Shown one piece after another: positions 1 through 64,000 of a stretch of DNA of 64,000 nucleotides. Every line of letters starts with the position of its first letter. Within the stretch, counting starts at the first letter, position 1. Location: the NCBI GenBank assembly GCA_903813345.2, contig CAIIXF020000002.1, positions 34,182,109 through 34,246,108 of the forward strand. The letters are read 5' to 3'. The DNA is from Owenia fusiformis. Taxonomy: Eukaryota > Annelida > Polychaeta > Sabellida > Oweniidae. The notes beneath the pieces were generated by a model. It was not told the DNA's origin. It saw only the letters and a program-made list of their open reading frames with translations, and did not search any database. A program made the position numbers and the translations under genes.

Positions 1-1040
1 GACCAAATTAATAAATATGAATAGTACCTGCCACTATTCCATTCATATTTAAATGAGTTTGCCATAAAAAGTACGTCAATCCGGAAGCGTGAAGCCGTTA
101 GTTGCATTCGCGAACACAAGATAATTCTTAAGATATTCATGTTCAAGTTATATATGCCTTAACAAATAAAACACCCCCACTAAATGTAATCACAAAACGA
201 TAATGAATGATAATTAGGCTTTTTATAGGGAAGATAATAAATGTCTGACATATCTCCTCAAAAGATCGTATTCACCAGGTGCTTCCCGTATATTTATTCT
301 CTTGACATTTTTATTTGCAAAAAAAACATAAATTACATGATTTATACCCTAAACACATTCTACAAAGCCTGGTTATGTAAGGGTACCACACCTACATGAT
401 ATGACAATGTTGACTCACTTGAATATATCGATGAAGAAAGTAAAAGTACGAGGAATAAAATCTGAAAATTATATACATATTATACAAACATCTGTATGAG
501 GTTTGACGTAGATGTCATGTTACGGATGCAATATGCACCAATCCTTACGCTTAGTGGCACGATCCAAATCATTTAATAGCATTAATATGAGATGTTAGAT
601 CCGTTGCTTAATTTCTATTCTTGTTATCATAACTAGATGTCGTCACTAATATATGTTTGTATTGGATTTAACGGGTGACATTATATACTGGTAAGTGTCA
701 TATCATATATATACATGTACATAATTTAATTATTGTGCTATTCTCAACTTTACATACAAATACTTAAAGATGCATTAAACCATAGGTTTCTCGCCCAGAC
801 AAACAATGATCTATTTTGGAATAGATAAATTATATCAGCCTTTACTGGCGATTTATTTATTAATATAACGCGTGTTAATAGCAATATGAAAGATATACAT
901 ATGTAGTGATACATGTAGTATGAAACGTCCATAATTTTTTAAGCAATCTTATCAGTCAATTGTGAAAATACATGTATCATGTTGATAAAACGTTCCAAGA
1001 TCACTACTCTTTCACTCTACTGATATGATAAAATGTTTTT
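1..1040. other. AT-rich non-coding flank
   Basis: I see no coding region here. On the minus strand this is downstream of the methyltransferase stop codon and may hold its 3' untranslated region; AATAAA-like sequence on the minus strand is present near 850-860, but the distance of about 450 bases makes its use uncertain. Confidence 0.4.
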
Positions 1041-1118
1041 GTTTCCAGGACATCTTCCATTTTACAGGATAAGTGTCTCAAATCGTCAGCCTTTCAACGC
1101 TAATCAATTAATTCAGCT

Positions 1119-4025
1119 ATGTCGTTAGCACTTCAAGTAAGTTTACCTGTAATATATACAGGACTTTTCGACACGTATTACATGTTAAATGTGAACCATC
1201 TAAATATGATTATAAAATCCTAATCAAGTAACCACTAATTACTACTGTATAAAGGGCTAACATTACAATCAATTTTATAACCTCCTGCAAATAGTTATTA
1301 CAATGTCTACATTTCAGCCAGCCTGTTCCTGGCATCACCTACATGGTCATTGTTAGCATTATATTCAGTGTCAGGTTCATTAACTAAGTTATCTTCTTCA
1401 TATTCATCTTCGTCTTGTATTTCCTCTTCCTCTCCTTCGTTTTCTGTTTCGTCATCTCCATTTTCATCTTCATTTCCATATACATCATGATCATCATCAT
1501 CGATGGTATCTTCATCTAACACTTTGTCAACATTATCGTAGTCTGTTTCACTATCATCATCCCCTAGATTGTCTTCATTTCCCTCATCTCTTGGATTTTC
1601 TTTATCGTCCATATCATTTCCTTCATCATCTATTTGATTATTATCCTCATCGTATTTGTCCACTTCCCAGTTGTCTTTGATGTCGCGTAGGTTAGTATCT
1701 TGTCCGTTTACTTCTTCATCATTGTTGACATACTGTAGATTGTTAATATTGTTGAATTTGTCATCATTTTCTTCATTGTCATTTACAAGAGCATCTTCCT
1801 CTTTGTCTGAGTAATCATCATCATTGACATCATTCATATTATTGATTTCATCTGAGGGCTGTTTTATAGCATTTTGATTCGCCTGATTCTCGGCTAGGTT
1901 TTTATTAATAAGTTTACCATGCCACAAAATGTCGTCGTTTGGGTTATTATCATTGTCTAAGTCAGTATAGATATTATCTAAACCTTTGTCATCAAATTCA
2001 ATATGTTTACCATCAAAGTTCATCATGCGTTCGGCATTCTCTTTTTCCGACAATTGTATGTTGTATTTTTGATCGTGATTACTGATACGATTTATCAATA
2101 TTGAGTCAGGACGGTTTACATCGATCACTCGCTTATCTTCGTCTGGCAAGCTTTTATGTTCATTCATTTCCATGATATCATCTCCAATTGCATCGTCTGA
2201 TAAGGACTCTAATTCTTCAAGTTGCAATCCAGGCGCCGGGATTTGAAAATTCGTATCTAACTGATCATTGCCATCAATATTTTTGTCAAACGGGTCATAT
2301 TCTTTGAGTGGGTCTATAGATTCGTCTTTGTTTTCAGTTATAACTTCTGTTTCAACCAATTTTTGGTTTTGTAGTAAACTATCACGAACCTTATTAGAAA
2401 TGAAATCTTTGTTCATATGAATTTTTTCTGCTGAGCTATGTTTCCAATATATATCTACTTTTATACTCCATTCTAATGGTCCCCAGACCTCCCATAATTC
2501 TTTATTTAACTCCTCATTCGTTATAACTCTATATGGGGTGTATCCCATTGAATGTAAATTATCGATCATAGACTGAACATTACATTTAAGTTTGATTCTT
2601 CTCCATTCATCACGACCTAAAGCTATACCTGGCCATTTCATGAAGATATAGGGAATATAGATTTGTTTGAAAAGTTGTTTGGATGTCTGGAGTGCCTCGC
2701 ATTCGTGACCCTCGATACTGATTTTCAAAATGGCGGATGTAAATGTTACAGGGTCTAAAAGGTCATCCATTGTAACAGCTTGAGCGTTAATGTACTCTAT
2801 GTTTCTACGCATATTATTGATCTCAACCAGAGTATCTGAATCATGCACTTGTGCCGACCCGATACGATCTTTATCATATCCTAATGAGACATTTTTACGT
2901 TTATTTGAAATAACGTTAGAGACTAATTTCACCATATGTTCGTAGCCATTCATCCTAATGCTTTTATGCAGTCTAGCCTGGTTCTCTGGCAAAGGCTCAA
3001 CAGCAACAACCTTATGACCCATTGCTGCTGCCATAAGGGTATGCATCCCTATATGGGCGCCTACATCTATAAACCCGATGTTAGGATGTCTTCTGAACAC
3101 TGTTTGCATTACATCAGTAAGATGGTTCTCCCAATGCCCTTTATCTGCAAGCCAGTATGACACTGTCTTATCTACCCATGTGACATAAATACATACGAAG
3201 ACTGCAGGGTTTGTATTACTTAGTAAGCAGGGGTACCAGGTTGGCATTGGTTTTGATAAGTCATACATATCACAAAGTGGCCTCTGACGCATTCCCTCGG
3301 CGTCATAATCCGCTGCCATGAAACCATCAGTTGGCCTCCCCTCTGTGTGAATATCGTAGTCAACATTATTATAGATTCCTTGATACAATCTTAGTTCTTC
3401 TATTATGTATTTTTTCGTAAGGTATATAGAGACTACACCAGCAATGAAAATGAGCAAGAGACATATTTTGCGAAACGGTCTGCGTCTCCTGGACGGCGTC
3501 GGATATGCATCGTACCCTGTTCTATAGGGGCTGATATATGGCATGTTGGCTATATACTCCTTTTCAAACTGAAATGAAATTAAACCGAATATATAAATAA
3601 ATTAAAAATATATTGTAACATTGTTTAAATCCGTGTAATTTGATCGCTTAATGTAGTACCATGTGAACAATAATACCAAAACATTGATCGTAAAAATCCT
3701 GTCAAATTGAGGGAAATATACTGCAAAAGTTGAAGATGAGCTGGTATCAACAATCTTAGAAAACCATATGTTCTATTACATACTGATTTGTTCCTTATTG
3801 ATTAAGCCCCCCCCCCCAAAAAAAAAGGTAAAAACATCGTGCAATTGTTATTTACAGAGCTATATGTTTTTAAGAGAACTTGTGCCTGAAAGTGAAGAGT
3901 TAGTTCTTCACTGTGAAGTACCGAATGAGTCTAAATGTATAATCGAGAAGTTAAGTAGCTTTAAAGGGGAGGGTGTCATAAGTAACACGATCACATACAA
4001 ATTCACAAAAATACTTGTAGCTTAA
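1119..4025 (+). CDS. candidate two-exon small protein, FkbM gene nested in its intron
   Basis: Function unknown; not a family I recognise. Coding exon 1 would be 1119-1136 (ATG, six codons, MSLALQ), followed immediately by a strong donor (CAA|GTAAGT). Coding exon 2 would be 3858-4025, after a pyrimidine-rich acceptor (ttatttacag), giving 55 codons then TAA. The two join in phase 0 to a 61-residue protein with no signal peptide or membrane segment; its middle is acidic with two cysteines (LVLHCEVPNESKCIIEKL). A possible upstream acceptor (tttgtttccag) at about 1049 suggests a noncoding 5' exon. The intron of 2.7 kb would contain the whole methyltransferase gene on the opposite strand. The exon pairing is my inference: other exons could lie between them, or exon 2 may belong to another gene. 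No transcript evidence is available. Confidence 0.3.
1307..3544 (-). CDS. membrane-anchored FkbM-family methyltransferase with long acidic tail
   Basis: 745 residues in one coding exon. The basic N-terminus (residues about 17-26, rich in R/P) precedes one hydrophobic segment (about 28-48, CLLLIFIAGVVSIYL), so a type II, probably Golgi/ER-lumenal orientation is likely. The middle (about 150-330) is a Methyltransf_21/FkbM domain: the SAM-binding loop IDVGAHIGMHT, the acidic strand-2 end VVAVEPLPEN, and the later ILKISIEGHECEAL are all seen. FkbM family members are SAM-dependent O-methyltransferases; the acceptor here cannot be read from sequence. From about residue 400 the chain becomes extremely Asp/Glu/Asn-rich, which is unusual for the family and accounts for about half the length. 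The ATG at 3544 is favoured because a splice acceptor (tttcatttcag, ending at 3569 on the minus strand) lies 25 bases upstream, implying a 5' untranslated intron. The frame is intact, so the gene is probably functional. Confidence 0.85.
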   Translation of the reverse strand: MPYISPYRTGYDAYPTPSRRRRPFRKICLLLIFIAGVVSIYLTKKYIIEELRLYQGIYNNVDYDIHTEGRPTDGFMAADYDAEGMRQRPLCDMYDLSKPMPTWYPCLLSNTNPAVFVCIYVTWVDKTVSYWLADKGHWENHLTDVMQTVFRRHPNIGFIDVGAHIGMHTLMAAAMGHKVVAVEPLPENQARLHKSIRMNGYEHMVKLVSNVISNKRKNVSLGYDKDRIGSAQVHDSDTLVEINNMRRNIEYINAQAVTMDDLLDPVTFTSAILKISIEGHECEALQTSKQLFKQIYIPYIFMKWPGIALGRDEWRRIKLKCNVQSMIDNLHSMGYTPYRVITNEELNKELWEVWGPLEWSIKVDIYWKHSSAEKIHMNKDFISNKVRDSLLQNQKLVETEVITENKDESIDPLKEYDPFDKNIDGNDQLDTNFQIPAPGLQLEELESLSDDAIGDDIMEMNEHKSLPDEDKRVIDVNRPDSILINRISNHDQKYNIQLSEKENAERMMNFDGKHIEFDDKGLDNIYTDLDNDNNPNDDILWHGKLINKNLAENQANQNAIKQPSDEINNMNDVNDDDYSDKEEDALVNDNEENDDKFNNINNLQYVNNDEEVNGQDTNLRDIKDNWEVDKYDEDNNQIDDEGNDMDDKENPRDEGNEDNLGDDDSETDYDNVDKVLDEDTIDDDDHDVYGNEDENGDDETENEGEEEEIQDEDEYEEDNLVNEPDTEYNANNDHVGDARNRLAEM

Positions 4026-5393
4026 CCTCCCTTATACTTATGAGAGATACAATGCTACGTACTCACCCAGGCATCAAAATGAGATCTGTTACCACTATTG
4101 TGACGTGTCCTTTCCAAACACAGATCTTTAAGAATAGGCAGATATTCAAAACTCATCAGTGATCATCGCTTTGTTAATTTCTCGTTTGTATAATTCCTAA
4201 ATCCCTATATCTAGGTCTTTAAACGAAAATCTTCTTTGTATTAACCCACGCGATTAAATTTAAAACAAATGCTAAGTATTAATTAGGATTTTGTTTAGCA
4301 CTATGCATTGTCATTTCGTTTAAATTGCTACTGTCTGTGTATATGCATTATTGATTCTATTCGATATCATCATTTTTGATCGAAAACAGATTCTGTTAAT
4401 TTCATTTCATTTTTTCAAAACTAAAATAGACAACAGATGTGCATGTTGTATGTATACACGCGGAACCCCTTAGCGCCAAATAGATATTGCCTATTATGCA
4501 GTTTCACGGGTTGAGATCGAAAGATTTGTCCGCTATGGAGCATGCTATTTTTCTTGAAAAACACGAGGAAAACTCAACAATTTGTATGTTTCTTTATACC
4601 AAAGGAGATTACAAAGCTTTTTAAGAAACTGGGAAAATCGAACTTCAAACAGAAGTGAAGGTTACCCGCAATTGATATACCAATTGCATTATCTTATTTT
4701 TAATTTTGAAAAACTTATTGAAAAGGTCTATTGCATTTCACCGTGCGTCATTCGGTAATAGTCTAGACACCATAGAAAGATTTCGCAACGCACTTATAGC
4801 CTATTTATAAATCCCTTATACATAACTTATAAAAATGTGTCGACTTCACCATCATTGTTGTGCTGCTCTATCCATTTATAAAGAGCCGTCACTTACAAAA
4901 CGTTGCTTTCTAGTGAGTTAAGTAAATACTTATCTCGTTTAGACATAGTTATTGGAGAGAAATATTATGGTGATATTTGGTATGAAGTCATATTTCTACC
5001 CGACCCACCTTATAAACAAGGCGTTTGGATGAGAAGATAATTCATATTCGGTGAAAGAACGCTAGAATTGATCGATTAAATATACATTTCTGTACGAATA
5101 GGTGAAAGGCAAAATTTCAATTCGCTTAACGGCGACTAATGACGTAGCAGGCAGATATGCTATATCGCATCCTCCTAAGCAGGTATCCAGAATCCGTACC
5201 TCCAAAAAAGATATTTTTTGGATTTTGAAGCCCTCTGATCGGAGGATGCCAGCTCGGAGCGGAACGTAAATAGAGATATCCTATATAAGGTTCAGGATAT
5301 TGGATATCCCGAGGCCAATATAGTATATCTGCCCGAGGGCCTTAGGTCATATTGGCTAAGGTATGGGATTGGCCAAGTATGGGATAAAGTAAT
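4026..5393. other. intergenic, no gene seen
   Basis: AT-rich sequence without a credible coding exon. The last 230 bases contain short self-complementary 'gatatcc/ggatatc' stretches that lead into the fold-back element. Confidence 0.4.
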
Positions 5394-6145
5394 GTATCTC
5401 ATACTTGAGTGGGTTTGGGGTAGATATCACCCGGGAATATATGTCGTATCTGAGGAGCGGGCAGGATATATTGTATATGTCCCGCTCCAGGCCAAATGCG
5501 GGCAGATATAATATATCCATCCCGCTCCTGGGAATTTTTCAAAAGTTTAAAAAAGTTTAAATATCAAAAGTTTTAATTTTAAAATTAAAATTTTTTAAGT
5601 TTAAATGTTACAATTTCATTGTATTGAACAGAAAGAATAGTACGAAAATGTTAAATATAAATATCTTGTCATTTAAAAAAGGTTGAAAAGGTTGTATCTA
5701 CCCTAAACCCACTCAAGTATGAGATACACCAGTTATGCACGGTCGGTTTGGATACATGGAATATCCCTCGGGATATTCCCTGTATCCAAAACCTCCCAGT
5801 GCATAACCCCTATTTATCCCATACTTGGACGTGTTACGGGTACATAAAGCCGGTTTGTAAAAACTTATATTTTCATATATAATATGAATAATATTCTTTT
5901 TGTTCAATACAATGAAATTGTAACATTTAAACTTAAAAAAATTAAATTTTAAAATTAAAGAATTTAAACTTTTGATATTTAAACTTTTTTAAACTTTTGA
6001 AAAATTCCCGGGAGCGGGATGGATATATTATATCTGCCCACATTTGGCCTGGAGCGGGACATATACAATATATCCTGCCCGCTCCTCAGATACGATATAT
6101 ATTGCCGGGTTATATCTACCCCAAACCCACTCAAGTATGAGATAC
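5394..6145. repeat. fold-back element, about 250-bp inverted arms
   Basis: The left arm (about 5394-5640) begins GTATCTCATACTTGAGTGGG and runs through CGGGCAGGATATATTGTATA and a 'TTTAAAAAAGTTTAAA' tract to CATTGTATTGAACA. The right arm (about 5884-6145) is its reverse complement, ending CCCACTCAAGTATGAGATAC. The 240-bp centre contains another copy of the terminal motif (about 5705-5727) and a smaller palindrome around 'GATACATGGAATATCCCTCG'. No coding capacity is seen. It resembles a fold-back MITE; I cannot name a family. Confidence 0.8.
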
Positions 6146-6290
6146 AGCTATATATACGCATAAACATAAGTTGTGCTTTCACTTATGAGTGACATCTCTC
6201 TATTGAAATGATAGTAAGTATTATAGTTACATTTTTATTTCAGGAAACATACTTATCATCCCAAGTTTCAATTTCCATATTCAATTGCAA

Positions 6291-7363
6291 CAAGAACAAC
6301 GGCAACGCCAAAGCGTAGCGAATCCCATCGAACAGAAATGGCTGGCATTTTACAAACAAAATATATAGCAAATATCGTAAAATAAAACCCATAAGAAAGG
6401 CCACCATTTTCAAAATGGTTGCTCACTAGACAAGTTGTCATCAGCAGAAGTAATATGCTTTTAAGTAGCCACATATAAAATTTAAAAAAAATCGCCCACG
6501 CATACATGTAAATGCTGGCCATTTCACTACCCAAAATGTCATAAGACAGTATGCAATCCTTACCAGTATTCACATATCAAATATGAACAAAATCGCTCTA
6601 TTACTTTTTGAATTATAATAAAAAATTTAAAATAACACACATAAAAATGGTGGCCATTTTTCAAAATGGCCGACTACTCCCTAAAGTTTTATTTGACAAT
6701 GTGCCATGCTTAAGTATTCACATATCAAATATGAACAAAATCGCTCCAATACTTTTTGAGTTATAGTAAAATACGTTAAAATGGCGGCCATTTTTCAAAA
6801 TGGCCACCTTCTACCAAAAGTGTCATGAGACAGTGTGCAAGGCTCATAAGTATTCACATATCAAATATGAACAAAATCGCTCTACTACTTTTTGAGTTAT
6901 AGTAAAAAATGTAAAATAACACACGTAAAAATGGCGGCCATTTTTCAATATGGCCGCCTACTACCCAAAATGTCATTAGACATTGGGCCATGCTTAAAGT
7001 ATTCACATACCAAATATGAATAAAATCGCTCCACTACTTTTTGACTTACAGTAAAAAATGTTAAAAACACTATAAAAATGGCGGCATTCTGCTATTACAG
7101 TTTTATATGCAGTAGCTAAATTACTGTAAAATTGGCACTAAAATGGCCGCCATTTTTAAATGAGCGGCCATTTTGAAAATCGGTTTTCGAGCAGAACTTC
7201 TACCCCCATTGGGTATATTTGTACAAAATATGAACGAAATCGGGCTTACGGTATTTGAGTTATTGCCCGGACGGACGGACAGACGGACGGACGGACAGAC
7301 GTACGTACGCACGGACGGACGGAGGCGTTCCCTATATCCCTTCGAACTTCGTTCGATGGGATA
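6291..7363. mobile_element. repeat family A, copy 1
   Basis: Non-coding interspersed element. One end reads CAACGGCAACGCCAAAGCG followed by AATCCCATCGAACAG; the other end reads GAACTTCGTTCGATGGGATA, giving inverted ATCCCATCGAAC termini. The interior is a degenerate tandem repeat of roughly 120 bp in which 'TCAAATATGAACAAAATCGC' alternates with a palindrome around AATGGCGGCCATTTTTCAAA, followed by a (GGAC)n tract at about 7270-7320. Related copies occur at 21613, 29582 and 37205. No transposase is seen, so it is non-autonomous. Confidence 0.75.
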
Positions 7364-9529
7364 ACAATCATTACTTTATTTCAAGGTTAATCAATCATAT
7401 TGCTGTTTCACCGTAGACACAGCTGTTTATGGTTATATCTGTGTTTATACAATAATAATTGTGAAACTAATAGCATGTATACGTAGGAGGACTCAACTGC
7501 TCAACTCCTACATCCATTAATAAATAAATAAATACTGATTATATGCAAACATATTGAATGAAATTAACTCTTGTGTATGTCTATCTTGGATCTTAGAATA
7601 CAAAGTGGACAGAGGTAACGCGTTTCAGCCAAGGTATAGACACAGAATGGCGGCTTTACGCACGTCTGGAATGGGGAGCTTACTTTTAAGCTACATTCAC
7701 CTGTTTGTGTATGCGACAGTTATCATGGCATATACCATTCGGTCGAGAACTTTGCATTGGATATCTATGTGCAGCTTCTTGAAATTTCGGAAATCTCGGA
7801 AATATATTCTTTGTACACAAAATCAGTCACTTGCTGAAGTTTGACAATCGGGGTATTTTTCAAGCTTCGATTCTCTGTTTTTGACTTTGTCACTGGGCAC
7901 ATGTCTATAAAATCACGTATACAACACGTGAATCTATTTTTCTTCAAAGTGAGCTCGTTGTTTGCCTTCTGTTAACAGATTCTGGGTCGAAAACCAGGCA
8001 TATTTTAGAAACACTGTCCAGACACCGTGGCAACGCGGGTCCAGACACCATACATATTTGACAAAACGTGAAACTAGGTCACAGCAATGAAGCTGATCTT
8101 CCATCTATACACAGTTGCATACATAAAGGGCAAAGGCTATTTTCAGGACAAAAATATCGAAAACGCTCATGATGCAAATGGATTGTTACATCATCAAAGG
8201 CCGGTTTTCATCTAACGACTCGTATCAAGTCCAACTTACCATCAATCAGATCACGGTTATTCGGTTAATCTGCTTCTTAAAATTCGGCTGAAGGAACATT
8301 CTTTAATGACTTTGTGCTTTAGAATACAGAGAAAGTGGATGTCTAGACTTTGTTACCATATAGTTAATGCAGTGATTGCTGAAAATGACTGTGCCTCGTT
8401 TTCGGCTAGTTCAATTCTGTAAGCAGTTTGCAAAAATTTCAATCTAGATTTGTACTGTTCATTTTACATGTGTTAACGTTAAATTTTCTCATAAATTGCG
8501 TAATACCCTAAATAGAAATTAGACGATAGCTCAAGAAAATAGGATCGGGAAATCATAATTTGTGTTGATTATTTCTTAACACTGGTCGATGCCTGATCAG
8601 AAAATATTATCGATTTATATACTTTGAGGGGTTGTTCACCGAATGTGAAGCATGAGTTTTCAAAAACTTACCTATATTTCGATAAAATAGAGGAATCAGT
8701 GGCTCCGATAATCGGAGTTGGCTCCATTTTGGTCTGTAACGCGTTGCAGCCTCGTTTTGAACAGCTACGAGTGGCTGCAGCGCGTTACCTCTGTCCATCT
8801 TGGAATAGGCAAGACTTTTGATAGGGGAGGGTGTGACTTAAAACCAATACCTAATATGATCATTGGACTTCTTTTAACCACTTTCCAAAAACCTGCAATA
8901 ATACTTTTCTGTAAATCTAGAAGACGTAGTTTTCTTGCCTTCATCCTGCCTCACTACACTTCTCCATACTTAAAAATACATAATCAGAAGTGACAAAACT
9001 GCAATTAATGTTATTCTTTATAGCCTCCGATATCTTATCTACCAAGCCATTATGCCTTATCGAATGTAATTATTTAAGATTCAAACTGCAAATATTGCAA
9101 GTCTTATCTAATAAATGGAGAGATGTGTATAAAAGTTCTAGTTTTCCAGGAAAGAAGTATTTAAAATTGAGCCATATTTGTTAAAAGTGCTTATTAAATT
9201 TGAATCTTCGAAAAGAATGGTCTGACTTATTAACCTGGATATTTAACATAAATGCAGAAGCCAACCCGATCTGGATATAATCAATTAAAACTGTGATTCA
9301 GTACACTGTATCCATAAATGATGTTGATGAAGAAATAAATTGCAGTTGTCCTGCTAAAGAAAAAAACATTATATTGCATTCATAAAAACCTCAACTTAAC
9401 ATTTGCGGGAGGAGAACAGCTTTAATTATATGCGCTTTAACAACATACCGGTTGAACACGTGTGCTTAATTCATAATTACCATATTATGGTTACTAGTGG
9501 TTGAATATAATCAACCGGGATAAAGGAAC
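7364..9529. other. intergenic; degenerate repeats only
   Basis: No coding exon seen. A motif like TGGACAGAGGTAACGCGTT occurs at about 7608 and, inverted, at about 8780-8800, each near a 'cagc' cluster; this may be the worn ends of an old element. The last 200 bases should contain the subtilase promoter and 5' untranslated region, but I cannot place a TATA box with confidence. Confidence 0.35.
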
Positions 9530-12500
9530 ATGATGCGGATCATCCGCTGTGATAGAACTCTAGCAGGCATTTTCTATCTCGTTATAGTGTTAGGGTTGAC
9601 AAGTAAGTACCGTATGCGTATTAAAATAATATTAGCCAAGCAGCTACATACTAATATACGACCGTAATTTGAATAAAACATACTTCTTGGTATTCAGCTG
9701 CTCTATATCAATCATATGTAATGATTATATCAGCCATTGCTATGTTTTTTCTTACTATTTACATAATGTAATGGAGGAAACAAAATTCGCACTTTTATCC
9801 GAAGCAGCTTAATTCATATGCCGCATATCATCTTAATGAATCTCGACTAGCTTTTATCATTAAGTTAATTAGTATTTCCGATTGTTATAATGATGGCGTT
9901 AACAGAGTCGGGAGCAAACGTTTTTTTTACTGTTTATTCCAAAGTTGGTATGGTTTTGTTTAATGTTAAAATTTACATTCAATTAAGACTCGAGCGAACT
10001 AGATGAGCAAAAGTTGAGACGCGCCAATCTTAAACGTAACAGGAGAATTCAGGATGAATACATCGTCACACTGTCTCCAGATGCAACCGATGCAGAAGGT
10101 ATTTAATTTAAACAAAACTAATTAACAATAAATATATTAGGTATCAGTTAGTAAATGCTATTAAGATTCTACGAATATTGATCCACCAGAATCTGATTCG
10201 GGAGGAGTTATCCGTAATTCTACTAAGTACAACTACCTGTTGCCGACTTATGAAAAACAACATCAAACATTTTTGCAAGAAATATTGCTAAAGCTATGGA
10301 ATGCATCTAATCAAATTTGATCAAAGTTAGCTTTAACATTTTCTTTAGTGTACATGAATGCAATTATAAAATACCAGGATGTCTAATTGAATTGGTCATA
10401 TATACGGGTTACTATGGTAACTTGACTTTTTGCTAAGCGGGGTATTTTTACATCCCAATACTATTTAAGAAAAACAACAGAATAGTACTAAAAATTACGA
10501 ATGGATCACTTACACCTCTTGTATACATGCTATTACCACATGCATTGTCCCAGGAGATGTTCACTCTCCCTTGTGTCTAATGCACAGTCTGTGTTGTTCA
10601 AATTGATGATACTGTTCTCTGGAGCCTTTAAGGAAACTTGTTCGAATGGCCAACTGGACTTCTGAAAGTTCTTGCATCGTTCCATCCCTCATCCTGTTCA
10701 AAACAACAAAATCAAGGATTGCCTTGTCGTAGAATCTTTACTATCATACACTCTCCAAATCTGATGCATCTTTTTGTTTGGTCTGCCTTCCAAGGACACC
10801 GAACAATCAAATGGCAGATCTAATCTGTGAAAGCTTATCCTCATTTGGAATTTCAGTCATCTTGGAATATTTTAAGTTTGATGATGTCTTGAGCATTCAT
10901 GTGCGATACAAAGTATAGTAGAATCGTGATTGCAATGTCATTTAGCTGTTCTACATTAAGCATTTGTAATTAAACGATAACAAATAAATTGTAAAAGGGA
11001 ACAAGCCTTCATTTGCGGGCATTGATAGGTTTCTGTATTTTGGTAAATTGTGTGACCCGCCTACAAAATAGCCAAGTTACAACATTCGGCGTTTCTGACC
11101 AATCAAAGTGGAGATGCTGATCTTTTACGGATCACTTATCAGTATTTAGATGTCCTGTGAAAATTCATGAAATTATATTAAAAACCTTTGAATTAGAGCA
11201 TTTTCCGCGAACTTATTGAACGACCTGGTATTCGCCAATAGTGTTTAGATACACAGTATATAAATATATCTTATAACGATATATATATATCGTGCATCAA
11301 CTCAATCTGGTGAATCTATTAGATGCACAGATGTTGCAGTCTGCAAAAAATAAATTCATACATTAATTATTTCTTATTTTTCTCTGCATATTGCAGTTTC
11401 TGATCACCTTAATCGAACTAAAGGCAAATTTCAAGATGTTGATGACGTCCATGTAGGAGATAGAAAGAAGAACAATAAATGCGGTGGAAGGAGAAGAGGA
11501 CCCCTTATGTCAGTAGGGACATACAAGGCATACGTCATAACATGTTTTAAAGAAAAGTAAGATTTAAGAAAAATAAAAATGAGGATAGTCAGAGGATGCA
11601 GTTAGTCAAAGTTAAAACTGCTTCAAAATGATCAATGAAAGTGTGAGATGAGTTTTCTGCTTAAATAGTGTCCCTTTTGTCATATGGTAGGGTTTTAAAC
11701 TTGTATCTCTAACTGAAAGCTGTTTAAGATCATCCAATGTGTTTCAACAATTTCCGTGAATCACATTGGTAAACTTGTGCACAATATCTATTTTTCAGGC
11801 ATGTTTGCTAAACTCTTGTAATTTCTTCAAACTTTAAGACTGAGAATAAATTATGGCATCAACCAGACTTTTAGACCATTCTCGACAAAATGTGATAATA
11901 TGAGTCTATTCATGCAAGTATTAAGGAAAATATAGCCTGTTGCAGGGGTTCCTTTTTTGGACCACCCTGTATTGTTAATGTGCTTGTACTAATGTACAGG
12001 ATGGGTCAAAAATGGTACACTCGCATATATTCTCTCCAAACAAAAAATATATATTATAGTATAGCAATCACATATTGTGAAATTTAATATGAGTATGAGT
12101 ATAAGGTTCTAACATGTATGGATGAATGTCAAATTTTTATTTTATAATTCTTTACACGCCACAATACATTTTTATCGTTAACAGCTTAGGCATTCTTCTG
12201 CGCAGTAACAATATCAATAGTGTGATTTTTTTATACAGAAACATTTATCGTAAGAATCTCGGAAAAACTAAACAATCTCAAGAATGTCAGCGAGGGTTTC
12301 AGGATAGCATAAATAATGTAAATTATGGATGTTTTACAATTGAGAGCTATAGCGGCTCATAAAGATAATCGCCTTGAACGCCTTCTTATGTTGATGAACA
12401 AAATCTGATTAGGTAAATTTTGACATCACAATCTTAAACCATGATACATTCTAAAGCATTAATAAACGATGAGGTGGAAAGACCCATTAACCGTCTCATC

Positions 12501-15500
12501 CTTTGGAATGTTATTTAATCTCACCATTTTAAATGATGCAAAAGTGAACCATTTCCATGACCCATCCGGGCCTGTACATGAACTATTTTCTCTAAGCTTT
12601 CACAACTACTGAACTAAAGTTATGTACAACTATATAATAGTGATTGTGAAAGTAACAAATAATTCTTAACTAGATACATTTTAGTAATGACGATTACAGC
12701 TAGTAGGTCTTTAAACAAAACATTGATTAGGTAAAACTTGATTATCGAGGTTGGGTAACTCTTAATATGAGAAACTAATAGGTTTGTTATTTCAGGGACC
12801 TAGAACTCATCATATCTGACAACATTGTGGCAAAAGTTGAGGAGCAACAGATCATTCGAGTAGATAAATCGTGTACTAATGTAGATACACAATCCAGAGG
12901 TCTCTGGGTAGGTCCCCTTATTATAAACGGAACTTGTACCAGAGTAGGTCAGTCGTGTGCTAATGTAGATACACAATCCAGAGGTCTCTGGGTAGGTCCC
13001 CTTATTATATACGGCACTTGTACCAGAGTAGGTCAGTCGTGCGCTAATGTAGATACACAATCCAGAGGTCTCTGGGTAGGTCCCCTTATTATATACGGCA
13101 CTTGTACCAGAGTAGGTCAGTCGTGTGCTAATGTAGATACACAATCCAGAGGTCTCTAGGTAGGTCCCCTTATTATATACGGCACTTGTACCAGAGTAGG
13201 TCAGTCGTGTGCTAATGTAGATACACAATCCAGAGGTCTCTGGGTAGGTCCCCTTATTATATACGGCACTTGTACCAGGGTAGATCAGTCGTGTGCTAAT
13301 GTACATACACAATCCAGAGGTCTCTGGGTAGGTCCCCTTATTATATACGGCACTTGTACCAGAGTAGGCCAGTCGTGCGCTAATGTAGATACACAATCCA
13401 GAGGTCTCTGGGTAGGTCCCCTTATTATATACGGAACTTGTACCAGAGTAGGTCAGTCGTGTGCTAATGTACATACACAATCCATAGGTCTCTAGGTAGG
13501 TGCCCTTATTATATACGGCACTTGTACCAGAGTAGGTCAGCCGTGTGCTAATGTAGATACACAATCCATAGGTCTCTAGGTAGGTGCCCTTATTATAAAC
13601 GGAACTTGTACCAGAGTAGACAGTCGTGTGCTAATGTAGATACACAATCCAGAGGTCTCTAGGTAGGTCCCCTTATTATATACGGCACTTGTACCAGAGT
13701 AGGTCAGTCGTGCGCTAATGTAGATACACAATCCAGAGGTCTCTGGGTAGGTCCCCTTATTATATACGGCACTTGTACCAGAGTAGGCCAGTCGTGCGCT
13801 AATGTAGATACACAATCCAGAGGTCTCTGGGTAGGTCCCCTTATTATATACGGCACTTGTTCAAGAGTAGGTCAGTCGTGCGCTAATGTAGATACACAAT
13901 CCAGAGGTCTCTGCGTAAGTCCCCTTATTATATACGGCACGTGTACCAGAGTAGGTCAGTCGTGCGCTAATGTAGATACACAATCCAGAGGTCTCTGGGT
14001 AGGTCCCCTTATTATATACGGCACTTGTACCAGAGTAGGTCAGTCGTGTGCTAATGTAGATACACAATCCAAAGGTCTCTGCGTAAGTCCCCTTATTATA
14101 TACGGCACTTGTACCAGAGTAGGTCAGTCGTGCGCTAATGTAGATACACAATCCAGAGGTCTCTGGGTAGGTCCCCTTATTATATACGGCACTTGTACCA
14201 GAGTAGGTCAGTCGTGCGCTAATATAGACACACAATCCTAAGGTTTCTGGGTAGGTCCCTTATTATATACGGCACTTGTACCAGAGTAGGTCAGTCGTGT
14301 ACTCATGTAGATACGCAATCCAAAGGTCTCTGGGTAGGTCCCCTTATTATATACGGCACTTGTGCCAAAGTAGTTCAATCGTGCACTCATATAGCTACGC
14401 AATCCAAAGGTCTCTGGGTAGGTCTCCTGCTTATATACGGCACTTGTACAAGAATATATAAATCGTTTATTTATGTAGATACACAATCCTTTGACGGCGA
14501 TTATCCCACAAATCTTTACCCCTAAATACTTTTAGACTTTTAGACTGGATTTTGTCTGCCCTATATCATTTAAGGGTTATTGTTCCATAATGCATCTTAC
14601 CACGAACTATTCATATTGTAGTAAATATCTTTTCATTCTATTATTTGACGCTCATATTATATTGTTACCACTTTAGTTTAATGACAGGTGAGGGTGTCAA
14701 ATATTGTATCTTTGTGTGTTAGTTCATACTTCGAGATTTAAAATGTTCCTATTGTTCCCGCTATAATTTGTAAATCTCTTTAGTATTTTACATTTGGCCT
14801 GTGTGCTTACAAAATAAAGAAAAATACTTTCCCAATATAAGAAAAATGTGTTTCGAAGATAATGAGAACATAGAATCATTATATAGTACGTATGTAAGAC
14901 AGGGTTAAGCAGCTTAAGGACAGTTGAGCTACGTATGTGTGTGTGGGAATACATAAGCACAAATGCCAAAGGGGAAAGAAAGGGTAGGGTGCTTCCTCTG
15001 GTGTGTCTGAGCGTTAATATCAGCTGCCTCTAGTCAGATCGACTAACAAAACAACTTTTTTTTGGGGTTGTCGAGTTGGCCGAGAGGGCTTGAGTGCTAG
15101 CACGTTGTTTAGGCTATGCGATTGGGGCCGTAACCACGAGGTTGCGAGTTCGAGACGCGTGTGCTCCTTGCGTTTATTCATTGATGCATCATGATTGAAA
15201 ATTTATTAAACACATCTTGATTTATTAAAATGAAATTCCAAATCTGTTCAAACACAATAAGAAAAGTCCAACGACTCAATATTGGTAGTGTTCTTAGCGA
15301 TCGTGCAAACATTAAAACGAATAAAAAACGAATGCTGTCATGCTTGATTGAATTTTCCGACGTACGCGCATACCACTAAGAAATGAAAACTTATCTGCAC
15401 ATTGACTTTTCTTGTATACAGGTAATTTACAGTTAATACAAGAGTTCGATATGAGAAATAAATCCATTAACCGGTTAACAAAAATACGCTAACGAAAATT

Positions 15501-18500
15501 TATTAGATTTCAACACAAATAACAGAACTGAAATGATGGGTTAAATACATTTTATAGCATTTATTTTATATCATAGCTATTGCTCCGTATATGTTTGAAA
15601 TATGTATTAGTCACTATCATACCTATATGTTCTTTTGCCTTTGCAGAACCTGGACCGCATAAACCAGAAGTCATCAGTCTTGGATAATATCTATAACTCA
15701 TCCCAAGGTTCGTTAAAAACCTGTAAGTGCAATACTGTGCAATATCCTAATTTTAAAGTTATGGTAGTCAGGAAAAGCTGAAAATTAGTTGGTAGCAAAA
15801 CCATAATAAAATGAGAATGTAAAAACTTCAACCACGCTTGGGTATATCATAATAAAATGATTAGTAAGGCGATGTATACTTTTATGAACAAAGGCCAATA
15901 AAGGCAATTACAGATTGATAATTCCATATAAGTAGTGAGTAAAATTGATTTCTTTAAAAAAAATCTTCTTTTGGTAAAAAGGAGTCACATTAAGAATGAG
16001 TTTTAGTACACAATTTTTCATTAGTGAACTATGAGAAACTTTCCTTTAGATTGCTTGGGATATAACTTGTAAAAGATGCAAAGATATTTACCCCAATAGA
16101 ATGACATATTTGTATAATACTAGTATCGCATCCACATTGATGAAGTTTTGAGATTTCGACATTTTAAGAATGAATATGATTTTATCGAAGAATGGTTTTG
16201 TTTGAAATGTGTTTATATCATTTCTGTTATTTTAGGAGTCGGTGTGAATGTTAATATATATATCGTTGACAGGTAACTGTGTACTTTTCTAATATTGCTA
16301 ATTTTATCGTCTTCCTAACTTTATTTATCACTTTGGTACAATGAGAAACACACGATTCAATGAAGTGACCATTGAAAATACTTTAATGTAATATATGGAG
16401 ATAAAGAATATATTAAACATGCTTAGAACACTGAAAAAACATTAAACTTTGTTGCTTGAATTGGACGTAAATGTCAAACAATAAAATAACATCGTTAAAC
16501 GCCCCATACTTGTGAAAGCACAGAAGATGTAGTTTAATAGAAACATTAACTCAATATCTGTAGATCCATTAATGCTTAAATGTGGATCGAAATGATTGCA
16601 AGAAACCTCTTAATACGATTTCATATTGCAATATATCCTAGATGTATAAGGTCATAAAACAGTCATAACATGGAAGTAAAAAATTATACTCTCACATAAT
16701 AAAATCTTCTTCCATTATACTAAGTTCTAACATTAAATTCATATTTACATCTACAAACACAGCCCTTTAGAGACACAAATGTTCTCCCGAATGAGGATTT
16801 GTATATATACAATCGGTCATGTGAGCTGTAATACGTTTTGCTTTGAATTTACATATACTTTCTGCTGCCATTTTGTCCCACGATCTAAGTGTGATATGGG
16901 TGCCATATTTTAAGCAATGCCAACGTGTCCTTGAATTCTTTCTAAAAAGAGATATGAAATTGGTGTGGAAACACACCTCTAAAGGTTTGCAATATTTAGC
17001 ATTTTTAAGTGATTTTTCCATTGGCAATATGCTTTGACGGCATTTCAAAAACAATCCCAATATTTAAGTGACGTGAGCTCCCCTAGCTCCCCGATATTCT
17101 TTGTATCCAGGTATTTTTGTTTTTAGTGGAATACAAAAAGGACACCCAGAGTTCGGTGGGAGAGCAGAATTTGTAAGTTCAATTTGAGCTTTCCCAACCA
17201 TTATAAGTTGAAACCTTTGTTTTTCTATCTAACTTCGCTTACTCGTATAAGCGCGTGCCTTTGCTTTCTTTTTATGTGAAGAAGTTCATCTCCTTGCTTA
17301 TACTTGTTTTTAGGGTGTGAATTGTCTGAACAGTTACGACACTCCTACGGATAAAGATGGCCATGGTACACACGTAGCAGGTTAGCGAAATTTTAAAATA
17401 TATAAATGTTGTTCGAAGGCCTACTTATTTTAAATCTATGTTGATGTTCATACTGCTGACGTTAACAGAACTTCATTTAATATTTAGGCATTGCAGCTGG
17501 ACTTACTGTTGGCGTAGCACGAGGTGCCACTTTGATTGCTGTAAAGGTTTCAGAGAACAGCGAAGCAACAACATCGTAAGACAATTGCAACCTATTGTAT
17601 CCTAACTATTGCATATTATGCTCCGCACAGATGTAATGCGCATGCGCTTTAAGCATGATTTAGAATTCTCCAGAGATGTTTAGATGTGGATTGTGATATT
17701 AAAAATGGTGGATGAATTGGAGTCATTTTTGCACATTTTTGTACAGATCTGTGACTGCTGGTATAACATGGGCAGCTAACGATGCAGCAGAACGGAATAA
17801 GCCGGCAATACTTAAGTGAGTCCTGGTTTTACAGCATTAAAAATTATACATTCACGACGGTTATTCGATGGCTCGTATTAATACTATCGTGATAACATAC
17901 TGATCATATATAAATGCTTATTCTGCTGACCAAGATTTACGAATGTATAATAGTTCGTAAATAACCGAAGCATGTGATGCCTGATTAATTCACATTATGA
18001 CTTCGAATTGTTCATATTTCGTTGCCTTCTGGCAGTTTATCTATAGGGTGGCCTAAAGAAGACCACGATCTTAACCAGTTAATAGCCCAAGTGGTGAAAA
18101 AGGGGTTAATTGTCGTAGTTGCTGCCGGAAACGAAGCCAGTGATGCATGTGATTACACGCCGGCTAATGTACCAGACGCGTAAGTCTCAGTCTCGCACAA
18201 ACGAGATTTAGAATTGATTTTAAAATCCCGAATTCCAACAGCTTTTGTTTATAGAAGACATTTAAGGTGTTAAGCCCTAGACTAATTAGTGCATTGTTTG
18301 CTGAATCATACCATGAAGGTCTTGTTCAAATCTTTGCATGGCCGCACAGCGGGAATGCAATGTTTAGGAAACAACGCCTGAGTGGAATGAAGCAGCTACA
18401 ATGCATATTTGGCTTAAATTATTTTCACACATTGCAAAATATTTTCCATAAAATCATCTAAAGGAACAAAATCACGAAAAGAAGACATTTTCAATGAGAT

Positions 18501-21500
18501 TTTTTGCAAGAGTCAAGTTGGCAAGTTATCAGATCCAATGTGAAAAGTCCATTCATAACCATGACAAATGTTTAACTAGTGGCCTTGAGTGCGATTATTT
18601 CATGCACGGCTGTCATGTGAAATATTGATTGGCTGGAATCAAACACACCTTTCCTAGCTATGAGTGAATAGACAATTATGGTCGATATGTCTTAAACAAA
18701 ACATTTCTTCAAACGGAATTATTTATCAAACTGAAATAAATGTTTTGGCTCATATTTATATGGCCATATACTAGTATATTTCAAATAGGTTACGTTGTAT
18801 GTTTAACTTAGGATAACTGTAGCATCGAGTACGAAATATGATGAGTTAGCAGCATCTTCAAATACGGGCATGTGTGTCGATATTATTGCCCCGGTAAGTA
18901 TTATAGTTTAGTACCTTGTCCTGAGACAATACCACTAATAATTTTGAAAAATGCGTTCTCCATCCATTGACCACGAATTACACACAAAAGATGTCGTTGA
19001 AGAAAAGTCAAGGATTGTATAATTAACCATATGTCTTTGATTGAGAATACCAAATATTTGTCCAAAGTGTATTGTTCAATTGTTTTTCTCCTATTTTAGG
19101 GTGAAAAGGTTCTTTGCCCAGATCTACATGGGTACACCATTCATTCAGGTAAAATTTCATAAATGAAAGGTCAATTGCCATATTCTGATTCTGGATGTGG
19201 GATACTCAATTATCATCTAACTAGTAACACCTGTCTAAACGGTGCTCGAAGCGAGACTGACATTCCTTTCACCCGGATAGTATAATGTCGATTATTCCTC
19301 ATTGTGGCTGATTAGAGGTACGGAGCATGATAAGCACTCTTTTGTTATGGAATAAAACAATCTAGATGTACATCGCTTGTATTACAGACAAACACAGCAA
19401 AAAATGTGTACGAATACAACGAATCCTGACGTCAGGATACATACAGGATATGCACCCAGTGTGCCAAACCTGTATGAATCCTGATGCCTGGATACATACA
19501 GGATTGGCACCGAATGTACATATCCTGTACATATCCTGTGTCAGGATTTATACAGGATTGGCGCGTGTAGGAATCCAGTATGAATCCTACATCTGGATTC
19601 ATACAGGATACGTTCGCAGTGTGCCAATCCTGTATGAATCCTGATGCCTGGATACATACAGGATTGGCACAAAATGTACATATCCTGTACATATCCCGTG
19701 TCAGGATTTATACAGGATTTGCGAATGTAGGAATCCAGTATAAATCCTGCCCCTGGATTCGAACAGGATACGCTCGCAGTGTGCCAATCCTGTATGAATC
19801 CTGACGCCTGGATACATACAGGATTGGCACACAATGTACATATCCTGTACGTATCCAGGAGTCAGGATTTATACAGGATTGGAGCATAGAAATCCAGTAT
19901 GAATCCTGCCTCCTGGATTCATACAGGATACGCTCGCAGTGTGCCAATCCTGTATGAATCCTGACGCCTGGATACATACAGGATTGGCACACTGTGTGCA
20001 TATCCCGGATTACATATCCTGCACATAATTTACAAATTATTGATTGCTATTGTTACTAAAATTTATTACAAAATCCATGTTAATTTGATAAAAAAACAAT
20101 ATTTCAATTTTTTCAATCAAACAAATAATCTACTTTCAAAAGTACCTGTATTAGTATCCAAAAGTGAATTTCATTAAGATTAGAATGAACATTTTGCCAT
20201 TATTCACAATTATTTTTTCCCTGGACTATTGTGATTTGATATTTGATGCTTAAGAAGCTATAGAAGACAAATGGTATATATAAATAGCAATATGACATAC
20301 TTTTAAAGAGCCTAATGTCTGCAACCTTTTTATAACAGACTTTCAATTAAAGATAACACATAGTCGCAATGGTGGAGGGATTTGGATATTTGGAATTCCC
20401 TCGGCGATTTATCATTACTTATCTGTTTTTCAATATTGTTGGTGTTTTGCAACCCTTTAATATTCAATTAGCGCTTCAAAAAAGTATTGTTTTTCAAAAG
20501 GTAGGTCAAAAGGGTCAAATCGAGGTCAACATGACATTTTGTGATAAATTGTTAATGTGCGAAAGTACGAAATACGTAGTACTGGTATGTTCCAGGCGTG
20601 ACGAGGCTGTTTTATTAATGTTCTACGAATCTAGATTTTATATCACTTGAAACAATGCATAGCCCTTGGTGAGAGGGGGGGGGGATTACAGACATCTAAC
20701 ATAGCGTTTTAGTTATGTATAATCATTAATCAAAACAAATGAAATAATACCAATTAGTCCACCTTTCTGATTACATTTTGTCCATGTATTTCTGGACTTA
20801 TTTACTTATGATTTAGCCAATATGATACAACAACAAATTAACTTCACTTGCGTCAGCCCTTCATCTCCATGCAAATATAATTGTATTCATGTTCGACGGG
20901 GAATAAGAATTTGTTTACCCGGTGTAAAAGAAATTATGGTCCCATGGGGATTATGGTCCCCTTTCCTTACGGCTCTTACTGGCCCTGGCTGTGTATAAAT
21001 AATAAGGAAAATAATTGTAATTAGGGCACCATATAAATCAATAGAGAGTAGGACCAAACTTTGATAGGACCACCTACCCTTTTACACCGGCACCCCTGAT
21101 CATTATCAAGCCCCCTCTAGATATCAGGTCCGTCACAGGCACGTAACCAGGGGGGTTCGAGGGGTTCGATTTACCCCCCCCCCCCCCCGGCAAATAAAAT
21201 CTTTCAAAATCATGCGGTTTTTCACCATTCTGAACACTTTTTAAGTGATTTCGGCCATTTTTGGACCAACATTGGCACAAGTAACCCCCCCCCCCCCCCT
21301 TGGAATTTTTCAAGAAGTGAACCTCCCATGGCAAATCCTGGCTACTGGCCTGCGTCATACTGTATGGCTAAAACTCCGGGCTTTCGCTAGAGAGGCGTGC
21401 CTCAGAATACCCATGACCCGGAGGTTAACTTAAAAGTAACGCAAGGTAGATAAAACTGTATTTAAGGGAAAAGAACTACTGTACAGTGGGCCCTGGCTTA

Positions 21501-24500
21501 GTCAAAATAATGTACATTTATCGTTTACTCTGGAGTTCAGATGGTAAAAGAAGCAACAGATGAACTCTCTTCTTTTGATAAGCTAAAACTATTGAAAGGA
21601 TAATTGCTATTGTTATCCCAACGAACGAAGTTCGGTAGGGATATAGTGAAGCCCTCCGTCCGTCCGTCCGTCAGTCCGTCAGTCCGTCAGTCTGTCAGTC
21701 AGTCCGTCCGTCCGTCCGTCCGGAAGATAACTCAAATACTAGTGGACGGATTTTCTTTATATTTAGTGGAAAGATGTATATTGATGGCCGCCGCTTTAAA
21801 AATGACGGGACTTTTTCGCAAAAATCATAAATTTTTCATTCTAAACCAAAGTAATTAATATTATTGTTTGAAATTCTGGTAGTATATTCGCAACATCTAT
21901 CTATTTCACATATATTCCGTGTTTTTCATCCTGACCCCCAGGGGCCATGTATGGGGGTCAGGAAAACAGAAATTTTCGCTAATTTTTAGATCTTTCTGAA
22001 GTATAGCTTTATTATACTCAAATGAAAGGCAATTAAGAGTAGATTGCAAATATTGTATCTTTTTTCTGATTCGAGCCTCGTAAAATTGAAAATGGCCGTC
22101 TAATGTAGCCTTACGATTTCGCAATAATTTTTCGATCCCTTCAAAGTATGGCTATATTATACTCAAATTGAAGGAATTTTGGAGTAGATCACAATTATGG
22201 TATTATTTTTCAGATTTGTACCTCAGAAAATTCAAAATGGCTGCTTTGCAGGAATTCGCAATTCTAAAATCTAAATTTTTCAATTTTAACCAAAGTAATG
22301 AGTATAATTGATTGGAATTCGGTAATTGATATTTTGTTCGTTGGGATTTGCTACTCCGCGGAGTTGCCATTATCTAGTTATAATCGCTATTACCAGTGAA
22401 AATTCAAATTCACTAATGATGATTGATAATTTAGCTACAAGCCCCGCCATGAGTGTGTGAATTTTGGCTGAAATAGAGGGGGGGGGGTAGTCTGGAGGCA
22501 AGATTTTTTGATTGCATATACCGTACTTGTTTTCAGGCATCATACTATTTCCATGAGTGAGTGTCAAATTTTAAGACTCATTTTCCTTCTTTTCCTTCCC
22601 ATGCGAATTTCAAATACAATTTGCAAATGCATCCTAAAATCTGATTTCCCCTCCTCCAATGTGTTGCCTGTCTACTATTATTACAAATGCGCAAGGGAAA
22701 CAGTTTAAATGGAATGAAATGTATCTCAAATCAGTCTCAAATGCTATGGCCGATAGTCTCAAATGCTATGGCCGATATAATTATTTGGGTGACTCTGACC
22801 TAGACCGTGCTTTTGTGTATCAGTTGGAAGACTTTGGTTTGTCTCGTTTTCGTCGACTGGTGCCTAAATGCATTTGTAGACGCAACGCACATTCCAGGGC
22901 GCACATTTCAGTAATATGTCATTTATGAAAAAATTGAATTGAAAGGCATCACATGGAGTGGAGGGGGGGGAGTTATCATGATCAGAGTTGTGGCTAATAC
23001 TTATTGTTAAGAATAAGATATGTCTGAAAACAAATATAATATATATTGTTCCTGAATATGCTATACCTGTAATATCAAAGTAAATTGGATTATTTATATA
23101 CATGTCGTCTAGTTCGGATGTTATTTTAACAAATACAGCAATCAGACGGCGTATTCGCAATGTAACTTATGATATCAGTTCTCACATTTTTAAAGCCATG
23201 GGAAAATGAAATCTGAAATAAAAATGCTTTTTCTAGCATCTTGACTCAGAGTAAATTATATTTTGAAAATGGTTTTGACTCATAATCTTTAAGTGTACAT
23301 ACTTAATGGCGACAATGACATACATGTACATATGCATCACGCGAGGATGGATGATGAACATGTACTTTACATCTGCACGTTGTCAATATCTATATCGGCG
23401 GTTGATGTCTCATGTTCCCAAAATAATTATAGTGATAATGTTCAAAAACAGAATATGATGTGTATTGTTGTCTTGCATCACTATAGGAGTAATAATTTGA
23501 TTAGAAACCTGGAATTAGAATAACTCTCCGAATTTGAATCATATATTTGAAATCGAAGAATACAATGCCTCGGGTACAATGCCCCGTGTATTCTCAATCC
23601 TGATTATCTATCAATGTCTCCAGTGAGTTTGCTTCTGTGTGCCTCTCCAAGTAACAAATCTATCACATTACACATACCAATGTGGGCCCGGGACTTGAAA
23701 AACAGACGTAGACTTCGACAGTGCAAGGGGGAGGGGGACTATAATGTAGTAACTTTTGGTTTTGTCAAATAGCTGAAATAGTTTGTCACAAATTAGAGGC
23801 AGGTTTAAGAAATGAGACTAGAGGCAAAGAATAATTATATTCATAAAATCTAAAGTAATTCCTCGATGATCTCTTCAGTAATCAAGGTGGTACACTTCCG
23901 CAGTTATAAAAACAAAGACATAGACTAAGTACCAGGTCGTTCAATAAGTTCTCATAATTTTGCTCTCATTTTAAGAGTTTTTTATATTTTTCCATGAAAA
24001 TTTCACAGACGATGCAGAATGTATCTGTGTAACAACTCTGCAAAGATTATGTATTAATTCTAATGGTTGTGGAAATGGCGGTTGCTATAGTAACGTCAAA
24101 AATCGGTAGGCGGGGCAACTTTATTTGATCGTAAAATCCATGGATGTAGTTAGATTTCATCTTGAAATGTCATATGTTTTATCTGAAAGATTTGCAACCA
24201 TAGAAACAGGTTTTGACATCAGTGTGAAAGATGCAACTTTTCTGAGTATAGTTATTACTGTGACATCACATAAAAAGGTATGACATCACAGAAAAGGTTT
24301 CAATAGAGAGACCCAAGATGGCAGCTGACTGTGGTCTTGTGAAAAGTCAAGATGAAATTCAAATTCAAATCCGTAGTGTGATAAGATTTTGTGTGTTATC
24401 CAAGAAATCAAGAGGAGAAACAATAAAAGCAGTTCAAGATATTTATGGAAAGGAGTTAATGAGCAAACCTACCATATACCAATGGTATCAAAGGTTTGGT

Positions 24501-27500
24501 TCAGAGGGAAGAAAATCTGTGATGGATGAAAAACGGACTGGCAGACCGGTAAAAGTCACCAACCCAAAGGCTGTTGAAAGAGTTAAGACAGTTCTAGATG
24601 ATGATCGCCGCATCTCTGTACGGGAACTTAGTGAGAATGTGAACATTAGTATAGGTAGAACACACTTCATTCTGAAAGAGAAGCTTAAAATGAACCTCAT
24701 GTGTGCTAAATGGGTGCCAAAGGAGTTAACTAGTGACCAGAGAGCCCGCAGAGTTGAGGTTTCCCAAGAATTTCTAAGACGATACCAAGATGAAGGGGAT
24801 AGTTTTCTTCAACGAATTATCACATGCGACGAGGTGTACGTCAGCTATTATGAGCCCCTTGGGAAGAGAGCATCAAGTGGTTGGAGAACTAAGAACTCAC
24901 CTACTCCCATTTCAACCCTGGCAAAACTGACCAAAAATGACGGCAAGGTGATGTTCATTGTGTTTTTGGATAGCTCTGGGGTGCTGCTTACGCATGAAAT
25001 TCCTGATGGTCAGAGAATAAACAAGGACTATTATGCAATGGTAAGCTTATTCATTATTAATAAATTAATCAATATAAGAGTAAAAACATTAAATCAAATC
25101 AAATTTAAAATCAGATTTGAACTATAAAAATGGTTAAGTACAAATGTTAAAGGCATTAGTATCCTATCCTACTGACTATTTCAGGTTCTCAAGAGGCATC
25201 TCAAACGGGCCTTCTCAAAGAAACGCCCCCTCCTAGAGTTGGCGACAAGAATATTTCATCAGGATAATGCCCCGTGTCACCGGGCAGAACTTGTACTGAA
25301 CACCATAGGAGAACTCGGAATGGAAGTTCTCCCACAGGCACCATATTCACCTGATGAAGCCCCATGCGACTTTGGCGTGTTTGGCCGAATGAAAGATGAG
25401 CTGAGAGGTTTTCGATTTGCATCGACAGAAGATTTGCAGAATGCAGTCCAAAATGCTCTCAGAGCTAGATTTCCTGATGGATTCCATAAAATCTTCCAGG
25501 ATTGGGTAGAACGTCATCGAAAGTGTGTCGCATCCAATGGACATTATTTTGAGCATTTAAAGTAGGAATAGAAACATTTACCCCATACTATTTCATGGGA
25601 TAAATGGGACTACATGACATTAAAACACTTGTTACTCTCCACAATGTTGAACTGAATTATATGCCACTATGACGTCAAATAATCTGCCCCGCCTACCCAT
25701 TTTTCATGTTACTATAACAACCGCCATTTTCACGACCATTAGAATTAAAACTTAATTTTTGCGGGGTTGTTACACAGATACATTCTGCATCGTCTGTGAA
25801 ATTTTCATGGAAAAATATAAAAAACTCTTAAAATGAGAGCAAAATTATGAGAACTTATTGAACGACCTGGTAATTAATCTTTTGTTATCATTTAATATTA
25901 GTTACTTACAGCATTAATTTGTCTTGGATTTCCAAGGTATAATGTTTTGATTGAAAATCAAACTGGGAAACGAGTATGCTCCTTACAGATGTGTATATCA
26001 AATCCTGTGAAGAGAATCAATTCAAACTCACCACCCCCCCCCCCCCATCTAGTGTCTCTTAATTACAATTATTTCGCAAATGAAACAACCCAAAAATGTT
26101 GATATGTCAACATAATTTTGCAGAACTGAGCGAAACGAAAGGTGGAACAAATCAGATTAAATATTCTATTCTGGATAGCACAAAAGGCAACAGTTGAAAC
26201 AAAACTATTCACGATCCTACAACAGATAGCCGTTTGCGAATTCTGCTTTATGGTCCGCTTCTATTGTGCCCCCATTGTCCCTGTTTGAGATACATGCTAC
26301 AAGGAAAGGAGACGCTACAGTAGAAGAATAGTAAATCCAAAATTGAGATCATATTTCATAGTCTTAACATTTAATACTTTCAAATATGTCAAATATTTAA
26401 ACCCTGGGCATTTTAACATTTTGCATATTCGTCATCAAATCTGATCATATACGTACCCCCCCCCCCCCCATCTGCAATCATGATAGAAATCTGACTTCCG
26501 GTCTCAAAACTGAAAAATAAAATTATCGATACCCTAACCAATTGACCAACCGACTGAACCACCCCCGGGGAACCACCTACCCATCGATCGACTAATCAAG
26601 CAAACTACAAAACATCCAAGCAACCAACTTTCAAAGGAAGCGACCAACTTTGCAATCACCAGTCAACAGAAGGCAAGAAACTGACCAAGCAAAAACAAAG
26701 CAAGCAACCAAGCAAGTGTGCAACCATATAAGCAACAAACAAAGCGAGGAACCAAGCAAGCAGCTAATTAAGTAAATATACATGGAAATACACGTAAGAA
26801 AGCATATGAACAACAAAAAAATCCAAGTTGAGGCTGATATGGACATCAACTGCACACATTTGATTAATTTAATGCAACTTCCAAGTTCAAAATGAAGCAC
26901 AAAGGTTGACATTTGAGAACATAACTGATACCAAAAGGACGCGTGAAGACAAAGCTACATTTTCTAATTCTAGATGCTCTTACTGGGTAATACTTTTCAG
27001 GGTTACTTAAAGAGAGAATCAGATCTACCGAGCAAGCCAAAACGTTTCAATATGTCTGGCTTATATCACTCATTGCCATGTCTAAAAATCTCCAAAGTAT
27101 CTTTATATGCAATACATAATATCCCCTACAACCAAGCTCCGCATTCTAGCACTCGGATACTTGGTTGATTGACAATATTGACTTACACGATATGTACATA
27201 TATGTAATGGCTAAACTGAAGTGACGATCAACTCCCTATCCCCGGGGCCCCTATCCCAGGTGCCCCAAATGTACTAGATCCATGGGCATTCGATAGATAT
27301 TATTGAAAGTCCATGCTAGATCTTAAATACACATTTTTTGGTAAATTAGATCCACTTGCTTCCCACATCAGATTTCTATTAATCACTCATTTCTTGAAAC
27401 GGTCCTATTTCAATTCTTTCCGGCCTAGGGAAAACCTTTTAAGACGAATATATGTAACTGTTGATATTTTGCTCTTACACATATCAATTTTAAATTCAAG

Positions 27501-30500
27501 GTACAGAAAAACCAGTCGACGTTTTTTCGAAAAGGTAGAACTGTATATTACACGTCGCACGAAACTGGGGACAATTAGCGTAACATTATGGCGTCAAAAA
27601 ACCAAAACAAAACAATGAGCAGTATAGGGCGCAAACATCCTTACAACGTCAAAAACGACAAGCGTCACATTTTTTCAAGTTTACTCAACCTAAGAATAAA
27701 ATACTTTATCCTTATCTGATCATTACAAAATTCACAAGATAGCAAGATCTCGAGGACAATATTTTTAAAATGTTTTTGAATTTTGAAAAACGGTCAAGAA
27801 TCCAAAACCCGGATCTAAAACAATATCTTATTGTCATTAATTTATTGTCCAGTTCTACCTTTGATATTAATGCCAAATTCTGTTGTTTGTTAGCAACATG
27901 ATGAGGATTGATTTCTATATGGCAGGTTACTTTGATTTTAAAGGCCTATGGTAATATTTTTACATCAAATTTTAGTTGTTTATCTGTGATATCTAAAATG
28001 AAGAATTAAAAATAGTACTTCATAAAACCTAATGCATAGACTGCAATCAAGGCCCGGAATCGAGGTCCCTTGAATATCATACCCGTGAAAAACCAAAAAT
28101 GCAATCAAACAAGTATATACTAGTATTGTGTGGTTAAGATCAATGATCAAGGAAACCCATTCGTGGGATTCATACTTATTGTTGATTTTTTTGTTTACAA
28201 GAAAAGGTTTCGTACGAGTTTTGATATTGTCCTTCGTAATAAAACCCATATTGAGTCCCTACCAGTAAATAACCACTATACTGTACGTACATTTGCAACA
28301 TATGGCCGCCATAGAATATTTGGGAGTCTAGGCAAGATACATGTACCAATTGTCCCATCCTTTCATCATCAATCCCTTGATCGATTTATAATAGTGAGCT
28401 TAAACCGGATTAAACCATCTCCCTCAAACTTATACAAATCCTGACTTAGAGTACGTAAAGGATTGGTACACTGTGTGCATATATTTGTATCCTGGCGTCA
28501 GGATGCATACATGACTCGCGCACAGCGAGCCTATCCTGTGTGAATCTTGACTCAGGATACGTACAGGATTAGCACACTGTGCATATCCTGTATGAATCTA
28601 GGCATCAGGATTCATACAGGATTGGCACACTGCAAGCGTATCCTGTATGAATCCAGGAGGCAGGATTCATACTGGATTCCTACACGCGCCAATCCTGTAT
28701 AAATCCTGATACAGGATATGTTCAGGATATGCACACAGTGTACCAATCCTGTATGTATCCAGGTGTCAGGATTCATACAGGATTCGCTCACAGCGAGCAT
28801 ATCCTGTATGAATCTTGACTCAGGATACGTACAGGATTGCCACACCGTGTGCATATCTTGTATGAATCCAGGCGTCAGGATTTATACCGGTTTGGCACAC
28901 TGCGTGCATATCCTGTATGAATCCTGATGTCAGGATTCATTGTATTCATACGCATTTTTTGCTGTGAAATGAAATTGCATAGGCTACTAATGATAGAAAT
29001 AATATACATCAAAAGATGACACTGTAAATGAGGTGCGAGTTGCTTTATTACCGCCATCTTTTCTATTATTGATAGTATATCTTAATTTCGTTCCGTCCAT
29101 CTCTTTCAGGTACATCGTTTGCAACACCTCTTGTGGTAGGTACAGGTTTTTGATAATATCAGCTTTCGTTTGATATCGAGGACTCTTGCATTTATAAAGT
29201 TTGGTCGTGCGTCTGAATGTAATACATTTTCGGAATTACTCTGAATATATTAATGTTGTTACATATTATATTTTACATATTGTACTTACAGAGTGGAGTT
29301 ATCGCGGCAAACCTAAATGGTTCACATAACTTAGGTAACCCATCACCATATGTTGTGGCTAACTGGCTCGAGGAAGGAATGCTGTAAGTTAATATATCAA
29401 AAGAAAAATTGAGAAAGCTCAGAAATGGGTCATTTCTGGTTAAAAACCGTTCCACATTTCCTCACATTCAGAAACATGCAAAATAGTCAATTTGCGGTAC
29501 CGACTACGTAATACCTTTAGGTCTCCGTGGCTGAGTATTAAGACTATTTAACATAGAGACCCAATAAGATTGAAATACTAAGATAACAACAACGTCAAGG
29601 CTTAGCAAATCCCACCAAACAGACAAGGTTGCCATTTTTACAAATCTCTCATCTACTTTTTCAGTTATAGTAAAAAATCTTTGAATAACACGCATAAATA
29701 TGACGGTCATATTTCAAAATAGCCGCCTACTAGGCAAGGTATCATAAGACAGTGTCACATGCTTTTGAATATCCGTATATCAAATAACATCAGCAAAATT
29801 TCGTTCATAGCTTGTATCGGCTGTCATTTTTCAAGATGACCATGTTTTTTAGATATATAGATTTTCAACTTAATCATTATCTTATACAATATTTTGCATA
29901 AAACAAATTGATATTACAGTTTTATATGTTGTAACTAAAAACTGTAAAATTCTCACTAAAATGGCGGCCATTTTGAAACCAACGAAAATTTTGAAAAGCT
30001 AAAATCGATCAGAACTTGTACTCCCATGGGATCATACGAGTGGTGATCAATAAGTAATGGACGCTTTTCTACACAGATACTTTTTATAGACCAATCCCTT
30101 TGATTTTCCTACCAGTGATATATCATTCAATTATCTATCAATTCAGAAGATTTGAAGACAAAATATATAATACATGTTGATCTATCCTTATTTCCGTGAA
30201 GGAGGTACAGGTACCCCGGGACCGACATTTACGTCACATATTCAGTTTTTAGCCAGTTTGGCAAATTTCAGTTACATTTAAACTTTTTTATATGCAACAA
30301 GTGTTGTGTTTGAAATATTTTGCTGACTGGTTACACGTGAACAGTAAGTGATGTGATGTCAGAGTGTTGTATGGTCGGGGTTTGCAGGTCAATTTGAGGA
30401 AGCATTGTGGAAGAAGGGGTCGGTGAGAGAAGGAAACACCCCACTCCATATGGACAATGCACCTGCCCACATATCTCAAAATGTTCAGAAAACAATATCC

Positions 30501-31623
30501 CTGGACCTCAAAATTGAGCCCTTGGCCAATGCACCATATTATCCAGGTGACTTATTTTTTCCTATACTGCTTATTTCTATAGAGAAGGGGCGCAGGTTTA
30601 TTGACATTGATGGAATAAAACAACCCGTGCAACTGCATCTTGCTACCATGTCAGAGAATGGATTCAGCCTTGTCTCACAATCTTGAATTAAGAGGATGAG
30701 GAATTGTGTACATGTAGCACTTGATGGAACCTAGAGGGCCCTGTAGAATAAATGTGGCATTAACACCACATAGTGATGATAAAATATGCAAAATCAACTA
30801 TGGCATAACAGAATGGGGTAATTCATGACCATAATGGTTTGTTTTGTTCAGCCTGCATTCAACTGCATTGCATGTTAAACAAGCTAATTTAATAACTTCA
30901 GAATGTTTGACGTAAATGTCGGTCCCGGGGTACCTATACCTCCTTCACGGAAATAAAGATATATCACAATATATAACATGTTTTGTTTTCAAATCTTCAG
31001 AGTTGATAGATAATTGAATGATGTATCACTGGTAAGAAGGTATCGGTCTATAAAAAGCATCCGTGTAAAAAAGCGTCCATTTTTTATTGATCATTCCTCG
31101 TATTAGGGTGTTTTTCAAGAGTGTTCTCAAACCACAACGGCCCTTTGACACGGGGTTACAAATTGTGCTGGTAGTTCACTGATTTTTTTCGTTCGATGGG
31201 ATAGGATATAACCCAACAGTCATCAGATAAACATAAACTTTGGTGGACCATTTGAAAATATTATTTTGGTCGGCTTCCCAATACTGCAAAAGTATGCAGT
31301 ATGTAATTAACAATGTGCTTTACACGGAAACAAAACTGATACAACCTTTATTCCATACTTTGATGTATTCAGTCTGATAATTTTCTAATTTTGTATACTG
31401 AACAAATTAATTATTTTAAATTCGCTCCAGTGTGTTAACTACTCGGCCAATATAACATTTCTTTCCTTCATACCTCAGGCTTAGCTAATCCTAATATCTT
31501 GCAACTTACTATTACTCGGTCCTGTAATTTTTACAATATAATACTTTCAGTGATGGCGTTGTTGATGTCAAGGCCACGGGTACTGCAAATATACTTCTCT
31601 TTGGAGAACCATGTTATGACTGA
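9530..31623 (+). CDS. secreted subtilisin-like serine protease (S8, proteinase K type), 16 coding exons
   Basis: Coding exons, all joining in frame: 9530-9602, 9988-10098, 11397-11556, 12796-12907, 15647-15707 (or to 15722), 16236-16272 (or from 16239), 17127-17172, 17314-17380, 17488-17575, 17747-17815, 18036-18179, 18812-18893, 19100-19148, 29110-29135, 29292-29383, 31551-31623 (TGA). All introns are GT-AG. The product is 429 or 433 residues. Exon 1 encodes a signal peptide (AGIFYLVIVLGL). Exons 2-4 encode an I9-type propeptide (DEYIVTLSPDATDAEV; TYKAYVITC). The mature domain begins near LWNLDRINQKSS. Catalytic residues by the shorter numbering: Asp184 (NIYIVDSG), His217 (DGHGTHVAG), oxyanion Asn307 (VVVAAGNEA), Ser369 (GTSFATP). 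Spacing matches proteinase K, and cysteines in ACDYTP, GMCVDI and EPCYD fit disulfide positions of that group. Probably an extracellular or lysosomal endopeptidase; substrate unknown. Exon 4 ends inside an 84-bp minisatellite, and intron 13 (about 10 kb) carries nested transposons. The exon 5/6 junction has two frame-preserving choices. Confidence 0.9.
10560..10850. other. intron 2 segment, weak transposon-like sequence
   Basis: Intronic. The minus strand has scattered coding-looking stretches in different frames, which might be a very decayed transposon fragment. I could not identify a family and treat this as unresolved. Confidence 0.15.
11040..11231. mobile_element. decayed solo mariner end related to the 23.9-kb mariner
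   Basis: The end GAACTTATTGAACGACCTGG followed by TA is identical to the right terminus of the mariner at 23932-25870. Upstream, 'GTGAAAATTCATGAAATTAT' and 'GACCCGCCTAC' correspond, with many changes, to the same element's right inverted repeat (GTGAAATTTTCATGGAAAAA and GCCCCGCCTAC). I found no matching left end nearby. It sits in intron 2 of the subtilase gene, about 165 bases before exon 3. Confidence 0.6.
12869..14491. repeat. 84-bp minisatellite, about 19 copies, containing exon end and splice donor
   Basis: The period is 84 bp (unit core GTGCTAATGTAGATACACAA, then TCCAGAGGTCTCTGGGTAGG). The first unit overlaps the last 39 bases of subtilase exon 4 and its donor (TGG|GTAGGT at 12908); later units repeat both. 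Because 84 is a multiple of three, long open frames appear on both strands; these are artefacts of the repeat, not genes. Units 13 and 15 carry GTAAGT in place of GTAGGT. The last two or three units are more diverged, as expected at an array edge. Confidence 0.95.
15067..15167 (+). repeat. tRNA-like sequence, probable SINE head or tRNA pseudogene
   Basis: It contains an A-box-like TTGGCCGAGAGGG at about 15076 and a B-box-like GAGTTCGAGAC at about 15147, spaced about 60 bases apart as in tRNAs with a long variable arm (Ser/Leu type). The ends do not form a convincing acceptor stem, so a working tRNA is unlikely. It lies in intron 4 of the subtilase gene. Confidence 0.45.
19436..20010. repeat. 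palindromic subterminal repeat array, left
   Basis: The period is about 160 bp: GTGCCAATCCTGTATGAATC recurs at about 19621, 19781 and 19941. Within each period the 'CAGGAT' and 'ATCCTG' motifs alternate in opposite orientation, so nearly every part can pair with its neighbour. The right end of the element (28440-28930) has the same motifs in inverted arrangement. Confidence 0.85.
20011..21612. other. element interior, no credible gene
   Basis: AT-rich with poly-C/poly-G runs near 20677, 21174 and 21285. Around 21125-21345 the sequence folds roughly on itself (a 'cccccc' run, 'aagtgatttcggccattttt', then a second 'cccccc' run), which may be a small worn MITE. Confidence 0.3.
21613..22370. mobile_element. 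repeat family A, diverged copy 2 (inverted)
   Basis: Begins TTATCCCAACGAACGAAGTT followed by a (CCGT)n tract and ends GTTCGTTGGGATTTGCTACT with GGAGTTGCCAT, i.e. the same two ends as copy 1 in reverse orientation with A for T in the ATCCCATCG motif. The interior has GGCCGCC/AAAATGGC motifs but no coding region. It is nested in the 9.57-kb element. Confidence 0.65.
22660..22928 (+). other. open frame with a 24-base tandem duplication, function unknown
   Basis: A short open frame inside the 9.57-kb element. It includes a direct duplication of about 24 bases (TCTCAAATGCTATGGCCGAT, twice in tandem at about 22734-22778). The protein has no motif I recognise. It could be a fragment of the element's lost coding region or chance; I favour neither. 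Confidence 0.15.
23932..25870 (+). mobile_element. mariner element with long terminal inverted repeats, apparently intact
   Basis: Flanked by TA on both sides (23930-23931 and 25871-25872). Left end CCAGGTCGTTCAATAAGTTC; right end is the reverse complement. The inverted repeats run about 190 bp each (left to about 24121, right from about 25677), including TTCCATGAAAATTTCACAGA and the 'GGTAGGCGGGGC' block. Most mariners have inverted repeats near 30 bp, so this length is unusual. It encodes one transposase. It lies inside the 9.57-kb element in intron 13 of the subtilase gene. Confidence 0.93.
24318..25565 (+). CDS. mariner transposase with one intron
   Basis: Exon 1 24318-25040 and exon 2 25185-25565 join in phase 0 (ATG|GTAAGC ... 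tatttcag|GTTCTC), giving 367 residues. The N-terminal part is the paired-type helix-turn-helix region (KPTIYQWYQRFGSEGRKSV; DDRRISVRELSENVNIS). WVPKELT is the mariner WVPHEL motif. Catalytic acidic residues: ITCDEVYVSYYEP, then HQDNAPCHRA, then YSPDEAPCDFGVF; the last two aspartates are 34 residues apart, the mariner D34D pattern. Without splicing the frame ends at 25127 before the second and third aspartates, so splicing is needed for an active enzyme. No frameshift or stop interrupts the spliced frame. It catalyses cut-and-paste transposition at TA sites. Slightly longer than the usual ~345-residue family size. Confidence 0.9.
25873..28439. other. element interior, low-complexity and non-coding
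   Basis: Poly-C runs occur near 26033 and 26455. A degenerate (CAAGCAAC)n tract occupies about 26590-26790. The open frames present have no recognisable motif or conservation-like composition, so I annotate no gene. Confidence 0.35.
28440..28966. repeat. palindromic subterminal repeat array, right
   Basis: Inverted counterpart of the array at 19436-20010, with the same alternating CAGGAT/ATCCTG motifs and ending CATTTTTTGCTGTG. It is shorter and somewhat more diverged than the left array. Confidence 0.85.
30037..31100. mobile_element. internally deleted mariner-like element with ~195-bp inverted repeats
   Basis: Flanked by TA (30035-30036 and 31101-31102). The ends are CGAGTGGTGATCAATAAGTA and the reverse complement of CGAGGAATGATCAATAAAAA; pairing continues through TTTACGTCAAAC/GACGTAAATGTCGGTCCC. 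Only a transposase remnant survives between them. Confidence 0.85.
30405..30570 (+). pseudogene. mariner-like transposase fragment
   Basis: A short stretch reads HMDNAPAHISQNVQ followed by KIEPLANAPYYPG, matching the second catalytic aspartate block and the YSPDLAP motif of mariner/Tc1 transposases. After PYYPG the sequence leaves the family (the third aspartate is missing), and the whole N-terminal half is absent. Upstream 'SVREGNTPLHMDN' may mark the deletion joint. It cannot be active. The HxDNAxxH form differs from the HQDNAPCH of the 24-kb mariner, so it belongs to a different mariner lineage. Confidence 0.7.
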
Positions 31624-32071
31624 TAGGACGTTATAAGGCAATAATCTTAGATTGCCACATCTACATACATCTAAGAAGAGTTCGTCACATGAATTTGTGT
31701 GTAGATCAGTGATTCAGGAAATATAAAACATGATTCTGAAATTAATGTTAACATGTCATGCTGAGCCCAAAAAAAGCAAATAAGCTTAGCTTTAACTGAA
31801 TGAATAGAAATGTATATGTTAGCCCTTCAAAACATAATCGAAATATGAAGTCATCGAATAACTCAAACGACCAACCCTTCGAGATGAATCTATGGAACAA
31901 GCAATCAACGTATGTAGCGTCATAAAAGTTATTTTAGATGTGTTATGTAAATATAAAAATGTGTAGAAACAATATTTTTTCTCAAAGTATTTTCCTAGAA
32001 ATGATTATAAAACCAATTTCATAACTACATACAGAAAAATGAGAGTTATGTTATGGCAGGTTGTGGATATG

Positions 32072-32155
32072 GGGTATATTCTGGGGAAATGTAGATATCT
32101 TTCCGAGGGCCCGTATGGTCCGAGGTAAGATATCATATTTCCCGAGGAATATACC
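32072..32155. repeat. hairpin
   Basis: GGTATATTCTGGGGAAATGT pairs imperfectly with 'atatttcccgaggaatatacc'. The loop is near GGGCCCGTATGGTCC. It is the first of several hairpins in this 0.8-kb stretch. Confidence 0.6.
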
Positions 32156-32295
32156 AAGTGTTGAATCAGAGCATCACATAACTAATTTATCTTATTATAT
32201 AACCAATATGTAACACTAATCCTGATTGGTCAATACCTAGTCACGTGTTCCGAAATAGATTTACTATTTCCCTCGGAAAGTTATATTCCCTCAAA

Positions 32296-32392
32296 TGTGA
32301 CGTCAGCGGGAATATACATTTGAACTATTGCCCGCTGACGTCACGATTGCAACTTCTATTACCCTTGGAAACGTCTGCGCAACATCAATGCG
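32296..32392. repeat. two short palindromes
   Basis: GTGACGTCAGCGGG and CCCGCTGACGTCAC (about 32297-32346) face each other, and GTCTGCGCA/TGCGCAGAC (about 32370-32398) do likewise. The cores include TGACGTCA, a CRE/ATF consensus, but I see no transcript unit tied to them. Confidence 0.5.
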
Positions 32393-32728
32393 CAGACGAA
32401 AAACAGAAAAATGGAGGATGAGCACAAACACAAATCAACTCCGTTCACCATGACAGACGTGCGTGAACGATACAATATAAGCAAGGTGGATAAAATTCCC
32501 TAAACTCAATACGTCTGTGTAATTTCAAGTGTTATGATAATCTATTCCGCGTGTTAAATGCGATTGAATTTGTAAAGTGAGAGTCTCAGAGGCAAAAATT
32601 TCTGTTGAGCATCTGATGACGTCACAGCTTATAATGCTAACAATGGACCCGGGGAGGGGGCTTTCTAAGCCCTTTTGGCCTTCGCAGAGGAAACGGGACA
32701 AGAGTCAGTATAGGGTATATAATAAAAC

Positions 32729-32895
32729 AAATAGTGACTGCCTAATTTCGAGCAATAGTGTAAATGATTTCCCCTTGGGAATATCCTCTACAATGTACTA
32801 TTCCTTCAGCCTGCGGCTTCGGGAATAGTACATTGTAGAGGATATTCCCTCGGGGAAATAACTTACACTATTGCCCTCAATGGCAGTCACTATTT
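32729..32895. repeat. near-perfect 167-bp palindrome
   Basis: AAATAGTGACTGCC opens the left arm and GGCAGTCACTATTT closes the right. Inside, GGAATATCCTCTACAATGTA pairs with TACATTGTAGAGGATATTCC. The centre is near 32812. Such a high-quality hairpin suggests a recent fold-back MITE. Confidence 0.85.
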
Positions 32896-33032
32896 GTATA
32901 CTATGACATGTGAGAATTCACAAGTGAGGTTTTCAGGACAACCATATCCAGCTTTGTTTTCTTAGTCTTATCGTTCTCATTATTTCGAGAAATCAATCAA
33001 GATTTTCGTCAAGAAATATGAGGGACCCCTTA

Positions 33033-33295
33033 CACTGGCGGATCCGGAAACTAATGAGAGGGGCATATTTCAAATCCGGAAAGAAATGTCCGCACTTGCG
33101 CAAAAAAATGTTGAGCCATTAAAACCAAAACTTGGGCCCAAATTGTGAAAATTTAAATCCCAATTTTAGATAATTCGGCCTAAAAGGGCCAATGCCAAAA
33201 AGGCCCACCAATTGAGGCCCTTCTAATTTTTTGGGCCATGAAAAATGTCTGGGGCAACCAAAGGGTGGGGTATGCACCTCTCGGATCCGCCAGTG
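33033..33295. mobile_element. MITE with CACTGGCGGATCCG termini
   Basis: A 263-bp element starting CACTGGCGGATCCG and ending CGGATCCGCCAGTG. Interior GC blocks (GGCCTAAAAGGGCC, GGGCCAT) are not coding. A degenerate relative (GGCGGATCTGGGGG) lies near 41460. The target duplication is unclear, so the superfamily is not assigned. Confidence 0.75.
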
Positions 33296-34771
33296 CCTAA
33301 TGTCATATACCTTATGTCATATTGTTAGAATGTTAGTTGACAAGACCTACTTTTTACAAAATGATATATCCTAAGGGACTTACACATGGTACCTATGGAC
33401 ATTGATTCAATTGGCGTTTTTTAAATGGCGGGAATCACGCACACGTCATCATGTCAAGTAGTTCTTAAATGTTAAGAAGGGGTTTGTCAAAAGTGGCGAT
33501 TTGTTATTTAAACAATAGGACAAAGTGTGAGTACATCTGAATACCGATATCAAAGGGACCCAGGTCTGAACAAATATGTACAAGTGAAGAGTTTACTCCC
33601 CATTCAACTGTACCATTGCAAAATATCCTGTTGTTTCATGGTTACCTATGGCAAATTAAGAGTGGTGTCACGTTATAAGGGAGCTTAAGCTAGCATATAT
33701 AAAATCGAAACGCCAACCTATACGTATAGTATAAACAATCGCCCATACAAATGAATCGCTTAAATATTTTCCGTTTACATTTAGGTTGTGAAAAACATTG
33801 CAAGCTTAAACTCTCTATTGTTGATAAACACGTGACTTGTTTTCATTTTTAACAAGGATGTACAAGCTGATTGGCTGTACCTTCATGTCGTTCGTTAAGG
33901 TAAATAAATCTAAGTTAGTCTTATGCATGTCGCATATCAATAATTTGGGAGAACCTCACTAGTGAATTAAAGAAAAATAAAAGGAATTTTTGCAATAGAA
34001 TTTATTTACAGAAAACTCGCCATTATAAAGCAGTTGCATTAACATTATCTGAAGCTTTTATATCAAATATATAAACACTAAGTCTCGAAACACAGATAAA
34101 GGTTCAAATTATGTTAAATGTAGAATCAGACTTAAAGGTACTAAATTATCAAATTAACATCATCTTAATCACATCACACGTTTGTCCGTACTGAAAGATA
34201 GGATTTGGGAATATTGCTTCATAACATTTCTTCATTTACTTGCAAGCGTTCTGCAAGTCTAAATCTACCTTAAAAATTGCATGCGATCGAGCATGTGTAC
34301 TAGTTTTAACACATTTTACTGAAACAAAACAAATAATATTTCATGCATAAAAATATCAAGCAAAAGCGTCATAAAAAGCATCTTGAAATATCTCGGTATC
34401 AGTGTCCAGTTAACAAGTGTAACTAGAATCACACTCAGGGTCATATACACCCCCTCCATATACTTGACAACTGGAAGTTCCATTCGAGAAAGCAAAATAT
34501 ATCAAAACCGGTTCATCTTTTGCGATTTAAAAAACTCATCAAATGTTAAGTTTCGAACTATTGTACTAAAGGAACACAATTATGATTCAAAAATCGACAG
34601 GCTTTCATATGCTAGCAAGTGAAAACTTCCGATTTCCAAACTAATGAAGGGGATGTACAGCTGAATCGTCACCCATATGCGTATTATTCAATGCAATGGT
34701 TGCCTCGCTGGTGTGATTGGTTACACATTGTGTCAAAATCAATGATTTCGATTTCGAATTGTCTGCTTTTA
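33296..34771. other. no gene seen
   Basis: AT-rich, non-repetitive as far as I can read. There is no exon with both splice sites and coding-like composition. Confidence 0.35.
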
Positions 34772-37204
34772 CAGCTGGGCGGCCAAACCAAAATATGACG
34801 TCACGATTATCACTACGCGCCGGTGATTAAAAATTCTCGGCATACGTCCAGAATCCCCACTTCCCGAATAGATATTCTAATCCTGCAAAAACTACAGAAT
34901 ATTTACACTTTATACTTGGCAGAGACATAAAGTATAGTTTCTTTTTACGATTTAAATAGGTTTCGATCACGCAAACTTCAATATAAGTAGGGTAATTTGA
35001 ACTTTCATTGCGAGAATTTTGAAGACCCCTTGAAACAATCGAATAAAAACACTAGTTCGGTAGGCAGTTTGAACTGTTGTTTTCGACTTGTAACATGTAT
35101 TTTCAGATTTCAAGGTGTAACTTTATAAGTTATGACGTGAGTGGTCTATGTCCCTTCATATAAGTGTGTCTGGATCTATACTAGACAGATTCGCTGGACA
35201 TTAAGTTGAAATGAGCTGTCCTTATCGGGGCTGACTCGATTTGGAATCAGCTGAATGGCGATTTTCCTTCTGACATTCGACGAGTTTAGTGAGCTCTTCA
35301 ACCGATTTGTTCTTGGTAAATCGCTTGACCAACGAGATTAAAAGAAAGTCTATATCATATAGGTACTGCACATACCTTAAAACTGCATAACACGCGCGAT
35401 TATTTGTATTTAATCGACTCTTTACCGTCTCCTGATGTCTATTCTAGAGTGAACTACATGTACTTGTCAAATACATTCCACAGGAGGTCAATGATACCGG
35501 TCACTGAGTACAGTGACCCAAAAGGCAAATTATAACATACCAATTACTATATCTAGTAGTACCCGGTTACCATCATTCTGATACTCATAGCATCTTTCTG
35601 TTTCACCTGAAACATGCTCTGATATTATGAGGCATATTCTGTGATCTGAGCAAATCAGATGGGAAAAGTTAAAACTATCAATAAGTGTGATTGTTATCAT
35701 GTAATCATCTACCTTAATGTCAATACATTACATAATAGGCATTGTATTTAACAGCAGATATTACAACAGGCATAGTTACACAAGTTTAATGACCCCAATT
35801 AGATGAAATATGAGCTGGGATGAAAGATCTCAAAAATCCTCAAATTTGGGCTCTCCTGGATCGCCAAATCAAGCTCATTATATCATGGCATCTCAGGGCT
35901 GAGAAGATTTGAGATGGCATTGTTTATCATGATGGGTTACCATAGAAAATATAAATTCTATTGGTAAATGTAACTAAATCAGAAAACTCAGAAAATATAG
36001 AATAATAACGTTAATTTTGATTTTCAACTGAATATTATATTGAAATTGGAATCTGAGAATGTTCAATGCTGGGGCATAAATTTAAGGAATGGCAATAATA
36101 TATGGAAAAGTATATTCATAATGTACATGAATGACATTTGTATATCATTGCAAGAGGTTACATTTCTTCATTTATCACTGAAGGGGCTAACTTTAGGCAA
36201 CCATTGTCTAATTCATAAAAATATTGATCCAATCACTCCATTGTAGGCCTAAGTTTTTAATTGGTTGCTAATGGTAAAAATAGTAGCTTGAGAATGAGAA
36301 TATAATTAAGAAATATAGACCGAAAAGCAGGGGTAATATTGTCGAATACACTCCGCGTGAAATGTTGACTTTGTTTACATTTTATAGAAGGCGTGAATAC
36401 ATTCGTGTTCGAATATAAAATTTAGCATAGAATTTATGCCTGGACTGGAATAAAAGGAGACGTCGCCGTACGGAGAACAGTCTCTTGGGCTCATAATTTT
36501 TTAATGAAAAATTTAGAAATATCACCCAAATTAAATCATGAATATTCAAAAGAACACACTTAATTCTGCAAGATGTAAAAATATCACAATTGTTCGAAGC
36601 AGGGGTATTACGTGCAGTGAGTAGACCGATTCAATAAAATACAATTAGTCTAGATTTGGAGAAAGAAGTTCATCAGTTTACTGCACTCATAATTTATTTT
36701 TTTATATGAAAAAATTTGAAATATCACCCAAATTAAATCTTTTCAAAAGCAGACATTCAAATCTAGCCTAAATAATGTAAAAGAATTGTGCAAAGCAGGG
36801 TAACGCTAGAGTGATGAACTTCGTTCTTCAAATCGAGAATACTCATTTGTTGAAAATGTTATACCTAGCATTTGTAACAGAATTATGCCTGGTACATACT
36901 TTTGCTCTAATAATGCAATATTTAATGTTTTCATGCTGGGGATATAATTGCAAATTTTGTAAAAATTATGCTAACAACAAATATGACACAGACAGATGTT
37001 ATAATTATTTTAAATATTATCAATAATTCACTTTATTTTCATGATATTCAATACAATTTATATAATATTGCATGTGTTCAAAATAGCAGAACTTGATTGA
37101 TACCTTCTAAACCATACAATAAGGGAACGAATTCATCATCATTCATAGGGAAGTGATTTTAAAGTGTGCCCCAATTTCAGACACAGATAGACATGATAGA
37201 AACC

Positions 37205-38292
37205 AGAACAACGGCAATGCCAAAGCGTAGCGAATCCCATCGAACAGAAATGGCTGGCATTTTTACAAACGAATGCAAATATCATAAAACAACACATCAG
37301 AAAGGCCACCATTTTCAAAATGGTTGCTCACTAGCCAAGTTGTCATCAGGAGAATTAATATGCTTTTAAGTAGCCATCTCTAAAATTTTCGAAAAATCGC
37401 ACACATACTTGTAAAATAACACACATAAAAATGGTGGCCATTTTTCAAAATGGCCGACTACTCCCCAAAGTTTAATTAGACAATGTGCCATGCTTAAAGT
37501 ATTCACATATCAAATATGAACAAAATCGCTCCAATACTTTTCGAGTTTTAGTAAAATACGTTAAAATGGCGGCCATTTTTCAAAATGGCCACATTCTACC
37601 AAAAGTGTCATTAGAAATAGACAGTGTGCCATGCTTATAGTATTCACATACCAAATATGAACAAAATCGCTCTACTACTTTTCGAGTTATAGTAAAATAT
37701 GTTAAAATGGCGGCCATTTTTCAAAATTTTTTCAAAATGGCCGCCTTCTACCAAAAGTGTCATAGGACAATGTGCCATGCTTATAGTATTCACATACCAA
37801 ATATGAACAAAATTGCTCCACTACTTTTCGAGTTATAGTAAAATACATTAAAATGGGGGCCATTTTTCAAAATGGCCGCCTTGTACCAAAAGTGTCATAG
37901 GACAGTGTGCCATGCTTATAGTTTTCACATACCAAATATGAACAAAATCGCTCCACTACTTTTCGAGTTATAGTAAAATACGTTAAAATGGGGGCCATTT
38001 TTCAAATTTTTTTTTTAAAATGGCCGCCTTCTACCAAAAATTTCATAGGACAGTGTGCCATGCTTATAGTATTCACATACCAAATATGAAAAAAATCGCT
38101 CCACTACTTTTTGAGTTATAGTAAAATACGTTAAAATTGCGGCCATTTTTCAAAATGGCCGCCTTCTACCAAAAGTGTCTTTAGACAGTGTGCAATGCTT
38201 ATAGTATTCACATACCAAATATGAACAAAATCGCTCCACTATATTTTGAGTTACAGCAAAAATCGTAAAATGAACTTCTTTCGATGGGATAA
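37205..38292. mobile_element. repeat family A, copy 4
   Basis: Starts CAACGGCAATGCCAAAGCG with AATCCCATCGAACAG, almost identical to copy 1, and ends CTTCTTTCGATGGGATAA. It holds about six tandem units of roughly 130 bp ('TCACATACCAAATATGAACA' with AATGGCGGCCATTTTTCAAA). The (GGAC)n tract near the far end of copy 1 is missing here. Nested in the 9.1-kb candidate element. Confidence 0.75.
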
Positions 38293-38982
38293 TAAATGTA
38301 GATCTAGACAGACAGGAAGTGTGTAATTGAAAATTGACCAAATGACATTAAAACTTGCTACATTTGACCAAGTTTTTGGAATGAGGATATTCTCAAAATT
38401 TCAGTTTTCATGAATCTCGTTCTAGCTTTTTAACAGAAAATAATAGGACAAGACAAAAACTAATAAATATCACTCTCAATGAGCATAGCACCAGTCGATT
38501 TGTATGAAGTTTTATCCTCCAGAGTTCCGAAAGTTCGTCAGCTATAGACTTTGAAGTTGTACATCAAAGTTGTACAAATTCAAATTGAATACCATGAGTG
38601 GAAGACATTTTGATGACAAAATATATTTAAAAATTCAAAATGGAGGCCATGTGAAATAACTGATAGGTTGTTTCCTTGGTATTTTAATGACAAGATATAT
38701 GTGGCATCCATCCACCAGGTTGCATGCTGATTTAGCAGAAAATGAGAATAAAAACATGTAAAAATTACAGTTAACATTTTTTTTAAATCATAATTTCATA
38801 ATTCCAGCGACATATTTCTAACCCTTTTTCTCAACACAGCCCCTGTGAGGAGGGGGGTCATGCCAAAAACTCACAGATTCAATGGATAGACAACCAAAAT
38901 TTTAGATAAGCAGAAATAATCATTAATTTGGTTGAAATGAAAAACTAAGATTTTAAAAACTATTTACCAATGTACCAGTGTA

Positions 38983-39418
38983 CAGGGTGTCCAGAAAGTA
39001 TGGGACCCCCTAGGCAGACATATACCAATGCCTTCACAGTATGTATTATATAACATTTTGAAGGTTATCAAGAATTACATTGACTTGTCCAGTATCATGA
39101 TTCAACTCTCAAATAGTGTTTGGCCAAGGTGAGGGTAGATACTCCATGGAAACTCTTTATTTCCTTAAAAATGTTTTAAGATGATTTAAAATGCAACATG
39201 GCCAAGGAAAGACACACTACTACTAATTTAGTGTAAAACTGAACTTCAACTGTAGCCAGAAAGTAAATTTTGAAAAATCTGTAACCTTTTTCCAATTTGG
39301 GAATTGACACATGATACTTGGCAAATCAATGTAACTTTGGATAAGCTTTAAAATCACATATGACAATGGGGGCATTGGTACATTCTGCCTGTGGGGGTCC
39401 CATACTTTTGGGACAGCC
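38983..39418. mobile_element. Tc1/mariner-type MITE
   Basis: 436 bp flanked by TA. Left end CAGGGTGTCCAGAAAGTATG followed by GGACCCCC; right end GGGGGTCCCATACTTTTGGG then ACAGCC. The ends are inverted with a few mismatches. No coding region. Confidence 0.75.
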
Positions 39419-39841
39419 TATAAATCTTTCCAGCAAATAGTATTTTCCAGAATATTTCCAATATTAGTATTTTCCAATATATCCTTATCTAATTTTGAAT
39501 CATAAATCATTACCTCAAAGAGTTGGAAGACAGAAGAATCAAATTGTCCCTGCTAACTGACTCTCTTTATAGTTCAATTTTCATGTCAACATCAAAGTCG
39601 TGTTATCATTCATTGTTATCATTTTGAGTATATAGTTCTTGGCATCTCGTTAACATTGCACAGTATCATTTTGTTTTCACCTTATCAATACTCTGCTGTT
39701 ATGGACATGGTCTGGTCTTAAAATCTCCATTGTGTTTCATCAGGAACTGAGTTTTTCAGATCAGACAAAGTTGATTTAACTGTACCATTAATAGGTGATG
39801 GTGAATGGTGTAACGTTACGCCTTCATTTTTGTTGATTGAT

Positions 39842-39954
39842 TCATGTGAAGTTGTAAATCTGAGCTTGATATTGTTGATAAGTATCTAGTAACCTTTGAA
39901 GCCAGTCATTTTTGCACCTATGGCAGGGAACATCTTCAGCCAACACAAAAAAAT
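39842..39954 (-). CDS. exon-like 3' end of an unidentified gene
   Basis: On the minus strand an acceptor (ctaatttttcag) is followed by 37 codons and TGA. The peptide includes LAEDVPCHRCKNDWLQ and ends QIYNFT; CxxC suggests a metal site, but no family is recognised. A possible start exon (ATGGAGTTCACGGC then AA|GTAAGT, near 42410-42432) and middle exons (about 41122-41208 and 41925-42010, both with a 'QQCL' peptide) lie upstream on the same strand, but frames do not close into one protein, so I list only this exon. It may belong to the surrounding 9.1-kb element. Confidence 0.25.
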
Positions 39955-40317
39955 CTGAAAAATTAGAAAAATACATGAATATTAATGTTATATTATAAGA
40001 AACTTGATAGGAAAAAATCATGTTTTCTGTAATCAATATGACAATATAACAATGGACTAGTTATTAGAAATAATCTTGATTTACACAATTCAAAGTTTTC
40101 AAAATTCAGTCAATGTGATATCATACTTGAAATCTACATATTACTAGTAAATAATATCTCTTCAAATGTTGCATTGTGGGTAATAATTCAAGAAGACATT
40201 CCAGTAAAAATATAATTTGTGGGAGAATGTTCACATTTATTATTGCCATAATTGTGATGAATTCCATTTTATATTAAATTATCAACATGTATGCAGATGA
40301 GATAATCATGTTTTATT

Positions 40318-40822
40318 AGCTCACATGGTGAGCTGTTGCAATCACTCACTTGTCCGTCTGTCTGTCCGTCCGTCCGTCTGTCCGTCTGTCTGTCTGTCTG
40401 TCCGTCAACAATAGTGGCACGTTTTAAAACCTCTGTCGATAGGATTCCTGTTTTAAGTTATTTCTGTTCCACATCAATACAGAAAACCCCCCTATGACTC
40501 CTGGTTCAAAAGCTCGCCTATTTTCAAAATGGCCGTCACTTTTGTCTCGCGAAATTCACTTTTAGCCCATTTCCTAGCTAACCTCTGTCGATAGGATTCC
40601 TGTTTTAAGTTATTTCTTTTCAACATCAATACAGAAAACCCCCCTTTTGACCCCTGGTTCAAAAGCTCGCCTATTTTCAAAATGGCCGTCACTTGTGTCT
40701 CGCGAAATTCACTTTTAGCCCATTTCCTAGCTAACCTCTGTCGATAGGATTCCTGTTTTAAGTTATTTCTGTTCAACATCAATACAGAAAACCCCCCTAT
40801 GACTCCTGGTTCAAAAGCTTGC
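40318..40822. repeat. (CCGT/CTGT)n tract plus 153-bp tandem repeat
   Basis: TTAGCTCACATGGTGAGCTG opens the repeat (AGCTCACATGGTGAGCT is a palindrome), followed by a (TCCGTCTG)n tract at 40350-40406. About 2.5 copies of a 153-bp unit follow (AGGATTCCTGTTTTAAGTTA at 40441, 40593 and 40747), each with AAAATGGCCGTCAC. A partial relative occurs at about 46685 (CTTGGTTCAAAAGCTCACCT). Confidence 0.8.
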
Positions 40823-43800
40823 CTGGTAAATTTCAATATACCCAATAGTATAGTCTCCTTAAACTTTCAAAATAATCCAATGTTGATTAGCTTACTGTTT
40901 CAGGAAAAGAAGCAAATATTATGTTTTAAATATTGCTTCTACGAGGAATATAATTTTAAAATGCATTTTTCTCTGAAACATTTTCATGACACACATGCAT
41001 AGATAGTTCATTTCTTGCTTATTTATCAATACATTTTTTAAAATCAAAACTTAGATGATATATATGGTATACCAACTTCAGTTAGTTACATGAAAACAAA
41101 CAGTTTACCTAGTGTTCTCCATCAGAGGATTTGAACATAATTTCTGTTCTAGGTTGAGTCAAGGCATTGTTGTTGGTCCTCTATTCTACTTTTGCAAGGC
41201 ATTTCCTGAAAAAGTTATATATATTTTTTATTAGGGCTGAAAAAGCTATTTTGATGGTAAAGGTCATTTTGACAATAACCATTGTGATCCTGGCCATGTA
41301 AATGATATATGGGAGAACTACAACTGACTGAAGATCAAAGCAGAACTCAGTTATCTTACTTCATTCAAAAAACTTTAAAATAACATGATTATTTCATTTC
41401 CTGTTTGGTGTAAATTTCTGATAACTACCATGAGACCTTAATGTGACCATAATATAATTGGCGGATCTGGGGGGGGGGTAATGGGCGGGGCCTCGTCATT
41501 TGGGTGGGCTCAGAAAAAAATGGGCCAAAATAAATTTTGGTCCAAAAAAGTCTTAAGGCCCCAGAAAGTGGGCTTTTTTGGTCATAATGGGGGCTTCTAA
41601 GGCCTTATTTTTTAATTTTAGGCCAAAGTTTCAACATAATGGGCCTCAAATGTCAAAACTTGGTTGTAGGGGTCCAAACATTTTTTTCGCTGAAGTTTTT
41701 TCTCAGACCAGAAACTTGCCCCCCCTCCCCTTATTGGTTCCCAGGCCCCTGCAGCCCTGTAAATGTTCGCTCGCCACTCAGGTCAAGAAACATTGTAAAC
41801 ATTTTACGGAACTACCTTGACTTTGTCGCAAACCAACAATATACACTGTTACTGTACAGCATTAATTTCTTGAATTTGCACAACACATGTAAGGTTACAC
41901 CTATACTCACATAACAAGCAAATCTAGTCTTGGGAATTCACAAATATGACTGAGGCATTGCTGTTCAGATTCAGAGAGGGAAGATGACATTGAAATCCCC
42001 TGTGAAATCCACAAATTAAATCTGGTAGGCACATCGAAGCAGAGGCAGAATCAAGGAGTTCTGGAACCTGCTTTCTGGAAATGCACAAAAGAAATAGCTA
42101 TATATTTTGCGCATGCGCAATATGACCCAAAATATGGTCCCTAATTTTGAAACAACATGGGTCATTTGGAGGCGCTGACATCGAGCTTAACTCCAAGACC
42201 CTGATGCTATTTACATCAAATATACAATATTTATTATCACATCAATGTGTGAGTAAATTTCTAGAATCCTATGTGCAATAAAATATACTGAAATTTGATG
42301 AGATTGCCTCTAACTTTAAAAAATTTCAAAAATCAAAAATTACACCATCATTATTCAAATTATGTGTTTTCAAACTACGTTATCTAACAGAAATACTGAA
42401 CTTACTTAAAAGCCGTGAACTCCATCGTAATCACCTGGAATCCCTGAATCCTGTAAACACTATCGGTTGATCTAAATATCCATGAATCTACTAAAATCCG
42501 TTCAAATAGGCTGAGCCAGTTCAATTTGTTTTCAGCGCCATCGATACTTTAAAATTACGAACGAAAGGGAAAGACCCCTTGGAATCAACTAAAAATTGAT
42601 AAAACAGTTAGCGATTATTGTTTTGTTTGACATTCTCTCTTGATTTTAAGTACAGTAATGCCAAGTTGGTGCTCAAAGCCATCCACAAACAATTTATGAA
42701 TGACCGATGTTGTTGTTTTGTGGCTGAAATGCAAAATTTTAAAAACAGGTCACGTGACCTGAGAAGGTCCTTTGGCATTTCAGCAATTTGGCGGATTCAA
42801 GAGTAGAAACCGCTCCAGATGATGGCTTCAAATTGCCATAAGAACTTCGAATTGATGCACAATACGGCTTACTTATGCGTATTTAGATCATACGCATACG
42901 TTGAATTCAAGAATTAGTTGCTAAAGGGCTAAAAATACTGAAAACTTCGAGTCCGAAGACGACCCTCTTCAAAAGCCAGGGCTTCACCATTTTGGGTAAT
43001 TTTGACACGACAATATGACTGGACCGCAATTGATTCAAGTCTCCTGACAAAAGTACTTATCCAGGTATTTTTATATTTAGACACCATATGTATTTTAGAC
43101 TACTTTTTATTTATCAATAGATTTTTAACCACAGATCTATAAGAAAAAAATTTGCCCAAAACATTCTGAACTAATGTTTCCTCAGAATTGTTTTTGTCAT
43201 TTAGCTGATTTTCTGATCACATATTTTTTTCGACGTGAAGAAATCAATTCCCAACAAAAACTTAATGCGGGGATTGGGAACTACAAGTCAATTTTATCAT
43301 CTACTGGTTATTTTGTATCGGCTAACTACGGGTTTCATCCGAGATTGAGTGTTTACAACTTCAGGGGACCATGTCAAAATCGATCCCTGAGAATTAACAT
43401 TTTTTTCTGAAAATCAATTACTGCTGACTAAGTGGCTGATAACTCGAGACATATATAAGAATGGGCAATAAAACGTTCAAATCACGTCCGCGAGTTAAGG
43501 GGGGTGCGTTTTGTACTAAAATCACATAAATAACTAATCTCAGAAAAAAATGCCCAAAACATGTATACGACCCCAATTTTCAAAATTATCGAAACCCAGT
43601 TTCAAAACTTTTCTCTTTGAGGTCTTCTTTCTCACCCACCATACCTTATTTTGCTTATTATTCGTGAAATATAGTTACATCCCGATATCTCCAAACGTTT
43701 CCCGAAATATCGGCCAAAACCATTACGTTTATCGATATTAAAAGTCAATTTATGCACAGGTGTCATTTTATATGATTTTTGGAGGCGGGACTATATTCTG

Positions 43801-44107
43801 TAGAAAAGCACGATTTTCGCGTAGTTTTCAGGTTAATGCCGAATCACCGCGACAATTGATTTCTGGGTTTGGCTGCCCAGCTGTTAATCATATCATCATA
43901 TCGTAAAAAGTAAACAGGCCAATTAAATTTTCATTCATGAAACGAGCCAAATATTAATGAAATATCGCAATCTACACCCCCCCCCCCCCCCCCCCCATTA
44001 ATCCCTCTTATCTTAATTGGATTTGAATTGAGTGACATATAACTAATATAGATATTATGATATGATCAAACAGTACACTTATCCAGTCCGTTAATATATG
44101 TAGGTCG

Positions 44108-44876
44108 TTACGGCAACCCCTTCGATCCGGAGTAATGAGAGCGGTTGTCATAGCCACGTATATTCTCTTGTTTGTATTTCTCCTGGTTATCCCGTCTGAG
44201 CCGAAATACTGCGCAAATGGCGACATCTATAGCGAGGAGCAGCAGAACTGCTAGAACGATTGAAACGAGCAAAAACTCCATGCTATGTAAACATGATCCA
44301 TAGGTGTTGTCCCCTGACCCATTGTTAGCTGAAGAAAAAATTGGTTTAGTTCAGTCATCGTAACATGTCATACATAGCGCCTATTTTTGTTAAATTTTGT
44401 AACAAATGCCAAAATATATATTTCAACAAAAGCAATTTAACAATCTATGCGCATGGAATGATGGGAAGCGACATACTCTAAAATCACCGTTAACGAGTGC
44501 TTCCACCTGGGTAATTGAGAATGCATTGAGCTTGCTCAAGTACATTGTTCATCCATTAAGATATTGTATCAATGTGTGTGTTAAAATACAATATGCAAAT
44601 TAACATTTGTAAGTGATAGAATCAATTTCTTCTACATCAATATTCAGCATCGATACTACGAGATAATGTATGTTAAGAATTAAAGACCATAAGGACGGAG
44701 AATTACGGAACCGTCACGTTCACGTACTAGTATTTTATCTTTACTAGTATTTGGAAGTTATACTTGTTGAAGTTGCAAATGGAGACTTACCTGCATTAGC
44801 CCCAACGCCATTGTCTGAGGATCCAGTCCCCACGTGGAATGTTCTTGTCACGTATCGTTCTCCTGGAGGAGGCCAT
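44108..44876 (-). CDS. 3' end of a single-pass membrane protein gene (two exons)
   Basis: Exons on the minus strand: 44791-44876 and 44108-44328 (TAA). The donor is CAG|GTAAGT and the acceptor tttcttcag; they join in phase 1 with an open frame. The peptide begins WPPPGERYVTRTFHVGTG, continues through a Gly/Asn/Ser-rich stalk, then one hydrophobic segment (FLLVSIVLAVLLLLAIDVAI), then a basic stop-transfer (FRLRRDNQEKYKQE) and a short tail ending GSKGLP. The layout is that of a type I plasma-membrane protein with a short cytoplasmic tail, containing RGYDNRSHYSG. Upstream exons (higher coordinates) are not found before the giant inverted repeat, so the N-terminal ectodomain and identity are unknown. 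Confidence 0.6.
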
Positions 44877-45696
44877 CTATAATGTTCCTCCTTCTTCTCT
44901 TAATAGCGGGGCAGTTGCTTCCAGCCTAGGGATTGATTAACATTCTAATTGCACTTCTATCTCCAATAATGTTTTTCATTTGAAACTGCTCCCGTTAATT
45001 TGATAGTTTTCGTTAAGACCTCGATGCAACTTATTCTTGTTCCAAAACTAAGTTACTATAGAGTTGTATCCCGTCTTGCTTGAAGACTATGTACCCCCTC
45101 CCCTCATGAAGGTTCACGGTCTTAAGGCAAGACTAGATATAACTACATTACCATGCGCTCCATTGAAATATATGAATGCAGTCAGAATGAGGGTTTAGGC
45201 GTGCGTTCAGAGGGATTTTATGAGACATAATTTTTCATGTTGCTAGTATGATTTTACATATTTGTATGGATTATTAGATCTTAGTTTTTCAGCTTTTAGA
45301 TTTTGTGGCCATTTTACCCCCCATGGGCTATTATTTGGACCCCTACTAAAAAATTGGGCTGGAACTCCAAAAATACTCAGTGGAATGTATCCAAATTACT
45401 TTGATATATTGGTATGGGCTAACTGAATATATAATTAAAATTTCATGTCACATGGTTAAGCGGTTGCCATAAAAACAGATAAAACATACCCTTCGGGTGT
45501 TGATTTTCAGGCCATTTTTCAGAAATGATAGAGCCATTTCATGCATATTGTGTCACCATTGTGTTAGGAAGGGGTATGAATAGAAAACTTCTATAATATA
45601 TTAGCAACAGTCTTATATAAAGATTAGTCCACAGGATTTCAGATTTTGGCCTTATATGGGTCCATGATTTATACAGGGGTCTATTTCACAGACTCG

Positions 45697-46175
45697 AACC
45701 CCAACATTAGATGGATGCTATAACTTTTGAAATAATGGAGATACAGGTCTTACTTTTTCAGATCTTCATAAATGGTTGGTTTTAAGTATTGTATTATACT
45801 TTGGGAGCTGGTATGTGATTGGTTGCTATGGTAACCAAGGTTTTATTGAAATTTGGACCCCCACATTGGATGGATGCTTTAACTTTTGAAATAAGTGATA
45901 TACGTGTCTCATTTTTTCAGATCTTAGACAATGATTGATTTTAAGGATTGATTCAGACTTTGGGAGCTAGACGGGTATTTGATTGGTTGCCATGGTAATC
46001 AGGGTTTTGTTGAAATTCAGACCTCCACAATTGATAAACGCTATACTTATACAGGCAGATACAAATATCATTTTTTCAAATATAAGATAATAATAAAATG
46101 TGTATATAGTATTAGACTTTGGAAGTTAGGATTTACTTGGTTGTCATGGTAACCATGTTTTATTTTCATGGTTTT
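45697..46175. repeat. ~160-bp tandem repeat, three units
   Basis: Units share 'ggatggatgctttaacttttgaaata', a 'tcattttttcagatct' block and TGATTGGTTGCCATGGTAA, starting near 45697, 45857 and 46021. Divergence rises in the last unit. No coding frame. Confidence 0.7.
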
Positions 46176-47029
46176 TGTTTTTAGATTCACCTTCATACTA
46201 GATAGGTCAATACATGATATAAAATACCAAATTGCCATTTTATCCTTAATTTTTGGATTTTTTCTATTTTATATGATTTACATGCTCATGATTCGATCCC
46301 CGGTTCAAGCAAGACTTTTTCAGCAAATGATTTAATATTGATTGGTTACCATTAGGTATGCGGATTTCTTCCTCAAACATCTCGTTTTAATAAAAACGTT
46401 CCTTAAAGATATGTTGGGATTTGTCCTTAAATGTATGTTAACTCTTAATCTTGATTTAATTTTACAAATGTTATATTAAAATGTATGATTTTGCTTTCAG
46501 ATTTTAGGATATCTATTCAGTAAAAGATTCACCGAAACTATTTTAATATAGAAAATCAGATTGTCTAACTTTTTCAAATTCAATTGTATTTTGCGAAAGC
46601 AAAATGCATGCATGTATCGGAAATGATGTCAATTTATTTTTTCCAGCCCTAATTTTAAATCACCAATACAAGAAAGACCCTTGTGACTCTTGGTTCAAAA
46701 GCTCACCTATTTTCGAAATGGCCGCCTTGATGTCAAGGAAAATTCACCTTTTATGAATTTATTGTAGTGACTTTATAAGTAATTTCGAATGGCCTGCAGT
46801 GCAATAACTCACGTGATTGTTATAACAGTAGTTTTATGAGATCATTTAGTAAAAAATTGGCAAAAATTGTATCTGCGTTTTTATTGTCGGCCAAATTAGG
46901 ATTTTTGATCCTAAAACCTCGCTTAAGAAGTCTTCTCTACAGGTTTTAAGCCAGACCTCTGTTGATATTATTTAGTTTTAGGTTACCCTTGACATATTGT
47001 ATTGGTATTGTTTAATAGTATCCATCAAT

Positions 47030-47098
47030 TCATCCATCCATCCATCCACCCACCCATCAACCCATCCACCCAAACATTCAACCAACCCATCCATCCAT
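47030..47098. repeat. (CATC/CACC)n microsatellite
   Basis: Degenerate tetranucleotide tract (CATCCATCCATCCACCCACC). Confidence 0.85.
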
Positions 47099-49555
47099 GA
47101 CACAATGAAAAGTAGAATTTTCTGCTTTTTTATTGTTACAAAATGTATGGCGTCGTTCTGAACATGATTCAGGGTTCACTACTTCTTCATATTTACATTT
47201 TGAGGAGGGAAGAAGAAAGCATTTAGACATTACGTAGGTTAAAGAATAGTATTTACTGTATGAAGTAAGACCATCCACTTACCAAATATTTTTCAAGTTT
47301 ATACAATGACATTGTTACCACTATTCATGACTTTCGTTTTGGCAAGAGAACATGTAAATATTTTCCTCTGTTTATTCATATAGACCGGGTGCTTTTCTGC
47401 AAAAGGTCTCTCTGTAAAATGTGGTAGGCGTTTAGTGTTAAAAGTGTTCTGACAAGTGTTTCTTATGTAACTTTTTATGCTGAATCCAAAAAACCATGTT
47501 GGCAAGCTGAAATATGATTATTTAACCCTTAAAATACCATGTTAGTCCCCCTACCCCCAAAATTCACCCCTATCAAGGGGAAAAAATTCTTCAACCTAAA
47601 ATAACTTTGATTTTATGATTTTTGTAAGTGAAATACATGGACATTGTATAAAATAAACATTTGAAGTATGAATGATACGGATTATCCTTAAGAAATTTGA
47701 ATAAAAGCAAAAAGTATGTACCTCAGGGGGCAAATTTATGACCCATTTTTTTACTTTTCGTGTCATAACTTTTTTATTAGACAATGATGGATGCTAAAAA
47801 AATCCATGTAAAAGGCATAATACCTGGTCTACTAATCCTGCAAGAATCAAAGTAATTCCTTTGATAATTGCCTTGAAAAAAATTAGTGAATTTAAGAAAA
47901 AAATGACATTTTAGCGGGGATTGATTTTATGTGTGACTATAACTGACCCCTATTGCTTTAACATTTATCCCTCTGTGTTCATATATTTGGCATTTTAGAA
48001 TAAATCTAAATAAAATATAAAACTTATTTTAGCAAAGTTTTAGGAAGATTTAAGCTTTTTATCATGTTCAACTATTAAAAATTCATGAAATATGATGTCT
48101 AAAATTGATAAGTTATACGTATACCCTTGGAAGACCCTTATAATTTCTTATTAATGAACATATATTTACCAATATTAGTTTTCTAGCTTAGAGAAATGAT
48201 GTATGATATATCCTGGCTTGACTTTCTGGTGGTTTGAACAATCTTTTAAGTGTTATCATTGAAAATTCATTCTTAAATCATAGGTCTGCAATGGATTAAA
48301 TTCATGTATACCATTAGTATCATTCTACTGATATGAGCATAATTGAACTAGCTATGATTTCATAGATTAGTTGTTTGATGTATGACATATTCCAAGCTGA
48401 CTTTCTGGTGATTTTAATCATCTAAGAGGCTTAATCATTCAAAACCATTACAGATAAAGGTCGAAACGGACAGTATTAAGGTACACTATTAGAATACCCT
48501 TATTAATTCCAGGCTTAGAGAATATTGCTACCTACTACTGTTTCATAGCTCGGAGGTTTGATATATGACATATTCTGACTAGTTTTTCTGCAGATTTGAA
48601 CCACCTAACAGGTCTAATCATTGAATATACTTAATATACTAGGTCTAAAATTGAAGTATTCAATAGAACCCTCTATGATAAATTCAAAAAAGATTCAGAA
48701 TGACATTAACCTCAACACTGGATCTGAATCAGAATTACAATTCTTCATAGAGCTGAACTAGGAAGACAAGGCTAATTTCATTCTAAGCAGCCTGACAATA
48801 GCATGATGTGAGAGCAAAAGTACCAATGATTCATACAAATCTTCATTTTATGGAGTTTTCTTCCCTGAACAATGTTTAGTCATATTAAAAAATCTCCCCC
48901 CCCCTGTCCCCATTAACCTTTCTGTGTTACTCTTGGGAGTTAATGCAGAAATTCTTGACAAATGGTGTATACTCACTTTGACAACATTTTGAATTAGTGG
49001 GATGTTTCAGTTAATGAGAGTTTTTGCAGAGTAGCAATTTTTGAAATTTAAATCCAATAGGACCATATATGGGAAATTCAAAAAAGATTCAGAATGACAT
49101 TAACCACAACATTGGATTTCGAAATTAAATAAAGCAACTGATTGATGTGATCTCGGATGACTCTTGTAAATCAGAATTACAATCAATCATAGAGCTGAAC
49201 AAGGAAGACAAGGATTACTTTTCATTCTGGTAGTAATACATGGACATGGTCCAAATCTTGATACGCTTCACCATAGCCCAAAGAAAGGGAAATTGGGAGC
49301 TTCATCTCAATGTATTTCAATGCATGATCCCCCTTTTCATGAGATATGACCACCAAAAGTATGCAAGATGGGGCACAGTACACAATCACTGCTGAAGTTT
49401 TGCTTCCTTGAAGACTGTAGCCAAATCCTCAGATGTAGATGCAATTGATGCTAATTTGTAAGAAGGATCATATATTGGAAATATTACGGTTGGCATTTCA
49501 ATACCATTTGTTAAACAGTTAAGGAGTAGAGTACATTTGAGTTGGCTTGAATGTT

Positions 49556-49987
49556 TCATTCGTCAATGAGGGCTATTGGAAAAGACATCAGCTCATGTTT
49601 CATGATTTCATTGATGCCCACAGGTCTGTGGTTAGCTTCATATGCAGTGATAAGATTCTGCAAAACATTCCTGTCTGCCTTAACAACTTTCTGCTTGTTT
49701 ATATTGGGATTAGGCATATAGTTTAAAAAATGTTGGTGCTTGCTCAGTAGATCAAGAAATGTTGTGTCTTTCATTTGACTCTGTTGGTATCAACCTCTAA
49801 GACACAAAGACATCCAGTTGTTGTTGGCCAAACTGTCGAGCCTGTTGATTGTTTCTGTGAGTACATCTTTTGTACATATACTTTGGAGATTAAGTAATGG
49901 ATCTTCTGAAAACATGCCAAACTTTAGCAGCATGTCACATATTTTATCTTCTTCCATAGATTCTTGTTTTGATTTGCAAATTACCAC
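49556..49987 (-). pseudogene. coding remnant in the loop, probably from a mobile element
   Basis: One reading frame with a single stop near 49787 covers about 140 residues (MLLKFGMFSEDPLLNLQS ... LQNLITAYEANHRPVGINE ... KHELMSFPIALIDE). The composition is coding-like, but I do not recognise a named domain; similar 'KHEL..PxAL' stretches occur in repetitive open frames of marine invertebrates (recollection, not checked). It has no start or stop context and no splice sites, so it is a fragment. Its position in the loop suggests it is what is left of the element's own gene. Confidence 0.4.
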
Positions 49988-50865
49988 CCCCCCCCCCTCT
50001 ATGGAATCTCAAAACGCAAGTCCAAACATCATTCTTGTTTGGACTCCCCATGTGTGACCTAAGATTATGCCCCGGTGCCCATCTGTTCAATGCAGATATT
50101 GTCTTTGTGTTATGCCTACAATTCTGCCACCCTTCTAACCAATAGCATACTGGCATAGGGGTCAATCAACTTGGTTGATTGAATTTGTAGAGCCTTTCAC
50201 CACATAGTCTCAATGCAAGAATCCTCACTCAACTGCAGCAGGTACTATATTCTAATAGTTAGTGCATTTCCTCTAAGTTTACTGTGCCACACCTTCCATA
50301 ATTTTGGTGGTCATGAAATAAGGGATCATGCATTGAAATGCATTGAGATGAAGCTCCTAATTTCCCTTTCTTTGGGCTTTGAGGAAGTATAGCAAGATTT
50401 GGACCAGGTCCATGTATCAACACCAGAATGAAGTTAGCCTTGTCTTCCCTGTTCAGCTCTATGAAGGATTTTAATCCTTATTCAGATCAAATGTTGAGGT
50501 TAATGTCATTTTGAATCTTTTTTTGAATTTTCATCGAGGGTTCTATTGAAAACTTCAATTTTAGACCTAGTATATTAAGTATATTCAATGATTAGACCTG
50601 TCATTGGTTCAAATCTGCAGAAAAACTAGTCAGGATATATCATATATTAAACCTCCGAGCTATGAAATAGTAGTAGGTACCAATAAACTCTAAGCCTGGA
50701 AATAATAAGGGTATTCTAATAGTGTACCTTAATACTGTCTGTTTAGACCTTTATTTGTAATGATTTTCAATGATTAGGCCTCTTAGATGGTTTAAATAGA
50801 GAGTCAGCTCGGAATATGTCATACATCAAAATAATCTATGAAATCATAGCTTGTTCAAGTTGATT

Positions 50866-51400
50866 ATTTTGGTCAATCTTGCATATTTTGCTTTAATATT
50901 TCAGAATTATTTACTTCATTTAATGTGAATTTTGTTGAGAACATTTAATGATAATCTGCTTATAAAGTAAAAAACTACAGCATTTTACAACACATGCCCC
51001 ATGTGGCCACCACTCCAGCCAATGAAGCTGTTGATGACTCTCCTACACATACCAACATGGATTGCAAAGCTTCTGATGAAGCTATCCACTTAAAATTGAA
51101 GAACATCTGAGAATTTGTCTGACACTAGTTTTCCTTCTCTAGATAGATTTTAGTCACGCCATGGACAATTGAACAACTTCCTTTGCCAGATTTGATTGTG
51201 CATGTAGAGGAGAAGTGGCCACATTGGACATATGTTGTAAAGTGCTGTAGTTTTTGACTCCACAGGCAGATTATCATGAAACTTTCACAACAAAATTCAT
51301 ATTGAATGAACCGAATAATTCTGAAGTTTTGAGGCAGAATATGCAGGACTGACAAAGTTAATTAACTTTTCTTCGGTCCTGTTTTTGGACACCCTGTACC
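50866..51400. mobile_element. long-TIR mariner-like MITE inserted in the right arm
   Basis: The right end TTTTTGGACACCCTGTA is a typical Tc1/mariner-type terminus. Its inverted repeat (AACTACAGCACTTTACAACA with GATAATCTGCC) pairs over about 150 bases with the left end (AACTACAGCATTTTACAACA with GATAATCTGCT). The outermost left ~20 bases do not pair, so the left tip is eroded. It is absent from the matching place in the left arm, so it inserted after the arms were formed. Confidence 0.6.
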
Positions 51401-52444
51401 AGTAGAATGATACTAGGCTAATGGTATACTTGAATTTAATCGATTGCAGACCTATGATTTAAGAATGAATTTTCAATGATAACACCTAAGATTGTTCTAA
51501 CCACCAGAAAGCCAAGCCAGGATATATCATACATTATTTGTCTAAGCTAGAAAACTAATATTGGTACAAATATGTTCATAAATAAGAAATTATAGGGGTC
51601 TTCCAAGGGTATACCTATAACTTATCAATTTTAGACATCATATTTCATGAATTTTTAATATTTGAACATGCTAGAAAGCTTAAATCTTCCTAAAACTTAG
51701 CTGAAATAAGTTTTATATTTTAGATTTATTCTAAAATGCCAAATATATGAACACAGAGGGATAAATGTTAAAGCAATAGGGGTCAGTTAAAGTCACACAT
51801 AAAATCAGTCCCAGCTAAAATGTCATTTTAGGAAGGAATTACTTTGATTCTTGCAGGATTAGTAGACCAGGTATTAAGCCTTTTACATGGATTTTTTTAG
51901 CATCCATCATTGTCTAATAAAAAAGTTATGACACGAAAAAAAAAAATGGGTCATAAATTTGCCCCCTGGGGTACATACTTTTTGCTTTTATTCAAATTTC
52001 TTAAGTGTAATCCGTATCATTCATACTTTAAATGTTTATTATATACAATGTCCATGTATTTCACTTACAAAAACCATAAAATCAAAGTTATTTTAGGTTG
52101 AAGAATTTTTTCCCCCTGATAGGGGTGACTTTTGGGGGTAGGGGGACTAACATGGTATTTTAAGGGTTAAATAATCATATTTCAGCTTGCCAACATGGTT
52201 TTTTGGATTCAGCATAAAAAGTTACATAAGAAACACTTGTCAGAACACTTTTAACACTAAACGCCTACCACATTTCCTCTAGATGAAAATGCACCTTGTC
52301 TAATAGTAGACTTCTTAAAGGTTTTCTAAAAAACTAGACGTCTGTGTTGATTTTGTTGTCTCGTTCGTCAAAACAAGTATCCTGGTTTCTAACGAAACCA
52401 TTCGTCATTTTGTTGACTTACTTTAATTAAATGAAACCTGCACA

Positions 52445-53715
52445 TCATTAGACTCCAGATTTTTATCTGGAGTCTATTGTTCTTTCTTTCTTTATAGGGA
52501 TATTAATAGTACAATAACTTTATTTCAAAGGGCAATATAGTGAAATATTCAAGGGCCGAAGGCCCAAGGTCCAATATTTCACTATTTTAAATTTTCCCCT
52601 AAGAAATGACGTTATTTCACTGGAGTCTATCGAACCGATTTCGAGATATCAGTGTCGGAAAACGATGACCGAAAGTTCTCCAAATTCAATGTCAAGGGTA
52701 TTAGTCTTATAGGAAATGTTCTCATTAAAAGTTATGCCTAGGCCAAAATCTAGGTCAAATTCAATGTTTTTCCTTATATTTGCGATTCTGACACTACACT
52801 TTAATTCTACTCTTCGAAATTGTGTATACACTATACATGTAGTTAAGAGTGTGTTAATTTTGTTAGCCTTTTTCAGTCAGAAAGTATTTTGACCCACTTT
52901 TGTGATATGTGTCCGAAAAGTAGGCCAGAATAAAAGTTCTCCTTTAACGTATGAGTTATGAATTAAGGGTAGAATTGTCTCAGTAATCCAAATCTGCAAA
53001 CCAAATTTCGATTTGAATTCTGGTTGTGAAGTTATGGCGTTTTCAAATTTCGAGAAAAATCGTTCTGATGATAGCCTTATAGATAGTCAAGAGTAGTGAA
53101 GAAATATTGAAACAAAAATACCAGTGCAGTCCATTTTCAGGTCAAAGTTCAAGTCAAGGTCCAGGTCTAAGTCCAGATCAATTCCCCGTCCAGTCAAAGT
53201 CCAGGTTCAGGTCCATGTCCAGTCCGGTTCCAAGGCCAGTCCAGGTCCAAGTGCAATCCAGGTCTAAATCCAGTCCAAGACCAGCCCAGGTTCAATCCAG
53301 TCAAGGCCCAAGTCCAGTTCAAGGCCAGTCTTAGTCCAGTCCAGGCCCATTTCCATGTCTGAATCCAGTCAAGGTCCAAGTCCAGTCAAGGTCCAAGTCC
53401 AGTCAAGGTCCAAAGCCAGTCCAATCCAGGTCCAAGTCCAGTCCAATGTCTAGGCCCAAATCCAGGTCCAAGTCCAGTCCAGGTCTAGGTCCAAGTCCTG
53501 CCCCGGTCCAAGTCCAGTCCAGTCCAGGTCCAAGTCAAGTCAAGTCCAGGCCCAAGTCCAATCCAGGTCCAAGTCTAGACCAGGCCAGCTCTAAGTCCAA
53601 GTCCAGCTCGGAGTCCACTCAAGGTCCAAGTCCAAGTCCAGTCCAGTCTGTCTTTCCATCCGTCCGTCCATCTATCTGTCTAGAAACCCGAGAAGATCTG
53701 TCATCTGGAGTCTGA
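52445..53715. mobile_element. element with TCTGGAGTCT ends and internal minisatellite
   Basis: Begins GACTCCAGATTTTTATCTGG (itself a palindrome) and ends near GTCATCTGGAGTCTGAAATT. A second palindrome lies at about 52539-52586 (ATAGTGAAATATT ... AATATTTCACTAT around AAGGGCCGAAGGCCC). The 3' half is the GTCCAAGTCCAG minisatellite. No coding region that I trust. Confidence 0.5.
53110..53655. repeat. (GTCCAAGTCCAG)n minisatellite
   Basis: Short imperfect units of 6, 12 and 18 bp (GTCCAAGTCCAGTCCAGGTC). Because the units are multiples of three, long Pro/Ser/Gln/Val frames appear on one strand and Trp/Leu/Asp frames on the other; neither is a gene. It ends next to the 3' end of the LINE. Confidence 0.9.
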
Positions 53716-53890
53716 AATTGAACTTGTTTCCCCAGTCTAGTTACTTAGTTTAGTTTAAAATAGTTTATTTAAGTGTCACACGTATACAATTTACACTAAA
53801 AAACAATTAAAATATACATACACATGTAGAGGTAAAAGAATAATATGTACACGTCCAGCCGTTGCCGACTTATGAGACACTGAATAAAAT

Positions 53891-56800
53891 TTACAATAAA
53901 AATAATTTACGTCGTTTAAACATACAATATACTAGCTTTGCTAGCATGTAAACATTGCAATCACACATAATTAAACAATATTTTGCTAAATTTGTTGAAT
54001 TTTCAAAAGAAGGATGCAATGATGACATGTAAGTGAAAACATCATATCTTAAATCATTATACAATGGACAATCTATTAGAAAGTGTATTTCATTTTCAAC
54101 TTCCTGCATATCACACATTAAACAAATTCTGTCATGAAGGTCTAATTTGGGATTATATCTTCCAGTTTCTACCCTCAGAGGTAATACACCACACCTAAGT
54201 TTTGCCAGAGCTTGTCTGTAAATCCTAGGTAAATACATCTCAACATATTCCTCGGTATTAAAACGAGATTTATGGAGTCTATAACTTCTAAGTTTATTAC
54301 CATTTTCTTTGTTTTTATTGTCATTCCATAAGTTTATATGCCAATCAATTTGATGTTTATCGATAAGTTTCTTTTGAAAACTTTTAATCTTGGCCTTAGT
54401 ACCATGGATTTGTGTACATTCTTTATCAGTGAAATCTGTTAAGCCATTTTGATCAAAAATCTTAATGACCTGGTATTCCCAGGATTTTCTTACATTTTTG
54501 GACCAAGTAAATATCTTTTTAGTAACACGGGAATTATTCATATTTGTAAGTCTACACCACTGACGAAAGGTTTCCTTAAGTTGAACGCTATAAAATGAAG
54601 GCCATCCAATATCGCCATTTACAGCATCATTTGGTGTGTACTTCCCAACACCTAGGAAGAAACGGGCTGCCTTATTTTGAACATTATTTAGCAGTCCACG
54701 TGGTTTATCTCCCCAAATACCAGATCCATATGTCATAATTGGTAAAACAAGTGAATTATAAAGTTTTGTGAAAACATCAAAGGTAAAACCTCCCTTATGG
54801 TAAAATTTAGCAATAATGACTCCAAGAGCTCTGCTAGCAGAGGCTGCTAATGTTTCAATTGCCTTTTTAAAAGTAAGGTGCTCATCTAAATACAAACCTA
54901 GGTATTGGTATTCATTTACAGAGGATATTGTGTTCAATCCACAGAGAAAAACAAATTTTGATTGTACAATATTTTTGGGGCGAAAATGTAAAACCTGGGT
55001 TTTTTCAGTATTGATTTGAATTCGCCAATTATTGCACCATTCATTTAATTTATCTAACATTGTCTGAAGATCAAACTCATTTGCAGCAATTAAAGCGATG
55101 TCATCAGCATATAAGAGTAAACTAATATTTTCATTCAAACCATATTTTACACCAAGCCCTAAATTTTTAATCTCAGTGGCTAAAGAGTTAATATATATTG
55201 AAAAAAGACTCGGTGAAATTTTACACCCTTGTTTCACACCCTTTGAAACGGGAAACCAATTTGTTAAAGTACCATTTATTCTCACCGCACATTGCACATT
55301 TTCATAAAGTGAGACTATGGCATGATATATACGACATTTAATGCCCATTCTATTCAATTTTACAAACAGACATTGTCTGTTAATATTATCAAAGGCTTTA
55401 GAAAAATCTACGAAACAAACAAAAGTTGACAGTTTAGATAATTGTCTGTTATGAACAATAGAATATAATGAGTAAAGATGGTCCTGGCAGCTTCGTTCCT
55501 TGCGAAAGCTGTTTTGTTCATCAACAAGTTTACCATTTTTCTCAATCCAGTCAGTCAAGCGTGAGTTTATAATGTCGCAATAAACCTTACAAGGTATCGA
55601 GATCAAGGTTATTCCGCGGCTATTTAAAGGAACTCGACGATCTTTGTTACCAGATTTTGGAATTGGGTTAATTATCCCCATGTTCCATTGTTCTGGAACA
55701 ATGGAGTGAGTGAATGAGTATGCGATAATCAAATGAAGTAATGTCATACACGCCCGGTTTTTTATAACCTCAGCAGGTATTCGATCAAAACCAGCGGCTT
55801 TTCTCAGTTTAGCATTTTTTATGCTTGACATGACCTCCTGTAAAGAAATATCTTTGTTTAAATCAGGGTTTACGTCCTTGGACTCATCGGTATTCATTGA
55901 GTTGTACTCAGTTTGAATAGAGTGAAAAAACTCAGAGTTGTAATTGGGATTATCTTTTTGATTGTACAGTTTCTGAAACTCTACTTCCCATTGGTTCAAA
56001 ATTGTGTTTTTATCGGTTGACATTTGACCATCACTGTCGATAACCTGCATAGGAATACTGTTTTGCCTATTTTCAGATATGCCTATTTTACCAATTTGTT
56101 TCCAGAAAGACTTTTGATCGTATTTATCATTACACATGTTCATTAATTCCATTTCTTCCTTACGTTGATAATTACGTTTATATTTTCTATTTAAACGATC
56201 AAAATACCTTCTATCTTGACAATATGTGGCTTTCAAGGCACGTTTTTGATATACTCCATGTTTACATTTTATATAGGCTTTTTCAGATTTACACACCTGT
56301 TCCCATGCATTATCCAATTCCTTGCACCAATATGCCTTATACATAGATTTTTTACGTTTGTTTTGACATGTGTGTTTAGATTTTGCAGGAAGATTTTTAT
56401 CCATTTCTTTAAGTACAAGATTTTCAAAAATACAATATGCATTATTCACATCATTTGATACATTGAGTGCGTTTTCAATAGATAGTATTGCATCATTTAA
56501 AATATCATTAAAAGCATCATTTTCCATGAAATTATTTGGAACATTCCGTACATCATACCTTTTCTTAGCATCATCAAAGTGATTGTCATTTTCATATGTA
56601 TATGCATCAGAAACATTACTCACATGGTTTAAAGATAATTCACATAAAAGAACTGAATGATCAGGTTGCTTATCTGGAATGCGCAAATTGAATTTATTTA
56701 TAATATCACTTATGGTTAAGACAGAGAAATCTTGCCATAAATCCAATTGCTCATGAGGTACAATTATATAGTCTATAACTGACTTTCCTCTCATTGCATC

Positions 56801-57460
56801 AATAAAAGTAAAATTATTTGAATTACCTTTCCGACCATTCAACATTACAAAATTTGAATCAATTAAAAATTCTGTAAGCAATACACCATACGAGTTTTCG
56901 CCATAATCAAGGATGTTTCTCGGTGGGACTTCATCCACACCGGCTATGTAATCAAATACATCACCACATCTTGAATTGAAATCACCACATATTACAGTGA
57001 AACCAATATTTTGATAAATGTAGATTTTATTTAACAAACTATTATAAAAATCCTCTCCATCAATAGAACGTGTAGAGTCTTTGGGAGGCAAATAGCAACT
57101 ACATAAACATATCACTGTATCTGATGTTTTGCATGAAAGCTTCATCCACAAAATTCCTTCAGACTCATCATCTAAAAGTTCAATGTTAAATATGTTAAAC
57201 ACTCGTTCATGGATTAAGACACCTACTCCCCCTGATCCACGTCTTGCGTTGTGATGTTGATTTGTACGGTTATTACCATACCATACATAGTTCGGAATAG
57301 TCAAAACATCATGGTATTTAAGAAATGATTCACTGATGCACATTATATCTGGATTAAGAGAGTCAATGACATCTTGACGAAATGCTGAATTATCATTCTG
57401 TTTTAAAGACCAACCGTTCACATTCCATGATGAAATTACTAGTCGGCTTCGGCGTGAATC
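53891..57460 (-). CDS. LINE ORF2: endonuclease, reverse transcriptase, CCHC tail
   Basis: 1189 residues from the codon after the TAG at 57461-57463. Nothing in this frame before the endonuclease start is ATG; the first in-frame alternative is GTG at 57421. The apurinic-type endonuclease begins ISSWNVNGW and has ICGDFNSR (about residue 146 from that GTG), SVIDYIIV and PDHSVL. The reverse transcriptase has FVCFVDFSKAFDN (motif A), KQGCKISPSLF (motif B) and LLLYADDIAL (motif C, about 771-774), all complete. The C-terminus has a CCHC-like CLMCDMQEVENEIHFLIDC. It copies its own RNA at a nicked target. The frame has no internal stop, so the copy is young or recently active. Jockey/CR1-like by layout; clade not assigned. 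Confidence 0.9.
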   Translation of the reverse strand, partial: DSRRSRLVISSWNVNGWSLKQNDNSAFRQDVIDSLNPDIMCISESFLKYHDVLTIPNYVWYGNNRTNQHHNARRGSGGVGVLIHERVFNIFNIELLDDESEGILWMKLSCKTSDTVICLCSCYLPPKDSTRSIDGEDFYNSLLNKIYIYQNIGFTVICGDFNSRCGDVFDYIAGVDEVPPRNILDYGENSYGVLLTEFLIDSNFVMLNGRKGNSNNFTFIDAMRGKSVIDYIIVPHEQLDLWQDFSVLTISDIINKFNLRIPDKQPDHSVLLCELSLNHVSNVSDAYTYENDNHFDDAKKRYDVRNVPNNFMENDAFNDILNDAILSIENALNVSNDVNNAYCIFENLVLKEMDKNLPAKSKHTCQNKRKKSMYKAYWCKELDNAWEQVCKSEKAYIKCKHGVYQKRALKATYCQDRRYFDRLNRKYKRNYQRKEEMELMNMCNDKYDQKSFWKQIGKIGISENRQNSIPMQVIDSDGQMSTDKNTILNQWEVEFQKLYNQKDNPNYNSEFFHSIQTEYNSMNTDESKDVNPDLNKDISLQEVMSSIKNAKLRKAAGFDRIPAEVIKNRACMTLLHLIIAYSFTHSIVPEQWNMGIINPIPKSGNKDRRVPLNSRGITLISIPCKVYCDIINSRLTDWIEKNGKLVDEQNSFRKERSCQDHLYSLYSIVHNRQLSKLSTFVCFVDFSKAFDNINRQCLFVKLNRMGIKCRIYHAIVSLYENVQCAVRINGTLTNWFPVSKGVKQGCKISPSLFSIYINSLATEIKNLGLGVKYGLNENISLLLYADDIALIAANEFDLQTMLDKLNEWCNNWRIQINTEKTQVLHFRPKNIVQSKFVFLCGLNTISSVNEYQYLGLYLDEHLTFKKAIETLAASASRALGVIIAKFYHKGGFTFDVFTKLYNSLVLPIMTYGSGIWGDKPRGLLNNVQNKAARFFLGVGKYTPNDAVNGDIGWPSFYSVQLKETFRQWCRLTNMNNSRVTKKIFTWSKNVRKSWEYQVIKIFDQNGLTDFTDKECTQIHGTKAKIKSFQKKLIDKHQIDWHINLWNDNKNKENGNKLRSYRLHKSRFNTEEYVEMYLPRIYRQALAKLRCGVLPLRVETGRYNPKLDLHDRICLMCDMQEVENEIHFLIDCPLYNDLRYDVFTYMSSLHPSFENSTNLAKYCLIMCDCNVYMLAKLVYCMFKRRKLFLL

Positions 57461-57463
57461 CTA

Positions 57464-57691
57464 ATCCTGACGGCTACGTCGACCTTCACGAGCTGTGTTG
57501 ACGTTACGCGGTGCTCCTCTGGAAGTGGAAGCTGGAGATCGTGATCTCTGTCGGTTAGTTGATGTACGACCATCGGGTGTATTATTACAACCGTTTATAC
57601 GTACAGTATTTATCAAGGCTATACAAAAATAAAACGCGGGACATATGTAGGTATCTAAATATAAGGTTAAATATCGCTGCGCATATATCAT
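57464..57691 (-). CDS. ORF1-like basic peptide upstream of ORF2, same frame
   Basis: Ends at a single TAG (57461-57463) directly before ORF2 in the same frame. Its C-terminal part is Arg/Ser-rich (TSTNRQRSRSPASTSRG), as in nucleic-acid-binding ORF1 tails; the N-terminal part looks like flanking sequence read through. Probably a truncated ORF1. The reading order suggests either stop readthrough or reinitiation into ORF2. Confidence 0.35.
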
Positions 57692-57700
57692 GTCACCAAC

Positions 57701-60564
57701 CCCTAATTAGACGTCCTAGAAATGTCATACCATGGACTACCACTGAAGGGGGAGATTTGTTGATAACATAAAACATAGAACCCCTGGTCACCGAATCCTG
57801 GCTACGCCACTGTTTCAATATGTTGCCCTTGTGTTCTACCTTAACGATGTTCTGATATATCGATTGAGGGATCAGTCAACATACTTAAAATGATCATGAA
57901 TGAAGACTAACATACCCCTAAAATGATATTTAGAATGATTTGTGTAGTCAAACTGAAATGCACTGAATTTTTGATGTGTTCATAATTGATATAAGTAACT
58001 ATTTCCATATTTTTTTCAATGAAACCTTTGGGGCAGCTTCAGGTATATTAGGTAACGGATCCTTTGCTTGTTTTTTTTTCAAAGTTAGCAATTCACAAAC
58101 GGGAATGCTACATTTCGCTTAACAATGGCGAACAAGACATAGGGAATCGAGTGGAGACAACCAGGCAGCTAGGTATAGTACAACTCATGTGACATTTTGT
58201 TTACTCATTGTATGAAAAATAGTACCTGCATTGAAATGGTTTGGTTTTGGGGTGGTGTACAAATTAGACACAACGGAAATCCTCGTTGGTGTATAAATAA
58301 GTAAAACCTCTGGGAACTTTATTAATTGAAATTGTTTTTGTTGACATTGATGAGACCTGTGGGGGTGTGTCAGATGGGCCATGTTAACTGAAAAATCACT
58401 GCGCGTACTCGGATCGCGGACAATCCAGGGCTTCCTTTGAATTTCGTTTGAAGAGAGCCTAAGAATATAACTTTATTTTCTGTAAGTATTGGTGAAAATG
58501 ATTTTTGTGATGTCCATATTTGTTGGTTTAACAAGTAATCCAATGGTAAGAGAATAAGTTGTTTTCTAAACTTAGATGCATCTGTGCAGGATATAAATGG
58601 TTAATTTCAAAATATGATTAGAGTATTTATAATTGAAATTATCATTTTGAAGTACTCAGTCCAGTTGTGTGATTTTGTTTTTAATCACTCCTAATTTATT
58701 GTTTTGTGATATGGCACATTTTATTCTACTTTTTGTTCCATATCAGGGTGAAATTTACTTAAAACCTTTTGATTTCACCTTAACCAATTAGAATCTAGAT
58801 TCCAAATTTGAAAGTTTTACAGATACAAGAGGCGACATTTGACAGCATATGATTCATATGTTTAACTTTGAGATAAACCTTTTAAACTCTCGAAAATACG
58901 ACTTTTATAAATCTACCGAGTGTCACGTTCTACAAGTGCGCTATAAATGTGTATCCCTGTCTCTCCAGTAGTTTAGTTTCGTTTTGCTTGCAGAGACACG
59001 AGAGACAACAGTAGAGATTACTTCATATTTGATACTAGTATCTGCATTACTCGGTGTAACAAGACCAAAATCCGGTATAAAAGGAGAGGGGGTTGCTTGG
59101 AACTGCCAAATATGTCTGTTTGAATACTTTCTATTAACAGAAATCAGTACATTTTAATTAGTGTTTCTCAATAAATTGACTTTTGTTTGTTTTGAAATTT
59201 GTTGTGGTTATGTATGAACATTTGGAGACGACAAAAATGTAATCAGTTTGGTAAAATATTACTCTAATTTTGAATAAGAACAAAGCAACGTTTTTTAAAT
59301 GCTACTTAATTATGTACAGCAGAAAATTTCAAAATTTTAATCTGACCAATAGCATCGTCCACAGCTAGGGTCAAAGATCAGATTTCGGGTCAAGAAGGGT
59401 TCAAGTAAACAAAAGCAACTTCTACTGCCAGCTGATTGGTCAGCTCTTAATGGGTATGTTAACTGGTTCTATAATTAAAACACCCTCGGTTTCTACTTAA
59501 CAGAAATTTCGGCCTTTAAATAGCAGGACAATGTGATCAGCTTTCGACAAACCAAGGCAATCGACAGGTGATACATATTCCGTTTATAAAGGTATGTAAC
59601 TAGCTTTTGCAGAACTTCATGATTAATTATAATTAGCTTCCTCATATAGGAACAACACAATTATTATTTTGATTAATTAAAAGTTTATAATTATAATTTT
59701 AATAAATTTCCGAAAAAGCATAACATCTTCTGCTTTTTGTTTAAATATATTTTTGAATTGATTTTTCAAAAGTAAATTCTATTCCAATATATTAATTTGA
59801 GATTATTGGCATTTACAGAAAGATAGTAAGGTTTCCACAGATGTCAGAGAAATATATAAGTAACATCTTCGAAGTGGAATAGGACATTCCTGCCTGCAAT
59901 TGCATTGAGAAACCCTTGTGTAATGTGAAAACGGTAACATTCTTTACTCTTAATGCATAATAATTAATAATAATAATAATTGATGCATAATAATATATTA
60001 TTATAAGATATTATCAATAAAAGATCACTTAAGATAAACAAATGCATGACGGTAGTCTTAACAAAGTCGTTGCGTGTGTTTCATTTATTGAACTTTTGAC
60101 AAAATAATAGTGTTATTCCTAACATGTTGCGTACCTGTATATGGGACGATTTACAATAATTGATATTTTAAAAATCTGTTGTTGTACTAGAGACTGTGAC
60201 ATATATGTTGATTTCATGGACATGCAATGTGTTATTTTTTCAAGCAATCATTACCACAAGGTACCAGTTTGAAATATTGCTTATCTTTTTAAAAAATATC
60301 ACTTTAATGATGGATTTTTAGACAATTAAGAACTATTTTATTTTTTCGGCAAATATAAACTCGGATTTCTTAACATAAAATGTATCGATTGCGTTGATAT
60401 TTTTGAGCATGTTAATAAAGTGTATGTGCTACCAACTCTTGAAAGCGGAATGTTTGATATGTCTTAGTCACATAATAAACGTTTTACTATATGTTTACGA
60501 TTTGTCAAATATTTGTATCCTCCAACACATCGGACATATTAATATACACTATTGATGCATTATT
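57701..60564. other. no gene established
   Basis: AT-rich. There are isolated signals only: a TTTAAATAG box near 59515 followed by a donor-like AAAG|GTATGT at about 59590 and an acceptor at about 59818, but the following sequence has no long frame, so at best it is a noncoding transcript. Confidence 0.25.
60512..60530. repeat. 19-bp inverted repeat, left copy
   Basis: TTTGTATCCTCCAACACAT is the exact reverse complement of 63667-63685. The two copies flank a 3.1-kb region that contains the truncated LINE. Confidence 0.7.
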
Positions 60565-61404
60565 TTGGTGAAGCTATGCCACAAGGTACATTTTGAAGAC
60601 ATATCTTCGATTGCAGACAATGGATTGAGTGTAGGTATTTCTGTCGTGAATTCAAGTTGTCTAGATGAGGCTGTCCAATATTTTTTTATCCTCCAAACAT
60701 TAAAATATCATCTTTGGGAAAAAATATTTTTAGATTATTTTTATGAGAAATGAAAGTACTTAATAAAAGTGTTTAGATCAACTTTAATTAATTTTTGAAT
60801 TATTTGAATTGTCTTTGTAAAACTTTATTAAGCATGTAACATTATAAATAACGAGTACACTCCACAGAAATTCAGAACTGGGACTCTAGTACCGATAATT
60901 CTCCCTTTCGCGGTTCGCTCTTTGAATCAGAACGTTCGCAAATATGTACTGAAAAAGCACTCAAAAAGGACAAAATTTGATTGGTCAATATTTTCCCACT
61001 ATGCATTTCGCGTAGCTATTTGCGTGACCCGAAAGTTCTAAATCAAACTAATTACCCAATTTTGTTTTTACACCCGCACGCTAAATAAAACAATAACACC
61101 ATCGAAAGTATTCTTCCTTGTCATTGCTTTGAAAGTCAGTTTACCGAGTTTAATCAATAAAAGATTGTACAATGAACAACAAAATTCGGAAACGAGTACT
61201 ATAGATTTGCTTTCGGACCACTGAACAGATTGACCTAGATAATAGCGACGCGTCTTCTTTGGCCTACTGCTCAGTTGTTTGTGGGTTTTCAACGTAACTC
61301 TATAATGTAATTTGAAGATGAATGCTTTGATTCAGTTGTTGCATCGATGTTGCATTGCGGTAAGATTGGCATGAAAGTATTGAAAGTCGAATGGAATTGT
61401 TTTT

Positions 61405-61455
61405 TCCAATATGGCGACTAGTCAACTGATCACGTGACCTTCTCTTCCGGAATAT
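61405..61455. promoter_or_regulatory. promoter-like cluster: CCAATATGGCG, CACGTG, TTCCGG
   Basis: A YY1-like CCAATATGGCG, an E-box (TCACGTGA) and an ETS-type CTTCCGGAA lie within 45 bases, a mix often seen at housekeeping start sites. No linked exon is convincing on either strand, so it may be chance or an orphan promoter. Confidence 0.25.
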
Positions 61456-61739
61456 TTTCTCACTTTTCAATCATCGTTTTCACCACGCTATGAATCAATA
61501 CAATGAAAAAAATAGCTGTTATATTAAGATTAATAAGAGATCAATCGTTCTAATATTTTTTTTCTGTACTCTCGTACGGGAATATGAACGAATATATCGT
61601 TTGAAAAATAGGTGTGAAAATCCCCATGTTAAACCTATGAGGGAAAACAAGGAAGTATAAATTTGTTCCTGCGCGAAATGCATCATGGGAAATATTTTGA
61701 CCTTATAAGGAAAGATTTTCGCGTCTCCTCTTTTGAAGA

Positions 61740-63660
61740 GGGAACAACGATTTACGCAATTAAAGGGGGTACGCGGAACACACTCAAAACTACTGATCAC
61801 ATAGGAATAACCCTTATGTCTGTTATCCGAAAGCTCTTTGACAGTGTTCTTCTTTCGCGATACAAATCACGACTTTTGAACTGTATACCCCAACTGCAAG
61901 GAGCTTCAATTGATGGATGTCCCTCTCTTCATACGTCATTGACCCTACATGAGACCATTGATTATAATACGTCACACGGAAGCGCAGTACACGTCATATT
62001 ATTAGACATCCAATCTGCATTTGACACCTGCTGGATTGAGGGACTCTTCTACAAGTTATACATTAATGCCAAAATTAAAGGGAAGCTATGGAGACTCTTG
62101 TACAACTCATATCAGAACTACTTCTGCACCGTTCAAGTCGCCGGAACAATGTCAGAGCCCTTTAAAATACGCCAGGGAGTATTTCAGGGGGCCGTTAACA
62201 GTATGATCCTGTATCAATTTTATATAAGTGACTTATTAACGGAACTCCAAAGGAGCAATTTAGGAGCCAAGGTCATGGGAATGAATACCTGCTCCCCAGC
62301 GTACGCTGATGACATTGCATTAGTAGCTTTATTCCCAGGGGCAATGGACACGTTGCTGGATATCTCATTTAAACATAGTTCAAAATGGAGATACACTCTT
62401 CACCCACAGAAATGTGTCGCGCTAACGTATGGTAGCAACGAAAAATACGTATTTAATTTAGGGACGGACACGATAAAAAACGTCACGAAGGCCAAACATG
62501 TGGGCATACCTCTGAGTACAACCGGAGATTTTAGTGACCACACCAAGCACGCTATATCAAGTGGCAAAAGGAAACTGTTTTCGGTTTTTGGACTCGGTCA
62601 TAAAACAAACGGCCTATCCCCCATTCTAGCCACTAAGTTGTATAATAGCTTTACTGTCCCTACGTTTCTCTACGGTGATCAAATCATCAACTATAAACAA
62701 CGTGATGTTGAAATGATGGAAGTGGCCCAACGCGAAATTGGATGAAGGATACAATTTCTTCCCAGTAATTGCAGCATTCCAATGTCGACGATGCCACTGG
62801 GAATGTGTTCAGTTAAACTAAAGATGGACTATGACAAACTCCTTATGTTTTTCAGTATTATTACGCTTCCCGTGACAAATATTTACAAACAACTACTGAT
62901 GATGCGCTTTATGAGCATATTTATACAAGGAAAATGGGATTCACTAATATACAGGATGTGGGATTGTATAAAACGCCACATTCTATTAGACTATGTGATC
63001 AATATGATTACCAACGCGAATTTTCCATCTAAATATACATGGAAAAGGATGATTAGGAATATCATAGGCACCAAACAGAGAAACGACTACAACACGATTT
63101 GCGCAATGTACAAGCGCCACGACATAGGTGTAAAGATTTCGGATGTCTCAACTAGTCGAAGTGGACTACTTAAACCATGTATATGGTGGTTACTCGCAAA
63201 AATGAAACCAGAAAATCTTCCAGTATGTAAAATTATGATGCGCCTCTCTACAGACTGCCATGGGCTGCGCGTAAAAAACTCTGGGCTGAATTGTATTTGC
63301 GTTTTGTGTAATACGTTTGAGGTAGAAACGATTGAACATTTCCTTAGCTCCTGTGAGGCTTACTTTGATGAACACAGACTGACTTCTATTATAAATAAAT
63401 ACGGTAACCCTTGTGATTTAAAGAGCGTTGTATTCGGCTATCACGAACATATAACTGAAAATGACATGATCAAAATAGGTGAAATTGTTATCCAAATGAG
63501 TATAAAAAGAGCTCGTTTAATGCGAGCGTACACTGGTAACCAGATGTAAAAAGGTGACCAAAAAACACTTTCTGTTAATAGTTTTGACTTTATTATGTAC
63601 ATGTATATGTGTTGTAAATTATAAAACTACTCTGTTTAACTACAGGTTAATAAATTAATA
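61740..63660 (+). pseudogene. 5'-truncated LINE with reverse transcriptase, one premature stop
   Basis: The frame is open from about 61663, but homology to reverse transcriptases begins near 61750 (KGGTRNTLKTTDH then GITLMSVIRKLFD). Motif A is ILLDIQSAFDT, motif B RQGVFQGAVNSM, motif C SPAYADDIAL (62302), and the C-terminus has a CCHC-like CVLCNTFEVETIEHFLSSC near 63300. One TGA at 62743-62745 breaks the frame; it continues in the same frame to TAA at 63549. There is no endonuclease, so it is truncated at the 5' end, the usual result of incomplete reverse transcription. A 3' untranslated tail ends in a TAA repeat (AATAAATTAATAATAATAAT). It is unlike the LINE at 53.9 kb (different motif A and B) and belongs to another clade. 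Confidence 0.85.
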
Positions 63661-63666
63661 ATAATA

Positions 63667-63685
63667 ATGTGTTGGAGGATACAAA
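63667..63685. repeat. 19-bp inverted repeat, right copy
   Basis: ATGTGTTGGAGGATACAAA, directly after the TAA-repeat tail of the truncated LINE; exact inverse of 60512-60530. Confidence 0.7.
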
Positions 63686-64000
63686 ATGATGAAATATGAA
63701 CGAAAATTACAGCAAAGAATGAGTCATTGCCAAACCAAGAAACATAAATGTATAAATGATGTAAATAACTACCATTTTTAAAAACAAAACAAAAACAACC
63801 TTCGTTTGAACGTTTTTATACACTTTATTAACCTGTAATTACGTTGTAAAATGATCCATGAATAATGGGAAATAAAGATATAATAATAATCACTCTCAGT
63901 TTCACATGTGATCGATCATGTTATAACTTTGTGGGAATAGCGATGCATAGCCTTGCCCAAGTCGGTCTCTTTTACTATCTTGATTTCAATTATGACCGCC
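63686..64000. other. no gene seen
   Basis: AT-rich window end with no coding frame. Confidence 0.3.

Follow-up and report, generated by a model that had tools for sequence, protein, structure and literature searches.

In the annelid Owenia fusiformis, the boundary between exon 4 and intron 4 of an intact proteinase K-like subtilase gene is covered by an 84-bp minisatellite, which repeats the end of the exon together with its splice donor 19 times. The neighbouring paralog has the same junction once. The first three donors leave the reading frame open, and the fourth copy brings in a stop codon. We consider it most probable (about 0.6) that the array is a young, mostly unselected expansion behind which transcripts would be spliced mainly from donor 1, with some from later donors, and which the gene would tolerate without having been selected to keep it. 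The window, that is, the whole stretch of DNA analysed, spans 64,000 nucleotides; positions refer to it, and the main features are collected in Table 1.

Results

An exon boundary repeated in an intact protease gene

The host gene was rebuilt with GT and AG at the ends of all 15 introns and with no internal stop in its frame. Its first 13 exons match the S8 family (PF00082) at 7.6e-30, and, once its signal region is removed, the product matches the proteinase K-like enzymes 2b6n (1.2e-46) and aqualysin-1 (1.9e-46). VDSG, GHGTHVAG, AAGNE and GTSFATP are all present in the protein model, and the last of these, the serine motif, was located at 29106-29150 by tblastn with a paralog exon. A dead host gene appears unlikely given the GTSFATP exon and the closed 16-exon frame. 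In neither paralog did the I9 propeptide profile match with Pfam at E values up to 10, in a search whose HMMER filters drop most weak matches; 'propeptide' is thus a positional assignment only.

Three other features of the locus were recorded. The 10-kb intron 13 contains two further tandem arrays with similar 55-bp units (ATCC...TGTATGAATCC; 19421-20005 and 28489-28940) as well as a Mos1/mariner-like transposase open frame (24264-25127; HTH_48, 9.3e-9; Transposase_1, 1.7e-5). The minus strand between the head-to-head protease genes carries a 764-residue open frame (1307-3601) to which no Pfam profile matched at 0.001.

Table 1. Features of the host gene and its donor array (window positions).
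Feature	Position	Strand	Remarks
Host gene, proteinase K-like S8 subtilase	9530..31623	+	16 exons, 1290-nt frame; Asp, His, Asn and Ser motifs
Exon 4	12796..12907	+	112 nt, acceptor at 12795; its final 50 nt supply unit 1 with its exonic part; gene model, borders and length equal in the paralog
Predicted hairpin AUCCAGA-GGUC-UCUGGGU over exon end and GT	12892..12909	+	folding -8.2 kcal/mol in 36 nt; paralog -1.6
Native donor TGG/GTAGGT (unit 1)	12908..12913	+	hexamer and position equal in the array-free paralog
Donors 2 (12992) and 3 (13076)	12992..13081	+	in frame by translation
TAG in place of the Trp codon, immediately 5' of donor 4	13157..13159	+	in frame with exon 4
Donors 4-19	13160..14423	+	unit-4 stop upstream of each; donors 10-19 additionally out of frame
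Exon 5, acceptor facing the array donors	15647..15707	+	gene model; top-scoring acceptor of intron 4

A minisatellite of about 19 copies had been described at 12869-14491, and Tandem Repeats Finder confirmed it on the plus strand with borders at 12858-14489 (84-bp unit, 19.5 copies, 93% matches, score 2732), the copy number being that of one assembly. All 19 units carry the end of exon 4 and its donor, as the preliminary description had it, and the native junction is backed by the paralog. The donor copies start at 12908, 12992, 13076, 13160, 13244, 13328, 13412, 13496, 13580, 13663, 13747, 13831, 13915, 13999, 14083, 14167, 14251, 14334 and 14418, at a spacing of 84 bp in 16 of the 18 intervals and 83 bp in two. 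A GTA[AG]GT motif follows the exon end in 19/19 units, and the donors fall into three types: TGG/GTAGGT (13 units), TAG/GTAGGT (units 4, 8, 9 and 10) and TGC/GTAAGT (units 13 and 15). Mean identity is 92.9% over all 19 units and 95.4% over units 2-16. With exon 4 ending at 12907 and exon 5 starting at 15647, the acceptor at 15647 does face the roughly 19 donor candidates that had been proposed, and 19 were counted. Candidate acceptors inside the array, which might make cassette exons, score at best 7.06, against 11.67 for exon 5, which is itself among the 30 sites used to build the acceptor matrix; the 30 real acceptors span -2.8 to 13.5 in leave-one-out scoring, a range that includes 7.06.

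A search of the genome with the unit consensus, in which very common words and some stretches were left out, gave a single first-pass candidate and 19 matches at E ≤ 0.01, every one within the array. Another such array elsewhere in the genome is likely absent, which a search of this kind does not prove. With one genomic place found, a dispersed satellite or a transposon-borne repeat is not supported. An array read as one long coding-repeat exon was also rejected, as the frame ends at the TAG of unit 4.

The junction is single-copy in the paralog

The paralog, found by protein search, lies a short way beyond the window, on the other strand (34170064-34181677 of the contig), head-to-head with the host gene and with its start about 10 kb from the host start. 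Rebuilt, it has 16 exons, and its intron phases equal those of the host at 15/15 introns. The two proteins are identical at 280 of 425 aligned residues, with dN at 0.246 and dS at 1.059; this dS is near saturation, and dN/dS reflects everything since the duplication rather than just the period in which the array has existed.

Exon 4 of the paralog, with host-like borders and length, ends in a single copy of GGTCTCTGG/GTAGGT (TGG/GTAGGT), and there is no array. Unit 1 is the nearest of the 19 units to this exon (38/50 bases, compared with 32-36 for the others), the GTAGGT....TTATT of the paralog intron is preserved in the intronic part of the unit, and similarity between the two introns picks up again at 14539-14573, about 50 bp beyond the array. 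As the paralog has the junction once and without the array, donor 1 represents the ancestral state and the array a derived one. The comparison thus indicates that the array arose later than the gene duplication and grew across the native boundary of exon 4 and intron 4. It is also much younger than that duplication, since units 2-16 are 95.4% identical and their divergence is far below that of the paralogs.

Reading frame and sequence variation of the units

The unit of 84 bp is 28 codons, and donors 1, 2 and 3 had been proposed to add 0, 28 and 56 residues in frame, the next donor following a TAG. Translations bear out both statements: the first three products are in frame and free of stops, with +0, +28 and +56 residues, and the exonic part of unit 4 ends in TAG, which all of donors 4-19 include, giving a premature stop.

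For the comparison of units, gaps were counted as variation and the last of 85 alignment columns, a one-base overhang of one unit, was dropped. Donor columns show no extra conservation (3/9 vary, compared with 30/84 overall; P = 0.59), and there is no difference between exonic and intronic columns (20/50 versus 10/34 variable; P = 0.36). The intronic stretch remains open in 52% of shuffles; combined with the one-in-three chance that a unit length is divisible by three, an in-frame open unit would arise by chance about one time in six. No feature of the array requires selection to explain it. The idea of a 'natural device' for length-variable linkers, raised in the preliminary description, therefore finds no support in these three tests.

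Donor strength does not single out donor 1

Donors were scored with a matrix trained on the 28 other donors of the host gene and the paralog, which together have 30. The unit donors score 5.82 (TGG), 7.92 (TAG) and 7.55 (GTAAGT), within the range of real donors of the two genes (3.54-13.21), and for pairing with U1 the energies come to -9.7, -9.9 and -5.4 kcal/mol, respectively. Units 13 and 15 had been singled out as a better consensus than the original. This holds for the intron side, where GTAAGT raises the matrix score to 7.55 from 5.82; however, both units have lost the G at -1 and carry C there, and because their U1 pairing is weaker despite the higher matrix score, they are not clearly better donors. 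Two single sites of intron 4 beyond the array outscore every unit donor, at 15422 (10.68) and 14688 (8.68).

Both of these are AG/GT sites of the recursive-splicing type (window 15402-15427 and 14688), and they rank first and fifth, respectively, among the 416 AGGT sites that the window holds on its two strands. The best site of this type in the paralog intron scores 7.50, compared with 16.01 here. A separate observation concerns the donor of exon 5, which is weak (AAG/GTTCGT, 15708) and has a GTAAGT 15 nt downstream at 15723 (window 15691-15740). Both donors are kept in the paralog, 14 nt apart. Use of the downstream one, read by eye, leads to a TGA in the host gene and a frameshift in the paralog, and it may be a conserved unproductive donor.

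Next in probability to a tolerated array with some use of later donors, although itself unlikely, is that exon definition from the acceptor at 12795 picks donor 1 only, which would make the array an ordinary intronic minisatellite in effect. Such a choice agrees with exon size, as exon 4 has 112 nt with donor 1 and later donors need exons of 196 to 1622 nt, and with donor columns that lack conservation. Yet the later donors are equal or better in sequence, and printed precedents have several used donors, to go by the title of Turri 1995.

A predicted hairpin over the exon end

The end of exon 4 and the GT of its donor are predicted to pair in a hairpin (Table 1). Its 7-bp stem occurs in 10/19 units (1, 2, 3, 5, 6, 7, 11, 12, 14 and 16), the native donor included; the paralog donor does not form it, and in units 4, 8, 9 and 10 one G-to-A change both abolishes the stem and creates the stop. 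When all 30 donors of the host gene and its paralog are ranked, the native one comes last in accessibility (2.3e-6, the next being 6.3e-4) and second in local folding, after the exon 8 donor. Two units folded together reach -52.2, more stable than 100 shuffles (-43.0, s.d. 4.1). Among 3,000 random GT sites, 167 fold equally strongly and 95 have stems of at least 7 bp. As roughly 3-6% of random GT sites match it, the hairpin was dropped as a clear adaptation.

These predictions could be taken to mean that the hairpin-free units (4, 8, 9, 10, 13 and 15) beat the masked early donors, so that most transcripts would bear a stop and output would be lowered. U1 energy naively corrected for local folding points this way: units 1-3 have -1.5, compared with -7.2 in units 4 and 10, -4.2 in units 8 and 9, and -2.4 and -2.8 in units 13 and 15. 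The TAG units are also the top unit donors by matrix. We nevertheless regard such damage, or a brake on the gene, as improbable: comparable hairpins and stems occur at the random GT sites counted above, the real donor of exon 8 folds still more strongly (-8.8), and the host frame is intact.

Extra residues would fall inside the mature N-terminus

The additional residues had been placed between the propeptide and the protease domain. Homology does not bear this out and puts the insert after mature residue 8. The junction W152/N153 aligns with residues 8/9 of mature proteinase K (query 147 is residue 3 of 1ic6), as it does in the alignment to aqualysin-1 (query 146 is residue 2); residue 145, eight residues before the junction, aligns with residue 1 of both mature enzymes. 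If maturation uses the first site, the extra residues would lie inside the mature N-terminus. SCxNVDTQSRGLW recurs in each unit, and an ordinary N-terminus would therefore be regained if maturation took place in the last copy.

One could accordingly imagine a selected source of N-terminal length variants, with donors 1-3 in use and each unit a copy of the maturation region. The 28-codon unit that is open in frame, the lack of stops up to donor 3, and the place of mature residue 1 so close before the junction, with the motif in each unit, are what such a device would need. It is nonetheless highly improbable, given that the frame stays open in about half of the shuffles and an in-frame open unit is expected about one time in six, that the paralog does without the array, and that a conservation signal is absent. 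Least credible of all, by a small step, is that protease output is governed by the composition of the array, masked donors 1-3 yielding active enzyme and hairpin-free units dead messages, with one G-to-A change in the latter both bettering the donor and turning its last codon into a stop. If true, how many units of each type the array holds, and in what order, would work as a heritable and fast-changing dial on one gene of the pair.

Discussion

The reading that we prefer, a young and tolerated expansion, would begin with repeated tandem duplication of an 84-bp segment spanning the native exon 4/intron 4 boundary, producing a young local minisatellite. Through this expansion, the boundary of an intact protease gene would have gained 18 additional copies of its native donor. 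Splicing probably runs mostly from donor 1 to 15647, and later copies probably see minor use: in-frame forms with 28 or 56 additional residues would come from donors 2 and 3, and premature-stop forms, probably degraded, from donors 4-19. The gene thus seems to tolerate the array, which would not be under selection. In its favour count the single junction of the paralog, the one genomic place found, the stop-free host frame with dN well below dS, the high identity of the units, unit donors that score in the range of real ones, donor columns free of extra conservation, and the precedents in print. Against it, the predicted hairpin would mask the native donor just as it masks its copies, which offers no ground for donor 1 to prevail; the sites at 15422 and 14688 outscore all unit donors; and dN/dS also covers time before the array.

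Arrays of this kind have human counterparts. One of them, an interferon-induced gene, is reportedly 6-16, with a short repeat unit. By its title, the report on this transcript describes a minisatellite providing multiple splice donor sites (Turri, Cuin and Porter 1995, NAR 23:1854), and the likeness is that minisatellite copies serve as candidate alternative splice donors in a gene. The title speaks of several donors in a transcript, whereas the Owenia array has an 84-bp unit, donors known from DNA and an in-frame stop from unit 4. The human CBS 31-bp VNTR, named c.1444_1467+7(16_21) (PMC2630376), consists by that name of the last 24 coding bases and 7 intron bases in 16-21 copies, such that the donor is multiplied to a number close to the 19 found here. 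In contrast to the 84-bp unit, which keeps the frame and is seen in one assembly, 31 bp shift the frame with each donor, and the VNTR is described as polymorphic in people.

In human genes that lie within segmental duplications, internal tandem repeats located at exon-intron boundaries are reported to change splicing in some cases (PMC2812944). As in Owenia, expansion in one of several paralogs alters exon-intron structure; the human repeats, as summarized in that report, have mean units of 30 bp in four copies and RNA support, whereas the 84-bp array is known from its DNA sequence. Intron gain by tandem duplication (PMC4974935) is similar in that a duplication spanning a boundary multiplies splice signals. 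That account describes a new intron with its own acceptor, whereas here the donor end is repeated and candidate acceptors in the array score below that of exon 5. The MIR137HG VNTR was not used as a precedent: the passages on it give two new donors in the VNTR exon and do not say that the repeat carries a donor. Because splice-donor minisatellites have been in print since 1995, as the title of Turri 1995 attests, the surprise is limited; by these comparisons, the array appears to join that known class, with a large in-frame unit and an array-free paralog.

With 19 near-identical candidate donors competing behind one exon, the locus offers a natural series, for which the array-free paralog next door is the control. 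Knowing which donors this gene uses would reveal how the choice among near-equal sites depends on position, hairpin masking and U1 pairing, and how a gene survives the growth of a minisatellite across its splice site.
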